Assembly: GCF_021155765.1 (NCBI RefSeq)
Contig: NC_060109.1
Coordinates: 6,478,001-6,542,000, forward strand
Direction: 5' to 3'
DNA from: Diprion similis
Lineage: Eukaryota; Arthropoda; Insecta; Hymenoptera; Diprionidae
Length of the DNA: 64,000 nt
This document shows positions 1 to 64,000 of the stretch, piece by piece. Below the pieces are notes generated by a model, which saw nothing but the letters and a program-made list of their open reading frames with translations, was not told where the DNA came from and did no database searches. The position numbers and the translations under genes are program-made. Position 1 is the stretch's first letter; each line of letters opens with the position of its first letter.

Positions 1-1140
1 GTCTGCACCTTATGTGCCAGTCACTTGGGCAAAGACAGTTGAACAAAGTACAGCCCAGAGAGAATTTCCAGAAATTTGGGAAATTGCTTTCCCTTTCTTG
101 CAAGAGGCGTCCTTACTTCAGGTGATGCTTCAGTTGAACACGAATGGCCAAACAACTAGAGTACACTCATTAAAAAGGTCATCAACTCAGAACTTCCATT
201 CAGAACTTAATCATTATATATTTCAAACGAACATTTACTGAACTGTATCACCATATTCAATTTCAGAATTTATGCAAAAAATAATTACTTTAAACAAGAG
301 TGGAATGGCAACCCTAGGAATTTCGAAGTATAAATTCTTAAGACCTCAGCGACCACGAACTTTAAACAGCGACAGTTGTAACATTGGCTCGTAAAATATA
401 AAATACGGGATTTCCGGTCACATACGTTTTCGAAAATCAACTTTTTAACGTGTTCCAAGTTGTTCCAGGCAGTCAACAATATCGCTGTATGATCTTAGAA
501 ACAGCTTGATAACATTTTTTTGAATGAGACGGTCTTACATACGAATAATAAGCGTGAAATATTTTGCCATCCCATTTGATTCCAACGCTTGCTTCAGCCA
601 GAAAAAATTTGGCTTTTCATTTTTGAGTCGCTATATCTTTATTTCTCTTTATCAAAAATAACCCCAAATCGGAACAGTAGTCTTAGTCAACGCAGTAGTG
701 TCAGATTGGTTTCGGCGTCTTTTATTTTTTTTCCTTATTTCGTTGCGTTCAATACAATGCAGTACGGAGCACCACAATGGTAACCGCTCTTTGCGTTATC
801 CAGAGCAGACGACGTGGACGTAGCGGATTTCCTGCTCCTTTCCTTTTTATTTTCATTTTTCTATGTAATTTCTGCATTTTCCTAATGCATTTAATTTCCG
901 TACTTTATTGGAATTTTCGGTAAGTTTTTGAATCTAATTTTATTCCTTAATTATTCTATCATATTCTAAAAATTTTCGGATTTTGAGAATTGTGTGAATT
1001 TTTGAAATTTTTTCATTACGTATATGCACGGAGTGCTTGGGCTCTGTTACGACTTCAGCCCAGAACCTCTTGGCTGCTAGTACCCGCTGTCAGTTTCAGC
1101 TACATGAGCCTTACACACTTGGTGTGGAAGACGTCACTTA
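1..1140. other. AT-rich stretch without recognisable gene
   Basis: Only short open frames with no recognisable motif or domain. I see no repeat pair, tRNA or transposon end. Probably intergenic or old decayed repeat. Confidence 0.5.
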
Positions 1141-1240
1141 TAACGGGAGTAGTTTTCATCAGGTCATCTCCCTCGCGTGACCAATTTAATAAAAGATAAA
1201 GGAAAAACAGGAGTAGTTTTCGTCAGGTTATCCCTGTGAC
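1141..1240. repeat. Minisatellite, about 1.5 units of 64 bp
   Basis: The phrase GGAGTAGTTTTC recurs 64 bp later (1146 and 1210), each time followed by a GTCAGGT-type segment. The first unit also has a CCTCGCGTGACC block. A close relative of the same unit lies at 1941-2021 inside the neighbouring transposase relic, so this is one repeat family at two nearby sites. Confidence 0.7.
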
Positions 1241-1866
1241 AGGAAAATAAAACCCTTCCTCGGCGTCAAAACTCGAATTGACTCCTCGAGAACTCGATCA
1301 ACCCCGAACCTCTATAATCGACACTAACCCTATTAGACTAAATATGACGCTCTACGAGGAAAGACTCACATTGTACATAACATAAGCACTTCTGTCGTAC
1401 ACGTTGTCGCAGATCGGCAACTAAGCGAAGACGCTAGATCGACGCAAGCCGGCTGCGCATAATTTACACCTTTACCTGTGAGTAGTCCTCGAGGAGTCTT
1501 TGCCTCGCTCAGTTGATTTCGACATACTATATACATAATTGTTCTGTGGAATCGTTTTGACCGTCTGTCGTCGATCAATTGGGATATTTCATCCGGTTTT
1601 GTCAAGTAGTGAGTAAATAAATTTATATACCTCCGCCTATACGCTTTTCTATGGTCTTGCAATTGCTTTTGATCCTCCACGTATCCTCCCTATGTTGTCT
1701 CTTCCATTTCAATAATCGAGCTAGTCGAGTTCTTTGTTTAATTATTTATTCATAAATGTCCGTATTTTGAAAGGAAATCTAGGTATTAGTTCCTCAAACT
1801 AATTGGCGCCCAACAAATTTATATATCCAATTAATTGATTAGCCTAGAGCCCTGTCAGCCGACGGA
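1241..1866 (+). other. Possible LTR remnant ending at a PBS-like motif
   Basis: No gene. TGGCGCCCAAC at 1804-1814 resembles a lysine-tRNA primer-binding site, and a near match (GGCGCCCAAC) lies at 21692-21701. The upstream bases could be an LTR, but I found no second LTR and no internal coding region, so this is a weak call. Confidence 0.25.
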
Positions 1867-4800
1867 TCACGGCCGCGGCAGGTGGTGTGTATTTTGTTTA
1901 ATATTCATCAAATTGTCTTTGTCAAAAAAATACACCGTCTCATCCCCCTCGCGTGACCAATTTGATAAAAGATGAAGGAAAACGGGAGTAGTCTTCGTCA
2001 GGTCATCCCTCTCGCGTGACCAAAATTTCACCTTACACTTTACACATCGTTTGCGTATCACATCACTGTGCATCACAATTCCTGACAGAATGTATCGTCT
2101 TCCTTGTAGCTCTATCGTTCCGGGAAACTCATCCACCGAAAGCTCGTTATTTAACATGTATTCACGCTCTATAAATAATTGTGATCCATAGGTAACTGCT
2201 GCTTCGCATATTCGTCCACAACATGAATTTGACTCCGTGCCTTGCAATAATGCTTTTGCTAATTTCGCAAAACCATCCTCCTCCAACCCGTTGAAATCTA
2301 GAGGCGCTATTATTTTTTTCCCCATATCGCGAGAAGATTTGCACGTTTTACATTCTACCACTTTCGTTTAACTGCAATCAGAATCAGACAAAAACACATA
2401 TTCACAGATATTAGCAATGTTCGAGAGTGCATCTACTTTGATCACACGAGGTGTTCTTTGGGGTTGAACAAAGCATTCTATCTGCCTTAAAATGTGAGCT
2501 CTCATTTTATACACCTCAGTAGGTCCGCTTGTCAAAAAAGGCCTTAACAAAATTCGAAGCATCGCTTTTAGCAGCATTGATAACCTCACGAAATCGATCA
2601 TTTCTGCATGCTGATGCCATAAATTTTCATTATACTATCGAATCCACATGTATTCAGCACGATTATTTTTAAATTCTTGTCCGGTATCATGGGACACGAA
2701 TTTCCATCCCGCAACAAGCCGATGCTCAGCCGTTTTTTATTTAATCCAGATACACCCCAATCCGGGCGTGGATCAAGGTAAGTTCTTTTTATTTTTTTCG
2801 GCTCGTTTCTATTTCACCAATTTTGCTCCACAGCCAATTCACAAATCTTCGAATCTTCAGTTGCATCCATACTTGACCTTGAAATTATTGAGTCCGAGAT
2901 TGTATCCACTAAGTCAGCTGTAGTCGCTGCAAGATCTCTATTTGCATTTGGCTCATTAGTGTAATCAATAAAAATCTTACTGCCAGTTTGAATTTCGGAT
3001 TGATGAGTTTTTAAACTGGACTGACTGTCAGCTTCCTCATTCGTGTCGGGGTATTTGTTGTCGTCATTGCTTACGGTAGTACGTGAACTGTCTACATAAA
3101 ATAAATGAGTGTTAACATTTTCTGGTCTTCGTACATTATCCGCAGCAACGGCCAGTTTTGCCCTTCCAGAAAATGATCATATATGTGCGTCAAAAATTTG
3201 TCAATACGCATAGGGCGATTGTTATTTCTGAGCAGGCGATGCTTCAAATCGTTAAATTCTACCTCTACTGCCGATGAGCTGGCGTTTATTTCTCCATAAT
3301 GAAATTTGGAAATCATTACTCCCATATAAACCGGGAAATATGGGAGCATATATTTAATTTTCTGTGCCAGTGCTGGACAATAGTACGGGTTTATATCAAC
3401 CCCGACTGGCGCTGTGCGCGTAGTATCCATGCAGTCTTGGAAAAATTGATGAGCCCATGTATCAATGGCAAAAGCGTTCGTTGGCCAGTTCTCAGTTTTA
3501 TCATTGTTTTGCTCTTGACCATTTTTTGATTTGACCGTTTCGTCAGTGTAAAGTTCGCTCAAATCTGGCATTGATTTAATCAGCTTAGTCAAAGAAACCC
3601 GAGCTTTCTCAGCCAGACTGACAGAGCCATCTTCAGTTTGTCCAGTTCCTCGGCTGGAGCATAGGACAATCGTTAACTCGATAGTGCTTTTGAAATGATC
3701 AAACTCTACTTCTTTGGTTCACGAAACACATTACCATGATGTAAAAAGTTTTAACACCGTGCAACGGTGAAGCAAATAATTTCCAGCGAGTCACGAAAGC
3801 AACATAATGCGAAATGTCTAATCTTACAAAGCAAGCAGGTAGACTTTCTGCAGCTGCATCATTAAGAACCCCCAAGCATTTGGACAAATAATCACGTTGA
3901 TCCTTGCAATCGCCAAAAGCTCTTACTATTGAACCCATCAGGGCTTTATCGAAATCGCAAACGACTTCACGCGGACGTGAAAAGTTGGCTTTGTGCGTAC
4001 TACCAATTCTTAAAATCTCGAAAAGCCAATACTGTATCGCATTGGTATTCTGCGCAGCACTTAACATTTGAAAGACTGGCATTTTTGAAGTCCCAGTGTC
4101 GCAAACAATTTGGTAGAGGTAAATGTAGGCAAACAACTCAGAGTTTGGTTGTTTAAGTTTTTTAATGAGTGAACCAGTAGCATCTACGAAAACAAGATGA
4201 GAATGCGTTAAATCTATCGCTATTTGTTCCCGCGTCCAATAGTGTACAAACAATGGGTCAAGTCCAATTCCGTGAATGGTTCCCGCGTGTTGTTCGTATT
4301 TCATTTTATAAATACTGTCCAATGGATTTAGGCCTTGGGTTATCCCGAGCATCTTATCTTTTCTCTCTTGTTTTGCTTTACGCAAAGTATTTATATGAGG
4401 TAAGTGAGGTGGTTTATCATCGCCAAACTCCATAACTCGATCGGCTTCATTTCACCGCCAAATACACGGCAACTGATTGCCCTCCGCTAGAATTTTGAAC
4501 ACTTCTATCCTCCGTTGGCCTTTAAGTTGCCTCTTTTTCTTATGCTCCATAATTGGATCGAAGTTTTGCACAGAACATTCCATGACCACGGCAGAATTCG
4601 GCATTGGTTTGTTTATTACACACCTGAAAACTGACAGCCACATTCCTTGCATAACCCTATCACAGTTATATACATGCCAGTCCCAGACTGTTTGCATCGC
4701 TTAAAAGAAATCGCACAAGGCAGTTTCGTTTCATCATGAAACGCTTTATTCAGTTGATCCGTCCTGATTTTACGCTTCAACGTACCGTACTTCCTTGAAC

Positions 4801-5173
4801 GACGCAAACTATTCGAATAAATAACCTCCTCTGGATCCATAGTCACCCATGTCTTATGGGAAAACTCAATTTTAAATTCTAATAATTTTTCGAGGCTAGT
4901 ATTGCTATAATCCAAAGAAATATCTTGTTTCGAATCTACAAAGAAGCCGCTGGTCGAAATGCCATGAAATTGCAAAATCTTAGACAGTACATTGTATCGG
5001 TTGTTTTGGATCATGACATGTATGTATTTGGGTTTAATTGCATTATTGAGTAGATCGCTGACGGTTTGATAAATATTTGAACTTGGTGGAGCAGGCTTTC
5101 CATATTCATCGACTACGTCTTTGAAATCTAGAGACAGAATCACATTCAAAAGATTTTCGACATAGTTCGCCAT
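1867..5173 (-). pseudogene. Mutator/NOF-like transposase relic
   Basis: This resembles the MULE transposases of the NOF (Foldback-associated) group. Reading 5173 to 1867, the N-terminal part carries a CKECGC zinc-binding segment. The core has an aspartate in VFVDATG (near 4180), a second in VVCDFDKAL (near 3950), and an acidic SSSAVEVEFNDLKHRL block (near 3260) that fits the last acidic residue of a DDE/RNase H fold. The C-terminal part has two CxxC-like segments (1867-2361). It is broken by frameshifts near 4620 and 3715 and an in-frame TGA near 4453, with further loss between 2360 and 3090. A 63-bp repeat unit is inserted in frame at 1941-2021. I could not define TIRs. The start is the ATG opening MANYVE. 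The family call is from recognition and was not searched. Confidence 0.7.
1941..2021. repeat. 63-bp minisatellite unit inside transposase frame
   Basis: CGCGTGACC occurs at 1950 and again 63 bp later at 2013. The intervening segment matches the minisatellite at 1141-1240. In the minus-strand protein the residues WSRE are repeated 21 codons apart, so the frame is preserved through the insertion. Confidence 0.7.
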
Positions 5174-5715
5174 CTTGTAATTAATTCGTATGCATATATA
5201 CGCAAGGTTATACAATACAAAAAATTTAAATATAGATACACAATAACGCAGTTGGCAGGATTATTGATGAATTACGAATACTACATGTGAGGACTCAATC
5301 ACTCAAGCGTCGTAAGGAGCAGAATACAAAAGATGTTGCTTGGATGCGTTTGTCAGTGGTCGAGATGGTGAGCTTGGCGCTGCTAGCATATAATTGAACG
5401 TGAAGTAAGCCCACTACTCTGCAATCTCTCCCCACTACCCGACCGCAGAACCCAGCACAAGCGCCAGACAAGAATTCGCCCCCACTACCGCACCTCTTCC
5501 ACTACACGAAAACAGAATCCAGCGCCACGCTTCATCGAGCAGGCAGTTGATTGCAACTTTGTTCGTCGCTGTTTAACGCGCTCACTGCGATTTGATATGA
5601 ATGCAAGAAAGTAATATTTTGAGAGGGTATTTGCTTTTTCTAAGCTGAATATAATGCCTCATTTTTTAATTTTGCTGACAAAACTATCCGATTGATTAAA
5701 TTCGAGCTTTACACA
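5174..5715. other. Gene-free flank of the MULE relic
   Basis: No coding signal. It includes a C-rich, T-poor stretch (about 5400-5530) with repeated CCCACTAC and CAGAA words, possibly the subterminal region of the MULE, but no inverted partner was found near 1.2-1.9 kb. Confidence 0.4.
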
Positions 5716-5759
5716 TACCGGGACTATCTCTAGAAACTAAACAGGAACTGCGCATGCGC
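5716..5759 (+). repeat. Left TIR of the 2.7-kb element
   Basis: TACCGGGACTATCTCTAG opens the repeat and it ends in the palindromic GCGCATGCGC. It pairs with 8374-8417 with three mismatches and no gap. Confidence 0.85.
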
Positions 5760-8373
5760 GAATTTAAATCCGCCGTCCGTGCAGTCTGGCCACTCCGAGA
5801 CCCTGCTGTCAAACTCTGTTTCTGTCGGCGATGTAGTTCACATGCATTTTTGAGGTTAGAATATCAAGTCACTGAGATAGTCACTCGGAAAGGCTTGGGA
5901 AGCATTTGTTATTGAGAATTGATTGTTCAAAGAACGGTGGGAATTTAATGCTGATGCTCTTTGAAAATTCGTCCTATTCGATTGAAACAAGAAATCTGTT
6001 CAAATGTTGGGTGCTTGGAAGAAACGAAGCAGGTAGGTGGGGACAATTTATTCAATCATTTTCATTACTTCATACATTAAGAATAACAATGAAATTTTTT
6101 TCTTTCAACAGAAAATACAGCCAAAATAATAGCATCTCTGCTGTTCGCTGATGTCTTCTCTTCCCATCATTCAATTCATGACACATGCAGAGATCATCGG
6201 CCACTTTTGTTGGTTGGAAAAGGAAGTTGTAGATCTTACGGTTTCTTTTAATTTCAAATCTAATCTAAAAAAATCTAATCCGAAGAGTAAAACTCAGAAA
6301 AATTCTGTGACACAAGTTAAAAATCAACATTTTCAAAATGTGCCTCAGTGTCACAATTAACTTTAAGGATAATCATGTTTTAGAGTAATGTTCAGAACAT
6401 TCATATGAAAATATTGACTTATCGGGTTCAACATTGTACCCCTTGTTCCTTTGAAACAAATGAATATCTAATTTTCACTGAAGTTCATGAAAATATTTAC
6501 TTAAACCTAAATCCAATACAATATCTTGTTCATAGTGCTCCGAACATCATGCAGTAACATGAATATCCGGAAGGAATCCCTCTGTCGCAGAAACCGTTAT
6601 AAGGTTCTTTGTTTTTAACTTGTGCCACTAGATAACTTTTGCATTGCAGATTCCATTTCCAATCTTAGGATGAGATTTTTTGTTTCGAACAGTGTTAACA
6701 TGGGATGCAGAATTAATTGTAATAAATGGAGATTCACAAACTCTCAGTTTCAATGAAGGACCATTGTAAGAGTATAAAATTGAATCTGGTTTCAAGCTTT
6801 CAATAAGTTACCGGATGACTCCCTGATGAAGATTCATCATCAAAAAGTCAGCCAGCAAGTAAGTCCTATTGTAGACAAAGTGATCATTTGTAACGTGTAC
6901 TAGTAAGTGAATGCATTCCTTAGACCTTACCGGGGTTGAACGAGGCTCAAGCACGGATGATAGCTGCAACTAGCTAGTCAGATGATACTGTCGATTAATA
7001 TTGACTTTAGAGACATTTTCAACTGAAGTTATCCAACATTTTTAGATTGAGATTGGTTCAGTTTACACATCAAAATTCATCCTTGGAATCTGATTTAACA
7101 CTTGAAACACTATTCATTTGAATTGAATACCAAGAGAGTGAAAAATAAAATATCAAAACTGCCGAAAATAAAATTTGAAAAATAATGCGGGCCAATAATA
7201 CTGCTTGGATTACAATGGTGCACGGAATGATTGCTCTGTAAAATTAGTTAGCAGCAATTGTTGAATAACCAACTTATTACTATTGGCTCGATAGATCTAA
7301 AATAATGGAATATTCAAACACCATGATCTGTAGCGTGTCGTGCTCTTCAATTTTGCCACGACTGATGTTCAGAAGGTGGCGATGACCAGAAGAAATTCCT
7401 TCGGATACCTGTTGTCTAATGGAACAACGGAACAACCAGGTTCGATGGTTGGAACGATGGCACCAATCGAGAAACTAGGGTCCTAGCCACCAAAACGTTT
7501 TGACCATCAGGTAAGGTATGATTTTCATCATATTATCCAAACTTGAAACTTTAAGTATGTCAGAACAAACGAATTTTATCATTGATTACATGTGAAAATA
7601 TTGTAATATGCAAATATCATAGTATTAGAAATTTACTCACACGCTTCGACGCCTGACAACTTTAGTCTCGCTTCGATGATGTTTGTTTCCCACCTGAAAA
7701 TATTAAAAGATATTATTATCAGACAAGAGCTTCTAATTTTTTGGATACCACTAATTTTCAATAAATTGCGACAGAAAAACGAATTGCTACTTTTTGTACT
7801 CCTAAGCTTTGTGTTTCAAGATACACTATTTCTTTTATTCCTTGTTACTGATTTTATTTAAATATTTCATGTTCATCGGCACTGATTACTGGCTTCCGGA
7901 GCACTGCACTGTAACAACTCTACTCTGGAGCAATCTTCTACTGGGTTTCAACAATCCATTCATTTTTAATTTCATGTAAATAAAGAATCTGTTTAAAATA
8001 AACAATATTTTTACTTACCTGCCTCAGTTTGCCTAGACTCCCACTCGTTGATAACGTTCCACATTTAATTTCAGATTTCTTCTTTCAATAAATAACTGAT
8101 CCAATTTCTGTAGCTTTTGATATTTGTTTCTCCATTGACGCCTTTATTGTGTCGATTAAATATCTTCTAATATCAACTACGGTATTGCTGAATGACACTT
8201 TTCTTAGAAAATTCACGATCAGTAGGAATAAATATTAACATAACCTCAATACGCTACTTTACGCGCGAGAAATTCAGAGCCTTGTCACATTTCGTGTACG
8301 TTGGTCGCCTTGGTTAGCTGACGAAAATTACTCCGCGGGGCAATTTCGCTGACCAATGAAATTGAATCATTTG

Positions 8374-8417
8374 GCGCATGCGCAGTTTCTGTTGAGTTTC
8401 TAGAGATGGTCCCGGTA
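8374..8417 (-). repeat. Right TIR of the 2.7-kb element
   Basis: Reverse complement of 5716-5759, 41 of 44 positions identical. Similarity stops at the GCGCATGCGC inner edge. Confidence 0.85.
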
Positions 8418-9940
8418 TATTATTTGTGTATTTAGACAATTACACAATTTTTTCAATAATTTTCTTGCAACAGGACGCCTGCTACCCGAAATATGTACAT
8501 TGAAATGTCATCGACCAGATAGTTACCTTAGTAAAAACTCTCAAATAAGACATTATTTTCAGCTCAAAAAGAAAATCCCCCCTTAATGTAAGACAAATCA
8601 TGAAGTTATGTATTCCGTACATGTATACGTATTTAACTGTATAACAGAACTGCATTATTAAACCTTCTGTACTTAGCAAACATATAAAATTGCAGAGATC
8701 ACAAAATGGCAGATTATATTGGAGGAGGTGTAATGACGGTGATTGCTCTTCAAAATATGACTATTGCATTAAAACATATCAGATTCTCAGAAGACAATAT
8801 TTTCAAAGAATCGCCTAAGTTCGGAGTTACCTCGATTTGAGGTAATGAATTATCGTATGAGGTGTGGTGAATTATATTCGATTTGCAGGAAATACGAAAA
8901 ACGAATTTGAATGGTCAGATCTGGAATTACACTTAAAATAATAATGAACGACACACATGTGTAAGAGGTGAATTTTTATGAGTTGAAGGAAAATTAAGTT
9001 GAATTAAGAAGAATACTTCGTATGAAACGAGATAAATCGGAATAATAAAATACTGACTGGGATTAGAGTGAATTAAATTAAAAAATTAACTTCAATTTAA
9101 AAAATTACTTCGAATGCAGATCATAAAGTTACAATAACCGGAAATATTAAAATTAAATAGAAGTAATCGGATATGAACTTAAATTGGAATAAATTATTAT
9201 ACCATTACAGAAATTTGCAATAAGTGAATTTGAAGAAATTATATTGAATTAAAAAACTTATTTTGAATGAGAGAATACTAATTCGGATTACAGGCATTAA
9301 TTCACATGCATCCAACCCAAAAAATTATTGTTCAAAAAAATCTTGAGTTGTTTCCCCCTTGATTCCGCTGAATAAACGAGGGTGATTAGCCCTAAGATGT
9401 CATTTTGGCCAGGAATATCTGTGAAACATGGAAAAGCAGCCTTCAAAAATGATGACAATTTTTTATTCGACTGTCGCACGGAATACGGGTGACTATGTGG
9501 ATCCATAAATACATAATTGATTCTGATAATTTTAGTCATCCCAAAAGGTACGTTAAAGCATAAAATGTGGAGGCATCAGCTATGTAATTCTGTCGTCATA
9601 ATAGGTTTAATCAGTTAAAACTGCAAAAGAGTTTTCAGTAGATATTAAATACCCTTTGAGAACAACGCTTATTACAACTAAAAAAACTAAAACACGTTGA
9701 AAAGTGACATTTCAAAAACGTAGACAACTGCAAACGCTAAATTTCGAATTTTATATTGTAACGTGGCATTTTTTTTTTGTGATGCTCGTTACCAGTAGCT
9801 CCCCGAACCTTAGGTGGGACTCTAACAAGGGATTTCGCGACAAGAATGATTATCTAAAGAGCGCCAGGACAAGGGTCACGCATCCGAAACTCTGAGAGAG
9901 GACACTTTACAGGCTAGCGAGTTAAGTATTACAGGTTCTT
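8418..9940. other. AT-rich gene-free stretch
   Basis: Very AT-rich with many GAATTAA/AATTAAA words and no open frame of note. Nothing recognised. Confidence 0.5.
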
Positions 9941-11153
9941 TTGTTTATTTTTTTTTTTCGAGCATATACGACACCAAACAGGGAAATGGACGACGAATCC
10001 GACCACCTCGAGACCGTCACGACGGAGGACCTCGACGGAGGGTGCATCACGAGCGGAGGGTCTCACACGAGGCTACGGAGGGAGCGCCAACGTAGAGCTC
10101 TGCCCCGAGGGAAACCGAGACGGACGAGATTCCCGCTGTTGGCCAGCGAACCGTAGCCTACCTTCCTTGCGACACACCATCCCGTCGACAACCGCACAAT
10201 CCACACGTCATTGGCGACGGCGGAGAACCTGGGAGACGGACGGCCAATCAGCGACCCGCGACAGCGGAAACCTACGTTAGCGATAAGCTAGATTTAAGAA
10301 TTGCGTAACCGACCACCCAATGGAATGCGAGGAATTTCGAAAACGAGGAGGCTAAGCTGGAATTCCGGCTCCGCGTGGCGGAAGCCCGACACTTACGTCC
10401 TGGTGCTGAATCTAGCGAAGGCTGCGAAAATTTTGTGAAGATAGTTTTTTTGGGTTATTGAGAGAGTTGAGCGATTGGTGTTAAAATTTTGGGATTCGCG
10501 GAAGACGGGACCATTGTCCAATTATCGTGACGGAGATTTTTCTGGTCTGGATTCATTGCGGTAAGCGCTATCGCTTCTTTGCGGACAAATTTCGACAACG
10601 GTTTAGGTCGGCGCACCGGGTAACGGTTGGCCATGTTTAATTGCGTCAAACAATACTCGAAATTCGTTTGCCGATTTCCTTGGTTGGTGGCCGGAGCTTG
10701 ATTTTGTTTTTTTGCGATAACGTATCGAGTCAATTTTGGCTATTGTACATGTTGAGTAGAGTCATTCGTTTCGTTATTTGCGAGCAGCCCAAATTCCGCT
10801 GCACAGGGTCAAGTCGCGTTCGCGTGTTCAGAAAGTGTCACCTCTCGTGTAGGTCGCGTATCGCTAAGTGTGAGCGCTCTGTTTGGCTGGGTTATTATTT
10901 CTAGTTTCCTTGTTTGATTTGTTTCGGAAGATAGTGAAGTTTCGGATGCGTCGCGATTAATCGCTTCTATTTAAGTTGTTAAGGTAGTTCTATCGGTACA
11001 CGTATGAGCCAAAAGTTTAGCCCGCTCCGTGTAGTTACATCCTATTTCTAGATTTCGCGGTAGGGCAAAAACTTTGAACAGAGACTGTACGCCTCTACAC
11101 GGAACTGTTATATATGAACGAGCTCTCACACGTAAACACATAGCGGCACTGAA
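9941..11153. other. GC-rich island, possible retroelement leader
   Basis: Composition shifts sharply to GC-rich at about 9960-10420. TTGGCGACGGCG at 10211-10222 looks like a primer-binding site, and a short plus-strand open frame (9965-10156) encodes an Arg-rich tail. No gag, protease or RT motif follows, so I do not call a gene. A CCAAT box sits near 10240. Confidence 0.25.
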
Positions 11154-14100
11154 CGTGGCAACAGCGCGATTCCCAACTTTTGTCAACATTTAAACAGTTC
11201 CATAAAATTGATAAAAAATGTCAGATAGAGCACGACTAAAGGGTCGTTTTATCAAGAAAAAAGTGCGTGATAAACAAGTGAAAGCCGTGGCGGCTATGCG
11301 TGAAGCGCATCTTTCGAAAAACGTGCCAAGATCCCCGCCTAACCTCAAATTTTCGTTCGACGGTAGACGTATTGTCGACATGCAATACCTTTCGGAACAT
11401 TTGAAATGCATCAAATGCAAAAAAGATATTTTTTTGAGGAATACGGTAGAGGAATCGCGAATGGGTTTGAACTGTATTCTAAATATTTCCTGCGAAGAGT
11501 GTTCAACGTTGACACGAGTGCACACCGGAAAAATGCATGGCACAGGAGAAAATAAAAATCGAGCCGACGTCAATACGAAAGCTGTGTTGGGTAAGTAAAT
11601 TATTCTTATAAATTATAGAATGGTTTTTGATAATTAAAAATGAGTTAACTAGAGCCTAAATATCTTTAATATTTTTTCAGGTGCTGTCCACTCCGGCATT
11701 GGGGAAACAGCTTTGAACAAGCTATTGGCCTGTTTGAATGTTCCTCCGATATCAGCAAACCTGTACAAGAGATATGAACGGGAAATCGGGCCAGCTATAG
11801 AAGCTGCTGCAAAAGACTCATGTCGAGAAGCTGCGAAGGAAGAAAAACAATTAGTCATAGCTAATGTCAACAAGTTATGTCAGGAGATGTAAGTTTCATA
11901 TTTTCTCCTTAGCGTAGTAAAGCTTTGTAACAAAAGCATTTGCTACGGTGAGTACAAAATATTGAGAAGACATTCTTCGCAGAATGAGTGATGATCATGA
12001 AACTAGGTACTGCGGAGAAGAGAAATTACAAAATTTCCTGCTGCGGTTGAGAACATGATCCACTGTGGTACAGTTTACTCTGTATTTACAACAGTTTTTT
12101 TAAAAAATGTCTGAAATAGACAATTTTATGTACTTTAAAAAAAACTCAACGGTGGATCAAAGTTAATTATTTCCCTTGATGCTATAGATAGTTTTTTAAT
12201 TTCCCTCGCAGTGCACAATTTCATTGTCGTTGCTCTTGTTTTTGTTTTCTTTCAGATTGTTGAACGATACAGTGCCTTGACACCAATTATTGGAAAGCAA
12301 AAGCTGGAACAATAAGATTAATCGTGTAAATTAATAATTAGATTTTCATAGCATTTTACAGCTATTTTTATAGGAATTTTGTATATAAATAATTGTAACA
12401 TACGATTTATTTTAAGACGTTTTTCACCTAGTACTCGTATTTTTATGAATTCTAATTTTTCAAGTTTTATTACTTGTATTTTTATCAATTACAGTTGATG
12501 TCAAGAAATAAACTGGAACATTCGGCAAATTTTGTGTTTTATAGTCTTTCATGCATCCTACAGATTTTCTCTTTCTCTATTTTCTCTACCGTAATTAGGC
12601 CAAAAGATGTAGTCCAAGACATCTTCCCTTTCATGGAGTCTCTGAGAGTTTCAACGAATGTCGACGTTCAGCACCCTGAAGGTACAGAGGATGCCTTGGA
12701 CCAAAGAAAAATATTCGATGCAGCCGTTGGAAATATCGTCAACATCATCGTATCATATGATATGGGTTGGAGCAAACGAGGCAACGGACGGAGCTATAAT
12801 AGCTTAAATGGTTATGGTACCATAATCGGATTCCTAAGTGGGAAAGTTTTAGATTTTGCAGCGCGTAATAGGAAATGCAAACGTTGCAGCACTGGTCATG
12901 ATAAATCCGACCATGATTGCCGACAAAACTTTTCTGGTAGTGCTAAGGCGATGGAGCCTGATGTAGGAGCAACTCTAGTCAATGACAGTACGATTCTCAA
13001 AGAAATTGGATTAAACGTCAAAGTGCTCATCGGTGACGAGGATAGTTCAACAATCGCTGCAGTACGACAAGGCAATCCTGAGTCGGTTCACAAATTGACA
13101 GATGCAAATCATCTGAGAAAAAACTTTATGAGCGCATTATACGATTTGAGGAAAAATTTCAAAGAAATGAGGGATAAGAAAGTTATTCCCCATTTGAAGA
13201 AATGTTTCTCTTACGCTTTGGCTCAAAATAAAGGGGACAGCGCCAACCTAGCCAAAAGTCTTCGCAATATTCCGGAGCATTTCTTCGGTCGCCATGAAAA
13301 CTGTGGAACGTGGTGCAAACAGCCGCACAAAATAGTGCTACAAAACGTACAACTGCACGCAAAATTGTCGGAAATATTCGAGAAATATGCGGGCAACGCT
13401 GCTAAATTTTCGATTGTCGCATCCAGTCAGCCTAACGAAAGTTTTAACAACATGATGGCTCACAAAACACCGAAAAACGGTTGTTATAGTCAAAGCGAAG
13501 CAGCGGATTATAGATTAGCCAGCACCGTGTGCACGAAAAACGAAGGAGAAATGTTTGTTTTGAACGTCAATTCAAAATATTTGAATCTTTCTCCTGGAAA
13601 ATATACCGAATCTTTTACTAAGAAGTTGGACCAAAAGAGAAAAAAGAGAGCGATAAAGGCGAAATTGCCTTCAAGTAAAGCACGTCGAAATTTACTCACT
13701 CAAACGAAAGAAACTTGTAGAAAATCAATGAAGAAGTCTGAAGGAACACAATACGAGAGAAATTGTGGTATGGATATCGACGTGCAAAATTCTACAAGTA
13801 TTAATGTACCACTGAGAAATACTGCTGAAGATTTACCCGATGTTTTTTTATCTTCGGACGACTGCAACATCATTTATTTCGATCTCGAAACGTCTGGATT
13901 GTCGAAAACATCAGAAATCTTACAAATTGCAGCAAAATTTGAAGATCGAAAATTCAGTGTATACGTCAATCCATCGAAAGCTATCGATTCTACTGCGTCC
14001 AGAATTACAGGATTAAAGTTCGTTAAAGGAAATCTGTATTTCAACGGCAAAAAAGTCCCGTCGATGTCACCACGGGACGCCCTAGAATCATTTCAAGAAT

Positions 14101-14967
14101 TTATCGACTTCTCGTCTAAACCTTGCATTCTTGTAGCTCATAATGTTTCGTTTGATTCTGCTCACTTGCTTCGGTATATCATTCAAAATGGAATGATTCT
14201 AAATTTCCAAAAGATCGCAGGATTTTCAGACAGCTTGGCGATTTTGCGAAAAGTTTTACCCGAAAGAAAAAAAGAAAATGGAATGTTTAAACTGGAGACG
14301 CTGGCACGTGATTTTTTAAAATTGACAATGACTGACGAATTTCACGAAGCATTATTTGATGTTGATATATTAGAGAAATTGTGCCATCTGCTTGTCGAGA
14401 AAGAAGATTTTTGTTTGCACTGTAAACCATATAAAAACTCGGTGTTAATGAAAATTTGTACACCGTCTTTGAAAAATTTGAAAGGCGTAGTTTCGGACGC
14501 AATTATCAAAAGAATAGCAAGCGCTGGGTTCGATTTCGAAATTCTGACAACAGTTTACGCGACAGGAGGAGAAGCTGCAATTAGGGAATTATTGACCAAA
14601 GAAACGACGGAAAAAAAACCACGCGTTACCAAAATGAAGAAAATTATCGACAATATAATATCGCACCTGCAAAGTAGGTCTTAACTTCAAACTCTCAAGC
14701 ATATCGAAATATATTGAGTTTTCGTTATTTCATGTTGTTTTTATGTATTATCTTCATTAATACTTTGTTTTTCTATAATAAAAGTTTATATTTCATTATT
14801 ACATTATAATGTAAATTAAAATAATTAAATATGAATAAATATTTTCCAATCATTCAGACAAAAAAAAACATTCCTTCCTTCACCTTGCTAGAAACAGAAA
14901 ATTTGGGCTCTATCGATTCAAATTTCGCGCGCATCTTGGCCAGCTGTCGCCTCGCATCGTTGCCGCG
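11154..14967 (+). mobile_element. Mutator-type transposon with exonuclease, copy 1
   Basis: The intact three-exon gene at 11218-14684 is bracketed by short imperfect inverted repeats: 11154-11169 and the reverse complement of 14952-14967 (12 of 16 positions, core GGCAAC). The divergent copy 2 has a similar CGGCAACG terminus. No target duplication was seen, so the ends are tentative while the element call rests on the protein. Confidence 0.55.
11218..14684 (+). CDS. Mutator-like transposase fused to DEDDh exonuclease
   Basis: Three exons are inferred: 11218-11590, 11681-11888 and 12599-14684. The donors are GTAAGT at 11591 and 11889; the acceptors are CAG at 11680 and TAG at 12598 after a pyrimidine tract. 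Introns are phase 1 and phase 2, and the exons sum to 889 codons. Exon 1 has a CxxC/CxxC zinc ribbon. Exon 2 (HSGIGETALNKLL...) and early exon 3 (VSYDMGW, CKRCSTGHDKSDHDC, LIGDEDSS) match the arthropod Mutator-like transposase domain. From about residue 615 comes an exonuclease domain with motif I FDLETSG, motif II AHNVSFD (about 706) and motif III HEALFDVDIL (about 775): a complete DEDDh set. Role: nuclear DNA transposition; the exonuclease function is unknown. No disruption seen. The splice model is inferred, but divergent copy 2 repeats both phases. Confidence 0.82.
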
Positions 14968-15680
14968 TCAACACAATCACTCCCCTGCACGTTCAGTGTC
15001 GAGCGCAAATTCTTACTTTCGAAAGACTATAAATCGGAAACTAGATGGTCAAAAATTTTCATTTTTTTTTAAAGCATCTATATATAGTCAAGAATAATAT
15101 GTTATTTTTTCAAAAAATCGGTAAGATCCGTTCTCTTGTTATAATTACTTATGTAACTGTAGTTGGAGTCTCTCACGTGTTAAGTATAGGAAACGTGCCC
15201 CAGAAACATGATTTTTGATAGCGTTTATCTAACAAACTAGATGGTGAATCACTTCAAAAATTTGACCATTTCTTTATGACTGTATCTTCTACGTCATATT
15301 AAAATTTCAAGTGATTCGTAAGATTTTGGAAAAACGATAGAACTTCCTTAAGTAAGAATTACTGTCGAGTACTTGTAGGGTATGTTTTGCGATTAGCGCG
15401 ATAATTCTGTTAGGGTTTGGCGAATAGCGCCGATATTCATAATTAAGGGAAGGACGATCACGAGTAGCGTGTTCGTATCGTTGTCAATTTTCTGTATTTT
15501 AATTTTTGTTTTGTTGATCCCGTTGAGACGAGGAACGCGACTAGCGCACGTAGATTTAAGGTTTAGTTAAGATTTGATTTTCTTTCTATTTTGTTTGTGG
15601 AATCGCGGGAGGCGAATTGAGTATCTGTTTCTTTTTCCTTTTGTTTTGTATCGCTTCGAATTTTTTTTTGAATATATTAT
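14968..15680. other. Gene-free; probable older LTR remnant next to gypsy 1
   Basis: No coding signal. 15361-15680 is T/G-rich with TTAGGG-like and GATTAGCG words. Together with the bases after 21530 it may be an older LTR into which gypsy element 1 inserted, because GGCGCCCAAC at 21692 could be that LTR's primer-binding site. Confidence 0.3.
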
Positions 15681-16125
15681 TGTTAACGATTTGCGCGATG
15701 CGAACTGTGTATGTATGTATGTATGCGAAATGTGTATGTGACTATGTATGTGCGAAGGTACGGATATAGGTAATAGGCCCGAACAGAGCGAAGTCCGAAA
15801 CACAATAGACAGCTTAGGAAAAGGCGAGCGAGCAAAAGGAAGATTAGTGCGTGTAAGATCGCGAATGTGAGGAGTCGAAAAGTAGAGCGCGCGCGATAAA
15901 TAATAGATAATTAATTTAAGCTTTAAATTCGTTAATTGTAATTTGTAATTGGTTTTTCGTGCCGAGGTGAACCTCGACACGCCGTTTGCGATTTCTGTTG
16001 TGCTGTTCTGTATGTCAATTAAATAGTTCAATAATTAAATCAATTGCCGGCATAATTCGAAATCCTGATAACTTTCTCGCTTATTTGAACCTCTCCGATT
16101 CCGCATTATACCGTTTAATTTAACA
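15681..16125 (+). repeat. Left LTR of gypsy 1
   Basis: Starts TGTTAACGATTTG, ends TTTAATTTAACA, 445 bp. It contains a TGTATGTA microsatellite and a hairpin around GAGGTGAACCTC. An antisense open frame crosses it and recurs in the right LTR purely because the LTRs repeat. Confidence 0.93.
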
Positions 16126-16126
16126 A

Positions 16127-16139
16127 TCAGAAGTGGGAT
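16127..16139 (+). promoter_or_regulatory. Candidate primer-binding site, gypsy 1
   Basis: TCAGAAGTGGGAT lies one base after the LTR end, at the position of a minus-strand primer site. The same 13 bases occur at the same place in gypsy 2. It lacks the usual TGG start complementary to a tRNA CCA end, so the primer is unidentified. Confidence 0.5.
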
Positions 16140-16313
16140 GATCAACGCGCTTACCGGAGAAAAGAGAATAGCTCATTCGAAAACGAGAACCGATAACGTA
16201 AAAGACGGTTAAATTTCAAAACGTGGCCTAACGGCCGGTGCGCGAAAAATGGCCGACAAATATGGCAGGACAATTGAGTGCGTGGATGAACAGTATGTGG
16301 TGTGATTCAAATT

Positions 16314-19300
16314 ATGCCAAGCGATCGACTAACGATTACCGAAGATCAATTCGAACAATTCGTTAGGAACATCTCCTTCAGCTCGATGCAGACCGACCCT
16401 ACAAAAATGAGCAATCAAAACCAAGCTAACGCTGCTCGAAATAGTGGCGATAATGAAAGGGGCCGAGGACGAGGCGCCATAAGAAGAACCGGACCAGCGC
16501 AAGGAACCCGTGCGCAACAAAGTAGCGCACCCTCACATCAAGCTGGATCCCTCAGCAACCAATCCATCAATACGAGCGGGAGTATCGATATCGATCCGGA
16601 GGAGGCGATAGGCCTAGAGGATCGAGCAACGGAAGCAACACGTGATCACGGCGGATTGGAGAACGCTATGTGGGCTATGGTCGAGGAAGGGAGAAGAAGA
16701 GACTTAGTATTACAAGCTCTCTTCCAACGACTTACAGCAAACGAACAGCCGCTACAACCCCCCCTCGCCAGACCACAACAAACAGTACCTACGTATCATG
16801 TCATGCCCGACCTCAGCGCTAACATCGTTGACTTTACAGGTGATACTGGGAGTATTAGAGCCACAGATTGGCTGGAAACAATAGAAAGCATGCGTCAACT
16901 ACACGCATGGCCAGATAATTTCGCCCTAGAAGCCGCACGAATGCACCTAAAATCAGGCGCACGCGAATGGTTCACGATCAACGCGCGCGAGATAAGATCG
17001 TGGGACCAATTTCGAACGGCATTTCGGGTAACGTTTGTAACTTCCGAAAGCACGACGGTGTTATGGAGAAGAATGACCGACCGAGTACAGCTAAAGGACG
17101 AATCACTATGCACATATTTTCATTCGAAGGCAAAATTGTGCAACGATATCAAACTAAACCTTGACGACACGAAAGAACAGATTCTAATTGGACTCTGGTC
17201 CCGCGAATTGTGTAACGCTATGGCCGCACGAATACATGCAACTCGCGACGAACTACTGCACGACGTTCTACAATACGACCGGATGATCAATCAGCGGATC
17301 GATCGAATGCGAACACAAAAGGAAGCAAATGCTAATAGAATAAAACCCACCAATAACCCGACGGCAACGTCAAACTCAAATACGACCAGGGTGATTGGTA
17401 ATAATACGAGTAATCGAAACACGGATAAACGACCACCGTTGGTAAACGAAGTTGGACAACCAAAATGTTACAACTGTAACAAATACGGACATTTATCGAG
17501 GGATTGCCCGGAACCGCGAAAAGAATTGAAGTGCTTGAAGTGCAACGGAAAAGGACATACCCAACGACATTGTACTGTGCTACAAAACGCGCCGCAAAAA
17601 CCGGTGAATTTAATAACGGGCAACGATCCCTGTGCGGTCAATAAATATTTGAAAATTGTTCGTGTCAACGAAAGTAACTTGAAAGCGCTTATCGACCCCG
17701 GAAGTTCGGAGTGCACCATCAAGGCCACCGTCGCATTATTAGAACAATTCGACGTCATACGAACGGTAACGGAACTGAAAAGCTTCGGACCGGAACAATT
17801 TAAAGTAAATTCCCCCGGAGTGGTGTGCGCGTCAATGACAGTCGATGGTGTGACAGTAGACAATGTGACACTAAGAGTCGTCCCCGACGACGCTCAATCC
17901 ATAGATGTGTTAGTGGGTCGTACGTTCACAGAGGCTCCGATGGTGGAATACCACAAAGTCGGTGATCAGCTGACATTCAAAAGGAGCGAGGAAGATCAAC
18001 AGCACGGTGAGATAACAACAAGCCAAGGCGCGCGACACGAACTACCGCCATACTCTGTCAATTTCATTGAAATAAAAGTAGATGATAAGATCTACGATCT
18101 CCCCGTACTTAACCTGAGTACCACCGTAAAATCGATAACTCCAAAAAACATAAACCTACGCGGCGATGTATCGAGACTACCGACAATACAGCCAGACGCA
18201 GTACGACGACCGATCGAACGAGGCGACATCAACGTGGGAGCACAGCAGCCAGAAGAAACAGTAGAGGACTTATTAAGTGTGATAAATAAATATCGCGATT
18301 GCGTTGCAACAAATTTGCAAGAATTAGGATGCGCGAACAACGTAAAAATGGATATACACGAAATTCCCGGAGCGAGACCCGTAAGTAGTAAAGCATACCG
18401 AGCGAGCGACGCGGAACGCGAAGTTATAAAATCTATAGTCTCAGAATGGAAAAGCGAAGGTATTGTTACAGAAACGGACTCACCATACGCTAGTCCAGGA
18501 TTGTTAGTCAAAAAAAAAAACGGTGAAGCTAGACTCGTTGTAGATTACCGAAAACTAAACAGACAAACTGAGAGAGTTCACTTTCCATTACCGGATCTTG
18601 ATGATCATTTAACAAAGATAGGCGATAGCTCCTTGTATATTACGCTAGATTTAGCTCACGGGTATTTGCAGGTGCCACTGAGCGAAGAGGCCCGCGCAAA
18701 AACAGCGTTCATTACGCCCGACGAAACCGGGGAATTCACTAGAATGATGTTTGGCGTAATGAATAGCCCATTTTATTTTTCGAAGGCTATGCATAAAGCG
18801 TTAGGGCCGTTGAGGAACCAAGTAGTATTGTTCTACCTTGACGATATTTTCATTCCAGGGAAAGACTGGAGTGACCTAAAGGAGAGACTTATCGCCGTTT
18901 TCGAAGCATTACGTGGCGCAGGATTAACGGTTAAGTTGTCTAAGTGCGAATTTTTGAAGGAAAAGGTAACTTATCTTGGATTTGAAATTTCAAGACACGG
19001 TATCGAACCTGGCAAGGAAAAAGTTAAAGCGATCGCAGACTACCCAACGCCGACAGATATTCACGCGATACGACGATTTCTCGGCATGACTAGTTGTTTT
19101 CGACGCTTCGTGCCAAAATTCGCTGAAATCGCCGGACCGTTGTACGAATTACTCAAAAAGGATCGACCCTTTACGTGGAAACTTCAGAAATATGCTCTTT
19201 CGAAGAGTTAAAGAAAGCGCTGACGAACAAACCTATCTTACAAGCCTTTAACCCCAAGAACGCGACCGAATTGCATACAGATGCCAGCGCGAAGGGATTA

Positions 19301-21073
19301 GCAGCGATGCTAGTACAACGTGGGGCGGACAATCTTTGGCACCTTGTTTACGCAATTAGTCGTAGAACTAACGAACCGGAACGGAATTATCACTCAAGTA
19401 AGCTCGAGCTACTAGCTATAGTGTGGGCGATAGGACGGTTAAGAAATCTATTGATCAATATACATTTTAGAATAGTCACGGACTGCGAAGCATTATTATA
19501 CTTAAACACACAAAAAACCAAAAACGCGCAAATAGTACGGTGGGCGAACGAATTAAGTGAATTCGATTTCGAAGTAACCCATCGCCCGGGTACTAAATTA
19601 GCCCACGTAGATGCGCTAAGTAGAGCTCCTGTAGGTTCGGAAGAGCACGAAAGCGAAATGACAGAGCGGTTGGGTAGAATATTTGCGATATTGAGTGAAC
19701 AGGACGAAATAACAATGTACCAGTATGCGGATGATGAGTTGCGTAAAAAGGAAGAAATTTTAATGAAACCAGTGAGTGCGCGAACAAATCGAGAGAAAAG
19801 TGAAGTGACCGGATATGAGTGTAGAGAAGGAATTCTTTATAAGAAAGAAGGACAAAAACTACTATACGTGGTACCAAAATCGATGCGGAAAGGTCTTATA
19901 ATCCGATTGCACGACTTGCAAGGACACCCCGGATTGGATCGAACGATCGCGAAAATTGCTAACTATTATTATCTCCCTGGAGCACGGCGCTATGGAAAGT
20001 ACCATATACGTGCGTGCCTGCAGTGTATTATCTCAAAAGGGAAACCAGGTGCTCAAGCCGGATTACTGCATCCGATCCCGCCGGGTCATCGACCGTTTGC
20101 CGTGGTTCACGTGGATCATCTCGGACCTCTGGTTACAACCCCGCGGAAGAATAAATACGTGTTCGCCTTAATCGATAATTTAACAAAATTTGTAATTTTA
20201 AAGGCTGTACGGAATACCAAGGTCACGAACGTAGTAAAAGCCATGGAAGATTTCGTGCTCAACTATGGAGCACCTATCCGAATCATCTCAGATCGAGGGA
20301 CATACTTCACTGCCAAACGGTTTGCAGAGTTCTGCCAACGTCACGGGATCCGACATACCGTGAATTCGCCGCGACACCCGCAAGCGAATGGACAAATCAA
20401 GAGAATGAACAGCACGCTTATCCCGGTACTCCGCGCGAGCATCAAGGACGACGAAGGACGAGACTGAGATGCAAAACTAAAAATCGCGCAACGCGATTTG
20501 AACAACTCGTGCAATGCGACCACCGGAAAATCACCCTTCGAGTTGCTACATGGGTACAACGCACGCCATGACGAAGGCAGGCTGAGAGAGCTCACCATTG
20601 AAAACGAAGCTAACTATCACCCCCCTGAAGAATTACAACGGGAAGCTCGTCAACGTATCACCGCTGGACAAGAACGTTTCAAGGAACGCTACGATGAGAA
20701 CCGGTCGGAAAATGCCAAGTTCAATATCGGGGACGTCGTGTTTATGAAAACGGCACGGGTAACGACTGGCGAATCAACAAAATTTCAAAACAAATATCGC
20801 GGGCCGTTGGTTATCACAAAGATCTTGCCGAGCGCCACTTACGCTATTGCAGACCTCCAACAAGACAAACAAGGTCGTAGATACGCCGTCACCGCGCACG
20901 CTAGCCAGCTAAAAATTTGGCTCCCGCACTATGACCCCGACGAAGAGCCCGAAGATCCCGATACTTACGACAACGACCATGAGAATCCTGAGAGGCCGCG
21001 AAGGTCAAGAAGAATCTCGCTACGGCGCGCGAAGTTCGATTGTGATAATGTGCACGAGGACGTGCACCAGTGA
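16314..21073 (+). pseudogene. gag-pol: gag-pol polyprotein of gypsy 1, broken
   Basis: Domain order is gag, two CCHC knuckles (CYNCNKYGHLSRDC and CLKCNGKGHTQRHC, 17467-17574), protease, reverse transcriptase (FYLDDIF near 18833), RNase H (HTDAS near 19276) and integrase with H2C2 finger and D,D core. Compared with intact gypsy 2, the protease active site reads DPGS instead of DTGS, and the integrase catalytic Glu is Lys (ANGQIKRMN). There is a one-base frameshift near 19178 before RNase H, and a tryptophan codon has become TGA at 20464-20467. The start is the ATG at 16314, where the gag N-terminus resembles that of gypsy 2. The two elements are related but clearly different families. Confidence 0.92.
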
Positions 21074-21084
21074 GGATGGCCGAG

Positions 21085-21529
21085 TGTTAACGATTTGCGC
21101 GATGCGAACTGTGTATGTATGCATGTATGCGAAATGTGTATGTGACTATGTATGTGCGAAGGTACGGATATAGGTAATAGGCCCGAACAGAGCGAAGTCC
21201 GAAACACAATAGACAGCTTAGGAAAAGGCGAGCGAGCAAAAGGAAGATTAGTGCGTGTAAGATCGCGAACGTGAGGAGTCGAAAAGTAGAGCGCGCGCGA
21301 TAAATAATAGATAATTAATTTAAGCTTCAAATTCGTTAATTGTAATTTGTAATTGGTTTTTCGTGCCGAGGTGAACCTCGACACGCCGTTTGCGATTTCT
21401 GTTGTGCTGTTCTTTGTGTCAATTAAATAGTTCAATAATTAAATCGATTGCCGGCATAATTCGAAATCCTGATAACTTTCTCGCTTATTTGAACCTCTTC
21501 GATTCCGCATTATACCGTTTAATTTAACA
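21085..21529 (+). repeat. Right LTR of gypsy 1
   Basis: 445 bp, TGTTAACG...TTTAACA, nearly identical to 15681-16125. Preceded by the polypurine-like AGGATGGCCGAG. Confidence 0.93.
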
Positions 21530-22785
21530 TTATTTTATTCTATTCTGTTAAATTCTGTATCGTGTCGAGTGTCCGTTCTTTCTCTCCGCAAAACTACCCA
21601 CCCCCCTCTCCGCGGTACTGAGCTACCTGGCATAGAGAAGGATAGCCGAGGAATTGCGAAGGTAAAGATTCGAGGCGTGTTTATCACGCCAGGCGCCCAA
21701 CAAAATTTCGCGATAGCTTTGGTAAGCTGCAGAGTGCATCGCGGGTTGCCGAATCATTGTGCACCAGGTTAACTCTTGGGAACTTCTCCGGGTGAACAAG
21801 AGCGGCGAAAAACCTCGTCACAATACACATCACAAGTATAGCAAAATAAATCAGGCTGATGTCGGCACTTTCTTCGCGATGAACTCATTTCTGTAGACAA
21901 AAATAGTAAATTAATGAATAAAATTAGAAAAATGAATTTTATAATATCGTATCAGTAACTTACCAGATTACACGCTGCATTTATATCAATATTGCCAAAG
22001 AAAATAAATCAGTAGGTTATACATGGAAGAAAATTCGTATATGAAAACCCAAGATCACACGACAGCTGTAAAATACATAAATGCGCGAGCTGAATGCGCA
22101 TAAAACGCGTTTTAACGTATGAGCCGAATGGAAGAACTAAATATTATCATATACTACTATAGCATATAAACTAGAGCCAATCTAATATAATAATATTTTT
22201 GTTTCGTGAATTTTACGTTCTCAAACATCAAAATTCACAGAAAAAATCAGGGCAACAACATTTTTTTTTTTTTTTATGTTGAGCTGTGTTATCAATGTAT
22301 AACCATATTTATAAATATTGGTTCCGCGCTATTACTTGAGGCACGAAGACTGGAAATTCCTGGGCGTTCCAATTTATTCAAAATGGCAAGATTACTGCCT
22401 TCTCTCTAGGAAACTATGTTAACATTTCTTTCTAAACTCTGTACATCACTTCGTGTACTTTCATTCTCAATCACACAATTACTTAACCGAAAATGAAAAG
22501 AATCTCCTTGTTGTGATTTGAAGAACTTAAGGTTGTTTAGAAGAAGGGTGGGGATGGATCAGAGTGGGGAAAATATTCCTATGCTTATACATTTGGCGCT
22601 GTAGCTAGTATTTTTCGTGCCCTATCGGCTATCCATTAATTATTATTTACTTTTTACTTGATAATTATGATTGAAATTAGTTTGACACGTATCCCTCATC
22701 AAAGTTATAATGATATCTTGCTTTCGTTTATTTTTGAATGGCTAAGCATTTGAATAATTAATAATGTTTAAATCACGAATTACCA
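21530..22785. other. Gene-free stretch with PBS-like motif
   Basis: Starts with the TTAT target duplication. GGCGCCCAACAAAATTT at 21692 resembles 1805-1821. The rest (22000-22785) is AT-rich and shows no gene. Confidence 0.35.
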
Positions 22786-23768
22786 CGGCAACGTTGGGGA
22801 CCTTTTGGCGCCTGTGTCCAGTAACGTAGGTCGCGTAGAGCCCGTTACCGGCTGATTTATTATAGTCGTGTTGTAGTGACATAAAATGAAAATTTTATTC
22901 AGCTGTCAATCGTCAAACGTGTTGATTACATCTTGATTACGGTTACACAATTATACAGCGGTATGGATGGTGGGGAAAAGAAGAAACGTTTTATGTGGAA
23001 AAACAAGTGTGTGACGCAAGCGGTGTACAACCAGCGAGTAAAACAACAACAAAATACTCGGAAACGGAATGAATCACCATGTGATAAAACGTCTGAATCT
23101 GAAGCTCCTTCTAAAAAATGCAAAATCACACTTGGACGTAGAATTGTTGATTTAGATTTATTGGCTAAGAATCAGCTATGCACAGGGTGTGAACAGGTTC
23201 TATCGTTTTCGAACATCATCGACGAAAAACGTAGCAGGTTAGCCTCAATCTTGATCATTTGTTGTCAAAAATGTTTCATTGAAAATTCAATTGCAACGGA
23301 CAATGAATTTACGGCACCAGATGGCAAAACCATGTACGAGACCAATGCATGAATCGTAATGAGTAAGCTTAAGAAAAACTTTTTACTGTCAAAAATAATG
23401 TAGTACCTACTAATCAATTTTTACAAATAACAATGTTCATGTTATTTGAGGACTTCTCAATGCTGGCATGGGTTGGACACATCTGAATAAGTTGTTGGGT
23501 GCCTTGTATATGCCATCCTTCAATAATTACTTGCTGAAGACATATGAAACCGTGGTTGGAAAAGCTGCCCGAGAAGTTGCAACAAGAAGCTGCAAAAAAG
23601 CTGCCCCGCTAGAACGCAGTTTAACTCTTAAAAAACTATCGTCTATCAAAAGATCCTTGTAGGCTTTTTTCTTTTTTTAGTTGTTTTAATTTTTCCTCAT
23701 CCCTACTGAGAATCATTCGATATTCGGATGTATTTTAACATTTAATGTAACATATGAATTCGACTCAA

Positions 23769-24128
23769 GGGGGGATTTTGCTGAAATTTTGGCAATATAG
23801 AGTCTTTTGTTATCGAAATGACTAAAAAAGATGTGATTATAAATTCCTTCCAAAAAAATTTAGATCATGGTAGCATGTGTGTATAGAAAACAAATTTTAA
23901 GCTCCTGCGATGAAAGTGTATGCGCAAGGAACTTTTGGGAGCGGTATGCTGAAAATTTTCTGCCAAAAGGTAATTGCGCATACACTTTCATCGCAGGAGC
24001 TAGAAATTTTTTTTCAGGACACGTACTATCATAATCTAAATTTTGTTGGGAGGACATTTTGATCACATCTTTTTAAGTCGTTTCAAAAATGAAAAACTCA
24101 ATATGATCGAAATTTCATTGTAGCTCCC
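23769..24128. repeat. Palindromic (foldback) element, interrupted by Polinton A
   Basis: A perfect 28-bp inverted pair (23900-23927 and 23974-24001) sits inside a longer imperfect palindrome whose arms extend to 23769 and, across Polinton A, to 41984. The outer ends are GGGGG/CCCCC flanked by TCAA (23765-23768) and TTAA (41985-41988), suggesting a TTAA target with one change. Polinton A inserted close to the right tip, in GCTCCC. Confidence 0.75.
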
Positions 24129-24608
24129 AGTAGTAGAACAAGGAGAGTTCTGCGTATAGATTCCTGTTACCGACACTTACCGACATTATCCTCAGACTCA
24201 AACCCTTTCCCCGCGATGACGTCACAGTCCGCTGTACCGACCGAAAATCAAAATGGCGCTACCTTTTTATCGATCGAAGGTTTGACCTTACCGACAGTGT
24301 TATCAACCGAAGGTCAAAATCTTGCTGCTTTACCGACCGTTTTATCGACCGAAGGTCAAAATCACGCGGTTTTACCATTAGTCTCGCTGTCATCCCCCCT
24401 ACCGACGGTCGAGGTATAGCGGAGACGCTAACCCTTCTGTTCCCAACGTACCCATCTCAGGAATGTTTCGGTTAACCTTGAGCGGCTTGCAGTCTGATAT
24501 TCAACACCCTACATTCCGCAATTAACAGTTCCGAAAATTGTTTTCGGTAACCCCATATCAACCACCTAACATTCGACAATTAATAGTTCTGAGAATGGCT
24601 GGGGTGAA

Positions 24609-24737
24609 CCACGTGACATTCCGTTCCCACGATATCGAACCACGTGACGTTCTGTTCGGGTCCAAGGTTCGGGGTGTTATCAACCGCGTGACATTCTTAT
24701 CAAAATCCCAAATCCGAAGTGATATCAACCACGTGAC
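24609..24737. repeat. CACGTG-containing subterminal repeats in Polinton A TIR
   Basis: CCACGTGAC or CCGCGTGAC recurs at 24609, 24640, 24684 and 24729, spaced about 31, 44 and 45 bp, followed by A/GTTC. The mirror set lies at about 41360-41510. The outer TIR (24240-24380) also repeats a TTATCGACCGAAGGTC-type word. Confidence 0.75.
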
Positions 24738-24890
24738 GTTCTTTCTCCCCACCAAATACCTCTCCAGGACTCTAATGTAACGAACCTTGTGTTTATGTTT
24801 TGCAAACGGAGAAATGTGATATCGTATGCCAGCCCCCATGTTCACCGAATGACACGACACCACACGCAATAGACACACGTATAGCTCGCT

Positions 24891-24901
24891 CTATAAAAAG
24901 G
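24891..24901 (+). promoter_or_regulatory. TATA box of the truncated PolB copy in the left TIR
   Basis: CTATAAAAAGG, 66 bp before the ATG at 24967. The functional counterpart is on the minus strand at 41204-41214. Confidence 0.65.
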
Positions 24902-25311
24902 ATTACCATTACAGCAAACGATCATTCATGTTTAAACTTGTCAAGAGCACGTGAGAAGTAAGAAAGATGGAATCCGCGAAATGTTTGAAATTGATCAACA
25001 TTATGGAATCTGCGTACAAAATGTTGAAAAAGTCATCGCCAACGGAGATCCAGAAATGGATTAAATTTGGGACGCAAAATATCCAGCTTCTAAACAAAAT
25101 TCTGCGAAAGGCTTCAACGATGGGTGAGAAAACGAAAATTATCACAACCATCGGACTCTTGAAATCGCTGGCGGAAAAATTCGAACGTCTTCGGAGAACG
25201 GGTGACGGTACGCGGAAACAAAGACGAAGCGATCGCGTACACTGGGAAGAATTGGAGTCTGCTTTCGAAGGAAGAATACGAACCGGATCCATCACCAATT
25301 TGAAACATAAA

Positions 25312-26181
25312 GACGTCCGTGACATTGCAATGATCGAAATGACTTGCGTTTTTGCCGATCTTGGTCTTTCGACTTGTTTGGAAGGCCAAAATTACATATC
25401 GAGGTTTTTCAAGCTGAGTGGAAGTTTTCACAGTCCAAACGTGTTTGGATGTAGTGGGAAGTAAAGGATATTCGTACAATTCCCAACTGCGGAAGCTCAT
25501 CGAAATAGGCGGGTCTTTCTCAACGAAATTCAGCAGATCAACTTTTTTCTGATCCGCAAGTTTCAAATACGGTACGAGCCATTCCACTGTATTGATCACA
25601 ATTTTGTATTCCTCCTCTTGACTCTGCACAATCGCGTTCACATCAGTTTCGGATCTCGTTAAAATCAACTCGTGTTTGGCATTGACAACGATCTTGCGGT
25701 AGTCTTCAGCGAAACCCAGTATCGTGCTGAGCGGTATCAATACGTCAAAATTACCCTCGGCATTGGTTAATTTTTTCTTCTCTTCCACGTCAAGCCATCC
25801 TGCGTTCTCCATTAGCCAACTCTGACCAGGGTTCAGAGAAGCGTAACCCTTCATTAGACTTGTCAAGCCAACATTCTTGCTTCTGTCGATCTCAACAGCA
25901 TTAATTTCGTAGCGAATTTCTTCAAATAAATGACAGATGGCGTTGTTTACGAACTGCGTGTTCACAGTCGCTGTTCCATCAGCTTTTAAGAGTCGTCCGT
26001 GGATATGGACCGAACTTTTGCCGGGTCATATGCATAAATCCTGATGCTGAACGGTGATTCGAATTTCATCGCTGTTGTTGAATGTTGACGAGGCGTAAGG
26101 TTTGTGAGCGTGAATTTCGTAATGCACAATGGATTCGTTGAAAATGACCGGTGTTTGAATGTTTAAGATTTCTTCTTCCAT
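25312..26181 (-). pseudogene. MCP: Major capsid protein of Polinton A, C-terminally truncated
   Basis: Same protein as the complete 401-residue capsid of Polinton B (51248-52453): start MEEEIL, then the EIHAHKPY and SSTFNNSDEIRITVQHQD segments. Known Polinton MCPs are double jelly-roll proteins; the family is recognised, the fold is inferred. There is a TGA near 26026 in the N-terminal third. The gene ends abruptly after the residues equivalent to CNITDV of copy B, exactly where the left TIR begins. The C-terminal part (roughly 110-120 residues) is missing, so it cannot make a full capsid subunit. Confidence 0.88.
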
Positions 26182-26395
26182 GGTACGTAGCAGACGACGA
26201 AACAGCAAAATCAGATTCTTATTTGCCGGAATTTCCTCTTCCAAAAGGTGTCAGTTTCAAGCGCAGAGCTATCAGGAACTCTACGTTCCGAGGTGTTAAC
26301 GGTTCGTGAATCGATCGATGACTGACTTGATCGGGACATGTCGACTTACTGATATACCTATTCTTTGGATGTCTGTTATAAACGATACCCATCGT

Positions 26396-27082
26396 TTATT
26401 GCGATTTGATGTGTAGTCTCACAGTTATAACTTCACCACGAAAACTAACCAAGTCTCCGTCTTGATCCACTAACCGAAGCTGAACGTGATCTATGGTCCT
26501 GACGGTGATCGGAAGGTAAATGACGTGCGACGGTACTTCCACGATCTTATATCCTGGTGGGACGGTTGGAAAAAATTCGTGAATAGTGTGTACTTTATGT
26601 CCATTGACATAGGCACCCGTTGTAATGCTGCACTCCACTCGCAACGCGTTGACCTTGAGTATAGTTACAGGCACGTCTGATTCGTGAGTTCTATCAGCCT
26701 CCAATACACGTGGTGTGAATCCCAATAGTTGAGCAATGGAATCGTTCGGTTCAAAGTTTAGACTGCGGTTGCATGTGATTTCGCTGCGTAATGTGTTATT
26801 GTTGGGCTTAATGTCGAGCCTGATGTTTGTATTTCTTAGCACGTTTTGAAGATACTTCTCTATGTCTTTGATCTCGTAGCTGCCGGTAGGTATAGTGATC
26901 ACTCTATCAGCCACGTAAATTTTATTGTGACCAACATCAACGTTGGGGATTGAATTAAAGGTCAACAATTCTACCAAACCAAGAGCATAACTTTTATCAC
27001 AAGCAAGTTCAATCGGAGGAAAATATTGCGCTTCGAGAATCGAAGAGGTTCGCGAAATTGTTAACGTTAGTGAATCATCCAT
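26396..27082 (-). CDS. Penton (minor capsid) protein, Polinton A
   Basis: 228 residues, uninterrupted, the same length as the Polinton B copy (52668-53354) and closely similar. It matches the conserved insect Polinton penton family: an N-terminal LTISRTSSILEAQYFPPI segment, then LTFNSIPNVD, and an all-beta C-terminus ending LRLVDQDGDL...VRLHIKSQ. In virus-like Polinton capsids this single jelly-roll protein is thought to form the five-fold vertices beside the MCP. Lies between MCP and protease, same strand. A TATATAAG box sits 43 bp upstream, inside the 3' end of the protease gene. Confidence 0.88.
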   Translation of the reverse strand: MDDSLTLTISRTSSILEAQYFPPIELACDKSYALGLVELLTFNSIPNVDVGHNKIYVADRVITIPTGSYEIKDIEKYLQNVLRNTNIRLDIKPNNNTLRSEITCNRSLNFEPNDSIAQLLGFTPRVLEADRTHESDVPVTILKVNALRVECSITTGAYVNGHKVHTIHEFFPTVPPGYKIVEVPSHVIYLPITVRTIDHVQLRLVDQDGDLVSFRGEVITVRLHIKSQ

Positions 27083-27112
27083 GGTTGCGAGTGATAGACT
27101 GGCTGTGTTGAA

Positions 27113-27495
27113 TTATGCACCATACTTATATAGCTCACCGCTCAAAAATTTCAAGCACAAATGTCCGCATTCAAATGTATCATAATCCTGGTACCTTTCA
27201 TGATTGTATTTAACGCTACCAATACGGAGATATTTGATGAGGTCCGAGCGTGGTTAAAGGTTACCGAAACTGTCAAAGTAATCGATGTTACTGTCACGTT
27301 TCTTGTACGCAACCCAGTGTGTTCCCGGACCCTCTTTGTCATCAAGGTTGACTATAGCTGACTCGTTTTTTAGTGGACCGTTTTTGGGCATTTCGTTCCG
27401 CATAAAAACACCGCGGGAATACGGTATCTTGAAGATTTTTGCATATTTCAACAAGTCCCAATCGGTCAACGCTCGACGTGGTAGCTTCGCATCTA
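27113..27495 (-). pseudogene. PRO: Adenain-like cysteine protease, Polinton A
   Basis: Member of the adenovirus-protease/Ulp1-like C5/C48 group used for capsid maturation in Polintons. Visible: WDLLKYAK, GVFMRNEM, catalytic His in GTHWVAY, acidic residue in YFDSFG, and the nucleophile Cys in FECGHLC. A TAA at 27254-27256 lies between the His/Asp part and the Cys part, so this copy is dead; Polinton B keeps the uninterrupted frame. There is no ATG at the upstream edge. The frame opens in the -1 phase immediately after the phospholipase gene's AAAAAAC heptamer, suggesting expression by ribosomal frameshifting. Confidence 0.85.
27125..27132 (-). promoter_or_regulatory. TATA box for penton gene, inside protease 3' end
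   Basis: TATATAAG on the minus strand about 43 bp before the penton ATG. It is formed by the last codons of the protease. Polinton B keeps TATATAAA-like sequence at the same place (53396-53404). Confidence 0.5.
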
Positions 27496-28281
27496 GTTTT
27501 TTGGAAGATGGAGACCGAGACCCGTTTTATACGGTTTCAAATGAAGTCCTTTACCCAAAGCGATAGTTTCCATAGTTTTGTTGTGCCGTTTGCTCTCTTC
27601 CAGTTCTCGTTTAGCAGCGCTCGCATCGTTCACAGCTTTTGCTATACCTGCCGCACCACCAGCTATCGCGCCTGTGGCACTAAGTCCAGCGAAAATAGGA
27701 ATCAAGAATGGTAGAAATCCACCAACTTTTGAAGGTAGCGGTAGAACGCGCGGTGTTCGCACTTTACATTTACCACCTGCTTTTTGAACAGCGATTTCAG
27801 CCCCCTTGAGCGCAGACTCGATAGCTACTTTTGCATCGTTGCTCGGAATCATAGATCGTTTCGCAGCATTTATAATTTTTCTTAAGGTCACGTTTTTCGG
27901 TTTTCGAATTCCCATTCCTAGTTTCCATTTTACTTTCATTGTATTAGCTACCGCCCAAGCCGCTGCTTTCTCGCTCAAATTGGCGTCCGGTGCGAAGACC
28001 CGTTTCCACGCTTTTTCAGCCAATACCCTATCAGCCGCGTTCCTGACTTCAAGATTTTCACGATTCTGCGAGCAAGCAATGTCATGGTTCTTGCAAGCTG
28101 CGTCGAGAGGATTGATTCCCGGATCACCTCGCGCGAGTCTCTTTGTCAACTTTGTACCAGGTCCACAGTATTGATAACCAGGTACGTGCAATTCGACTGG
28201 AAGACTGTTGATGATTTTTTTCACCAGACCTTTGCCGCGATGTTGCCGTTTGCTGCTTCGTTTACCTCTGTGCACGATCAT
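27493..28281 (-). CDS. Phospholipase A2-domain capsid-associated protein, Polinton A
   Basis: 262 residues. The basic N-terminus (RGKRSSKRQHRGKG) is followed by a parvovirus VP1-type phospholipase A2 core: calcium loop YQYCGPGT and catalytic HD in ACKNHDIACS. In the second half a hydrophobic, Gly/Ala-rich stretch (GGFLPFLIPIFAGLSATGAI..., about residues 185-215) looks membrane-active, and a charged tail follows. Such proteins are thought to help virus-like particles breach endosomal membranes. Compared with Polinton B, the Tyr after HDIA is Cys. Transcribed divergently from the ATPase with a 72-bp gap. Overlaps the protease frame at its 3' end. Confidence 0.85.
   Translation of the reverse strand: MIVHRGKRSSKRQHRGKGLVKKIINSLPVELHVPGYQYCGPGTKLTKRLARGDPGINPLDAACKNHDIACSQNRENLEVRNAADRVLAEKAWKRVFAPDANLSEKAAAWAVANTMKVKWKLGMGIRKPKNVTLRKIINAAKRSMIPSNDAKVAIESALKGAEIAVQKAGGKCKVRTPRVLPLPSKVGGFLPFLIPIFAGLSATGAIAGGAAGIAKAVNDASAAKRELEESKRHNKTMETIALGKGLHLKPYKTGLGLHLPKN
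27496..27502 (-). promoter_or_regulatory. Candidate -1 frameshift slippery heptamer A AAA AAC
   Basis: In the phospholipase frame the last sense codons read CCA AAA AAC before TAG (27493-27495). A -1 slip continues in the protease frame (CTA GAT GCG...). The heptamer fits the canonical X XXY YYZ consensus. No downstream stem or pseudoknot has been established. Confidence 0.6.
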
Positions 28282-28353
28282 GTTCAGGCTTTGACTGACG
28301 GGAAAGGTTTAAAACCGGGGTATTTATAGGAAATATGGTCAGTCATATCTAAG
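28282..28353. promoter_or_regulatory. Compact bidirectional promoter
   Basis: 72 bp between divergent phospholipase and ATPase start codons. Contains TATTTATAGG near 28320 for the plus gene and GGTTTTAAACC-like AT core near 28305 for the minus gene. The equivalent 71-bp gap in Polinton B (54560-54630) has TTATAAA and CTATAGAAA in the same arrangement. Confidence 0.5.
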
Positions 28354-29054
28354 ATGCGGTTTGAGGCACAACCTACTAAGCTTCCCGTGATAAATTTCGA
28401 CAAACTTTCAGAGCAAAATGTGAAAAGACAAAAACGGCATGGGGAATTACTTCCGAACAGTGTGCGTGCAATATTCTGCGGACCGTCTAACTGTGGTAAA
28501 ACTAATGCGTTGCTCACACTTATAACCCATCCCAATGGACTTAGATTTGAAAATATCTATATCTACTCAAAATCCCTTAACCAACCGAAGTACCAATTGT
28601 TGAAGCAATTGTTGGACAACGTTGAGAATATGGAGTATTTTCCTTATACCGAGCGTAAGCAAGAGATTACACCGGCGAAGCACGACCCAACTCGATAATC
28701 GTTTTTGATGATGTAGCGTGCGAGAAGCAGGACAATATTAGAGCCTACTTCTGCATGGGCAGGCATCACGATGTTGATTGTTTCTATCCCTGTCAGACGT
28801 ACGCGCGTATTCCCAAACATCTCGTGCGCGACAACGTAAACTTACTCGTGTTATTCAAACAAGACGATATGAACCTGCGACACGTATACAACGACCATGT
28901 GAACACCGATATGTCTTACATACAGTTTAAAGATGTGTGCTCCGCATGCTGGAACGGTGATAAGTACGGGTTTCTTGTGATCGACAAAGACAGCGAACCC
29001 AACCAAGGACGTTATAGGAAGGGATTCGATTCTTTCATTAGCCTGGAAAAGTAA
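28354..29054 (+). pseudogene. ATP: FtsK/HerA-type packaging ATPase, Polinton A
   Basis: Walker A is GPSNCGKT (near 28480) and Walker B is IIVFDD (near 28700). The conserved C-terminal part CFYPCQTYARIPKHLVRDN follows, as in the A32-like genome-packaging ATPases of Polintons. The frame is broken by a small indel near 28680, just before Walker B (first frame stops at 28698). Otherwise close to the Polinton B gene. It would pump DNA into the capsid. First gene of the plus-strand cluster. Confidence 0.88.
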
Positions 29055-29114
29055 TAAAAATCTTGCGTTTCCAAACGAGAGACACAGTAGCGTTGCAGAC
29101 TCAGTTGCGTCAAC

Positions 29115-30014
29115 ATGCAGAACTCCAAAATTCCCGAGCAAAAAGAAGTCCTACATCAGATCGCTCAAGCGAGTGCTGCGATCCGTCGAAAACACAGAAT
29201 GCTCAAGTCGGGCAAGGAATCCACGGCTCGGAAATTGAGCGACGTTTTCAAACCGGTAGTGACTCCGTTGCGAGAACTGGTGAATGTTACAAAAGAGACG
29301 AAACCCGTGAAACAAGAAATGGCAGAAATTAAACAAGAAATAAAGCAGATGAAAAATGAAACGAACAATAAAACAGTCTCGGAAATGGATGATTCCTTTG
29401 CTTCGGCAGGAGATGAAACAATCGTAGAAACACCTGTTGATGAAACCGAGAATGAGTATTTTGAAATAATGAGAGATGAGACGAGAAAAAGTGAATTGGA
29501 TAACGTATACGGTGTACGCAACCTCTCAACCGGACTAATGATTGGTGATTCGTTGATGAGTTTTGAGAGTGACCAGATCCGTATTAGGGATACGCTTTAC
29601 CCAAAAACGAAGGGGTTGCTGGAACTTTTGTTAAAAAAAAAGCCCGACAGGTCCTATGTGAGCGACGAAGATCGGGAAAATTATAGAAACATAATCCTCA
29701 AAACGAACGCACATAAAAAGTATTACTCATCTGATGGAGCTATTCGAAGCGATAACAGTTACAAATTAAGAAATGTCATTGCCGAATTGTTAGATTATTC
29801 ACTATCGCCTCAGCGAAAGGGTAAAGGTCTATTTCCGCAAGCTATGATTACACGACAAGGCGTTCAAACGGAATACGTTTTCTGGGATGATCCAAACGAG
29901 TTAGTGGAGCGTCTTCGTCTACTCCTAGCATCCCAGGCGGCGGGAAATCCGAGTCACAACAACGAAATACTGTCCATTATCGAAGAACTACGCGAAGCAG
30001 AAATCATTTATTAA
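29115..30014 (+). CDS. Conserved Polinton ORF, unknown function
   Basis: 299 residues, uninterrupted. The N-terminal 110 residues are charged and likely helical/coiled (repeated KQE/KQEI), followed by an acidic linker. The conserved C-terminal domain contains GLLELLLKKKPD, ITRQGVQTEYVFWDDPNELVERL and a final ELREAEIIY. The same gene is in Polinton B with one stop. I recognise it as a protein widespread in insect Polintons but know no function. Its position after the ATPase and the coiled N-terminus suggest a virion or assembly role (inference). Confidence 0.75.
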   Translation: MQNSKIPEQKEVLHQIAQASAAIRRKHRMLKSGKESTARKLSDVFKPVVTPLRELVNVTKETKPVKQEMAEIKQEIKQMKNETNNKTVSEMDDSFASAGDETIVETPVDETENEYFEIMRDETRKSELDNVYGVRNLSTGLMIGDSLMSFESDQIRIRDTLYPKTKGLLELLLKKKPDRSYVSDEDRENYRNIILKTNAHKKYYSSDGAIRSDNSYKLRNVIAELLDYSLSPQRKGKGLFPQAMITRQGVQTEYVFWDDPNELVERLRLLLASQAAGNPSHNNEILSIIEELREAEIIY

Positions 30015-30047
30015 GCAGCTCTTATCGCTTTTGCATTAATTTTCGAG

Positions 30048-30449
30048 ATGAGCGTCGATGTGTTCGGACGGCATCTCGATAAAAACACAGCTGTGGGTAA
30101 TCGCGGCCCTCCCGGTGTCGGATTTCAAATCACTGCGGACGGACATTACGATCTACAGAATAAAAGACTGTGCAATGTCGCAGAACCTGTTGAGCAAAAC
30201 AATGCGGTAACTTTGAAAATCTTACGACGAAAATTCAACGTGCTGCAAAAACAAATTGACAATCTCGATCAAATGATCAAAGCTTTGGAGATCACGACGG
30301 GGAAAGCTTTGGATACCTTCTACGCAGATTTTAAAACAGGCAGAGACCTGTCGATTCGAAACGCTGAAATCATTTCCAAATTGGACACCAGACTAAGAGC
30401 ATTGGAATATGAACGAGAAAAAGCTAACGCTGGTGACGGAACTGCATAA
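30048..30449 (+). CDS. Fibre-like small protein, Polinton A
   Basis: 133 residues. The N-terminus MSVDVFG is followed by GPPGVGFQITADGHYD and LCNVAEP, resembling short beta/collagen-like segments of attachment fibres. A heptad-like helical stretch follows (LKILRRKFNVLQKQIDNLDQMIKAL). Intact in both Polintons. Its last 41 bases overlap the integrase start in a different frame, also conserved in copy B. The fibre assignment is inference from composition and is unproven. Confidence 0.6.
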   Translation: MSVDVFGRHLDKNTAVGNRGPPGVGFQITADGHYDLQNKRLCNVAEPVEQNNAVTLKILRRKFNVLQKQIDNLDQMIKALEITTGKALDTFYADFKTGRDLSIRNAEIISKLDTRLRALEYEREKANAGDGTA

Positions 30450-31335
30450 GCCTGCACGCCGGAATTACCCGCGTCGCCGTGTAGACGTGCGCGGCATCGA
30501 CGAGACCTGGCAGGCGGATCTTGTTGATATGATGTCATACGCAGGACAAAACAAAGGCTACAAGTATATGCTCACAGTCATTGATATCTTTTCAAAGTAT
30601 GCGTGGGCTGTACCGATGAGAAGCAAGTCCGTGGATGATGTTACAAAGGCCATGGAATCTGTGCTAACTCAAGGACGTGAACCGAAAAAATTACACGTGG
30701 ATAGAGGAACGGAATTCTACAACTCAAAATTTGAATCTCTTATGTCACGCTATGGAATCAAACTCTACTCCACGTACAGCAATTTGAAGGCTTCGATCTG
30801 TGAACGGTTTAATCGTACGTTGAAAAGTAAAATGTGGAAACGGTTCAGTATGCAAGGAAGCTACAAGTGGCTCGACATCTTATCTGATATAGTATCGGCT
30901 TACAACAACACGAAACACCGAACCATAAGAATGAAACCATCGGATGTCACCGTTGCGAATGAAAGGCTGGTATTACGTCAGTCGTACGGAGGGCTTTGAG
31001 CGGAACCTTCCAAACCGGCAAGGTTCAAAACGGGTGACAAAGTTCGAATCAGCAAGTTCAAAAACGTCTTTGAGAAAGGTTACACTCCGAATTGGACGAC
31101 TGAAATATTCACAATAAGCCAAGTAGAAAATACCAATCCTGTGACGTACAAGCTCAAAGACTATCAAGGTCAACCCATCGCTGGTGGTTTCTACGAACAG
31201 GAGCTCCTCAAGGTGGAACTTCCGGACATCTATCTGGTGGAGAAGGTGCTTCAGAAGCGGGGAAAAAAATTATACGTCAAGTGGCTAGGTTTTGACAATA
31301 CACACAACAGTTGGACAAATGAATCTGATATGTAA
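30409..31335 (+). pseudogene. INT: Retroviral-type integrase with chromodomain, Polinton A
   Basis: DDE integrase core: first Asp in WQADLVDM, second in HVDRGTEFYNSKF, Glu in SICERFNRTLKS. The C-terminal chromodomain (DIYLVEKVLQKRGKKLYVKWLGF, split here as VEKVLQ and YVKWLGF) ends near 31335 and likely steers target choice. The start ATG at 30409 overlaps the fibre-like gene by 41 bp. A single TGA at 30997-30999 replaces the Arg present in Polinton B, separating the catalytic core from the chromodomain. Otherwise all three catalytic residues are present. Confidence 0.9.
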
Positions 31336-34300
31336 TATTGAATAAACGAAATTATTTTCCAAGTATTTGTCTTCATTTTTACATCTAAGAGATACAATTC
31401 ATACCGATGCTCAGTTTAACTGCAGGTCTTGTAGCACCACGGCAGCGTATCGGTTGTGTTTCGAAATACGATACGTTTATCGTCGTTCCAGCTCAGTGCT
31501 ACTTTTTTCTGTTCAATGGTATAGACCTGATGCTTCTGACTCTGTATCAGACTCTGACGTTCGACTAAATTTTCGTGTTCTAAAGCACACTTCAAGTAAT
31601 CATCGAAGGTTATAGTTTTTAACAGGGATCCTTTGACACCCTTGGCTCGTTTTTGATCCTTATCCTCCCCCATCGCTCTGAATGAGTACAACTTCGCTCT
31701 CGAGCCAATGAATTCCGCAATTATTTTTCCGTTACACTCATCTTACATCAAACCTAGAACTTTTTTGTTAACCAACGGCATTCCGTAGACGTTGTCAGGT
31801 GGATAATCAGAGGTATCAAATTTATCCAAGTCCTGTTTGATGCATTCGTAAAGGTTGGGGACGGTGAAGTGATATATCAAACTATCCGTGTCAGTCTACA
31901 TTAATTTTGCCTGATGCCCAAATTTCGTTTTAACATACTTGTAGTGAAAATGGTAGATAAAGGTCTTCGCAAGATCTAAAATGAAAAAACCTGCATACAA
32001 TAGTTTGTTGAGTTTGACTGTCGTTCTACGCAATTCAACTATTATCATATCTTTATCAAAGATTGTACAACTGTGGAAATTTGGTCTGGCTATAGTAGCT
32101 CTAGCACCGTATCTTCCATCCCATTCCGTGATCAGCCTGACATCTCGATACTTCCTAACATTTTCCATTGTCTTACCGAAAACTGCGTTGTTCATCAGTT
32201 TATAGAAGTTTTTTTCGAATTCATTGTTTGATTTTTTGCGTAAGTCTGTATTTAAATCTATGTACTTTTTGAGCCACGGTGTTTGTCTGAACTTTAGAAC
32301 TCTATGAATTTTAGCTAGTTTTAAACCTAATTCTAAGCATTGTTTCAAGACGTGGTAATGAACAACGTAGTTTTGCTTGGAAAGTAGCGTGGTCGTCAAT
32401 TTCGGCTGCTTACTTTCTGAGATGGGAGGTATGTAGTGTTTCGGACACAGTGGTAAATCTTTATGCATTTCATGCAGTTCCTCGGGATATTCCAAATCTA
32501 CCTCTAATAAGTAGCCAAACTCCGCTTCGTCTGTGATGGCAAAAAACATCGAATTGTCTGAAATCTAATATCCATTCGAAAGAACTGCATGGTAGAGTAA
32601 AGCTCATAGCCGCGCCGTACAAGTTGTTAACGTCGAAGTACATGAGATAAGACTCTTCGAGCGCTGGATTGAAAGCATCTCCCATGTATCTATTGTTAGC
32701 CTTTGCATATCGGTTAGAGGATTGGGACACACCACCTCGAATATCTTTTTCTATAAACATAAGCATATCTATGTCAGTGCGAAGCTCGAGTTCGATACCG
32801 GTACATTTCAACATTGCGTCAAACGAAAGACCGGGCGCCGTGTAATAATGTAAAGGGTCCAGGTTGTACGTTGCATAACAATTTTGTCGAAAGTTTTCAA
32901 AAACGTCAGCCAACAGAAAAACATCAGTTCGCAAATATAAGTCTGAATATCCCCCCAACGTTCTAAGGTTAAAAGCTTGCCAAACTTAACACGCGTGAGC
33001 GTAATCTTCATCTGAAATACCTTGATTGTTCAATTTTGAATAAAATTTTTCTTCAGGCGGTAACTTTACGTCCTCGAGCTTCTCCCAACTATCCATATAC
33101 TCATACGGAAAAACACCTTTTCTGGTTAATAACTCGAATTTTTCAGAGCTAGTGCAAAATTTACGTGTAATTGCTATTTGATTATCATTCAAATACGTTG
33201 CCAAGTTTTCGAGGCTGCTGGGCATAAAACGGTACGAATCTATAAATCTAAACTGTACATCTGTTCCTTTAACGAATTTTGTGAACGAAATATACTTTTC
33301 TTTGTTCACGGGTAGAAGCTGAATAGTACCCTGAAAAGTTGTGGCCAATGCTTTAATCAAAAAATGCGAATCGTAACCCGACAGATTGTGGAATATCACT
33401 GGGATAGTATGCGAGTTTTGATAATTAAGATTACAGCTTTGATGCGCAGGACCACGGTACCTTCCTGTGAAATGACAGTGATCACGGTGTTTCACGTCTT
33501 CGCGCGTGAACGGCTTTTCACAAATATGACATACCTTTGATAAATTAAATTCGTTAATTTGATTGAAGTTCAGCGACTCCATAGGTACAATGGTTTTGAA
33601 ATACGTTTCTAACGAGTGTGCCAATTCCTCCAACTCGTTCACAAACCATTCGATGCAAGTCTCCCCGCGGTTAATTTTGAACTTTGAAATGGAATCGTTA
33701 AAGGTGCAATGCAGGTAATATGCTATACTGTAAGAAATATGATTTTGGTAAATTGTTCTATTTTCTGACACTTGAATGTTAGTAGCTTGCAACAAGCATT
33801 CTAGATCCGCGTAAATACAGAACGGAACGGTTTCCTTGTGCTTAAAATTTTTGAATTTTTTCCTCCTCTGTGGGTAATTCGACTTTGGTTTCGTTTAAAT
33901 CTGTGCAATAAAATTTATGCTTTGTCAAATATTTTTCAGATTGGAAGTGCAACAAACATCTATCACATAACCAAGTACGACCATTACGGGTGGAAATTTG
34001 AGAACTAGTTAATCGAGATAAATTTCGAATCCAAGCGAAATGAAAGGTTCTGTTTTTTTTATAATTATCCATATCAACATCATCGTCATCGTCTGTCATT
34101 TCGGTTTCCACTGCCAAGAGATGAATTACGGGTTTATCAGACTTATTCTGACTCAAGTGAATCGGTACTATTTCACTTTTTTTCCACCATCTTGGTCTAT
34201 ACCATAAACATTGATGGAAAGTCCGTTGAGTTTTTCAAATTTCGAAATAGCATTTTTGTCCAAAGACATTTTTGTAAAAAGTTTATACTGTCATACCGTA

Positions 34301-34799
34301 GCACTGAGCTGAAATGTGGATACGAGCTGGTTATGTTGGGATTTCTGTTGTTAGCTGGGTACAGAGCTGCGGTGACCGACCAAAGGAAGCAATACGAGTC
34401 GTTGTTTGAGATGTTCACCACAGCCTTCTTATCTCTGATGTGTTTCGGCAACGGGGTGTAGGTATACAGACCACCTTGAAGTGGTGTATACTTGTTGATG
34501 TTGACGGCAAGATTGATAATTTCAAGTAACGACCAGCCTGAATCCTTTTCCTGGAAATCTTCCACCTTTGTTAACAAACGGTTTGTTACATTTTCGATGA
34601 ACCATTCGTTAATATCCGTTGTCTGGAGGATGATTTCGTTTCTCGTATTAAAGAATTTGTTCTCTTCTACTGTGTGATCATCCTTCTTTACTTCGAATTT
34701 ACAAGCCAGGATAGCGTTGACTTTTAGGCTCCTGGCTTTCTTCAAAGCGTTTTTCAGTCTTGTCACAGCAAGTAACTTTGCGTCTTCTAGAAACCTCTC

Positions 34800-35134
34800 T
34801 ACGTCTTTATGTTTCAAATTGGTGATGGATCCGGTTCGTATTCTTCCCTCGAAAGCAGACTCCAATTCTTCCCAGTGTACGCGATCGCTTCGTCTTTGTT
34901 TCCGCGTATCGTCACCCGTTCTCCGAAGACGTTTGAATTTTTCCGCCAGCGATTTCAAGAGTCCGATGGTTGTGATAATTTTCGTTTTCTCACCCATCGT
35001 TGAAGCCTTTCGCAGAATTTTGTTTAGAAGCTGGATATTTTGCGTCCTAAATTCAATCCATTTCTGAATCTCCGTTGGCGATGACTTTTTCAACATTTTG
35101 TACGCAGATTCCATAATGTTGATCAATTTCAAAC
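34800..35134 (-). repeat. Inner part of right TIR, Polinton A
   Basis: PolB codons about 8-118; inverted copy of 24982-25316 with four G/A differences. Separated from the outer part (41119-41976) by gypsy 2. At 34800 the PolB frame continues while the left copy switches to the capsid gene. Confidence 0.9.
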
Positions 35135-35537
35135 TGTTAAAGACACAGCGTTAATTTGAATCGCGCGCGTGTTTTCCCAAGATGACGAACGAGTAGAACC
35201 GTGCCAGTCGAAGCGAATGTTCGAGAGTCGAGAGGAGTCGTGTGTGAACGAGAGCCGAGAGTAGAAGTAGAGAGAGTGAGAGAGTAACGAAAAAAAAGTT
35301 AACGAAAGTAAATTTAAGTAAACGCTAATGATAGTGATACTCCGTAACTCAATATATGTAGTTATTGTTGAGCTGTGTTTCGTAATATTTATCGGTCAGA
35401 TTAATAAAGAGGCCATTTTGTTTTCCCGTTAAAACTAACAATGTCACGAGTTTGAATTTCCCTGACAAACCCTCCAAAAATAAAACTAAGAGAGGAAGGT
35501 AAGAAAGGAGAGAAAGGAAAGATAAAAATCAATAACA
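35135..35537 (+). repeat. Left LTR of gypsy 2
   Basis: TGTTAAAGACACAGC...AATCAATAACA, 403 bp. AATAAA near 35403 may be the polyadenylation signal. A purine-rich GAGAGTAGAAG tract occurs at 35200-35290. Confidence 0.95.
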
Positions 35538-35539
35538 AT

Positions 35540-35552
35540 TCAGAAGTGGGAT
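35540..35552 (+). promoter_or_regulatory. Candidate primer-binding site, gypsy 2
   Basis: TCAGAAGTGGGAT, two bases inside the LTR, identical to the site in gypsy 1 although surrounding sequence differs. Confidence 0.5.
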
Positions 35553-35652
35553 AGGCTCATTTTTCCATGTTAGGATAGACTCATTTTTCCATGTTAGGAT
35601 AGACTCATTTTCCGTGTGTGGGAAGATAGACTCATTTTTCCGTGTCGGGATG
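35548..35652 (+). repeat. Leader minisatellite, about 24-bp units
   Basis: GATAGACTCATTTTTCC-type units repeat four to five times (GATAGGCTC, GATAGACTC three times, GATGGACTC) between PBS and gag start, with GTGT-rich spacers. Not found in gypsy 1. Confidence 0.85.
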
Positions 35653-35705
35653 GACTCGTCTTTAAAGACTAGAGCAGTGCGTGAGTGGTCCCGTGTGACG
35701 TATTG

Positions 35706-38700
35706 ATGGTAAATGTAGAAGAGTTTGAAGCATTTGTTCGCGAAAAGTTGTGCGAGATAATGGTGCTAAATCATTCTGTTGGAGTTGGCCGTGGGCGAGG
35801 AGCTGGATCTACAGCGCAAGCCTTGGCACATGGACAACATGGCGGCCTACCGGCAAACGAACATGCGGTCGCAACGGTTTTCGAAGTGCCACCGGAACAG
35901 GAAGCGGAAACAGTTACGCCACCACAGAATACGTCGAACGCGATCAACGATCAATTGGACGACCGTGTCACGCCGAGAGCACAATCGTCGGTATTAGAGG
36001 GAGCTGCGCAACCACCGTTGGTAACTGCAGTACGAACGCTGTTGTCAAGCGACAATCACGAAGCGGTAGCTCAGCTGATCGTCGGTCTGTTGACTAGTCA
36101 GTCGCAGCAGCAAGTGCCCGAGCAACGAAGTCAGCCTGTGACACCGACATACCATGTGATTCCGGATCTGTCGAGAGACATTGAAGAATTTACCGGTGAA
36201 GACGATGGTATACGAGCGCGAGAGTGGCTTGAAAATTTAGAAGCCATGAAGGAGCTACATAAATGGCCAGAAGACTACTTACTTGCGGCAGCACGCATGC
36301 ATTTGAGAGCTGGAGCGAAGGATTGGAGTCGAGCACGTGTGAGTGAACTTCGTACGTGGGAAGAGTTTCGCGAAGCATTTAAAGAGACATTTATGACACG
36401 TGACGACGTATCAACGCGATGGACTCGAATGAAAGCACGACGCCAAGAGAGAGATGAGCCAATCGCGAGATATTTTCATGCAAAAGTAAAATTGTGTAGT
36501 TCATTAGGATTAACATTTCGTGAAGAAAAGTTTGAAGTGCTGTCAGGATTGTGGTCCCGTGAGTTGTGTAAAGTTGTGATGCCAGCACCACAGTATACGT
36601 TAGATGGGCTGTTGCACGATTTGTTGTACTATGATAAGTGTTTAAAAAGTCAAAAAGTCGAGCCGAGTCGTAATTATAGTAATAATAATAATCGAGAGAC
36701 AACGTCGGGAAAGGGGCGTCCGTCGCCGTCGACCAGTACCACGCATAGTAGCGAAGGAAACAAAAGCCGCGATAGTAAAACTAAGAGTGATTCGCGAGGC
36801 AAGAGTGTAACGAGTGAACAGCAAAGTGGTGAGAGGACATGCTTTAACTGCAAGAAGCCGGGACATTTGATTCGAGATTGTCCGGAAGAACTTAGAGTAC
36901 CTACTTGCTACAGATGTCATCAGAAGGGACACATCAGCCGTTATTGTACAAGCGAGGCAAGTGCAGATAAACGCACAGTGAGAGCAATCGGGAGTCAACA
37001 ACACGACTGTACCGCTACGAAATACTTGAAAACAGCAACGATAAATGGGCGAGAGATGTCTGCGTTCATTGATACAGGTAGTGCGGAGTGTACGATACGT
37101 ACTACGCGAGTGTTGCAAGAACAGTATTCAATGTTACCTGCAAAGACCGAGTTGAAGGCATTTGGACCGCCAGAGTTCGTAGTAACCAGTGTCGGTACGG
37201 TGACCGCGAGTGTTGTGATTGACGACGTTGAAGTAAACAGCGTTACCCTTAGAGTGGTACCAGATAATGCACAGTCAATAGATGTGTTGATAGGTCGTAC
37301 TTTTACCGATCACCCGAGTGTGGACTATCAGAAGGTCGGCAACAAGTTAACCTTCTATCGTAGTGTCATGTTTCCGAGCCAGTGTGAGCCACCGGCATCA
37401 ACCTTAACTAGTGTAGAGAACGTTATAATTCCGCCAAATTCGATAGCGTTCATTGACTTGGTAGATAGCCAGTCGAGTTATACTTTTCCTGTGTCAAATT
37501 GGGGCGAGAAGGAGTATGCCGTTACCGAAAAGCAGTTGTTGGTACGCGGAGAAGTGTCGAGTGTGCAAATCATAGAGCGAAAGTCAACATCAGAGGAAGA
37601 ATTCCCCTGTGATGCAATCAACGTTGGAGAGGAACAACCACCGGCTGTGCGACAAGACTTGATTAAATTATTAGTAGAATTTAGAGATTGTGTGTCAACT
37701 AGTTTGTATGATTTAGGTTGTGCTAAAGACGTTGTTATGGACATCAAGGTACCCGAGAATGCAATTCCTGTGCAATGTAAGCCTTATAGAGCGACAGATA
37801 AGGAACGAAAGGAGATTCGTGGTATTATCCAAGAATGGAAGGATGCAGGTATTGTTACCGAAACTCAGTCTGCTTATACAAGTCCAGTATTACTAGTTCG
37901 TAAAAAGACAGGTGAATCACGTCTTTGTGTAGATTTTAGACGACTGAATGCGATTACAGTTCATTTTCCCTTGCCAAATATAGATGATCACCTTGCTCAA
38001 ATTAGAGATGGTTCGTTGTTTATAGTATTAGATTTGGCCCATGGATATTTACAGTTACCAATTGCAGAGAGCGCACGTGATAAAACAGCAATAATTACGC
38101 CAGAAGAAACTGTAGAGTTTACGAGAATGATCTTTGGTCTAATGAATGGTCCCGCTTACTTTAGTAAGGCGATGCACAAGGCCCTTGGTCCGTTACGTGA
38201 TAATGTAGCATTATTCTATTTAGATGATATTTTAATACCAGGAAACAGTTGGGATGATCTGAAGCCAAAATTACGTTTAGTTCTCGAAGCATTGAGGAAG
38301 GCAGGGTTAACGATTAAGTTAGCAAAGTGTTGTTTTCTGTATCCAAAAGTGTCTTACTTAGGACATGAAATATCAGCGAGAGGGATTGAACCAGGTCAGC
38401 ACAAGGTAGCAGCCATTAGAGAATTTCCGAGGCCAGAGAACGTACATGAGGTGCGTCGTTTTCTAGGTCTTACGAGTTATTTTAGAAAATTTGTTCCATG
38501 TTTTGCACAAATAGCTGAACCGATATCGAGATTGTTAAAAGCGAATGAACCGTTTATTTGGAGTGAGTCACAACAAGCTGCGTTTGAAGGACTTATTCAG
38601 AAGCTTACTGAAAACCCAATATTACAGACATTTGATCCAAGAGCAGAGACAGAGTTGCATACGGATGCAAGTGCGCTAGGATTAGCAGGCATGCTAATGC

Positions 38701-40526
38701 AGAAAGATAAGACAGGTAAACTTAGATTAGTATATGCGATTAGTCGAAGGACGAGTGAGCCAGAACGTCATTATCATAGCAGTAAACTTGAACTGTTAGC
38801 CATAGTGTGGGCAATTACTCGATTAAGATCAATGTTAGCAAACATACCATTCACTGTAATCACCGATTGTCAGGCGTTATGTTACTTGAGTACGCAGAAG
38901 ACGTTGAATCTACAGATCATACGTTGGAATGATTTGCTCAGTGAGTACGACTATCGTATAATCCATAGACCAGGAGAAAAGTTAGCGCATGTCGATGCCT
39001 TGAGTAGAGCACGCGTAGAACATACTGAACCCTTAGAGAAGCTCAATGTGTTGTCAATCAGCACCGATGAGGAGGCAGTAATGTTATCTCAGAGTAGTGA
39101 CGAGACGGTTAAGCTTAAGAAGATCATATTAGAGAGAGCCAGAAGTGCGAGAACAAAGAATGAGAGAGGCTGTGTAGAAAATTATGAATTGCATAATGGC
39201 ATATTGTATAAGAGACGTAATGATAAGTTGTTGTATGTTGTGCCTAGAAGTATGAGAAAAAGTATAGTTGTACGCTTTCACGATATGAAGAGTCACCCAG
39301 GACTAGAACGAACGGTAACTAGGATCTTGGAGCATTACTATTTCCCCAGTATGAGAGCGTATGTCAAGAGACATATTGGAGCATGTATCCACTGTATCAG
39401 TAGTAAATCTAAGCCAGGTAGACAGGCAGGAGAGCTTTATCCGATTCCGCCAGGAAATCGACCGTTTTCTGTAATCCATATGGATCATTTAGGTCCCTTT
39501 GTTACGAGTGCGCGAGGTAATAAATATGTGTTTGTAATCGTTGATAATTTGACCAAGTTTGCATACATAAGAGCTGTGAAGGACACAAGAACCACCCAGG
39601 TGTTACGTATACTCGAAGAATTTGTGAATGGATATGGCGCTCCAGACAGAATTGTGTCAGATCGAGGAACATGTTTTACATCAAGAGCATTCGAGGATTT
39701 TTGTGAACGTCAAGGAATAAGACATACTGTGAATTCGCCGAGGCACCCTCAGGCAAATGGTCAGGTAGAACGGTTGAATGCTACTTTAGTTCCTGCAATC
39801 CGCAGCAACCTTGAAGAAGATGATGGACGAACGTGGGATAAGAGGTTGCGAAAGATACAGAGTGATGTGAACGAGATGAAGAACGCCAGTACCGGATATA
39901 GTCCATTCGAGTTAGTGTACGGTTACGTACCACGTCGAGATGAAGGAACGATCAGAAGATGCATTCCAGAACAAGAGGTTATGTATCGGAATCCCGTAGA
40001 GCTTCAAGAGGAAGCCCGTCAGAACGTCATCACCGCTCAACAACGTATGAAGGAACGCTATGATGCAGGTCGAACGCAGAATGTCGATGTAAATGTTGGC
40101 ACGATTGTATATATGAAGACTATACCAGTTGCCACAGGTGAGTCAACTAAACTTCATCCGAAGTATCGAGGTCCGTTAGTCGTCATGGAGAAACTTCCGA
40201 GTGATACATACCGAGTGACAGATCTGAACCCAGATGCTGGAGGACGACGGTATGCGACGACTGCTCATGCGAGTCAACTGAAGGTTTGGAAGCCTGCCGT
40301 AGAAGAATCCGAAGATGATGACGAGGAAGAAGACGACGAAGAGGAAGTGTCGTCAGTTAACGATCCAGTCAACGAGAGCGTGCATAGTGGAAAAGTGACA
40401 AGTGGTAACAATGAAGTGATTATGAGTAATCAAGAGTGTGAAAGAGAGAATGAGAGTGCACACGAGGTGAGAACCTCTGGACGTGTGAAAAAGCCACCAC
40501 GTTATCTTAGAGATTATACTATGTAA
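35706..40526 (+). CDS. gag-pol: gag-pol polyprotein of gypsy 2, intact
   Basis: 1606 residues without interruption. Gag: N-terminal EEFEAFVREKL, basic Ser/Arg region, two CCHC knuckles (CFNCKKPGHLIRDC and CYRCHQKGHISRYC, about residues 378-415). Protease active site IDTGSAECT (about 455). Reverse transcriptase with FYLDDIL (about 838). RNase H with ELHTDAS (about 983). Integrase H2C2 finger, then D in HMDHLGP (about 1258), D in SDRGTCF (about 1318) and E in NGQVERLN (about 1353). C-terminus: RGPLVVMEKLPSDTYRV segment and a long acidic run (EDDDEEEDDEEE). Gag and pol share one frame with no shift site. The ATG at 35706 is chosen because an upstream in-frame GTG is not a plausible start and the gypsy 1 alignment begins here. 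All catalytic residues are present, so it may be autonomous. Confidence 0.96.
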   Translation: MVNVEEFEAFVREKLCEIMVLNHSVGVGRGRGAGSTAQALAHGQHGGLPANEHAVATVFEVPPEQEAETVTPPQNTSNAINDQLDDRVTPRAQSSVLEGAAQPPLVTAVRTLLSSDNHEAVAQLIVGLLTSQSQQQVPEQRSQPVTPTYHVIPDLSRDIEEFTGEDDGIRAREWLENLEAMKELHKWPEDYLLAAARMHLRAGAKDWSRARVSELRTWEEFREAFKETFMTRDDVSTRWTRMKARRQERDEPIARYFHAKVKLCSSLGLTFREEKFEVLSGLWSRELCKVVMPAPQYTLDGLLHDLLYYDKCLKSQKVEPSRNYSNNNNRETTSGKGRPSPSTSTTHSSEGNKSRDSKTKSDSRGKSVTSEQQSGERTCFNCKKPGHLIRDCPEELRVPTCYRCHQKGHISRYCTSEASADKRTVRAIGSQQHDCTATKYLKTATINGREMSAFIDTGSAECTIRTTRVLQEQYSMLPAKTELKAFGPPEFVVTSVGTVTASVVIDDVEVNSVTLRVVPDNAQSIDVLIGRTFTDHPSVDYQKVGNKLTFYRSVMFPSQCEPPASTLTSVENVIIPPNSIAFIDLVDSQSSYTFPVSNWGEKEYAVTEKQLLVRGEVSSVQIIERKSTSEEEFPCDAINVGEEQPPAVRQDLIKLLVEFRDCVSTSLYDLGCAKDVVMDIKVPENAIPVQCKPYRATDKERKEIRGIIQEWKDAGIVTETQSAYTSPVLLVRKKTGESRLCVDFRRLNAITVHFPLPNIDDHLAQIRDGSLFIVLDLAHGYLQLPIAESARDKTAIITPEETVEFTRMIFGLMNGPAYFSKAMHKALGPLRDNVALFYLDDILIPGNSWDDLKPKLRLVLEALRKAGLTIKLAKCCFLYPKVSYLGHEISARGIEPGQHKVAAIREFPRPENVHEVRRFLGLTSYFRKFVPCFAQIAEPISRLLKANEPFIWSESQQAAFEGLIQKLTENPILQTFDPRAETELHTDASALGLAGMLMQKDKTGKLRLVYAISRRTSEPERHYHSSKLELLAIVWAITRLRSMLANIPFTVITDCQALCYLSTQKTLNLQIIRWNDLLSEYDYRIIHRPGEKLAHVDALSRARVEHTEPLEKLNVLSISTDEEAVMLSQSSDETVKLKKIILERARSARTKNERGCVENYELHNGILYKRRNDKLLYVVPRSMRKSIVVRFHDMKSHPGLERTVTRILEHYYFPSMRAYVKRHIGACIHCISSKSKPGRQAGELYPIPPGNRPFSVIHMDHLGPFVTSARGNKYVFVIVDNLTKFAYIRAVKDTRTTQVLRILEEFVNGYGAPDRIVSDRGTCFTSRAFEDFCERQGIRHTVNSPRHPQANGQVERLNATLVPAIRSNLEEDDGRTWDKRLRKIQSDVNEMKNASTGYSPFELVYGYVPRRDEGTIRRCIPEQEVMYRNPVELQEEARQNVITAQQRMKERYDAGRTQNVDVNVGTIVYMKTIPVATGESTKLHPKYRGPLVVMEKLPSDTYRVTDLNPDAGGRRYATTAHASQLKVWKPAVEESEDDDEEEDDEEEVSSVNDPVNESVHSGKVTSGNNEVIMSNQECERENESAHEVRTSGRVKKPPRYLRDYTM

Positions 40527-40715
40527 AAAAAAAAAAAAAAAAAAAAAAAGAAGAAGGGTGAATGTTAGAATTTAGTCAATGTAAGTTCCTTGAACCAAAT
40601 GTGTTCCATGTAATTGTATGTACCTGAATGTTTTAATCATATAATTTATTATGTAAGTATGTGCAATAAACTGTATGGCAATAGCTCGAGGACGAGCTAG
40701 AGCAGGAAGGCCGAA

Positions 40716-41118
40716 TGTTAAAGACACAGCGTTAATTTGAATCGCGCGCGTGTTTTCCCAAGATGACGAACGAGTAGAACCGTGCCAGTCGAAGCGAATG
40801 TTCGAGAGTCGAGAGGAGTCGTGTGTGAACGAGAGCCGAGAGTAGAAGTAGAGAGAGTGAGAGAGTAACGAAAAGAAAGTTAACGAAAGTAAATTTAAGT
40901 AAACGCTAATGATAGTGATACTCCGTAACTCAATATATGTAGTTATTGTTGAGCTGTGTTTCGTAATATTTATCGGTCAGATTAATAAAGAGGCCATTTT
41001 GTTTTCCCGTTAAAACTAACAATGTCACGAGTTTGAATTTCCCTGACAAACCCTCCAAAAATAAAACTAAGAGAGGAAGGTAAGAAAGGAGAGAAAGGAA
41101 AGATAAAAATCAATAACA
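40716..41118 (+). repeat. Right LTR of gypsy 2
   Basis: 403 bp, TGTTAAAG...AATAACA, one A/G difference from the left LTR seen near 40875. Preceded by purine-rich GAGCAGGAAGGCCGAA. The internal 3' UTR (40527-40715) opens with an A25-type run. Confidence 0.95.
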
Positions 41119-41976
41119 AAACATTTCGCGGATTCCATCTTTCTTACTTCTCACGTGCTCTTGACAAGTTTAAACATGAATGATCGTTTGCTGTAATGGT
41201 AATCCTTTTTATAGAGCGAGCTATACGTGTGTCTATTGCGTGTGGTGTCGTGTCATTCGGTGAACATGGGGGCTGGCATACGATATCACATTTCTCCGTT
41301 TGCAAAACATAAACACAAGGTTCGTTACATTAGAGTCCTGGAGAGGTATTTGGTGGGGAGAAAGAACGTCACGTGGTTGATATCACTTCGGATTTGGGAT
41401 TTTGATAAGAATGTCACGCGGTTGATAACACCCCGAACCTTGGACCCGAACAGAACGTCACGTGGTTCGATATCGTGGGAACGGAATGTCACGTGGTTCA
41501 CCCCAGCCATTCTCAGAACTATTAATTGTCGAATGTTAGGTGGTTGATATGGGGTTACCGAAAACAATTTTCGGAACTGTTAATTGCGGAATGTAGGGTG
41601 TTGAATATCAGACTGCAAGCCGCTCAAGGTTAACCGAAACATTCCTGAGATGGGTACGTTGGGAACAGAAGGGTTAGCGTCTCCGCTATACCTCGACCGT
41701 CGGTAGGGGGGATGACAGCGAGACCAATGGTAAAGCCGCGTGATTTTAACCTTCGGTCGATAAAACGGTCGGTAAAGCAGCAAGATTTTGAACTTCGGTT
41801 GATAACACTGTCGGTAAGGTCAAACCTTCGATCGATAAAAAGGTAGCGTCATTTTGATCTTCGGTCGGTACAGCGGACTGTGAAGTCATCGCGAGGAAAG
41901 GGTTTGAGTCTGGGGAAAATGTCGGTAAGTGTCGGTAACAGGAATCTATACGCAGAACTCTCCTTGTTCTACTACT
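41119..41976 (-). repeat. Outer part of right TIR, Polinton A
   Basis: Reverse complement of 24129-24986. Contains the PolB ATG (41138), TATA box (41204-41214), CACGTG repeats and the terminal CTACTACT. Confidence 0.92.
41204..41214 (-). promoter_or_regulatory. PolB TATA box
   Basis: CTATAAAAAGG on the minus strand, 66 bp before the PolB ATG at 41138. Confidence 0.65.
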
Positions 41977-41988
41977 GCTCCCCCTTAA

Positions 41989-42145
41989 TACATAACATAT
42001 CATACAATAAATCATGAATTAGATATTATAAAATAAAATACATAACACATCATATGACAAATCATAAATTTTCGTAGATGATTTATTATGTATTTTATCT
42101 TATAATCCATACTTCATGATTTATTATATGATTTGTTACGTATGA
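41989..42145. repeat. AT-rich palindrome
   Basis: Arms 41989-42055 and about 42075-42145 are imperfect inverted copies (AATAAATCATGAA and AAAATACATAA blocks in each). Begins immediately after the palindromic element's TTAA. Probably a foldback MITE in intron 2 of the copy-2 transposase. Confidence 0.65.
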
Positions 42146-42564
42146 AGTCGTATTCAAATGTTACATTTCATGATAAAATACATCCGAACATCGGTCATGA
42201 CGTTATGTCATTTATCACAGAATGATTTTCAATACGGATTACTCGTTAAGAGGTTGGAGTTTGTAACGTAATCGTAACGATACATCAGGTAAAGAATTAT
42301 TATTACACCATTTGAGAATGACTTTCTTTATTATGGTTTACTAAATTCCAGATATTTATAAAAATGCAAAGTAACAATTTTTCCTCAGTATGCCCCGTTA
42401 CGGTAACATTACTAACTCCATCCTCATCTCGTTTTCTATTTTTTTCTCATTGAGTCGTATATAATTTCATTCCCTAATGCATAAAATTGAAATGAAATAT
42501 ATAGCCAATCTTTGCTGCTGGGTGTATTTATGACGTTAGAAGAAGAAAACAACAAAAATCGACC
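42146..42564. other. Gene-free intron sequence
   Basis: AT-rich, no repeat or frame recognised. Part of the expanded intron 2. Confidence 0.5.
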
Positions 42565-43217
42565 CATCCCAGGCAAAAAATTATGTATCTACGCAAATCT
42601 CATCCGTAAGATCTACGTAAATCTAAATTTTGGAATATATCTATGTGCATCTAATAACAGTTTCTTAGATGTAATGAGATCTATGTTAGATCTAATGTTG
42701 AACGTTGTAAAAAATTGTTCGTTTATATTTTTATGTAATTAAATTATGTAAGAATTTTGATAGAAACATGAGTGATGACAATTTATCGGTATTGTGAAAT
42801 AAAAAAAGTTCACACGTTGGGGATTCGAACTTCCGTCCGATGAAGTACTGTGTTTGCACTCTATCACCTGAGCCACTAAGCCTCCTGTGTGCTTAAACAT
42901 ATTTAGCTTATAGATAGTATAAGTAGTATGGCAGGGGTAAGAATAAAATCGAGTAGGTACTGTATGATCTATTCGGGTATCAACTTATATTCATATTAGA
43001 ATTGGATCTGATTAGATATACATAGATCAAACGAGACTTACTTAGATCTGATCAGTACAGAGTTGTCATGCAATGCGATCTACTCAGATCTAATGACCAT
43101 GATCAGTCAGCTACGACATTAGATCCATTCAAGTGTACGTAAGTCTACTGATATCTATGGAATCTCGGTAGATCTACTCGGGGTTACTCGGAGAGGTCTA
43201 CTAGCGTTTTACTGGGA
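42565..43217. repeat. AGATCTA-rich repeat region
   Basis: Dense AGATCTA/ATCTACG words on both sides of a SINE-like insert. The ends TCCCAGGCAAAA and TTTTACTGGGA form a weak inverted pair, so this may be a small DNA element. Low confidence. Confidence 0.35.
42801..42885 (-). mobile_element. tRNA-derived SINE-like head
   Basis: On the minus strand an A-box-like TAGTGGCTCAGGTGATAGAG and, about 40 bases on, a B-box-like AGTTCGAATCC, then TTTTTTT. The acceptor and T stems do not pair properly, so this is not a functional tRNA. It fits a SINE head or tRNA pseudogene. Confidence 0.55.
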
Positions 43218-44110
43218 ATAAATTTGATCACAATTGATTAAAAATATGTGTATACGCAAATACAATTTTTCCCCCGGGCACCAAGAAATGTACCCTCTTA
43301 TCGTATTGTATATTCGTGCTAAATAAATATAATTGTATGTTGTAACGTGAAGGTGCAAGATTTGAGAATTCCAGTCCGCGTACCCCTCGCAAGAGGGGAA
43401 CCGGGAGGGGAATAGGCCAGTGAGCCACCTTTGACCATCAGTCAGAATTCATCACTCGAAGGTGCAACGCGTATTGTGATCTCGGAGTCAAGTGTCCCCG
43501 TGAGTGAGTGTGCGTGAAGTGCGCTACGGCTATCAGAAGTTCGGAGAGGGTGCCCGTGAGCTACAACTCAGGGATTACCTTGTATAAGGTACGAAATAAA
43601 TTGATGTCCAATATCTAATTAATTCACCCGTGTAGAATTTATCAGATTCCATTCCGTTCCTCCTCGCACGCTCTTGAGATTATCCCCTAACGTCGCTCGG
43701 TAGCCGTGTTTCAGTCACGGACACACGGCCCTCGGGCCACCGACTTAACTAATTGGGACAAATATTCTAGTTTGGCTTGGAGCTAGATATGACCAATATC
43801 ATCCGACCTGGCGCTCAACATTGAAGAGGTAAAAGGTGAGGAAAAGCTTTGTGCCGGCGAACCGTGGTTCGCCGGCGCACGAGAAATCGGCCCGTTTGTG
43901 CCCCTGCATGTCTTCGCTTCATTGCCTCGGCGATTACACGGAAGGTGAAGAAAGAGTATTTTCGTCACAATGTTGAACGATAAATAGGAGGGCAATAAAT
44001 TTTACCGAATTCAAAATCATCCAAAATATAACCTTAATACGTAAAAATGATTTCATCCCCATTTTTTATATTAAAAAAATTTTTTTTTTCTGTGTTTCCA
44101 TCTTTAAAAG
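43218..44110. other. Possible solo LTR in intron 2
   Basis: GC-richer than its surroundings (43370-43900). TGGCGCTCAAC at 43810-43820 resembles a primer-binding site and CTAATTGGGAC near 43750 resembles 1801-1806. No coding region follows. The stretch ends at the AAAAG acceptor of exon 3. Confidence 0.25.
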
Positions 44111-46243
44111 GCCAGAGGGAACACCGGAGAATTTTTTGCTGCCTAACTTGACAGAGGATCAGATGAAAGTACTGTTATCTATCATTGAAGGTAGTGCCCA
44201 AGAGTTTTCTGAAGATTTTGCTATCCCTGATTCAAGTGATAAGCAAAGAAAACAAATATTGTCTGGTGATCTAACTGCGATTCCCTCGGCCTGGATTGTT
44301 CGTATCATGGTTTCGTACGATATGGGGTTGCCTACTCGGGGAATTGGCAGAGACTATGGTAGACTTAGTGGCTACGGCGCTCTCATTGGCGTTCAATCTG
44401 GCCTGATACTCGATTATGACACAAAGAATCGAAAGTGCAAGCTCTGTGACCTAGGACATCCTCCGAGCGATCATGATTGCCGAAAAAACTTTGAAGGAAG
44501 TGCAAAAAGCATGGAGCCCGCTCTTGCAGCAGACTTAGTTGCTCAGAGCACTATCCTCAAAGAAGCCAGGGTGGGAATTGGAGTCCTCGTTGGAGATGAT
44601 GACAGCTCAACCATCTCCGCAGTTCGTCAAGCATGCAGCCATCAAATAATAAAATATTCTGACACCAACCACGCCTCAAAAAATGTGAAAAAAGCACTAT
44701 ACAATATGAGTAAAAATCACCGTGAATTAAAACAAAAAGCTATTGAAAATTTACACAGATGTTTTACATATGCAGTTGCCCAGAACAAAAATGATAAAGA
44801 TGCCATGGAAAGGACGATGAGGCAAATAGTGGATCACTCTTTTAATAAGCACGAGCACTGTGCGATTTTGGAAAAGACAGAGAAAATTACCACCATTCAA
44901 CAATATTCAACCTGGCGGTCTGAATGATTTGGCGTTATATGAAGATTTGTCGAAACTTTTTAACAAATTAGCAGATAACGTGAACAAATTCGTCACTGCA
45001 AGCTCGAGTCAGCCTAATGAGAACTTGAATGCCATGGTTGTCAACAAGGCTCCCAAGTCACGATGCTGCAGCTTGACACCTTCATTATCGATTTGACGTC
45101 ACTGTTGCGAGTAAAAATCTGGGAGACCGGTTCATAATTGAATTACTGCTGGAATTAAACATGGTACCTGGCCCTTATACAACTGCATACGTAAATGGAC
45201 GAGAAAAACTTGCCAAAATTCGTCGACAAAAAACAGCAACAGTGGCATTCAAAGCTCGACGCAATATTTAAAAAAAGTGCAGAACAATTTTGCGAAAAAA
45301 AAAGAAAAATTTGAAGGTAAAACGTATGAATTCGGTATGGGTTTATTGAACTACACTGCTGCTGGCGATACGATCGAGCCAGCACTAGAGCACAACGATA
45401 ACAAAAACGCAACTCTGAAAGATTATGAACCCCCACAGATTGTGTTTTTTGATCTCGAAACAACGGGATTCGGTAGTTCTGCTGAAATTTTGCAAAGCGA
45501 GGTCCACGGCCTCACAGGTGATTGTGGCGAATTATTTTATTACGGCAAGAGAGTGAAAACGCTGCCACTGAATTGCGGAATGCGCGAATTTTTTGAATTT
45601 TTTTGTTCGTTTGGCAAGCCTTGTTTACTCGTTGCACATAATTGCAATTTCGATAAACCTCACCTAATTAGAGCCATTGGTGAAACAGGCATGATGCCAC
45701 AATTTAAAAAAATTGTATTCGGTTTCAGCGACACGCTTCCCATTTTTCGCGGTTTATTCAACAGGCACAACAGAACGAGTCAAGTGGATTTAGCTAACGA
45801 ATTTTTGAATGTGTCGACAAACGAAGCGCACAATGCAATTACAGATGTGCAAATATTAGAAAAACTAGTCAAATATTTTAACATAGCTGATAATACTTTC
45901 ATTGAGAAAACTCATAGCAATCAAGCTTTTTTCCTTGACAAAGAAAAAAAAACGGAATGCTATGCTAGTAGCAACAACGTTATGACCACTACAGAATGTT
46001 ATTTCAAAGATTATGTGTGATAAATTTATACAGGCTTCTATCACATATGATAAGCTGATTGATGTATTTATGGATGGAGGGGAACCAGGTGTTGTTATGC
46101 TTTTATCCAAATTAGTCGATGGAAAACCTCAAGTAACAAAAGATATGAGAACGATAAATAATATAATTCATTTTTTGGAGAGTATTGTTAGTTTTATAGG
46201 TTCCGAGAGTACAGAAAATATTGATATCAATAACAAGGAATAA

Positions 46244-47011
46244 GAAGTCAAAAGAGGAAGGAATACGTGCGTGTGTGTGTGTGTGTGTGAGTGTGTGAGT
46301 GAGTGAGTGTGTAAGTGTATATGTAAATATATACATATATATTAAATAACACTAAAGAACAAACCCAAAGAATGAAAGAAAAAAGTATATATATTTTATA
46401 AAATCAATTTGTTTTTATTGTGTTTTCCAACCTTCATATCCCGCCATAGAATCATAGAAACACGAGAAAATTAATTTTTTTGTTTTTGTTTTCGTAAATT
46501 TTAATAATTATACTGTACTGAAGCGCCACGCACGCTATTTAGGTTTCAAATTTCGCGCGTGTATTTCATACCAGCGCGATGGATCGGCAGTCCTATATCC
46601 TCCTCGTCCGTCTACCTCGAAAGTCCGACGTTGCCGTATCTGTCTGCCACTTACCACCTCGGAGTGAATTTTGATGCGATTTTTAACATTTAAGTTACAA
46701 TATCTTCAAGGAAATTCTCCAAAGGATAACAATTTTAGTATTGATCGACGCGGAATATTTCAGAGAGTACTTAGTCAATTTTTTAAGGAAAGTTCAATGG
46801 TACGATCAGATGTATCGCGGAATTATTGAGATGGTGCATAGCACTGTGCATTACAGGCTATGTAATCGGGCGTCAGAAGTACGAAACTTTGACATTTTTT
46901 TGCTTCGTAAATAAGCTCCAAACTGACTTCAAATTTTACAGAGACATAGTTCAAATGTTCGTCTACCCACTGTGTAAATTTCAAATTTTTTTCATTGCAC
47001 GTAATTTGCTT
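46244..47011. other. Gene-free, with GT microsatellite
   Basis: 46267-46308 is a (GT)n tract with GA interruptions. 46540-46640 is GC-richer and contains the putative right terminus of transposon copy 2. Nothing else recognised. Confidence 0.5.
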
Positions 47012-47657
47012 CTAAACAACCTTAACGTAGTCGTTGGCGCTGCCTTCTCCATCCACAAGGTTGACTGCTCGTCTGTTCTGCGCATCTGCTCCTGTTTTCA
47101 TACATGCCGTTGCTAAATGCCTTGTCTTGCCGCAGTTGCTGCAGATGTAATTACGAAAACGGCAATCCATGTTGCGGTGATGCTCTTTTCCGAGCATGAG
47201 ATACTCCTTTGCTGGTTTCTGGATTTGTGATTGGCTCTTGCTGTTGTGGTTGATGTTTGGTGTTACTTTGATTGGAAACGTCTTGCCCTGTTGTGTTCGT
47301 GCCACCTAGATGACCGTTCATTTGCTGTTCCCGGCGAAATTGAAACATATCTGTCTTATGTGATTTATCGTCTAGCGCTTTTGACGATGCTACTGCATCT
47401 ACAACAGCGGATTCGTGCGTAGTTTAGATTTTAAATGCTTTGTCCAAATCATCAACTTCAAATAATTTTACTCTTATTTCCTTGCCCCGTATGTCGCATA
47501 CCAACTGATCTCTCGTTGCAATATTAATATTTCCAAAAATACAATGAAGTGCCACTTTCTTAAGTTTTATAAATTTGTCCGCGTGTCCAGTCTTGCATAC
47601 CATCCTCGTCGCCATTTGTGATGTTTCATAAAGGCAGCGGTTTGTAAATGAACGCAC
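47012..47657 (-). pseudogene. Gypsy-type gag fragment
   Basis: Reading 47657 to 47012: a gag capsid segment (LHCIFGNINIATRDQLVCD, DLDKAFKI), a stop, then a zinc-knuckle segment with CRFRNYICSNCGKTRHLATAC, the layout common in K02A2.6-like gypsy elements. Frames are shifted between the parts. No protease or RT follows, so only a fragment remains. Confidence 0.6.
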
Positions 47658-47674
47658 AGGTACTGTACAACAGG

Positions 47675-47678
<4 letters not shown>

Positions 47679-47715
<37 letters not shown>
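47679..47715. repeat. (TA)n microsatellite
   Basis: Uninterrupted TA run of about 37 bases just upstream (minus sense) of the gag fragment. Confidence 0.95.
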
Positions 47716-47716
<1 letters not shown>

Positions 47717-48336
47717 TCTCGAGATCAGAGACTAGATGACGTTTTGGGGAAAGGCGGAGAAATCACGACATATGTGAAGTTGCAGTAAATAACTGTAATT
47801 AAACGTCACAAAAATATACAACGCCGGTTACAATAAATACTCTTACACTAGTTAATACTACGGACTAATACTACACACCTGAATCCACACAAACGTCGGT
47901 ATCTCGGTATCCTGATTATGCCTATGCCGTGTGACGGCTCACGGGCGAGTCTCTGTCTCGCTCCCTGTGCGCTGTCCCTACTCCAAGTTTCCTTCAGTCG
48001 TGTATACGTCACATATCGGTGATGTGTACACGACTGGGGGAATAAGTTTGTAATACAGTATCAAACTTACATATATATATAGGTTTATTAACTCGTATTC
48101 GAAATACAGGTGAGCATCTTGCTAGCAGACCAGCCAGGACAGCAGTGACCACCCGCCGCAACCGCTTACATACAATGGCTTAGCTTATACTCATATTACA
48201 CTTACCACTTGACTCTCACACGTACTTGCGCGCTCATCTATCCAGGTATCATAAGAGGCTTATAAATTACAATTGCCGGACTTCTTTTCATAAATTTCAA
48301 AGCGAAGATTTTACTTTTGCCGTCAGAGGCGCTTAA
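47716..48336. other. Gene-free; possible LTR of the gag fragment, with hairpin
   Basis: No gene. An imperfect hairpin occurs at 47995-48036 (CAGTCGTGTA...TACACGACTG). On the minus strand AATAAACC lies near 48085, compatible with LTR/leader sequence, but boundaries are not visible. Confidence 0.3.
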
Positions 48337-49062
48337 GGGGCCTTACCAGTGTAACTCATGAGAAATTAGGCGATTTTCAGGAATTTTTATAAAAGAAAGT
48401 ACTCGATAGAATGTTTTGAATTTTTTTGGAAATAATTAAGTATATGTTCAGGTATATTTTAAGGTTTTTTTTTTTTTTAATATTGAAAAATAACAGAGTT
48501 GTGTGCTGTCTTCGGAGGTGCCAAAAAAAAAGTTCCTTAACTGCTGACATGATTCCGGCCGAATGAGTAGCCGAAACAAAAAAAATTCAAAAAGGTCATT
48601 GAAGTTGAAGGTATTTCCTTTACAATGACCTAAGATTTTTGAAAAATATCAAAAATTAACAAAATGGCGTAGTTCTGAAAAAAGTGTCGTGTTTTAGAGT
48701 AAGAAAAAAGTAATTTTTTTGATGCCAAATTGACAATTTTCAATCAATCAAAAATATCGTACGTCATTGTATAGTAAATATACTCAAAAATACTCAGTTT
48801 CATTTTGAAATCGATCGGTCAATTTCTCTTTGAGTTATGATGTCAGCAATTTTGAAAAATGTTGTTTCGAGAAAAACGCGTTCAAAATGGGCAAGTGGAG
48901 CGACTTATACCTGCGAGCGGTCGCTCTTTAGAACGCTGTCATTCAAAAACTATTCAAGGTACGACCTTGCCGCGTTCACAGGATATTTTTGAAGATATGA
49001 ACTATCGAATAAGCCAAAATAGAAAAGTTGATTTTTTGAAAGTGTCACGCTGGTAAGGCCCC
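48337..49062. mobile_element. Small non-autonomous TIR element (about 726 bp)
   Basis: GGGGCCTTACCAGTGTAAC at 48337 and its inverted counterpart ending GCTGGTAAGGCCCC at 49062. Left flank is TTAA (48333-48336) and right flank ATAA, suggesting a TTAA target with one change. Interior is AT-rich with no credible frame. Confidence 0.65.
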
Positions 49063-49620
49063 ATAAATTGCATTCATACAATTCTTCTTACCTCACCTTG
49101 AAGCTGTAACAATTTTTTTGTAACACCCGCCTGGAAAGTTCAATTTTCCTGCGCTGGGCACAGAGCGTGCGTTAATTTATGTCAGTGTTAGGTGATATTC
49201 ATTACCTAATGCCAGGTCGAGCAAAATGGGTGTAACTAGCACCATCGGACGAGTTAAGTGGTGACTACGACCGTGTCGGGTGCCTAGAAGCAACGTTTAA
49301 TGGTGACCTTGAACTAATATATTTTCTGTAGTCGAACTTTCCATTAAAGGTTGTAACGGGCTTTTTACTTCACCCGGGGGAAAGCGGGGTCGGCACAGAG
49401 GCTCGTTTACAAAAATGGCGTTGACCAACACGGCAGTAGAAAGATGGAAAAGTGATAATTGACGGCACTGCAGGACTGATGTTGCAATGGCAAGCACAAA
49501 AAACAACAGCCGACTAGCTAGCGGTGACGGAAACGTGGGCGCGAAAGTAAAATAGTGTAGTTGATAATCAAATGATTATAGATGTAATGACCAGCATTTA
49601 TTGACAAAAGAGCCGTTACG
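49063..49620. other. Gene-free flank of Polinton B
   Basis: No gene recognised. Ends with the GTTACG target duplication at 49615-49620. Confidence 0.5.
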
Positions 49621-50789
49621 AGTAACAATACAAGGGGGGTTCTGCGCCACGCATCCTACTTTACCGGCGAAGCACCCTCCCCCCGAAGCCGCCCAGTCCG
49701 GACGCAAACCCATCAAGGTTATCCCCACTCCGGCGAGCCGTCAGCGTTCTGCGTTACCATCACTTTGAGTTTTGTCGGTAAGGGGTTATCATCGTTTTGA
49801 TCCTTGTCGGTAAGAAGTCCCCTAGATTGGCGTGCCGGTTGGTGAGAAATTCCCTAGATTGACGTGCCGGTCGGTGAGAAATCATGCCGGTCGGTAAGAA
49901 GTGCTGTCAGTTATCATAGAGGTCTTACCCTTACCATGCTTATCCAGCGTGATCGAGCGACTGCATTACCGAGCGCAACCGCGACACTCGACCGTTCAAC
50001 GCCGAACCCTCGCTTCTGGAAGGTTCCATGAGTCAGCTTCTGGAAGATTCTTCCTCCGACGATCGAGAGGTTTCAAAGCGGAAGTCCAACGTTGGGAGGC
50101 TAACGCAATGACACCGACAAGTTACGACTTGACGTCGAGCGGCCCGAGGTCAAAGAATTTCGGTGCGACGTTGAACTCAGGCTAACAAACACTTCTTGGA
50201 ATCGGTGGACAAGTTTCGACTTAACGTCGAGCGGCCCGAGGTCAAAGGATTTCGGTGCGACGTTGAACGTGACGACCCTGAACGAATTCTCGGAATTTCA
50301 GGCTGACAAACAGTTCTCGGAATCGGTCGACGAGTTTCGACTTGACGTCAAAAGGCCTGCGTCCATCGGTTTTCGGTGCAACGTTGAATTCTGGAAGGTT
50401 CCGTAACCGTGAGAAAGATAACCTGCGACCCTGAACCGATTCTCGGAATCTTAGGCAGACAAACAATTCTCGGAATCGTCCGACGAGTCGCGACTTGACG
50501 TCGAGAGGCCTGCGTCCATCGATTTCGGCGCGTCGTTGAATTCTCGAAGGTTCTGAAATTCGTTGACGCTAACTCTTAACTAGCAGGAAAGAGGTTTCAA
50601 ATCCATGGTTGATATTGGTAAAAACTTTTTTTTATTGATAATAAAGAGTACAGTTTTACATGTTTGCTCTTATTCAACGGTATCCTGACCATCAAGCTCC
50701 GGACATTAAGAATTAAGAACTGGTCGAGTAGATGCCAACAGGCTTTTGTATTTCAATAGAAAATTTCGCAGTAACAATACGTTTTGAGC
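49621..50789 (+). repeat. Left TIR of Polinton B
   Basis: Pairs with 57406-58561. The inner 687 bp (50103-50789) match 57406-58092 with one difference seen by eye and no gap. The outer 482 bp are clearly diverged with indels. The inner edge lies 84 bp inside the exonuclease-like ORF. Confidence 0.93.
50125..50570. repeat. Subterminal GACGTC-containing repeats
   Basis: Units holding CTTGACGTCGAG (or CTTAACGTCGAG, CTTGACGTCAAA) followed by GGCC...TTTCGGTGCGACGTTGAA start near 50129, 50220, 50340 and 50492. The mirror set lies at 57620-58080. Confidence 0.8.
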
Positions 50790-51206
50790 AGCACAGTTTG
50801 GATGTGATATAGAGTGATGTGTACAGTTCAATTTAGTATGTGACATTTTGTTCAATTTTTGATCGACAACTTCAACGTTTTTGCCTAGAACTTTCTGCAG
50901 CCAAATCTTCTTCTCCAATCCTGTTACGTAAACCGTTGACGCGTCACGCAGCGACACGCATTCGACGGTGAAATTAAGCTTCTCGAGAGGTACATCATCA
51001 CCTTCCCAAGATAACCCGTGATAATTCCGTGACAGCCACAAATTTTCGCTCTTAAACGGAGCGAGTAAAGAATTCCAATCGTACGGCGGTTGGAAGAGAA
51101 AAATTGACGGGTTAGTTTCTTCGTTGACTAATATAACTGCCAACTCTTTTGGCGTAAAACCAGGGCCTGGTCTGTTGAATCCTTGCACGTCAACTATGAA
51201 CTCCAT
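50706..51206 (-). CDS. Conserved Polinton ORF, exonuclease-like fold suspected
   Basis: 166 residues from ATG 51206. FIVDVQGF...KELAVI resembles exonuclease motif I with Gln replacing the catalytic Glu. VYVTGLEKKIWLQKVLG occupies the motif II position, and a C-terminal HPNCAAQNVLLL resembles motif III. That layout suggests a degenerate DEDDh/RNase H-like domain that lost catalysis; this is inference. I recognise the protein as frequent in insect Polintons but know no function. It starts 42 bp after the capsid stop on the same strand. Its last 27 or so codons lie inside the TIR and are therefore duplicated at the right end. Confidence 0.65.
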   Translation of the reverse strand: MEFIVDVQGFNRPGPGFTPKELAVILVNEETNPSIFLFQPPYDWNSLLAPFKSENLWLSRNYHGLSWEGDDVPLEKLNFTVECVSLRDASTVYVTGLEKKIWLQKVLGKNVEVVDQKLNKMSHTKLNCTHHSISHPNCAAQNVLLLRNFLLKYKSLLASTRPVLNS

Positions 51207-51247
51207 CGTGAATAAGACTGAATCGAAAATCGCAGCCTTCAAGGTTT

Positions 51248-52453
51248 TTATACCAATTTTCTCACCCCACCACTCAGCTGATTATACTCGATTATACGAT
51301 CGTGTAAAATTAAGCAATAGGCAGATGTACCGGCGGGAAAGTTATTTATAGCCTCAAATTCGATACGAATGTCAACCGGTCCAGATTTCAGAGCCTCGTT
51401 TTGTTTCGAACAGTCGATGAATATCAGAGGTTCGTACTGTAGAGATTCGCTCTTTGTCAACAAAGGTTCGGGTTCCTTGCCGTAGTACGTAGCCTGGAGG
51501 TTGGCATACATCTCGTACAGCAGTGTGAAGCGATTATGACTCATGTCCAGGTTCAGGTTACCGTACGGATAATAATCGGAATTCAAGAAGAGCTTGACGT
51601 CGGTGATGTTACAGTGATCAAGATGGCTGGCATTTTTGTCGGCTTCGTTTTTTCGATTCGTTTGAAAACCGAGAATAACGAATCGCGGTTTCTCCAAATG
51701 AGTGGACGTTTTTACAGTCCACACGTGTTTCGTGGTTGCCGGTAGCAGAGGATATTCGTACATCTCCCAACTGTGGAAGCTCATGGAGACAGGTGTATCT
51801 TTCTCGATGAAATTCAACAGAGCAATTTTTCGTTGTTCCGAAAGCTTCACGTACGGTACTAACCATTCCACTTGATCGATCACGACTCGAAAGTCTTCGT
51901 CTTGATTTTGAACAATGGCATTTGAATCGCTCTTTGATCTTGTGAGAATCAGCTCATGCTTCGCGTTGACGATGATCTTGCGACAGTCTTCGGCAAAGCC
52001 CAATATCATGCTCAAGAGAATAACCACATCGAAGTTACCATCGGCGTCAGTTAATTTTTTCGTTTCTCGAACATCGAGCCACCCAACGTTTTCCATAAGC
52101 CAACTCTGACCAGGGTCTGCCTTCAGCAGACTGGTTAGACCAACGTTTTTGCATTTGTCAATCTCTACAGCGTTTAGCTCGTACCGTACGTCTTTGAACA
52201 GATGGCATATGGCATTGTTGACCAGGGTTGTAACCGCTGCTGGACAACCATCTGATTTTACCAATTTTCCCGAGATATGCAGTGAACTCTTGCTTGGTAA
52301 TATGTATAAATCCTGATGCTGAACGGTGATGCGAATCTCGTCGCTGTTGTTAAAAGTTGATGACGAATACGGCTTGTGTGCATGTATTTCTTGGTAAGCG
52401 ATCGACTCATCGAAGGCGACGTGTGTTTGAATGCTCAAGATTTCCTCCTCCAT
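51248..52453 (-). CDS. MCP: Major capsid protein, Polinton B
   Basis: 401 residues, uninterrupted, start MEEEIL (an in-frame upstream extension lacks ATG). Conserved blocks: EIHAHKPYSSSTFNNSDEI, GQSWLMENVGWLDV, SMSFHSWEMYEYPLLP, and a C-terminal LILHDRIIEYNQLSGGVRK. It matches the insect Polinton double jelly-roll capsid family. Forms the hexons of a presumed virion. Gene order with the penton and protease is as in Polinton A. The segment missing from A corresponds to everything after CNITDV. Confidence 0.9.
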   Translation of the reverse strand: MEEEILSIQTHVAFDESIAYQEIHAHKPYSSSTFNNSDEIRITVQHQDLYILPSKSSLHISGKLVKSDGCPAAVTTLVNNAICHLFKDVRYELNAVEIDKCKNVGLTSLLKADPGQSWLMENVGWLDVRETKKLTDADGNFDVVILLSMILGFAEDCRKIIVNAKHELILTRSKSDSNAIVQNQDEDFRVVIDQVEWLVPYVKLSEQRKIALLNFIEKDTPVSMSFHSWEMYEYPLLPATTKHVWTVKTSTHLEKPRFVILGFQTNRKNEADKNASHLDHCNITDVKLFLNSDYYPYGNLNLDMSHNRFTLLYEMYANLQATYYGKEPEPLLTKSESLQYEPLIFIDCSKQNEALKSGPVDIRIEFEAINNFPAGTSAYCLILHDRIIEYNQLSGGVRKLV

Positions 52454-52667
52454 GGTACGTAGCAGACAACGAAACAGCAGAACCGTAGTTTTATTAGTTG
52501 GAAATTCCTCTTCCAAGAGGTGTCACTTTTAGAACCAGAGCTATCAGGAACTCCACGTTTTGACGTGTTAACGGTTTGGGAATCGATCGATGACTGACTT
52601 GATCGGGACATGCCGCCTTAATAATATAACTCTTGTTGGGTAATCTGTTATATACAATACCCATATT

Positions 52668-53354
52668 TCATTGCGATTTGATGTGCAGTCTCACAGTTAT
52701 AACTTCTCCGCGAAAATTAACCAAGTCTCCGTCTTGATCTACTAACCGAAGCTGTATGTGATCTATGGTCTTTACGGTGATCGGAAGATAAATTACGTGC
52801 GACGGCACTTCCATGATCTTATATTCCGGTGGAACGATGGGGAAAAATTTGTGAATAGTATGAACTTTGCGCTCATTGACGTAGGCACCCGTTGTGATGC
52901 TACATTCGACTCGAAACGCGTTGACCTTGAGCATAGCTACATGCATATCCGATTGGTGAGTTTGGTTAGCCGTCAATACACGCGGTGTGAATCCAAGAAG
53001 CTGACCAATAGAATTACTAGGCTCAAAATTCACGACGCGGTTACATTTGATTTCGCTGCGCAACGTATTATTGTTAGGCTTGATGCTGATTTCAATGTCT
53101 GTATTCTTCACAGCGTCTTGAACATACTTTTCGATATCCTTCATTTCATAGCTGCCAGTAGATATGGTGACTACCTTATCGCCTATGTACAATTTATTGT
53201 GGCCAGCGTCAACGTTGGGAATGGAATTGAAGGTTAACAATCGAACGAGACCGAAAGTGTAATTTTTGTCTGAAGCAAGTTTGATCGGGGTGAAATATTG
53301 CGCTTCGAGAATCGAAGATGTTCCCGATATCGTTAACGTAAACGAATCATCCAT
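52668..53354 (-). CDS. Penton (minor capsid) protein, Polinton B
   Basis: 228 residues from MDDSFTL, same length as the A copy and uninterrupted: LTISGTSSILEAQYF, LTFNSIPNVDAGHNKLY, LRLVDQDGDLVNF. The start is set by alignment with A; an upstream in-frame TTG is not used. Vertex protein role known for the family. Confidence 0.88.
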   Translation of the reverse strand: MDDSFTLTISGTSSILEAQYFTPIKLASDKNYTFGLVRLLTFNSIPNVDAGHNKLYIGDKVVTISTGSYEMKDIEKYVQDAVKNTDIEISIKPNNNTLRSEIKCNRVVNFEPSNSIGQLLGFTPRVLTANQTHQSDMHVAMLKVNAFRVECSITTGAYVNERKVHTIHKFFPIVPPEYKIMEVPSHVIYLPITVKTIDHIQLRLVDQDGDLVNFRGEVITVRLHIKSQ

Positions 53355-53384
53355 GGCTGCAAGTGTTAGACTGCCTTCACTCAA

Positions 53385-53774
53385 TTATGTACGACGTTTA
53401 TATAGCTCATCGCTCAGAAATTTCATACACAAGTGTCCGCAATCGAACGTACCGTAATCTTGATATCTTTCCTCGTTATACTTTACGCTACGTACACTGA
53501 GATATTGCACGAGGTCCAACAGAGGTTGAAGATGACCAAAACTGTCGAAATAGATGAAATCGTTGCCACGTTCTTTATACGCAACCCAGTGTGTCCCAGG
53601 GCCGTCTTTGCCGTCAAGATTGACGACGGCTTCCTCGTTTTTACGCGGCCCGTTTTTGGACATTTCGTTTCGCATGAAGACACCTCGGAAATATGGAATT
53701 TTCATAAGTTTCGCATATTTCAACAAATCCCAATTGGTTAATGCTCGGCGTGGTAGGGTCACATTGAGTTTCTT
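53385..53774 (-). CDS. PRO: Adenain-like cysteine protease, Polinton B
   Basis: Complete frame with GTHWVAY (His), YFDSFG (Asp) and FDCGHLCMKF (Cys). About 125 residues, short but like other insect Polinton proteases. As in A there is no ATG at the 5' edge: the frame emerges in -1 phase from the end of the phospholipase gene, and LPRRALT-WDLLKYAK is shared with A upstream of the first Met. Capsid maturation role by family. Confidence 0.85.
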   Translation of the reverse strand, partial: KKLNVTLPRRALTNWDLLKYAKLMKIPYFRGVFMRNEMSKNGPRKNEEAVVNLDGKDGPGTHWVAYKERGNDFIYFDSFGHLQPLLDLVQYLSVRSVKYNEERYQDYGTFDCGHLCMKFLSDELYKRRT

Positions 53775-54559
53775 GAAAGATGAGGACCAAAACCTTCCTT
53801 GTACGGTTTAAGATGGAGACCTTTACCTAATGCGATCGCTTCCATTGTTTTGTTTTGCCGTTGACTTTCCTCTAATTCTCGTTTAGCCGCGCTCGCATCG
53901 TTAACAGCTTTTGCTATACCCGCAGCACCTCCCGCTAATGCACCCGTAGCGCTTACACCAGCAAAAATAGGTATGAGAAAAGGTAGAAATCCACCAACTT
54001 TTGAGGGGACCGGTAGAATGCGCGGTGATCGCACGTTATGTTTACCGCCTTCTTTTTTCACAGCTTCACGAGCACCTTTCGGTGCAGATTTGATACCTGT
54101 TTTTGCGTTGTGGCTTGGTATCATGGATTGCTTTGCCGCGCGTATGATTTTGTTCAAGGGAACGCTCTTGGGTTTTCGACAACCCATGCCTAACTTTGTT
54201 TTTACCTTCATCGTGTTCGCTACAGCCCAAGCGGTTGCTTTTTCACCTAAATTTGCGTCTTTTGCTAAAACCCGTTTCCAGGTTTTCTCGGCTAATTTTT
54301 TATCCGCGACGTTTCTAGCCTCGAGATTTTCACGATTTTTCGAATATGCTATATCGTGTTCCTTACACGCTGCGTCGAGAGGATTGATACCGGGATCATC
54401 TCTCGCGAGTCTTTTCGCCAACTTTGTACCAGGACCACAGTATTGGTAACCGGGAACATGCAGCTCGATCGGGAGTTTGTTGATAATGCTATTCACCAAT
54501 CCTCTCCCACGTGAGCGTTTTTTCGAGGATCGCTTACGATCGCGTGTGTGCACAATCAT
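53759..54559 (-). CDS. Phospholipase A2-domain protein, Polinton B
   Basis: 266 residues, intact. Basic N-terminus, calcium loop YQYCGPGT, catalytic ACKEHDIAYS with the usual Tyr, Lys/Arg-rich middle, then GGFLPFLIPIFAGVSATGAL hydrophobic segment and charged tail. Ends two codons later than in A because its 3' sequence differs (A AGA AAC instead of A AAA AAC). Confidence 0.87.
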   Translation of the reverse strand: MIVHTRDRKRSSKKRSRGRGLVNSIINKLPIELHVPGYQYCGPGTKLAKRLARDDPGINPLDAACKEHDIAYSKNRENLEARNVADKKLAEKTWKRVLAKDANLGEKATAWAVANTMKVKTKLGMGCRKPKSVPLNKIIRAAKQSMIPSHNAKTGIKSAPKGAREAVKKEGGKHNVRSPRILPVPSKVGGFLPFLIPIFAGVSATGALAGGAAGIAKAVNDASAAKRELEESQRQNKTMEAIALGKGLHLKPYKEGFGPHLSRNSM

Positions 54560-54630
54560 GTTCGCTCTTCGACTGAGGGAAAGTCCTTATAAACGATGCA
54601 TCTATAGAAAATCGAGCAGTCACGTTCGAG
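54560..54630. promoter_or_regulatory. Compact bidirectional promoter, Polinton B
   Basis: 71 bp between divergent starts, with TTATAAA near 54590 and CTATAGAAA near 54602. Same architecture as 28282-28353. Confidence 0.45.
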
Positions 54631-55336
54631 ATGAAGTTTGAGACACAATCGATCAAGCTACCTGTGGTGAACTTTGACAAATATACGCAGCAAAATGAAA
54701 AACCGAACAATCGCCACGGTGAACTGTTACCGAGTAGTGTACGTGCGGTATTTTGTGAACCTTCTAACTGTGGCAAAACCAACGCATTGTTCTCACTTAT
54801 AACGCATCCGAACGGTTTGAGGTTTGAAAACCTGTACGTTCACTTAAAATCTCTCAAATCAACAGAAATACAAGTTTCTCAGTCAAGTGCTTGAAAGCGT
54901 CGACGGTGTTGAATACTTCCCCTTAAACGAGCATGAGCACGTCATCGCACCGAACGAGACGCAACCTAACTCAATCATGATATTCGATGACGTAGCGTGC
55001 GAGAAGCAGGACAACGTACGCGCATACTTTTGTATAGGTAGACATCATGACGTAGACTGTTTCTATCTTTGTCAGACGTACGCGCGGATCCCCAAGCATC
55101 TCGTACGCGATAACACTAACCTGCTGGTCTTATTCAAACAAGACGAAATGAACCTGAGACACGTATACAACGATCACGTAAACAACGATATGACGTACAC
55201 AGAGTTTAAAGACTTGTGTGTGGCATGCTGGAACGGTGACAAATATGGGTTCCTTGTGATCGATAAGGATCGAGAGCTCGACAACGGTCGATATAGGAAG
55301 GGATTCGACAATTTTATGAACATGACAATGAAATAA
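54631..55336 (+). pseudogene. ATP: Packaging ATPase, Polinton B
   Basis: Walker A reads EPSNCGKT (first Gly lost compared with A), Walker B IMIFDD, C-terminal CQTYARIPKHLVRDN. A small indel near 54870-54895 shifts frame between them. Non-functional as it stands. Confidence 0.87.
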
Positions 55337-55393
55337 AGTACACGGTCATCGAGGGGAACGAAACAGTAGCGTTGCTGAGCTAGTTGTGTCAAC

Positions 55394-56302
55394 ATGCAGG
55401 AAATTCGGAAGGAAAATGAAGTCTTGCGCCGTATTGCTCAAGCCAGTAATGCAATTCGACGGAAGCATAAAATCCTCAAGACGGGAAAAGAGTCGCTGCA
55501 GGAAACAATAGAGGAAGTCTTCAAACCTGTGGTAACCCCGCTGCAGGCATTAGTCAACGTCTCTCGAGACGCGAAACCTGTAAAGCAGGACGTGAAGGAA
55601 AAAATCAAAACTGAAACGATGAATAAACCGAAGAACGAAATGGAATCTGAAGCTGAAGATTCTTTTGCAACTGCAGAGGAAGAGGATCAAACAATCACAG
55701 AGTCATCCGCAGGATGAGAAGATGAATATCTTAGAACGCTCGAGGATAAAAACAGACAGAACGAGCTGGATACTTTATACGGGGTACGGAACCTTTCTAC
55801 CGCCGGGCTGATGATTGGTAACTCACCGATAAGCTTCGAGCGCAATTTCATTCGCATAGGGAGTACAGTGTACCCGAAAACTCAAGGTCTGCTGGAGTTG
55901 TTGTTCAAGAAGATGCCGAACAGCGTTCACGTCGCCCCCAACGACAAGAAGAATTACAAGAACATCCTTCTCGCAACAAATGCTCACAGAAAGTATTACA
56001 GCGCCACCGAGCCTATCCGAAACACCCCCTGCGCCAAATTCAAGCACCTAATTGCAGAGCTGCTTGACATCAATACATCATCACCATCGTCATCGAAGCG
56101 TACGGGCGAAGGTGTTTTGCTACCTCAGGCTTGGGTTACACGACAGGGTGTTAGAACAGATTATATTTTCTGGGACGACGCAAACGAGTTGGTGGAACGT
56201 CTTCGTTTGCTGACGGCATCTCAAGCGGCTGGGAATACAAGTCACAACAACGAAATTATGTCGATTCTCCAAGAATTGCGGGAAGCCGGAATCATCTATT
56301 GA
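55394..56302 (+). pseudogene. Conserved Polinton ORF, unknown function, one stop
   Basis: Same protein as 29115-30014. A single in-frame TGA at 55715-55717 in the acidic linker separates the helical N-terminus from the conserved domain (WVTRQGVRTDYIFWDDANEL). Reading frame is otherwise continuous. Confidence 0.75.
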
Positions 56303-56335
56303 TCAACTCACGCCGTTTCTGCAATCATTTACGAG

Positions 56336-56737
56336 ATGAGCGTCGACGTGTTTGGATGTCAGCTGAACAAAAACACAGCTGCGAGCACTGGAGGTCCTCC
56401 GAGTGTCGGATTTCACGTAACAGCGGACGGGCACTACGATATACGCAACAAAAGACTATGCAATATAGCTGACCCCGTGAAGCCAAACAATGCTGTAACT
56501 TTGAAAATCTTTCGTCGTAAATTCCACTTGTTGCAAAAACAACTCGACAATCTTGATCAAATGATCAAAGCATTGGATACCACCTCAGGGAAAGCCTTGG
56601 ACACCTTCTACACAGATTTTAGAACAGGCAGAGACCTGTCGATTCGAAACGCTGAAATTATTTCCAAATTGGATACCAGACTGAGAGCATTGAAAGATGA
56701 ACGGGGAAAAGCTAGCGCTGGTGACAGAACTGCATAA
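56336..56737 (+). CDS. Fibre-like small protein, Polinton B
   Basis: 133 residues, intact, same length as the A copy: GPPSVGFHVTADGHYD then a helical RRKFHLLQKQLDNLDQMIKAL. Overlaps the integrase ATG by 41 bp exactly as in A. Confidence 0.6.
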   Translation: MSVDVFGCQLNKNTAASTGGPPSVGFHVTADGHYDIRNKRLCNIADPVKPNNAVTLKIFRRKFHLLQKQLDNLDQMIKALDTTSGKALDTFYTDFRTGRDLSIRNAEIISKLDTRLRALKDERGKASAGDRTA

Positions 56738-57405
56738 GCCTGCACGCTGGAATTACCCACGTCGTCGTGTAGATGTGCGTGGCATTGACGAGACCTGGCA
56801 GGCGGATCTTGTTGATATGATTTCGTACGCTGGACAAAACAAAGGCTACAAGTACATGCTCACAGTCATTGATACTTTTTCGAAGTACGCGTGGGCTGTA
56901 CCGATAAAGAGCAAGTCCGGGGATTATGTTACAAAGGCGATGGAATCTGTGCTTGTTCAAGGACGTGTACCGAAAAAATTACACGTCAACAGAGGAACGA
57001 AATTTTACAACTTGAAAATTTAGATCTCTTATGACACGCTATGGAGTCAAACTTTACTCCACGTACAGTAATTCAAAGGCTGCGATTTGTGAACGTTTCA
57101 ATCGTACGCTGAAAAGCTAAATGTGGACACAGTTCAGCATGCAAGGAAGCTACAAGTGGCTCGACATCTTATCTGATTTGGTATTGGCTTACAACAACAC
57201 CAAACACCGAACCATACGAATGAAACCATCGGACGTCAGGGTTGTGAACGAGAGGCAATTATTACGTCAGGCGTACGGAGGGCTTCGAGCGATACCTACC
57301 AAACCGACAAAGTTCAGAACTGGCGACAAAGTCTGAATCAGCAAATTCAAAAACGTCTTCGACAAAGTTATACTCCCAATTGGACGACTGAAATATTCAC
57401 TATAA
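56697..57405 (+). pseudogene. INT: Integrase, Polinton B, mutated and 3'-truncated
   Basis: The first catalytic Asp (WQADLVDM) is kept, but the second site reads HVNRGTKFYN (Asp to Asn). Stops are TAG near 57022, TAA near 57118 and TGA near 57335, with an indel near 57367. Sequence matches Polinton A up to CACTATAAGC at 57405, where the inverted TIR copy starts, so the chromodomain is absent. Confidence 0.9.
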
Positions 57406-58561
57406 GCTCAAAACGCATTGTTACTGCGAAATTTTCTGTTGAAATACAAAAGCCTGTTGGCATCTACTCGACCAGTTCTTAATTCTTAATGTCCGGAGCT
57501 TGATGGTCAGGATACCGTTGAATAAGAGCAAACATGTAAAACTGTACTCTTTATTATCAATAAAAAAAAGTTTTTACCAATATCAACCATGGATTTGAAA
57601 CCTCTTTCCTGCTAGTTAAGAGTTAGCGTCAACGAATTTCAGAACCTTCGAGAATTCAACGACGCGCCGAAATCGATGGACGCAGGCCTCTCGACGTCAA
57701 GTCGCGACTCGTCGGACGATTCCGAGAATTGTTTGTCTGCCTAAGATTCCGAGAATCGGTTCAGGGTCGCAGGTTATCTTTCTCACGGTTACGGAACCTT
57801 CCAGAATTCAACGTTGCACCGAAAACCGATGGACGCAGGCCTTTTGACGTCAAGTCGAAACTCGTCGACCGATTCCGAGAACTGTTTGTCAGCCTGAAAT
57901 TCCGAGAATTCGTTCAGGGTCGTCACGTTCAACGTCGCACCGAAATCCTTTGACCTCGGGCCGCTCGACGTTAAGTCGAAACTTGTCCACCGATTCCAAG
58001 AAGTGTTTGTTAGCCTGAGTTCAACGTCGCACCGAAATTCTTTGACCTCGGGCCGCTCGACGTCAAGTCGTAACTTGTCGGTGTCATTGCGTGAGCCTTC
58101 TAACGTCGGACTTTCGCCTCGAAACCTCTCGATCGTCGGAGAACCTTCTCGAAGCTGACTCATGGAACCTTTCAGAAGCTCAACATGCGAGGGTTCGGCG
58201 TTAAACGGTTGAGGGTTCGCGATTGCGCTCGGTAAGGCAGATTCTCGATTCTGCTCGATCACGCTTGATAAGCATGGTAAGGGTAAGATCTACGGTAACT
58301 GACAGAGCACTTCTTACCGACGAAGAACGCTCGAGGGTTAACACTACGTCATTCTTTACCGACGATCGATCGACAGAGCACATCTTACCTTACGAGGGTA
58401 TAATTTGGCGGATTTCTTTGCCGACGAGCGATAGACAGAGCACATCTTACCTTACGAGCGGTGGGGGGGTAACCTTCAAGGGTTTGCGTCTGGAATGCCG
58501 GGAGGGGAGCTTGGCCGGTAAAGTAGGTGTTTGTATCCAGAACCGGCCTTGTATTGCTACT
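57406..58561 (-). repeat. Right TIR of Polinton B
   Basis: Inverted copy of 49621-50789, including the 3' end of the exonuclease-like ORF. The identity step lies at 58092/58093: near-perfect inside, clearly diverged outside. Confidence 0.93.
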
Positions 58562-60743
58562 GTTACGGCAAGGCAAAAGGCTCAGAGAATAAAATATATA
58601 CACGGCAAGCGGTCTTATCGGCGGCGGTACGCTTCGATACAATTCAAAAACAAATAAAAATAAAATCAAATATAACACAGCCACAAAATCAAACAATTTA
58701 ATATAACACGGCAAAAATCAAGCAGTATTACCTAGAAGCGACGAGCGGCAAGCGACCGACTAGGCGAATAATAAGCGACGTAAAATCATTAACAGTTTGA
58801 TAACTCATGCAAGTACAGAATCGTTGTGAAGCAAATTCGTTAACAATTTCAAAACTCAGAACAAGGCAGAACAATTCCAAAAACAAATTCACCAACAATG
58901 TAACAGTTCCACAAATACAAGATAATCCTTCGCTTCTTTTTTATAATATCGGCACGGTCGCCTGTCGCTGCTTGACGGTGGTAGTTACGCTCGGCAACAA
59001 CGGCACGGGCGCACACACTCACTCACAGATTCTCTCTCTCTCTCACACTCACGTACTTGGTACGCGGCCGGGAAGCGGCACGGTACACGATCTATGACAA
59101 GTTACATGTTATGATAACACGGCAGAAAATTACCGAATGAACAACCAGAGCATGTAATATCAAATATAAATTAAGAATAGCAAGTAAAATCAACAACAGA
59201 ATCAAATAGCAAAGCTTAGCTACCACAAGGCTCGCGGGCTTTCATCCAAAATGGCCGACCAAAGCCGGCCGGCAACCTGTTACAAGCGAAAATGGCCTGA
59301 GGCCGTTGAGAATCTATAGCCAGCGAGATTCGGGATAGCGACAGCCTACCTTTTTACGGCAAGAAGTTCCGGTTTTTTTTTCACAAGAAAAAAAACGGCA
59401 GCTACTCGGTACAGTTCTTCCAGTTGGAATCGGCACAAGCTAATACTCAGTACGACGCAATTTCTCGGCGAGAATACTTAGAACAAATCACACTGGGTTT
59501 CTCTACGTTACACCGCTACTCGTAGCTAAGCGCAAGGGAGAGTGAGGTGGCCGCCGGCCCTCGGCGATCGCGATTCCGCGGTGGCGCTACGGGGGGGGGG
59601 GGGGGGGGGGGGGATGATAGGTGGATTTTGGCGATAAACCGGCTGGAGCCTAGGCAGCCGGTCTGTTCACCGCGCTGTGCTGCGGGTTGCCAGGGTGGTC
59701 TGGCTAAGGCGGAATCGTTCGTACGGCATCGGCGTGCCCAGGGGGAGACTGAGTCCAGGTGTTTGTGGGCGCTGGGTGGCAAGGCCGGACTTATCAGAGA
59801 CTCAGGTGCCGGCAACTCGACCCCTGGGCGGCGGCAGCGGTATGTCCTGGGCGGCATCGAGGTTCGAGCAAGCAACAGCGCGACTACTGGGTCCGGGGCT
59901 TCGAACTCCACGCCGGTCGTCCTGTGGTCCCTCCGAGTTTCCCGCGACGGCAGCGCAGGGTGGTCGTTGGATGGCGTCGGCATTGGCGGCGGCAGTGGCG
60001 GTTACCTCAGAGAATGGGTTGGGGGAGTAACAAAAAGCATTAGCAACAATACATAAATCTTAAAGCTAACTCTGGTTGTTCATTGGTGGCACGGCAGGAC
60101 TCTCCCTTGCTTTTTAAGAGCGCTTGACGCGGCCGCCTGGGAGTGGAGGTGCGGGTCGGTGACGGGCTGGTAGACTCGCTACGTCACAAGGTTTTACAAA
60201 AAATAGAATGTATAACTTGTGCGGGTTGGCGATTCTTGACTCGTGCAAATGCTGGCACTCATCTTCGGCTCCTGCGGCATACTTCACACTCATGCGGAAT
60301 AGCCATCTACCCGCACGTGATACACAATATACTATTAGGGCAGAGTGTCATCCCCTTCTTACCGAAAAGTATGGGATAAAGGTGAAACTGGTGTACGAGC
60401 TATTGCAGAGCCACCCAACTAGTCTGTACGTACACTTGGTAGCCAAATTATTATTAAGTGTACCCACTAGATGGCATGAATAATAAGTAACAGGGCTGCG
60501 GCAGAGTCTCACAGAGCTATACCAACAAAGTATAGCTATACAAACAACAAAACGCAGAAACGCGGATTTTCCCAATTAACCTAGACCCTCAAAGATATAC
60601 CTATGCTTGAAGAGTAGTTACTTGCGTAAAGTCACCGAGAAAGCGATTTTTTCGTTTTTTCCCACGGTATACAGCGTCATCAAACATATAGATTCTGAAA
60701 ATAAATAAAAAAAACTGTAACATAAAAATGTAAGAAAAAAGAC
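58562..60743. other. Gene-free; low-complexity G run and CT microsatellite
   Basis: Begins with the GTTACG duplication. (CT)n lies at 59030-59046 and a run of 23 G at 59591-59613 within a GC-rich island (59500-60150). Overlapping long open frames on both strands there are compositional and show no domain. ACGGCA words are frequent; possibly an old LTR region, unproven. Confidence 0.45.
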
Positions 60744-61853
60744 ATGGGCAACTGTATCACACATATAGAAAATCACGAAGAAATTGTAACGCAAACGTAC
60801 AATCCTGACTTCATAAATGTATACGACGACACCGATAACTTAAAATAACAGCTCAGAGAGAGAAACGGTCTTACGATATTTCAAATGAATATCAGAAGCA
60901 TCAGACGAAACTTGGGCAAACTCATTATACTTATGCAACAAATACATTAAAAAATGGACATTCTAATACTTTCCGAAACTTGGATGGACAAATATGAAGA
61001 ACACATCAACGACAAAGACTACACAACGTTTTGGACAGAAAACAAAATTTTCGACAAAGACGGCATTGTAATTCTAGTGAAAAAAGAGCTACAAGCTAAG
61101 GAATGTGAGTGCAATATTGGAGCAGCTAACGTAATTAAACTCCTAATTCACACACAAAATGAAAATTTGGTGATGTATGCGATAAACAGATCACCAACAG
61201 CTAAAGTATACGAATTTCTGGAAAGTATAGATGAGGAAATGAAAATAGAAGCATCAAAGAATATAATATTAGCGGGAGACATTAATATTGACATCCTAGA
61301 TAGGACCAGATCCAAAAAAAAAGAAGATTACCTGGACATAATGTACAACCACGAATTTATATCCTGTATAAATGTCCTAACTCGGGTAACACATAACACT
61401 GTCACATGCATTGACCACATCTTCATCAAACAAAAACATTACAAAAACGTTAAGGTCAGTGTCATTCAAACAAACATAACGGACCACTTTTCCACTATGT
61501 TACAAATAAAAGACACCAAAGCTTTTTAATCCAATAGAATGGAAGTCAAAAAAATTGACTACAACAAAACCAGGGAATCCTTGGTAAGAAAAACATGGGA
61601 AGTCATGATGATACAAGATGATGTTAATGAAGCTACCGGAGCCCTGATTAAGATAATAAAACGAACAATCGATGAAGCAACAAGTACCAAAGCCAGAAGA
61701 ATAAACACAAAATTTAAGTTTAAATGCTCAAGTACGTACGAAGAACTATATCATTTGATATTAAAGAATGATATTATTTTTTCGACAAGAATTGCTGAAT
61801 ATTTTTGTGTTAACTTTTTCAAGATAATTACATTTTTTTTATTATATATTTAA
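60744..61853 (+). pseudogene. Non-LTR retrotransposon endonuclease fragment
   Basis: Apurinic-type (EEP) endonuclease of a LINE: MNIRSI near 60885, LILSETWM, ILAGDINIDIL (catalytic D and N), and C-terminal CIDHIFI...ITDHF (D/H pair). The frame runs from ATG 60744 with TAA codons near 60846 and 60948, then a stop at 61527 followed by a short linker. The reverse transcriptase domain is absent downstream, so the 3' part is lost, whereas LINE copies usually lose the 5' end. Confidence 0.8.
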
Positions 61854-63134
61854 ATTTTAAAAAAGTATAAATACTAATGGTGTTAACAATAGATTAATTC
61901 ATTACTATAGTATTATTCAAAGCATAAATTGAGACCAAAACACAATTTCCACGGGCGGACTTATTTAGAGGTTCGCCCCCGATTTTGCGATGTGCGTCGA
62001 TGCGTGAAGTAGTGGGGGCAACTCTCGAGCGAAGATTAGGGGAAGCGGACTTATTTGGAGAGGGCTTATTCGGAGGTTGCACTGTATGTCTATGGTTACA
62101 CCCAGCGGGGTGACACAACTTTCTCCTTCCACTTTCTTGTTTGAGAACTCGGATAGCATTCTTTTACCACAGCAAGAAAAAGAAATGTTGCCAAGGAAAT
62201 GGACTGATAAGAATGGTAGCACTGATATAATGATAACAACCAATGTAAATTTGTTTGCTTTTCTATCTCGAGAATGCGCTGCCATAAAATTGTGTTACCA
62301 GAAAACGTCGAGAAAAACTCAAAAGTTCTATTAACTTTTGTTTACTTTATCGCTGTTCGCCTAGCTCGATTCAAGTGGTAATGCTTTGCGATGCTGTGTC
62401 GAATAAGAGTCCTATCCTAAGGCACTGAGTGTCACCCAGCTAATTATACCTTTCAACCATAGCCCCTAAATAAAACCCCTAATTTACGATCGTGGTTGTA
62501 GCGACTCAAAGTAGTAGACACCCCTAATAGATTTTTAACTCATTACTTCATAACGATAACTTCGTAGACCAAACACACAGACGTGGGAAAAGAAATCTTG
62601 GAAAGTTCACAAACAGAGAAGCGTTTATTACTAGAACTAAGGAAATCACTTTTATTTTAACGCCGACGCAACAAATCAACACTTCACCGTTTGCTTTTCT
62701 TATCGTGAGCCAATCGTTTCGCGCTAACACTGCACCACAAAACTGCTTACTAATTAGAAACCTTCCCGTAAGTATCAAACAGGCTTAGCTGACCATCTTA
62801 GATCTATGAGAAAATGCAACTCTTTTTTAACCCCTCCTACTTTTTCATCAATTTAACCCTGATTCAGACAAAAAAAAGCAGAGGAAATTGAGATGTTGAA
62901 TAAAAAAGATTTATCTGAAGAGAATTCGTGGATAGGTAGTTTTGTAGAATAAAAAGTCTCGCAATGGAGGTCAAACACTTAATTTATTCACAATATGTAA
63001 AATCGACATTCTGGCCGGGCCCCGCCGACCATCTTCAGGTTAGAAAGATACCGAAATGTTTTTTTACACATTCGTTTCTTTAGCCATGACAATGTATTAA
63101 TTAACAAAATTGTCTAGTAAATTCTATTAGTACA
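61854..63134. other. Gene-free; one pogo/Tigger-like terminus
   Basis: On the minus strand, CAGTGCAACCTCCGAATAAG at 62065-62084, flanked by TA, resembles a pogo/Tigger TIR. GCGGACTTATTT occurs at 61955 and 62047. No partner end or transposase found. The remainder shows nothing. Confidence 0.35.
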
Positions 63135-63946
63135 TTGACGAAATATATACCGTCAATTTATCGAGGACAGCATGTTCTTAAAGGTTACAATGTTTGCTCG
63201 ATAAGTTCAATGATTTTCATCCTTGGTTACAATTTACCTGTGAATTTGAAACTAATAACAAAATCAGTTTTTTGGACATTTGGATTATTAATTAAAATAA
63301 CAAAATTATTCTGGATCGATACCACAAAGAAACGTGGTCAGGAAGATATTTACTCTTTGATTCAAAACATCCGATACAACATAAAAAAAATAGTTGCCAT
63401 AGCTCTATATGACCGCTGTCTCCGAATCTCACATCCACAATTTAGATCAACAAGTTTGAAATTAGTAGATAAAACCTCATTGAACAATAGTTGGCCTCCT
63501 GAATTCATTTGGGATATAAAGAAATGCTGAATCCACAAACTCTACAACACAATTAAATTGGAGGATATTAATAATAATGATGAAAAATTATCTGCTCTAT
63601 CCCTTATGTACAAGGCTTATCTCCTGATACCAAGAAAATTCTCAAGCCAGAAGGTGTTGATATTTTATTAAAAACTTTGAATACCGCTAATAGTCTTTCC
63701 ACTTCTCTTATAACCAAAACGCCTGTTCAAAATGAAATCAACACCGTTTATAAAATCGAGTGTTTAGAATTTAACAAAACCTATATTGGTCAGTCGTCGC
63801 AATATTTGAAAAAACCAATTCCTCGTCATGAATCGAATATTAAATGCTATGATCGGGGCACTTGTGCTTTAGCAGCGTATGCGTTACCATTTGGACATCA
63901 TTTTTATTTTGACAATGCGAAGGTTATAACATCAGAACCAAACTAG
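63135..63946 (+). pseudogene. Penelope-like element fragment (RT C-terminus and GIY-YIG)
   Basis: 63380-63530 encodes RCLRISHPQF...NNSWPPEFI, resembling the segment after the RT palm in Penelope-like elements. After stops, 63677-63946 encodes VYKIECLEFNKTYIGQSSQ, a GIY-YIG-like endonuclease motif with a downstream Arg/His-rich stretch (PRHESNIK). Stops and shifts show decay. The RT catalytic motifs are not in the window. Confidence 0.6.
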
Positions 63947-64000
63947 TATAAACGCAATGTGAGAGAGATGATCCATATTAATAAAAATACCAACACTGTC

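Follow-up and report, generated by a model that had tools for sequence, protein, structure and literature searches.

Polintons replicate by protein-primed synthesis, as does adenovirus, whose linear DNA is extrachromosomal and among whose genomes are some that carry a copy of one end at the opposite end. A literature search on inverted duplications in adenovirus found no paper. In DNA transposons, Hsia and Schnable (1996, cited in PMC10288884) reportedly described an interrupted gap repair, or one-sided invasion followed by end joining. The case presented here resembles it in having a templated copy on one side and end joining on the other, but the gap there comes from excision of the transposon, and Polintons are not known to excise leaving such a gap. 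The closest published parallel is ITR expansion in a poxvirus, where the sequence of one end is duplicated at the opposite end with a deletion at the insertion site, and where the duplications of virus isolates are as long as 18,200 bp (PMC10230479). The copies found here, by comparison, extend about 0.2-0.6 kb beyond the natural terminal repeat (TIR) and lie in integrated elements. As in poxvirus terminal transposition, a terminus is deleted and an inverted copy of the other one takes its place, comprising the whole arm in one element (Polinton A) and the inner part of the arm in another (Polinton B). No description of end replacement in Polintons was found among the titles and abstract openings listed, PMC8097293 included.

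The window is a stretch of 64,000 nucleotides of Diprion similis contig NC_060109.1 (positions 6,478,001 to 6,542,000). Polinton B shares with Polintons/Mavericks the AG..CT ends, a 6-bp target-site duplication (TSD), a long TIR, a double jelly-roll capsid protein, a PLA2-like minor protein and an rve integrase. Family B DNA polymerase (PolB) and the chromodomain are seen in its relatives, the latter below cut-off, whereas B has neither. Unlike typical Polintons/Mavericks, A and B each carry at one end inverted sequence copied from their opposite end. The features of B are as follows.

49615-49620, no strand: target-site duplication GTTACG, left copy
49621-58561: Polinton B, AG...CT ends, flanked by the 6-bp duplication GTTACG
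49621-50102, + strand: outer left arm, TIR subtype II (GGGGGGTTCTGCGCCACGC...), 72% identical to the outer right arm
50103-50556, + strand: inner part of the natural left TIR, with the same sequence as in the right arm
50557-50789, + strand: left-only subterminal sequence inward of the natural TIR, copied rightward; 3' end of the 178-aa ORF
50706-51242, - strand: ORF of 178 aa, no Pfam match
51248-52516, - strand: double jelly-roll major capsid protein, 422 aa (PF21738, E=1.5e-107)
53385-53762, - strand: protease-like ORF (Peptidase_C5, E=0.053, below cut-off)
53759-54559, - strand: PLA2-like minor capsid-type ORF (PF08398, E=1.9e-12)
54887-55336, + strand: A32-type packaging ATPase ORF (E=2.6e-4, below cut-off)
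56697-57405, + strand: integrase, rve core (PF00665, E=7.1e-10)
57405-57406, no strand: junction, with 2 bp (GC) common to the continuation in relatives
57406-57638, - strand: inverted copy of left-only 50789-50557
57639-58092, - strand: inverted copy of the inner left TIR
58093-58561, - strand: outer right arm, TIR subtype III (GGCCGGTTCTGGATAC...), no copy of the left arm
58562-58567, no strand: target-site duplication GTTACG, right copy

The junction of B is real, and it fuses the integrase to an inverted piece of the element's own left arm. The integrase frame (NWTTEIFTIS) agrees with that of Polinton A and departs from it at 57405/57406 without a gap. Past the cut point all 16 relatives read there go on with GCC; the join is therefore peculiar to B, and about 2 bp (GC) are shared across it. 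The integrase is interrupted (open frames 56697-57023 and 57177-57405), and its C-terminal end with the chromodomain was removed at 57405. In relatives the frame stays open beyond the cut point, for 215 nt in 12 of 16 and for less in C5 (212 nt), C2b (161), C13a (155) and C13d (44); a chromodomain match at the integrase end of C4, the sole relative scanned, was below cut-off (E=2.9e-4). None of the nine ORFs of B matched family B DNA polymerase. PF03175, the family B polymerase domain, was found in two ORFs of A as well as in relative C3, there with E=3.5e-28, and B is without the approximately 6.1 kb that in C3 holds the DNA_pol_B_2 ORF. Because PolB is absent and the stretch bearing it in relatives is deleted, B was filed as a deletion derivative and not as a complete Polinton. 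Our data thus bear out an earlier sequence-only reading of this locus with respect to the course of the integrase and its 2-bp junction, the loss of PolB and of the chromodomain end, and the AG/CT ends with a perfect duplication of GTTACG. That reading had also called the 178-aa ORF exonuclease-like, a name that we dropped, since neither this ORF nor a 198-aa relative of it matched any Pfam family, even with E values as high as 0.1 admitted. The best PDB match of the 198-aa relative had E=1. In B this ORF carries a private stop 12 codons ahead of the C-terminus of four relatives, and the stop is present on both arms.

Private changes in the B capsid gene fall 8/10/8 by codon position among 1210 sites, so that positions 1 and 2 are no rarer, and the region 54860-57405 has 31 private changes at 1222 sites (2.54%, against 0.92-1.98% in five relatives). 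This load and pattern are what a copy long dead should show. The private capsid changes by codon position number 4/6/8 in C3, 5/5/4 in C2a and 6/3/12 in C9; the lack of constraint is not peculiar to B, C3 and C2a being alike in this. No stretch of the viral contigs searched matched six capsid-protein peptide patterns, which are sensitive to close relatives only.

The extent of foreign sequence at the right end depends on where the natural TIR stops. It was measured in 13 relatives, C13x not counted; its inner edge lies at the equivalent of 50553-50557 in 11 of them, and at 50567 and 50593 in the remaining two. Since the natural TIR stops near 50556, only 233 bp (50557-50789) are foreign to the right end of B. 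The presence of these 233 bp of left-only sequence, inverted, on the right excludes a simple internal deletion, as the sequence-only reading had argued. There is next to no probability that the left-only extension is a natural TIR variant of B's family. C13x does carry the extension on both sides, but it is the only one of 16 relatives in which the right side has the segment (for C8 and C14b the stretch read did not reach the right TIR) and is itself an inverted duplication; the case of full-length relatives that naturally carry this TIR, raised in advance as one that would overturn the reading, thus fails. The left-only site has 38 matches in all, of which 36 have the natural neighbour; the two that remain belong to B and C13x, in their right-hand copies. 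A 6-bp TSD was recognised by eye in 7 of the 13 relatives with both ends located (in 3 of 16 one end was not located). All seven have matching ends, whereas B, also with a TSD, has outer arms of different subtypes.

The arms of B consist of two parts. The inner part, 57406-58092, is the inverse of 50789-50103 with 685 of 687 bases identical, and the identity drops abruptly at 50102/50103. The outer arms (about 470 bp) are of different subtypes and 72% identical (321 of 445 aligned bases, with 60 gap columns). The view that the right end is the left end pasted in inverted therefore holds for the inner 687 bp and does not hold for the outer arm. Both inner mismatches (50757 and 50779), one derived in each arm, lie within the innermost 33 bp, which by a post hoc estimate has a chance probability of about 0.002-0.005. 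The tract may therefore make the junction look far younger than it is, and the junction could have arisen before insertion; a recent date based on the 685/687 match was dropped for the same reason. Eleven B-private substitutions, absent from 20 relatives (with fewer letters in some columns), are common to both arms, and 4 of the 11, including the premature stop, lie in the left-only extension; the tract was therefore copied between B's own arms, either at the event or by later conversion. It is also conceivable, though improbable, that the entire left arm was copied first, the element then inserted, and one outer arm was afterwards converted ectopically by another Polinton. In the blocks compared, the inner tract is similar to left arms of subtype III, that of C13a for example, while the outer left arm is subtype II, as this order of events would allow. 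However, no recent donor was found for either outer arm: the best full-length match elsewhere of the left one is 90% (best 40 of 92 candidates; 90-96% per block against the left arms of C9, C5, C4, C13c and C3b), and that of the right one is 97% over 210 bp (best 40 of 74 candidates). Any ectopic conversion would therefore be old, or its donor lies outside the scored candidates.

Polinton A had served as the intact reference for B, a role it does not sustain. It is rearranged with polarity opposite to B, its left end being an inverted copy of its right. Its features are as follows.

24123-24128 and 41977-41982: TSD GCTCCC
24129-25316, + strand: left arm, copied in inverted form from the element's right arm
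25312-25316, no strand: junction within the capsid gene, with microhomology of 5 bp (GACGT)
34801-35134, - strand: right arm, inner piece
41119-41976, - strand: right arm, outer piece

Aligned with the natural right end of C4, the left arm of A is 97.6% identical over 1188 bp. Against the natural left side of C4, the outermost part of which is beyond the stretch read, only positions 249-628 of the 1194-base query match. A lost the capsid C-terminus, and B lost PolB and the integrase C-terminus. The arms of A are alike to the terminus, and outside a converted patch their differences are even (10/252 outer versus 6/267 inner beyond the patch; Fisher p=0.31). Arms matched to the terminus together with a TSD fit a change that preceded insertion. 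A seemed intact and is not; the intactness of a Polinton therefore cannot be judged from its ends and TSD alone.

Further copies of either junction were sought in the genome. A 221-base query across the B junction gave one full match (best 40 of 143 candidates), and a 28-base pattern, with as many as 3 mismatches allowed, likewise matched once; the A junction was also found once. Nothing therefore shows spread of the rearranged form, and the multiple copies that the sequence-only reading proposed to look for did not appear. Its suggestion that B first gained the new end and was then mobilised is not upheld, since only one instance of the junction was found, the left arm was not copied into the outermost right end, and a TSD would outlast an event in place as well. 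That reading had itself allowed repair in place.

Other end copies were surveyed as opposite-strand pairs within 25 kb among matches of end-specific sequence. The left-specific sites (38/38) gave B and C13x. The second list (40/41 rows; best 40 of 82 candidates) gave A and C5:5951509/5965118, the third (39/41 rows; best 40 of 42 candidates) gave no one-end copy, and the fourth (40/40 rows; best 40 of 49 candidates) gave C12:1300954/1306719, with arms identical at 601 of 601 bases, and C14:2291068/2309949. The C5 and C14 pairs were rejected as one-end copies, because in both the strand order points to separate elements. C13x is a 19.6-kb inverted duplication that passes through the element end into the flank (arms 99.94%), and therefore a chromosomal version of end copying does occur. 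Its copy starts at the same left-arm base as that of B, within 1-2 bp ambiguity of the joins. In both, one edge is homologous and the other has microhomology: the outer edge of C13x is in a repeat and its other join has 1 bp, and the outer edge of B is in the TIR and its join has 2 bp. The join of A has 5 bp, and its other edge is inseparable from the terminus. Mis-joined haplotypes could give near-perfect arms such as those of C13x and C12:1300954/1306719, and the data consist of one assembly. An assembly artefact is still very unlikely for B, whose join is not at a shared repeat and whose arms differ at two sites, the outer arms by 28%; moreover, A and B are different families altered with opposite polarity.

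The rearrangement might have taken place outside the chromosome. During protein-primed replication a broken or displaced strand would be completed on the opposite end by terminal transposition, and the defective genome, helped in trans, would integrate with a 6-bp duplication. We regard this as a real, if lesser, possibility. A fits it well, with arms alike to the terminus, even differences and an intact TSD; the mismatch cluster beside the junction of B permits an old junction; and the poxvirus case has the same geometry (PMC10230479). Against it, the outer right arm of B was not copied from the left, the A and B junctions were found once each with no multiplied rearranged lineage seen, and C13x extends far into the flanking chromosome. 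The fold-back proposed by the sequence-only reading is likewise possible in such replication, but it leads one to expect copying through to the terminus, which is unseen in B.

We favour, with a probability of about 0.5, the reading that B is a decayed Polinton whose right end was partly rebuilt by one-sided repair in the chromosome, started by homology and finished by end joining. The copied tract has two unlike edges, a homologous one at 50102/50103 and one with microhomology at 50789, and it accompanies a loss of sequence in a form found as a single copy. We infer that a break occurred in B between the integrase gene and the right terminal repeat, and that the setting was chromosomal rather than extrachromosomal. 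The right-hand broken end, retaining the outer right TIR, would have paired with the left TIR, been extended inward along the left arm as template to 233 bp beyond the inner edge of the TIR, and then been released. The released end would have been joined to the cut integrase through the 2-bp microhomology, with loss of about 6 kb between them. Later gene conversion from arm to arm probably renewed most of the copied tract. The intact TSD, the single junction and the similar joins of C13x and A are in favour of repair; the outer subtypes, which differ despite the TSD, and the fit of A to a change before insertion weigh against repair in place.

Generic repair leaves the breakpoint common to B and C13x unexplained. 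Folding of 50740-50840 around it was no better than that of shuffled sequences on both strands (z +1.25 and +0.97; three neighbouring stretches, + strand, z +0.32, +0.09 and -0.35), so no hairpin was found there. The site at 50789 is about ten bases from an internal AGTAACAATAC, which resembles the element's own terminus. It is rather doubtful, but conceivable, that terminal transposition is recurrent in Polintons, two diverged copies having had the left arm cut or released at one base (50789); an activity encoded by the element, for instance the endonuclease-VII-like domain adjoining PolB, might be responsible. End replacement would then belong to the biology of Polintons, as it does to that of poxviruses.

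Both Polintons examined in the window carry end swaps, with opposite polarity, and a third element has the breakpoint of B. If the swaps arise in replication, integrated copies would record how a protein-primed element mends or swaps its ends, and would tie Polintons to poxviruses in this respect. If their origin is chromosomal, long terminal repeats would template the conversion of breaks into inverted duplications, of 19.6 kb in the case of C13.

Polinton B and the second virus-like element of the window, Polinton A, were compared with relatives across a genome of 269 Mb in 60 contigs, where the window is G000:C5:6478001-6542000; relatives are named by contig.

49621-58561: Polinton B, AG...CT ends, GTTACG flanking both sides

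Both the ends and the duplication reported in the sequence-only reading were seen. Pfam searches of B found a double-jelly-roll capsid protein, a PLA2-like minor protein and an rve integrase, and matches below the cut-off for the protease and ATPase ORFs. PolB is absent, yet kept in C3 and Polinton A, and B is therefore a deletion derivative of Polinton/Maverick. The proposed loss of PolB agrees with C3, whose DNA_pol_B_2 ORF lies between the integrase point and the right TIR, in the stretch missing from B. The label "exonuclease-like" for an ORF was unsupported. Outside both Polintons, a 247-aa ORF (45277-46020) has an RNase_T exonuclease match just under the cut-off.

The integrase of B, reading NWTTEIFTIS, departs from Polinton A at 57405/57406, and inverted left-arm sequence follows as described earlier, 57406-58092 being the inverse of 50789-50103. 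All 16 relatives read at the cut point continue with GCC, so the join in B is derived; this continuation also contains the 2-bp microhomology (GC) noted at the join. The integrase frame remains open for 215 nt beyond the cut in 12 of the 16, and for less in C5 (212), C2b (161), C13a (155) and C13d (44 nt). In the single relative scanned, this integrase end gave a chromodomain match below the cut-off (E=2.9e-4), which bears out the proposed loss of the chromodomain from B. The join had one genomic match (best 40 of 143 candidates, and a pattern search allowing up to 3 mismatches). Mobilisation of B after it gained its new end was thus not borne out, as the join was found once and the target-site duplication (TSD) is no proof of later movement.

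The inner edge of the match between left and right arms lies at 50553-50557 (B coordinates) in 11 of 13 relatives measured, C13x apart, and at 50567 and 50593 in the others, with no measurement obtained for C8 and C14b. The integrase point and the right TIR are separated by about 5.9-6.1 kb in C3, C2a, C5 and C2b and by about 2.9 kb in C9; in C8 the right TIR was not within the stretch read. From this fixed edge and spacing, B has lost about 6 kb, and 233 bp of left-only sequence has been added, inverted, beside its right TIR. This segment occurs at the right end of one of 16 relatives (C13x), C8 and C14b being incomplete tests.

The proposal that an inverted left end had replaced the right end held for the inner part, 57406-58092, but not for the outer arms (49622-50102 and 58561-58093), which share 321 of 445 aligned bases with 60 gap columns and belong by block comparison to subtype II (left) and subtype III (right). 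Both ends were located in 13 of 16 relatives, with TSD and subtype scored by eye. Seven had a perfect TSD and equal subtypes, four lacked a TSD (ends matching in C9, mixed in C2b, C10 and C4), and two had inverted flanks (C13x, C14a). B alone in the set combined mixed ends with a TSD. For neither outer arm did the matches listed include a near-identical donor, and the mixture therefore looks old. A Polinton at G000:C14:2207900-2233500 (L027, L028, L057, L058) has inverted flanks of 3.2 kb at 96.6%.

Both arms of B share eleven substitutions in the 687-bp tract that are absent from all 20 relatives compared (some columns holding fewer letters), so the tract was copied between B's own arms, either at the event or by later conversion. 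Four fall in the left-only part, and one creates a stop 12 codons ahead of the C-terminus found in four relatives. The arms differ at two sites, one derived change in each, both within the innermost 33 of the 687 bases (chance 0.002 for that end, 0.005 for either end). We read this clustering as an older junction followed by probable arm-to-arm conversion of 50103-50756. Private changes in 54860-57405 amount to 31 of 1222 sites in B (2.54%, against five relatives) and 0.92-1.98% in each of the five by the same measure. Those in the B capsid gene (26 of 1210 sites, against three relatives) fall 8/10/8 by codon position; C3 has 4/6/8, C2a 5/5/4 and C9 6/3/12. B thus appears to be an old copy in unconstrained decay, though most relatives resemble it in that.

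C13x carries a 19,580-bp inverted duplication, its two copies differing by 5 substitutions and two small gap runs, that takes in a Polinton left arm and its flank.

G000:C13:10892332-10947705 (L021, L022, L042-L046): C13 inverted duplication, outer edge within an inverted repeat

Its inner edge coincides with the left-arm base of the B junction, immediately before GCTCAAAACG, within 1-2 bp of ambiguity from shared bases, and its partner edge lies about 4.8 kb beyond the integrase point. The search that yielded C13x required a copy reaching into 50675-50789, not that exact end point. The breakpoint site had 38 matches, 36 with the natural neighbour and two being the copies on the right in B and C13x. 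By a post hoc estimate, two hits on the same base would have a probability of about 1% or lower were breakpoints to fall anywhere over at least a few hundred bases. Folding gave no hairpin accounting for the shared base. The adjoining 11 bases, AGTAACAATAC, equal the left terminus of B and match the usual family terminus at 10 of 11; C13x differs there at one base. A palindromic Polinton-related element at G000:C12:1300954 / 1306719 (L061, L062) is identical at 601/601 bases between the arm pieces read.

Polinton A, taken as the reference in the sequence-only reading, is itself rearranged.

24129-41976: Polinton A, TSD GCTCCC
25312-25316: Polinton A join of left arm to capsid gene, GACGT common to both sides (5 bp)

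A 501-base junction query had one full match (best 40 of 158 candidates). Of the other 39 listed, 32 cover the capsid side only, starting at query 200-218 (joint 213-217), and seven the arm side only (1-217), one being A's own right arm. The capsid ORF matches only 3-216 of the 316 positions of PF21738. In the C4 relative, positions 188-316 survive in a 141-aa piece, after which come a 198-aa ORF and the left TIR of that relative; its right end matches the A left arm at 97.6% over 1188 bp. The arms of A are identical over 24381-25049 (669 bp), and their 16 differences all fall in the remaining 519 bases (post hoc Fisher p 1.5e-6, leaving aside four alignment-edge differences at the element tip and LTR insertion): A also shows arm-to-arm gene conversion. 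Several other matches to the A-family left probe end at position 370-374, perhaps a derivative subfamily. The right arm holds an LTR retrotransposon (35135-41119; 404-bp LTRs, 99.75% identity) with a 1613-aa ORF matching reverse transcriptase, RNase H, protease and integrase. The PolB ORF start matches PF02945 (endonuclease VII-like) above the cut-off in A (32986-33795, 1.2e-6) and below it in C3 (L015:767-2704, 3.8e-4). An imperfect self-inverted repeat (23782-24117, 77%) lies immediately left of the A TSD, and a similar one to the right (41984-42147). Elsewhere, 15681-16125 and 21085-21529 form an LTR-like 445-bp direct repeat pair (98% identity, 5.4 kb spacing).

In B and C13x, one edge of the copy falls within a repeat and the other has 1-2 bp of microhomology; the joint in A has 5 bp. 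One-sided repair would explain these edges most economically: a terminal repeat would pair with its opposite partner, synthesis would extend beyond the repeat, and the new end would be fused to the remaining sequence. For B, the differing outer right arm, still present, favours repair in place of an integrated copy, to which we give a probability of about one half. An event at the replication stage is a somewhat weaker candidate, against which the retained arm counts. In A, the arms match up to the terminus and a TSD is present, so that a change before insertion fits equally well or better. No earlier description of end replacement in Polintons was found in the portions consulted of open-licence literature (including PMC8097293). 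The end change in Polintons A and B resembles that reported for a poxvirus, in which one terminus was copied onto the other and sequence was deleted at the receiving end (PMC10230479).
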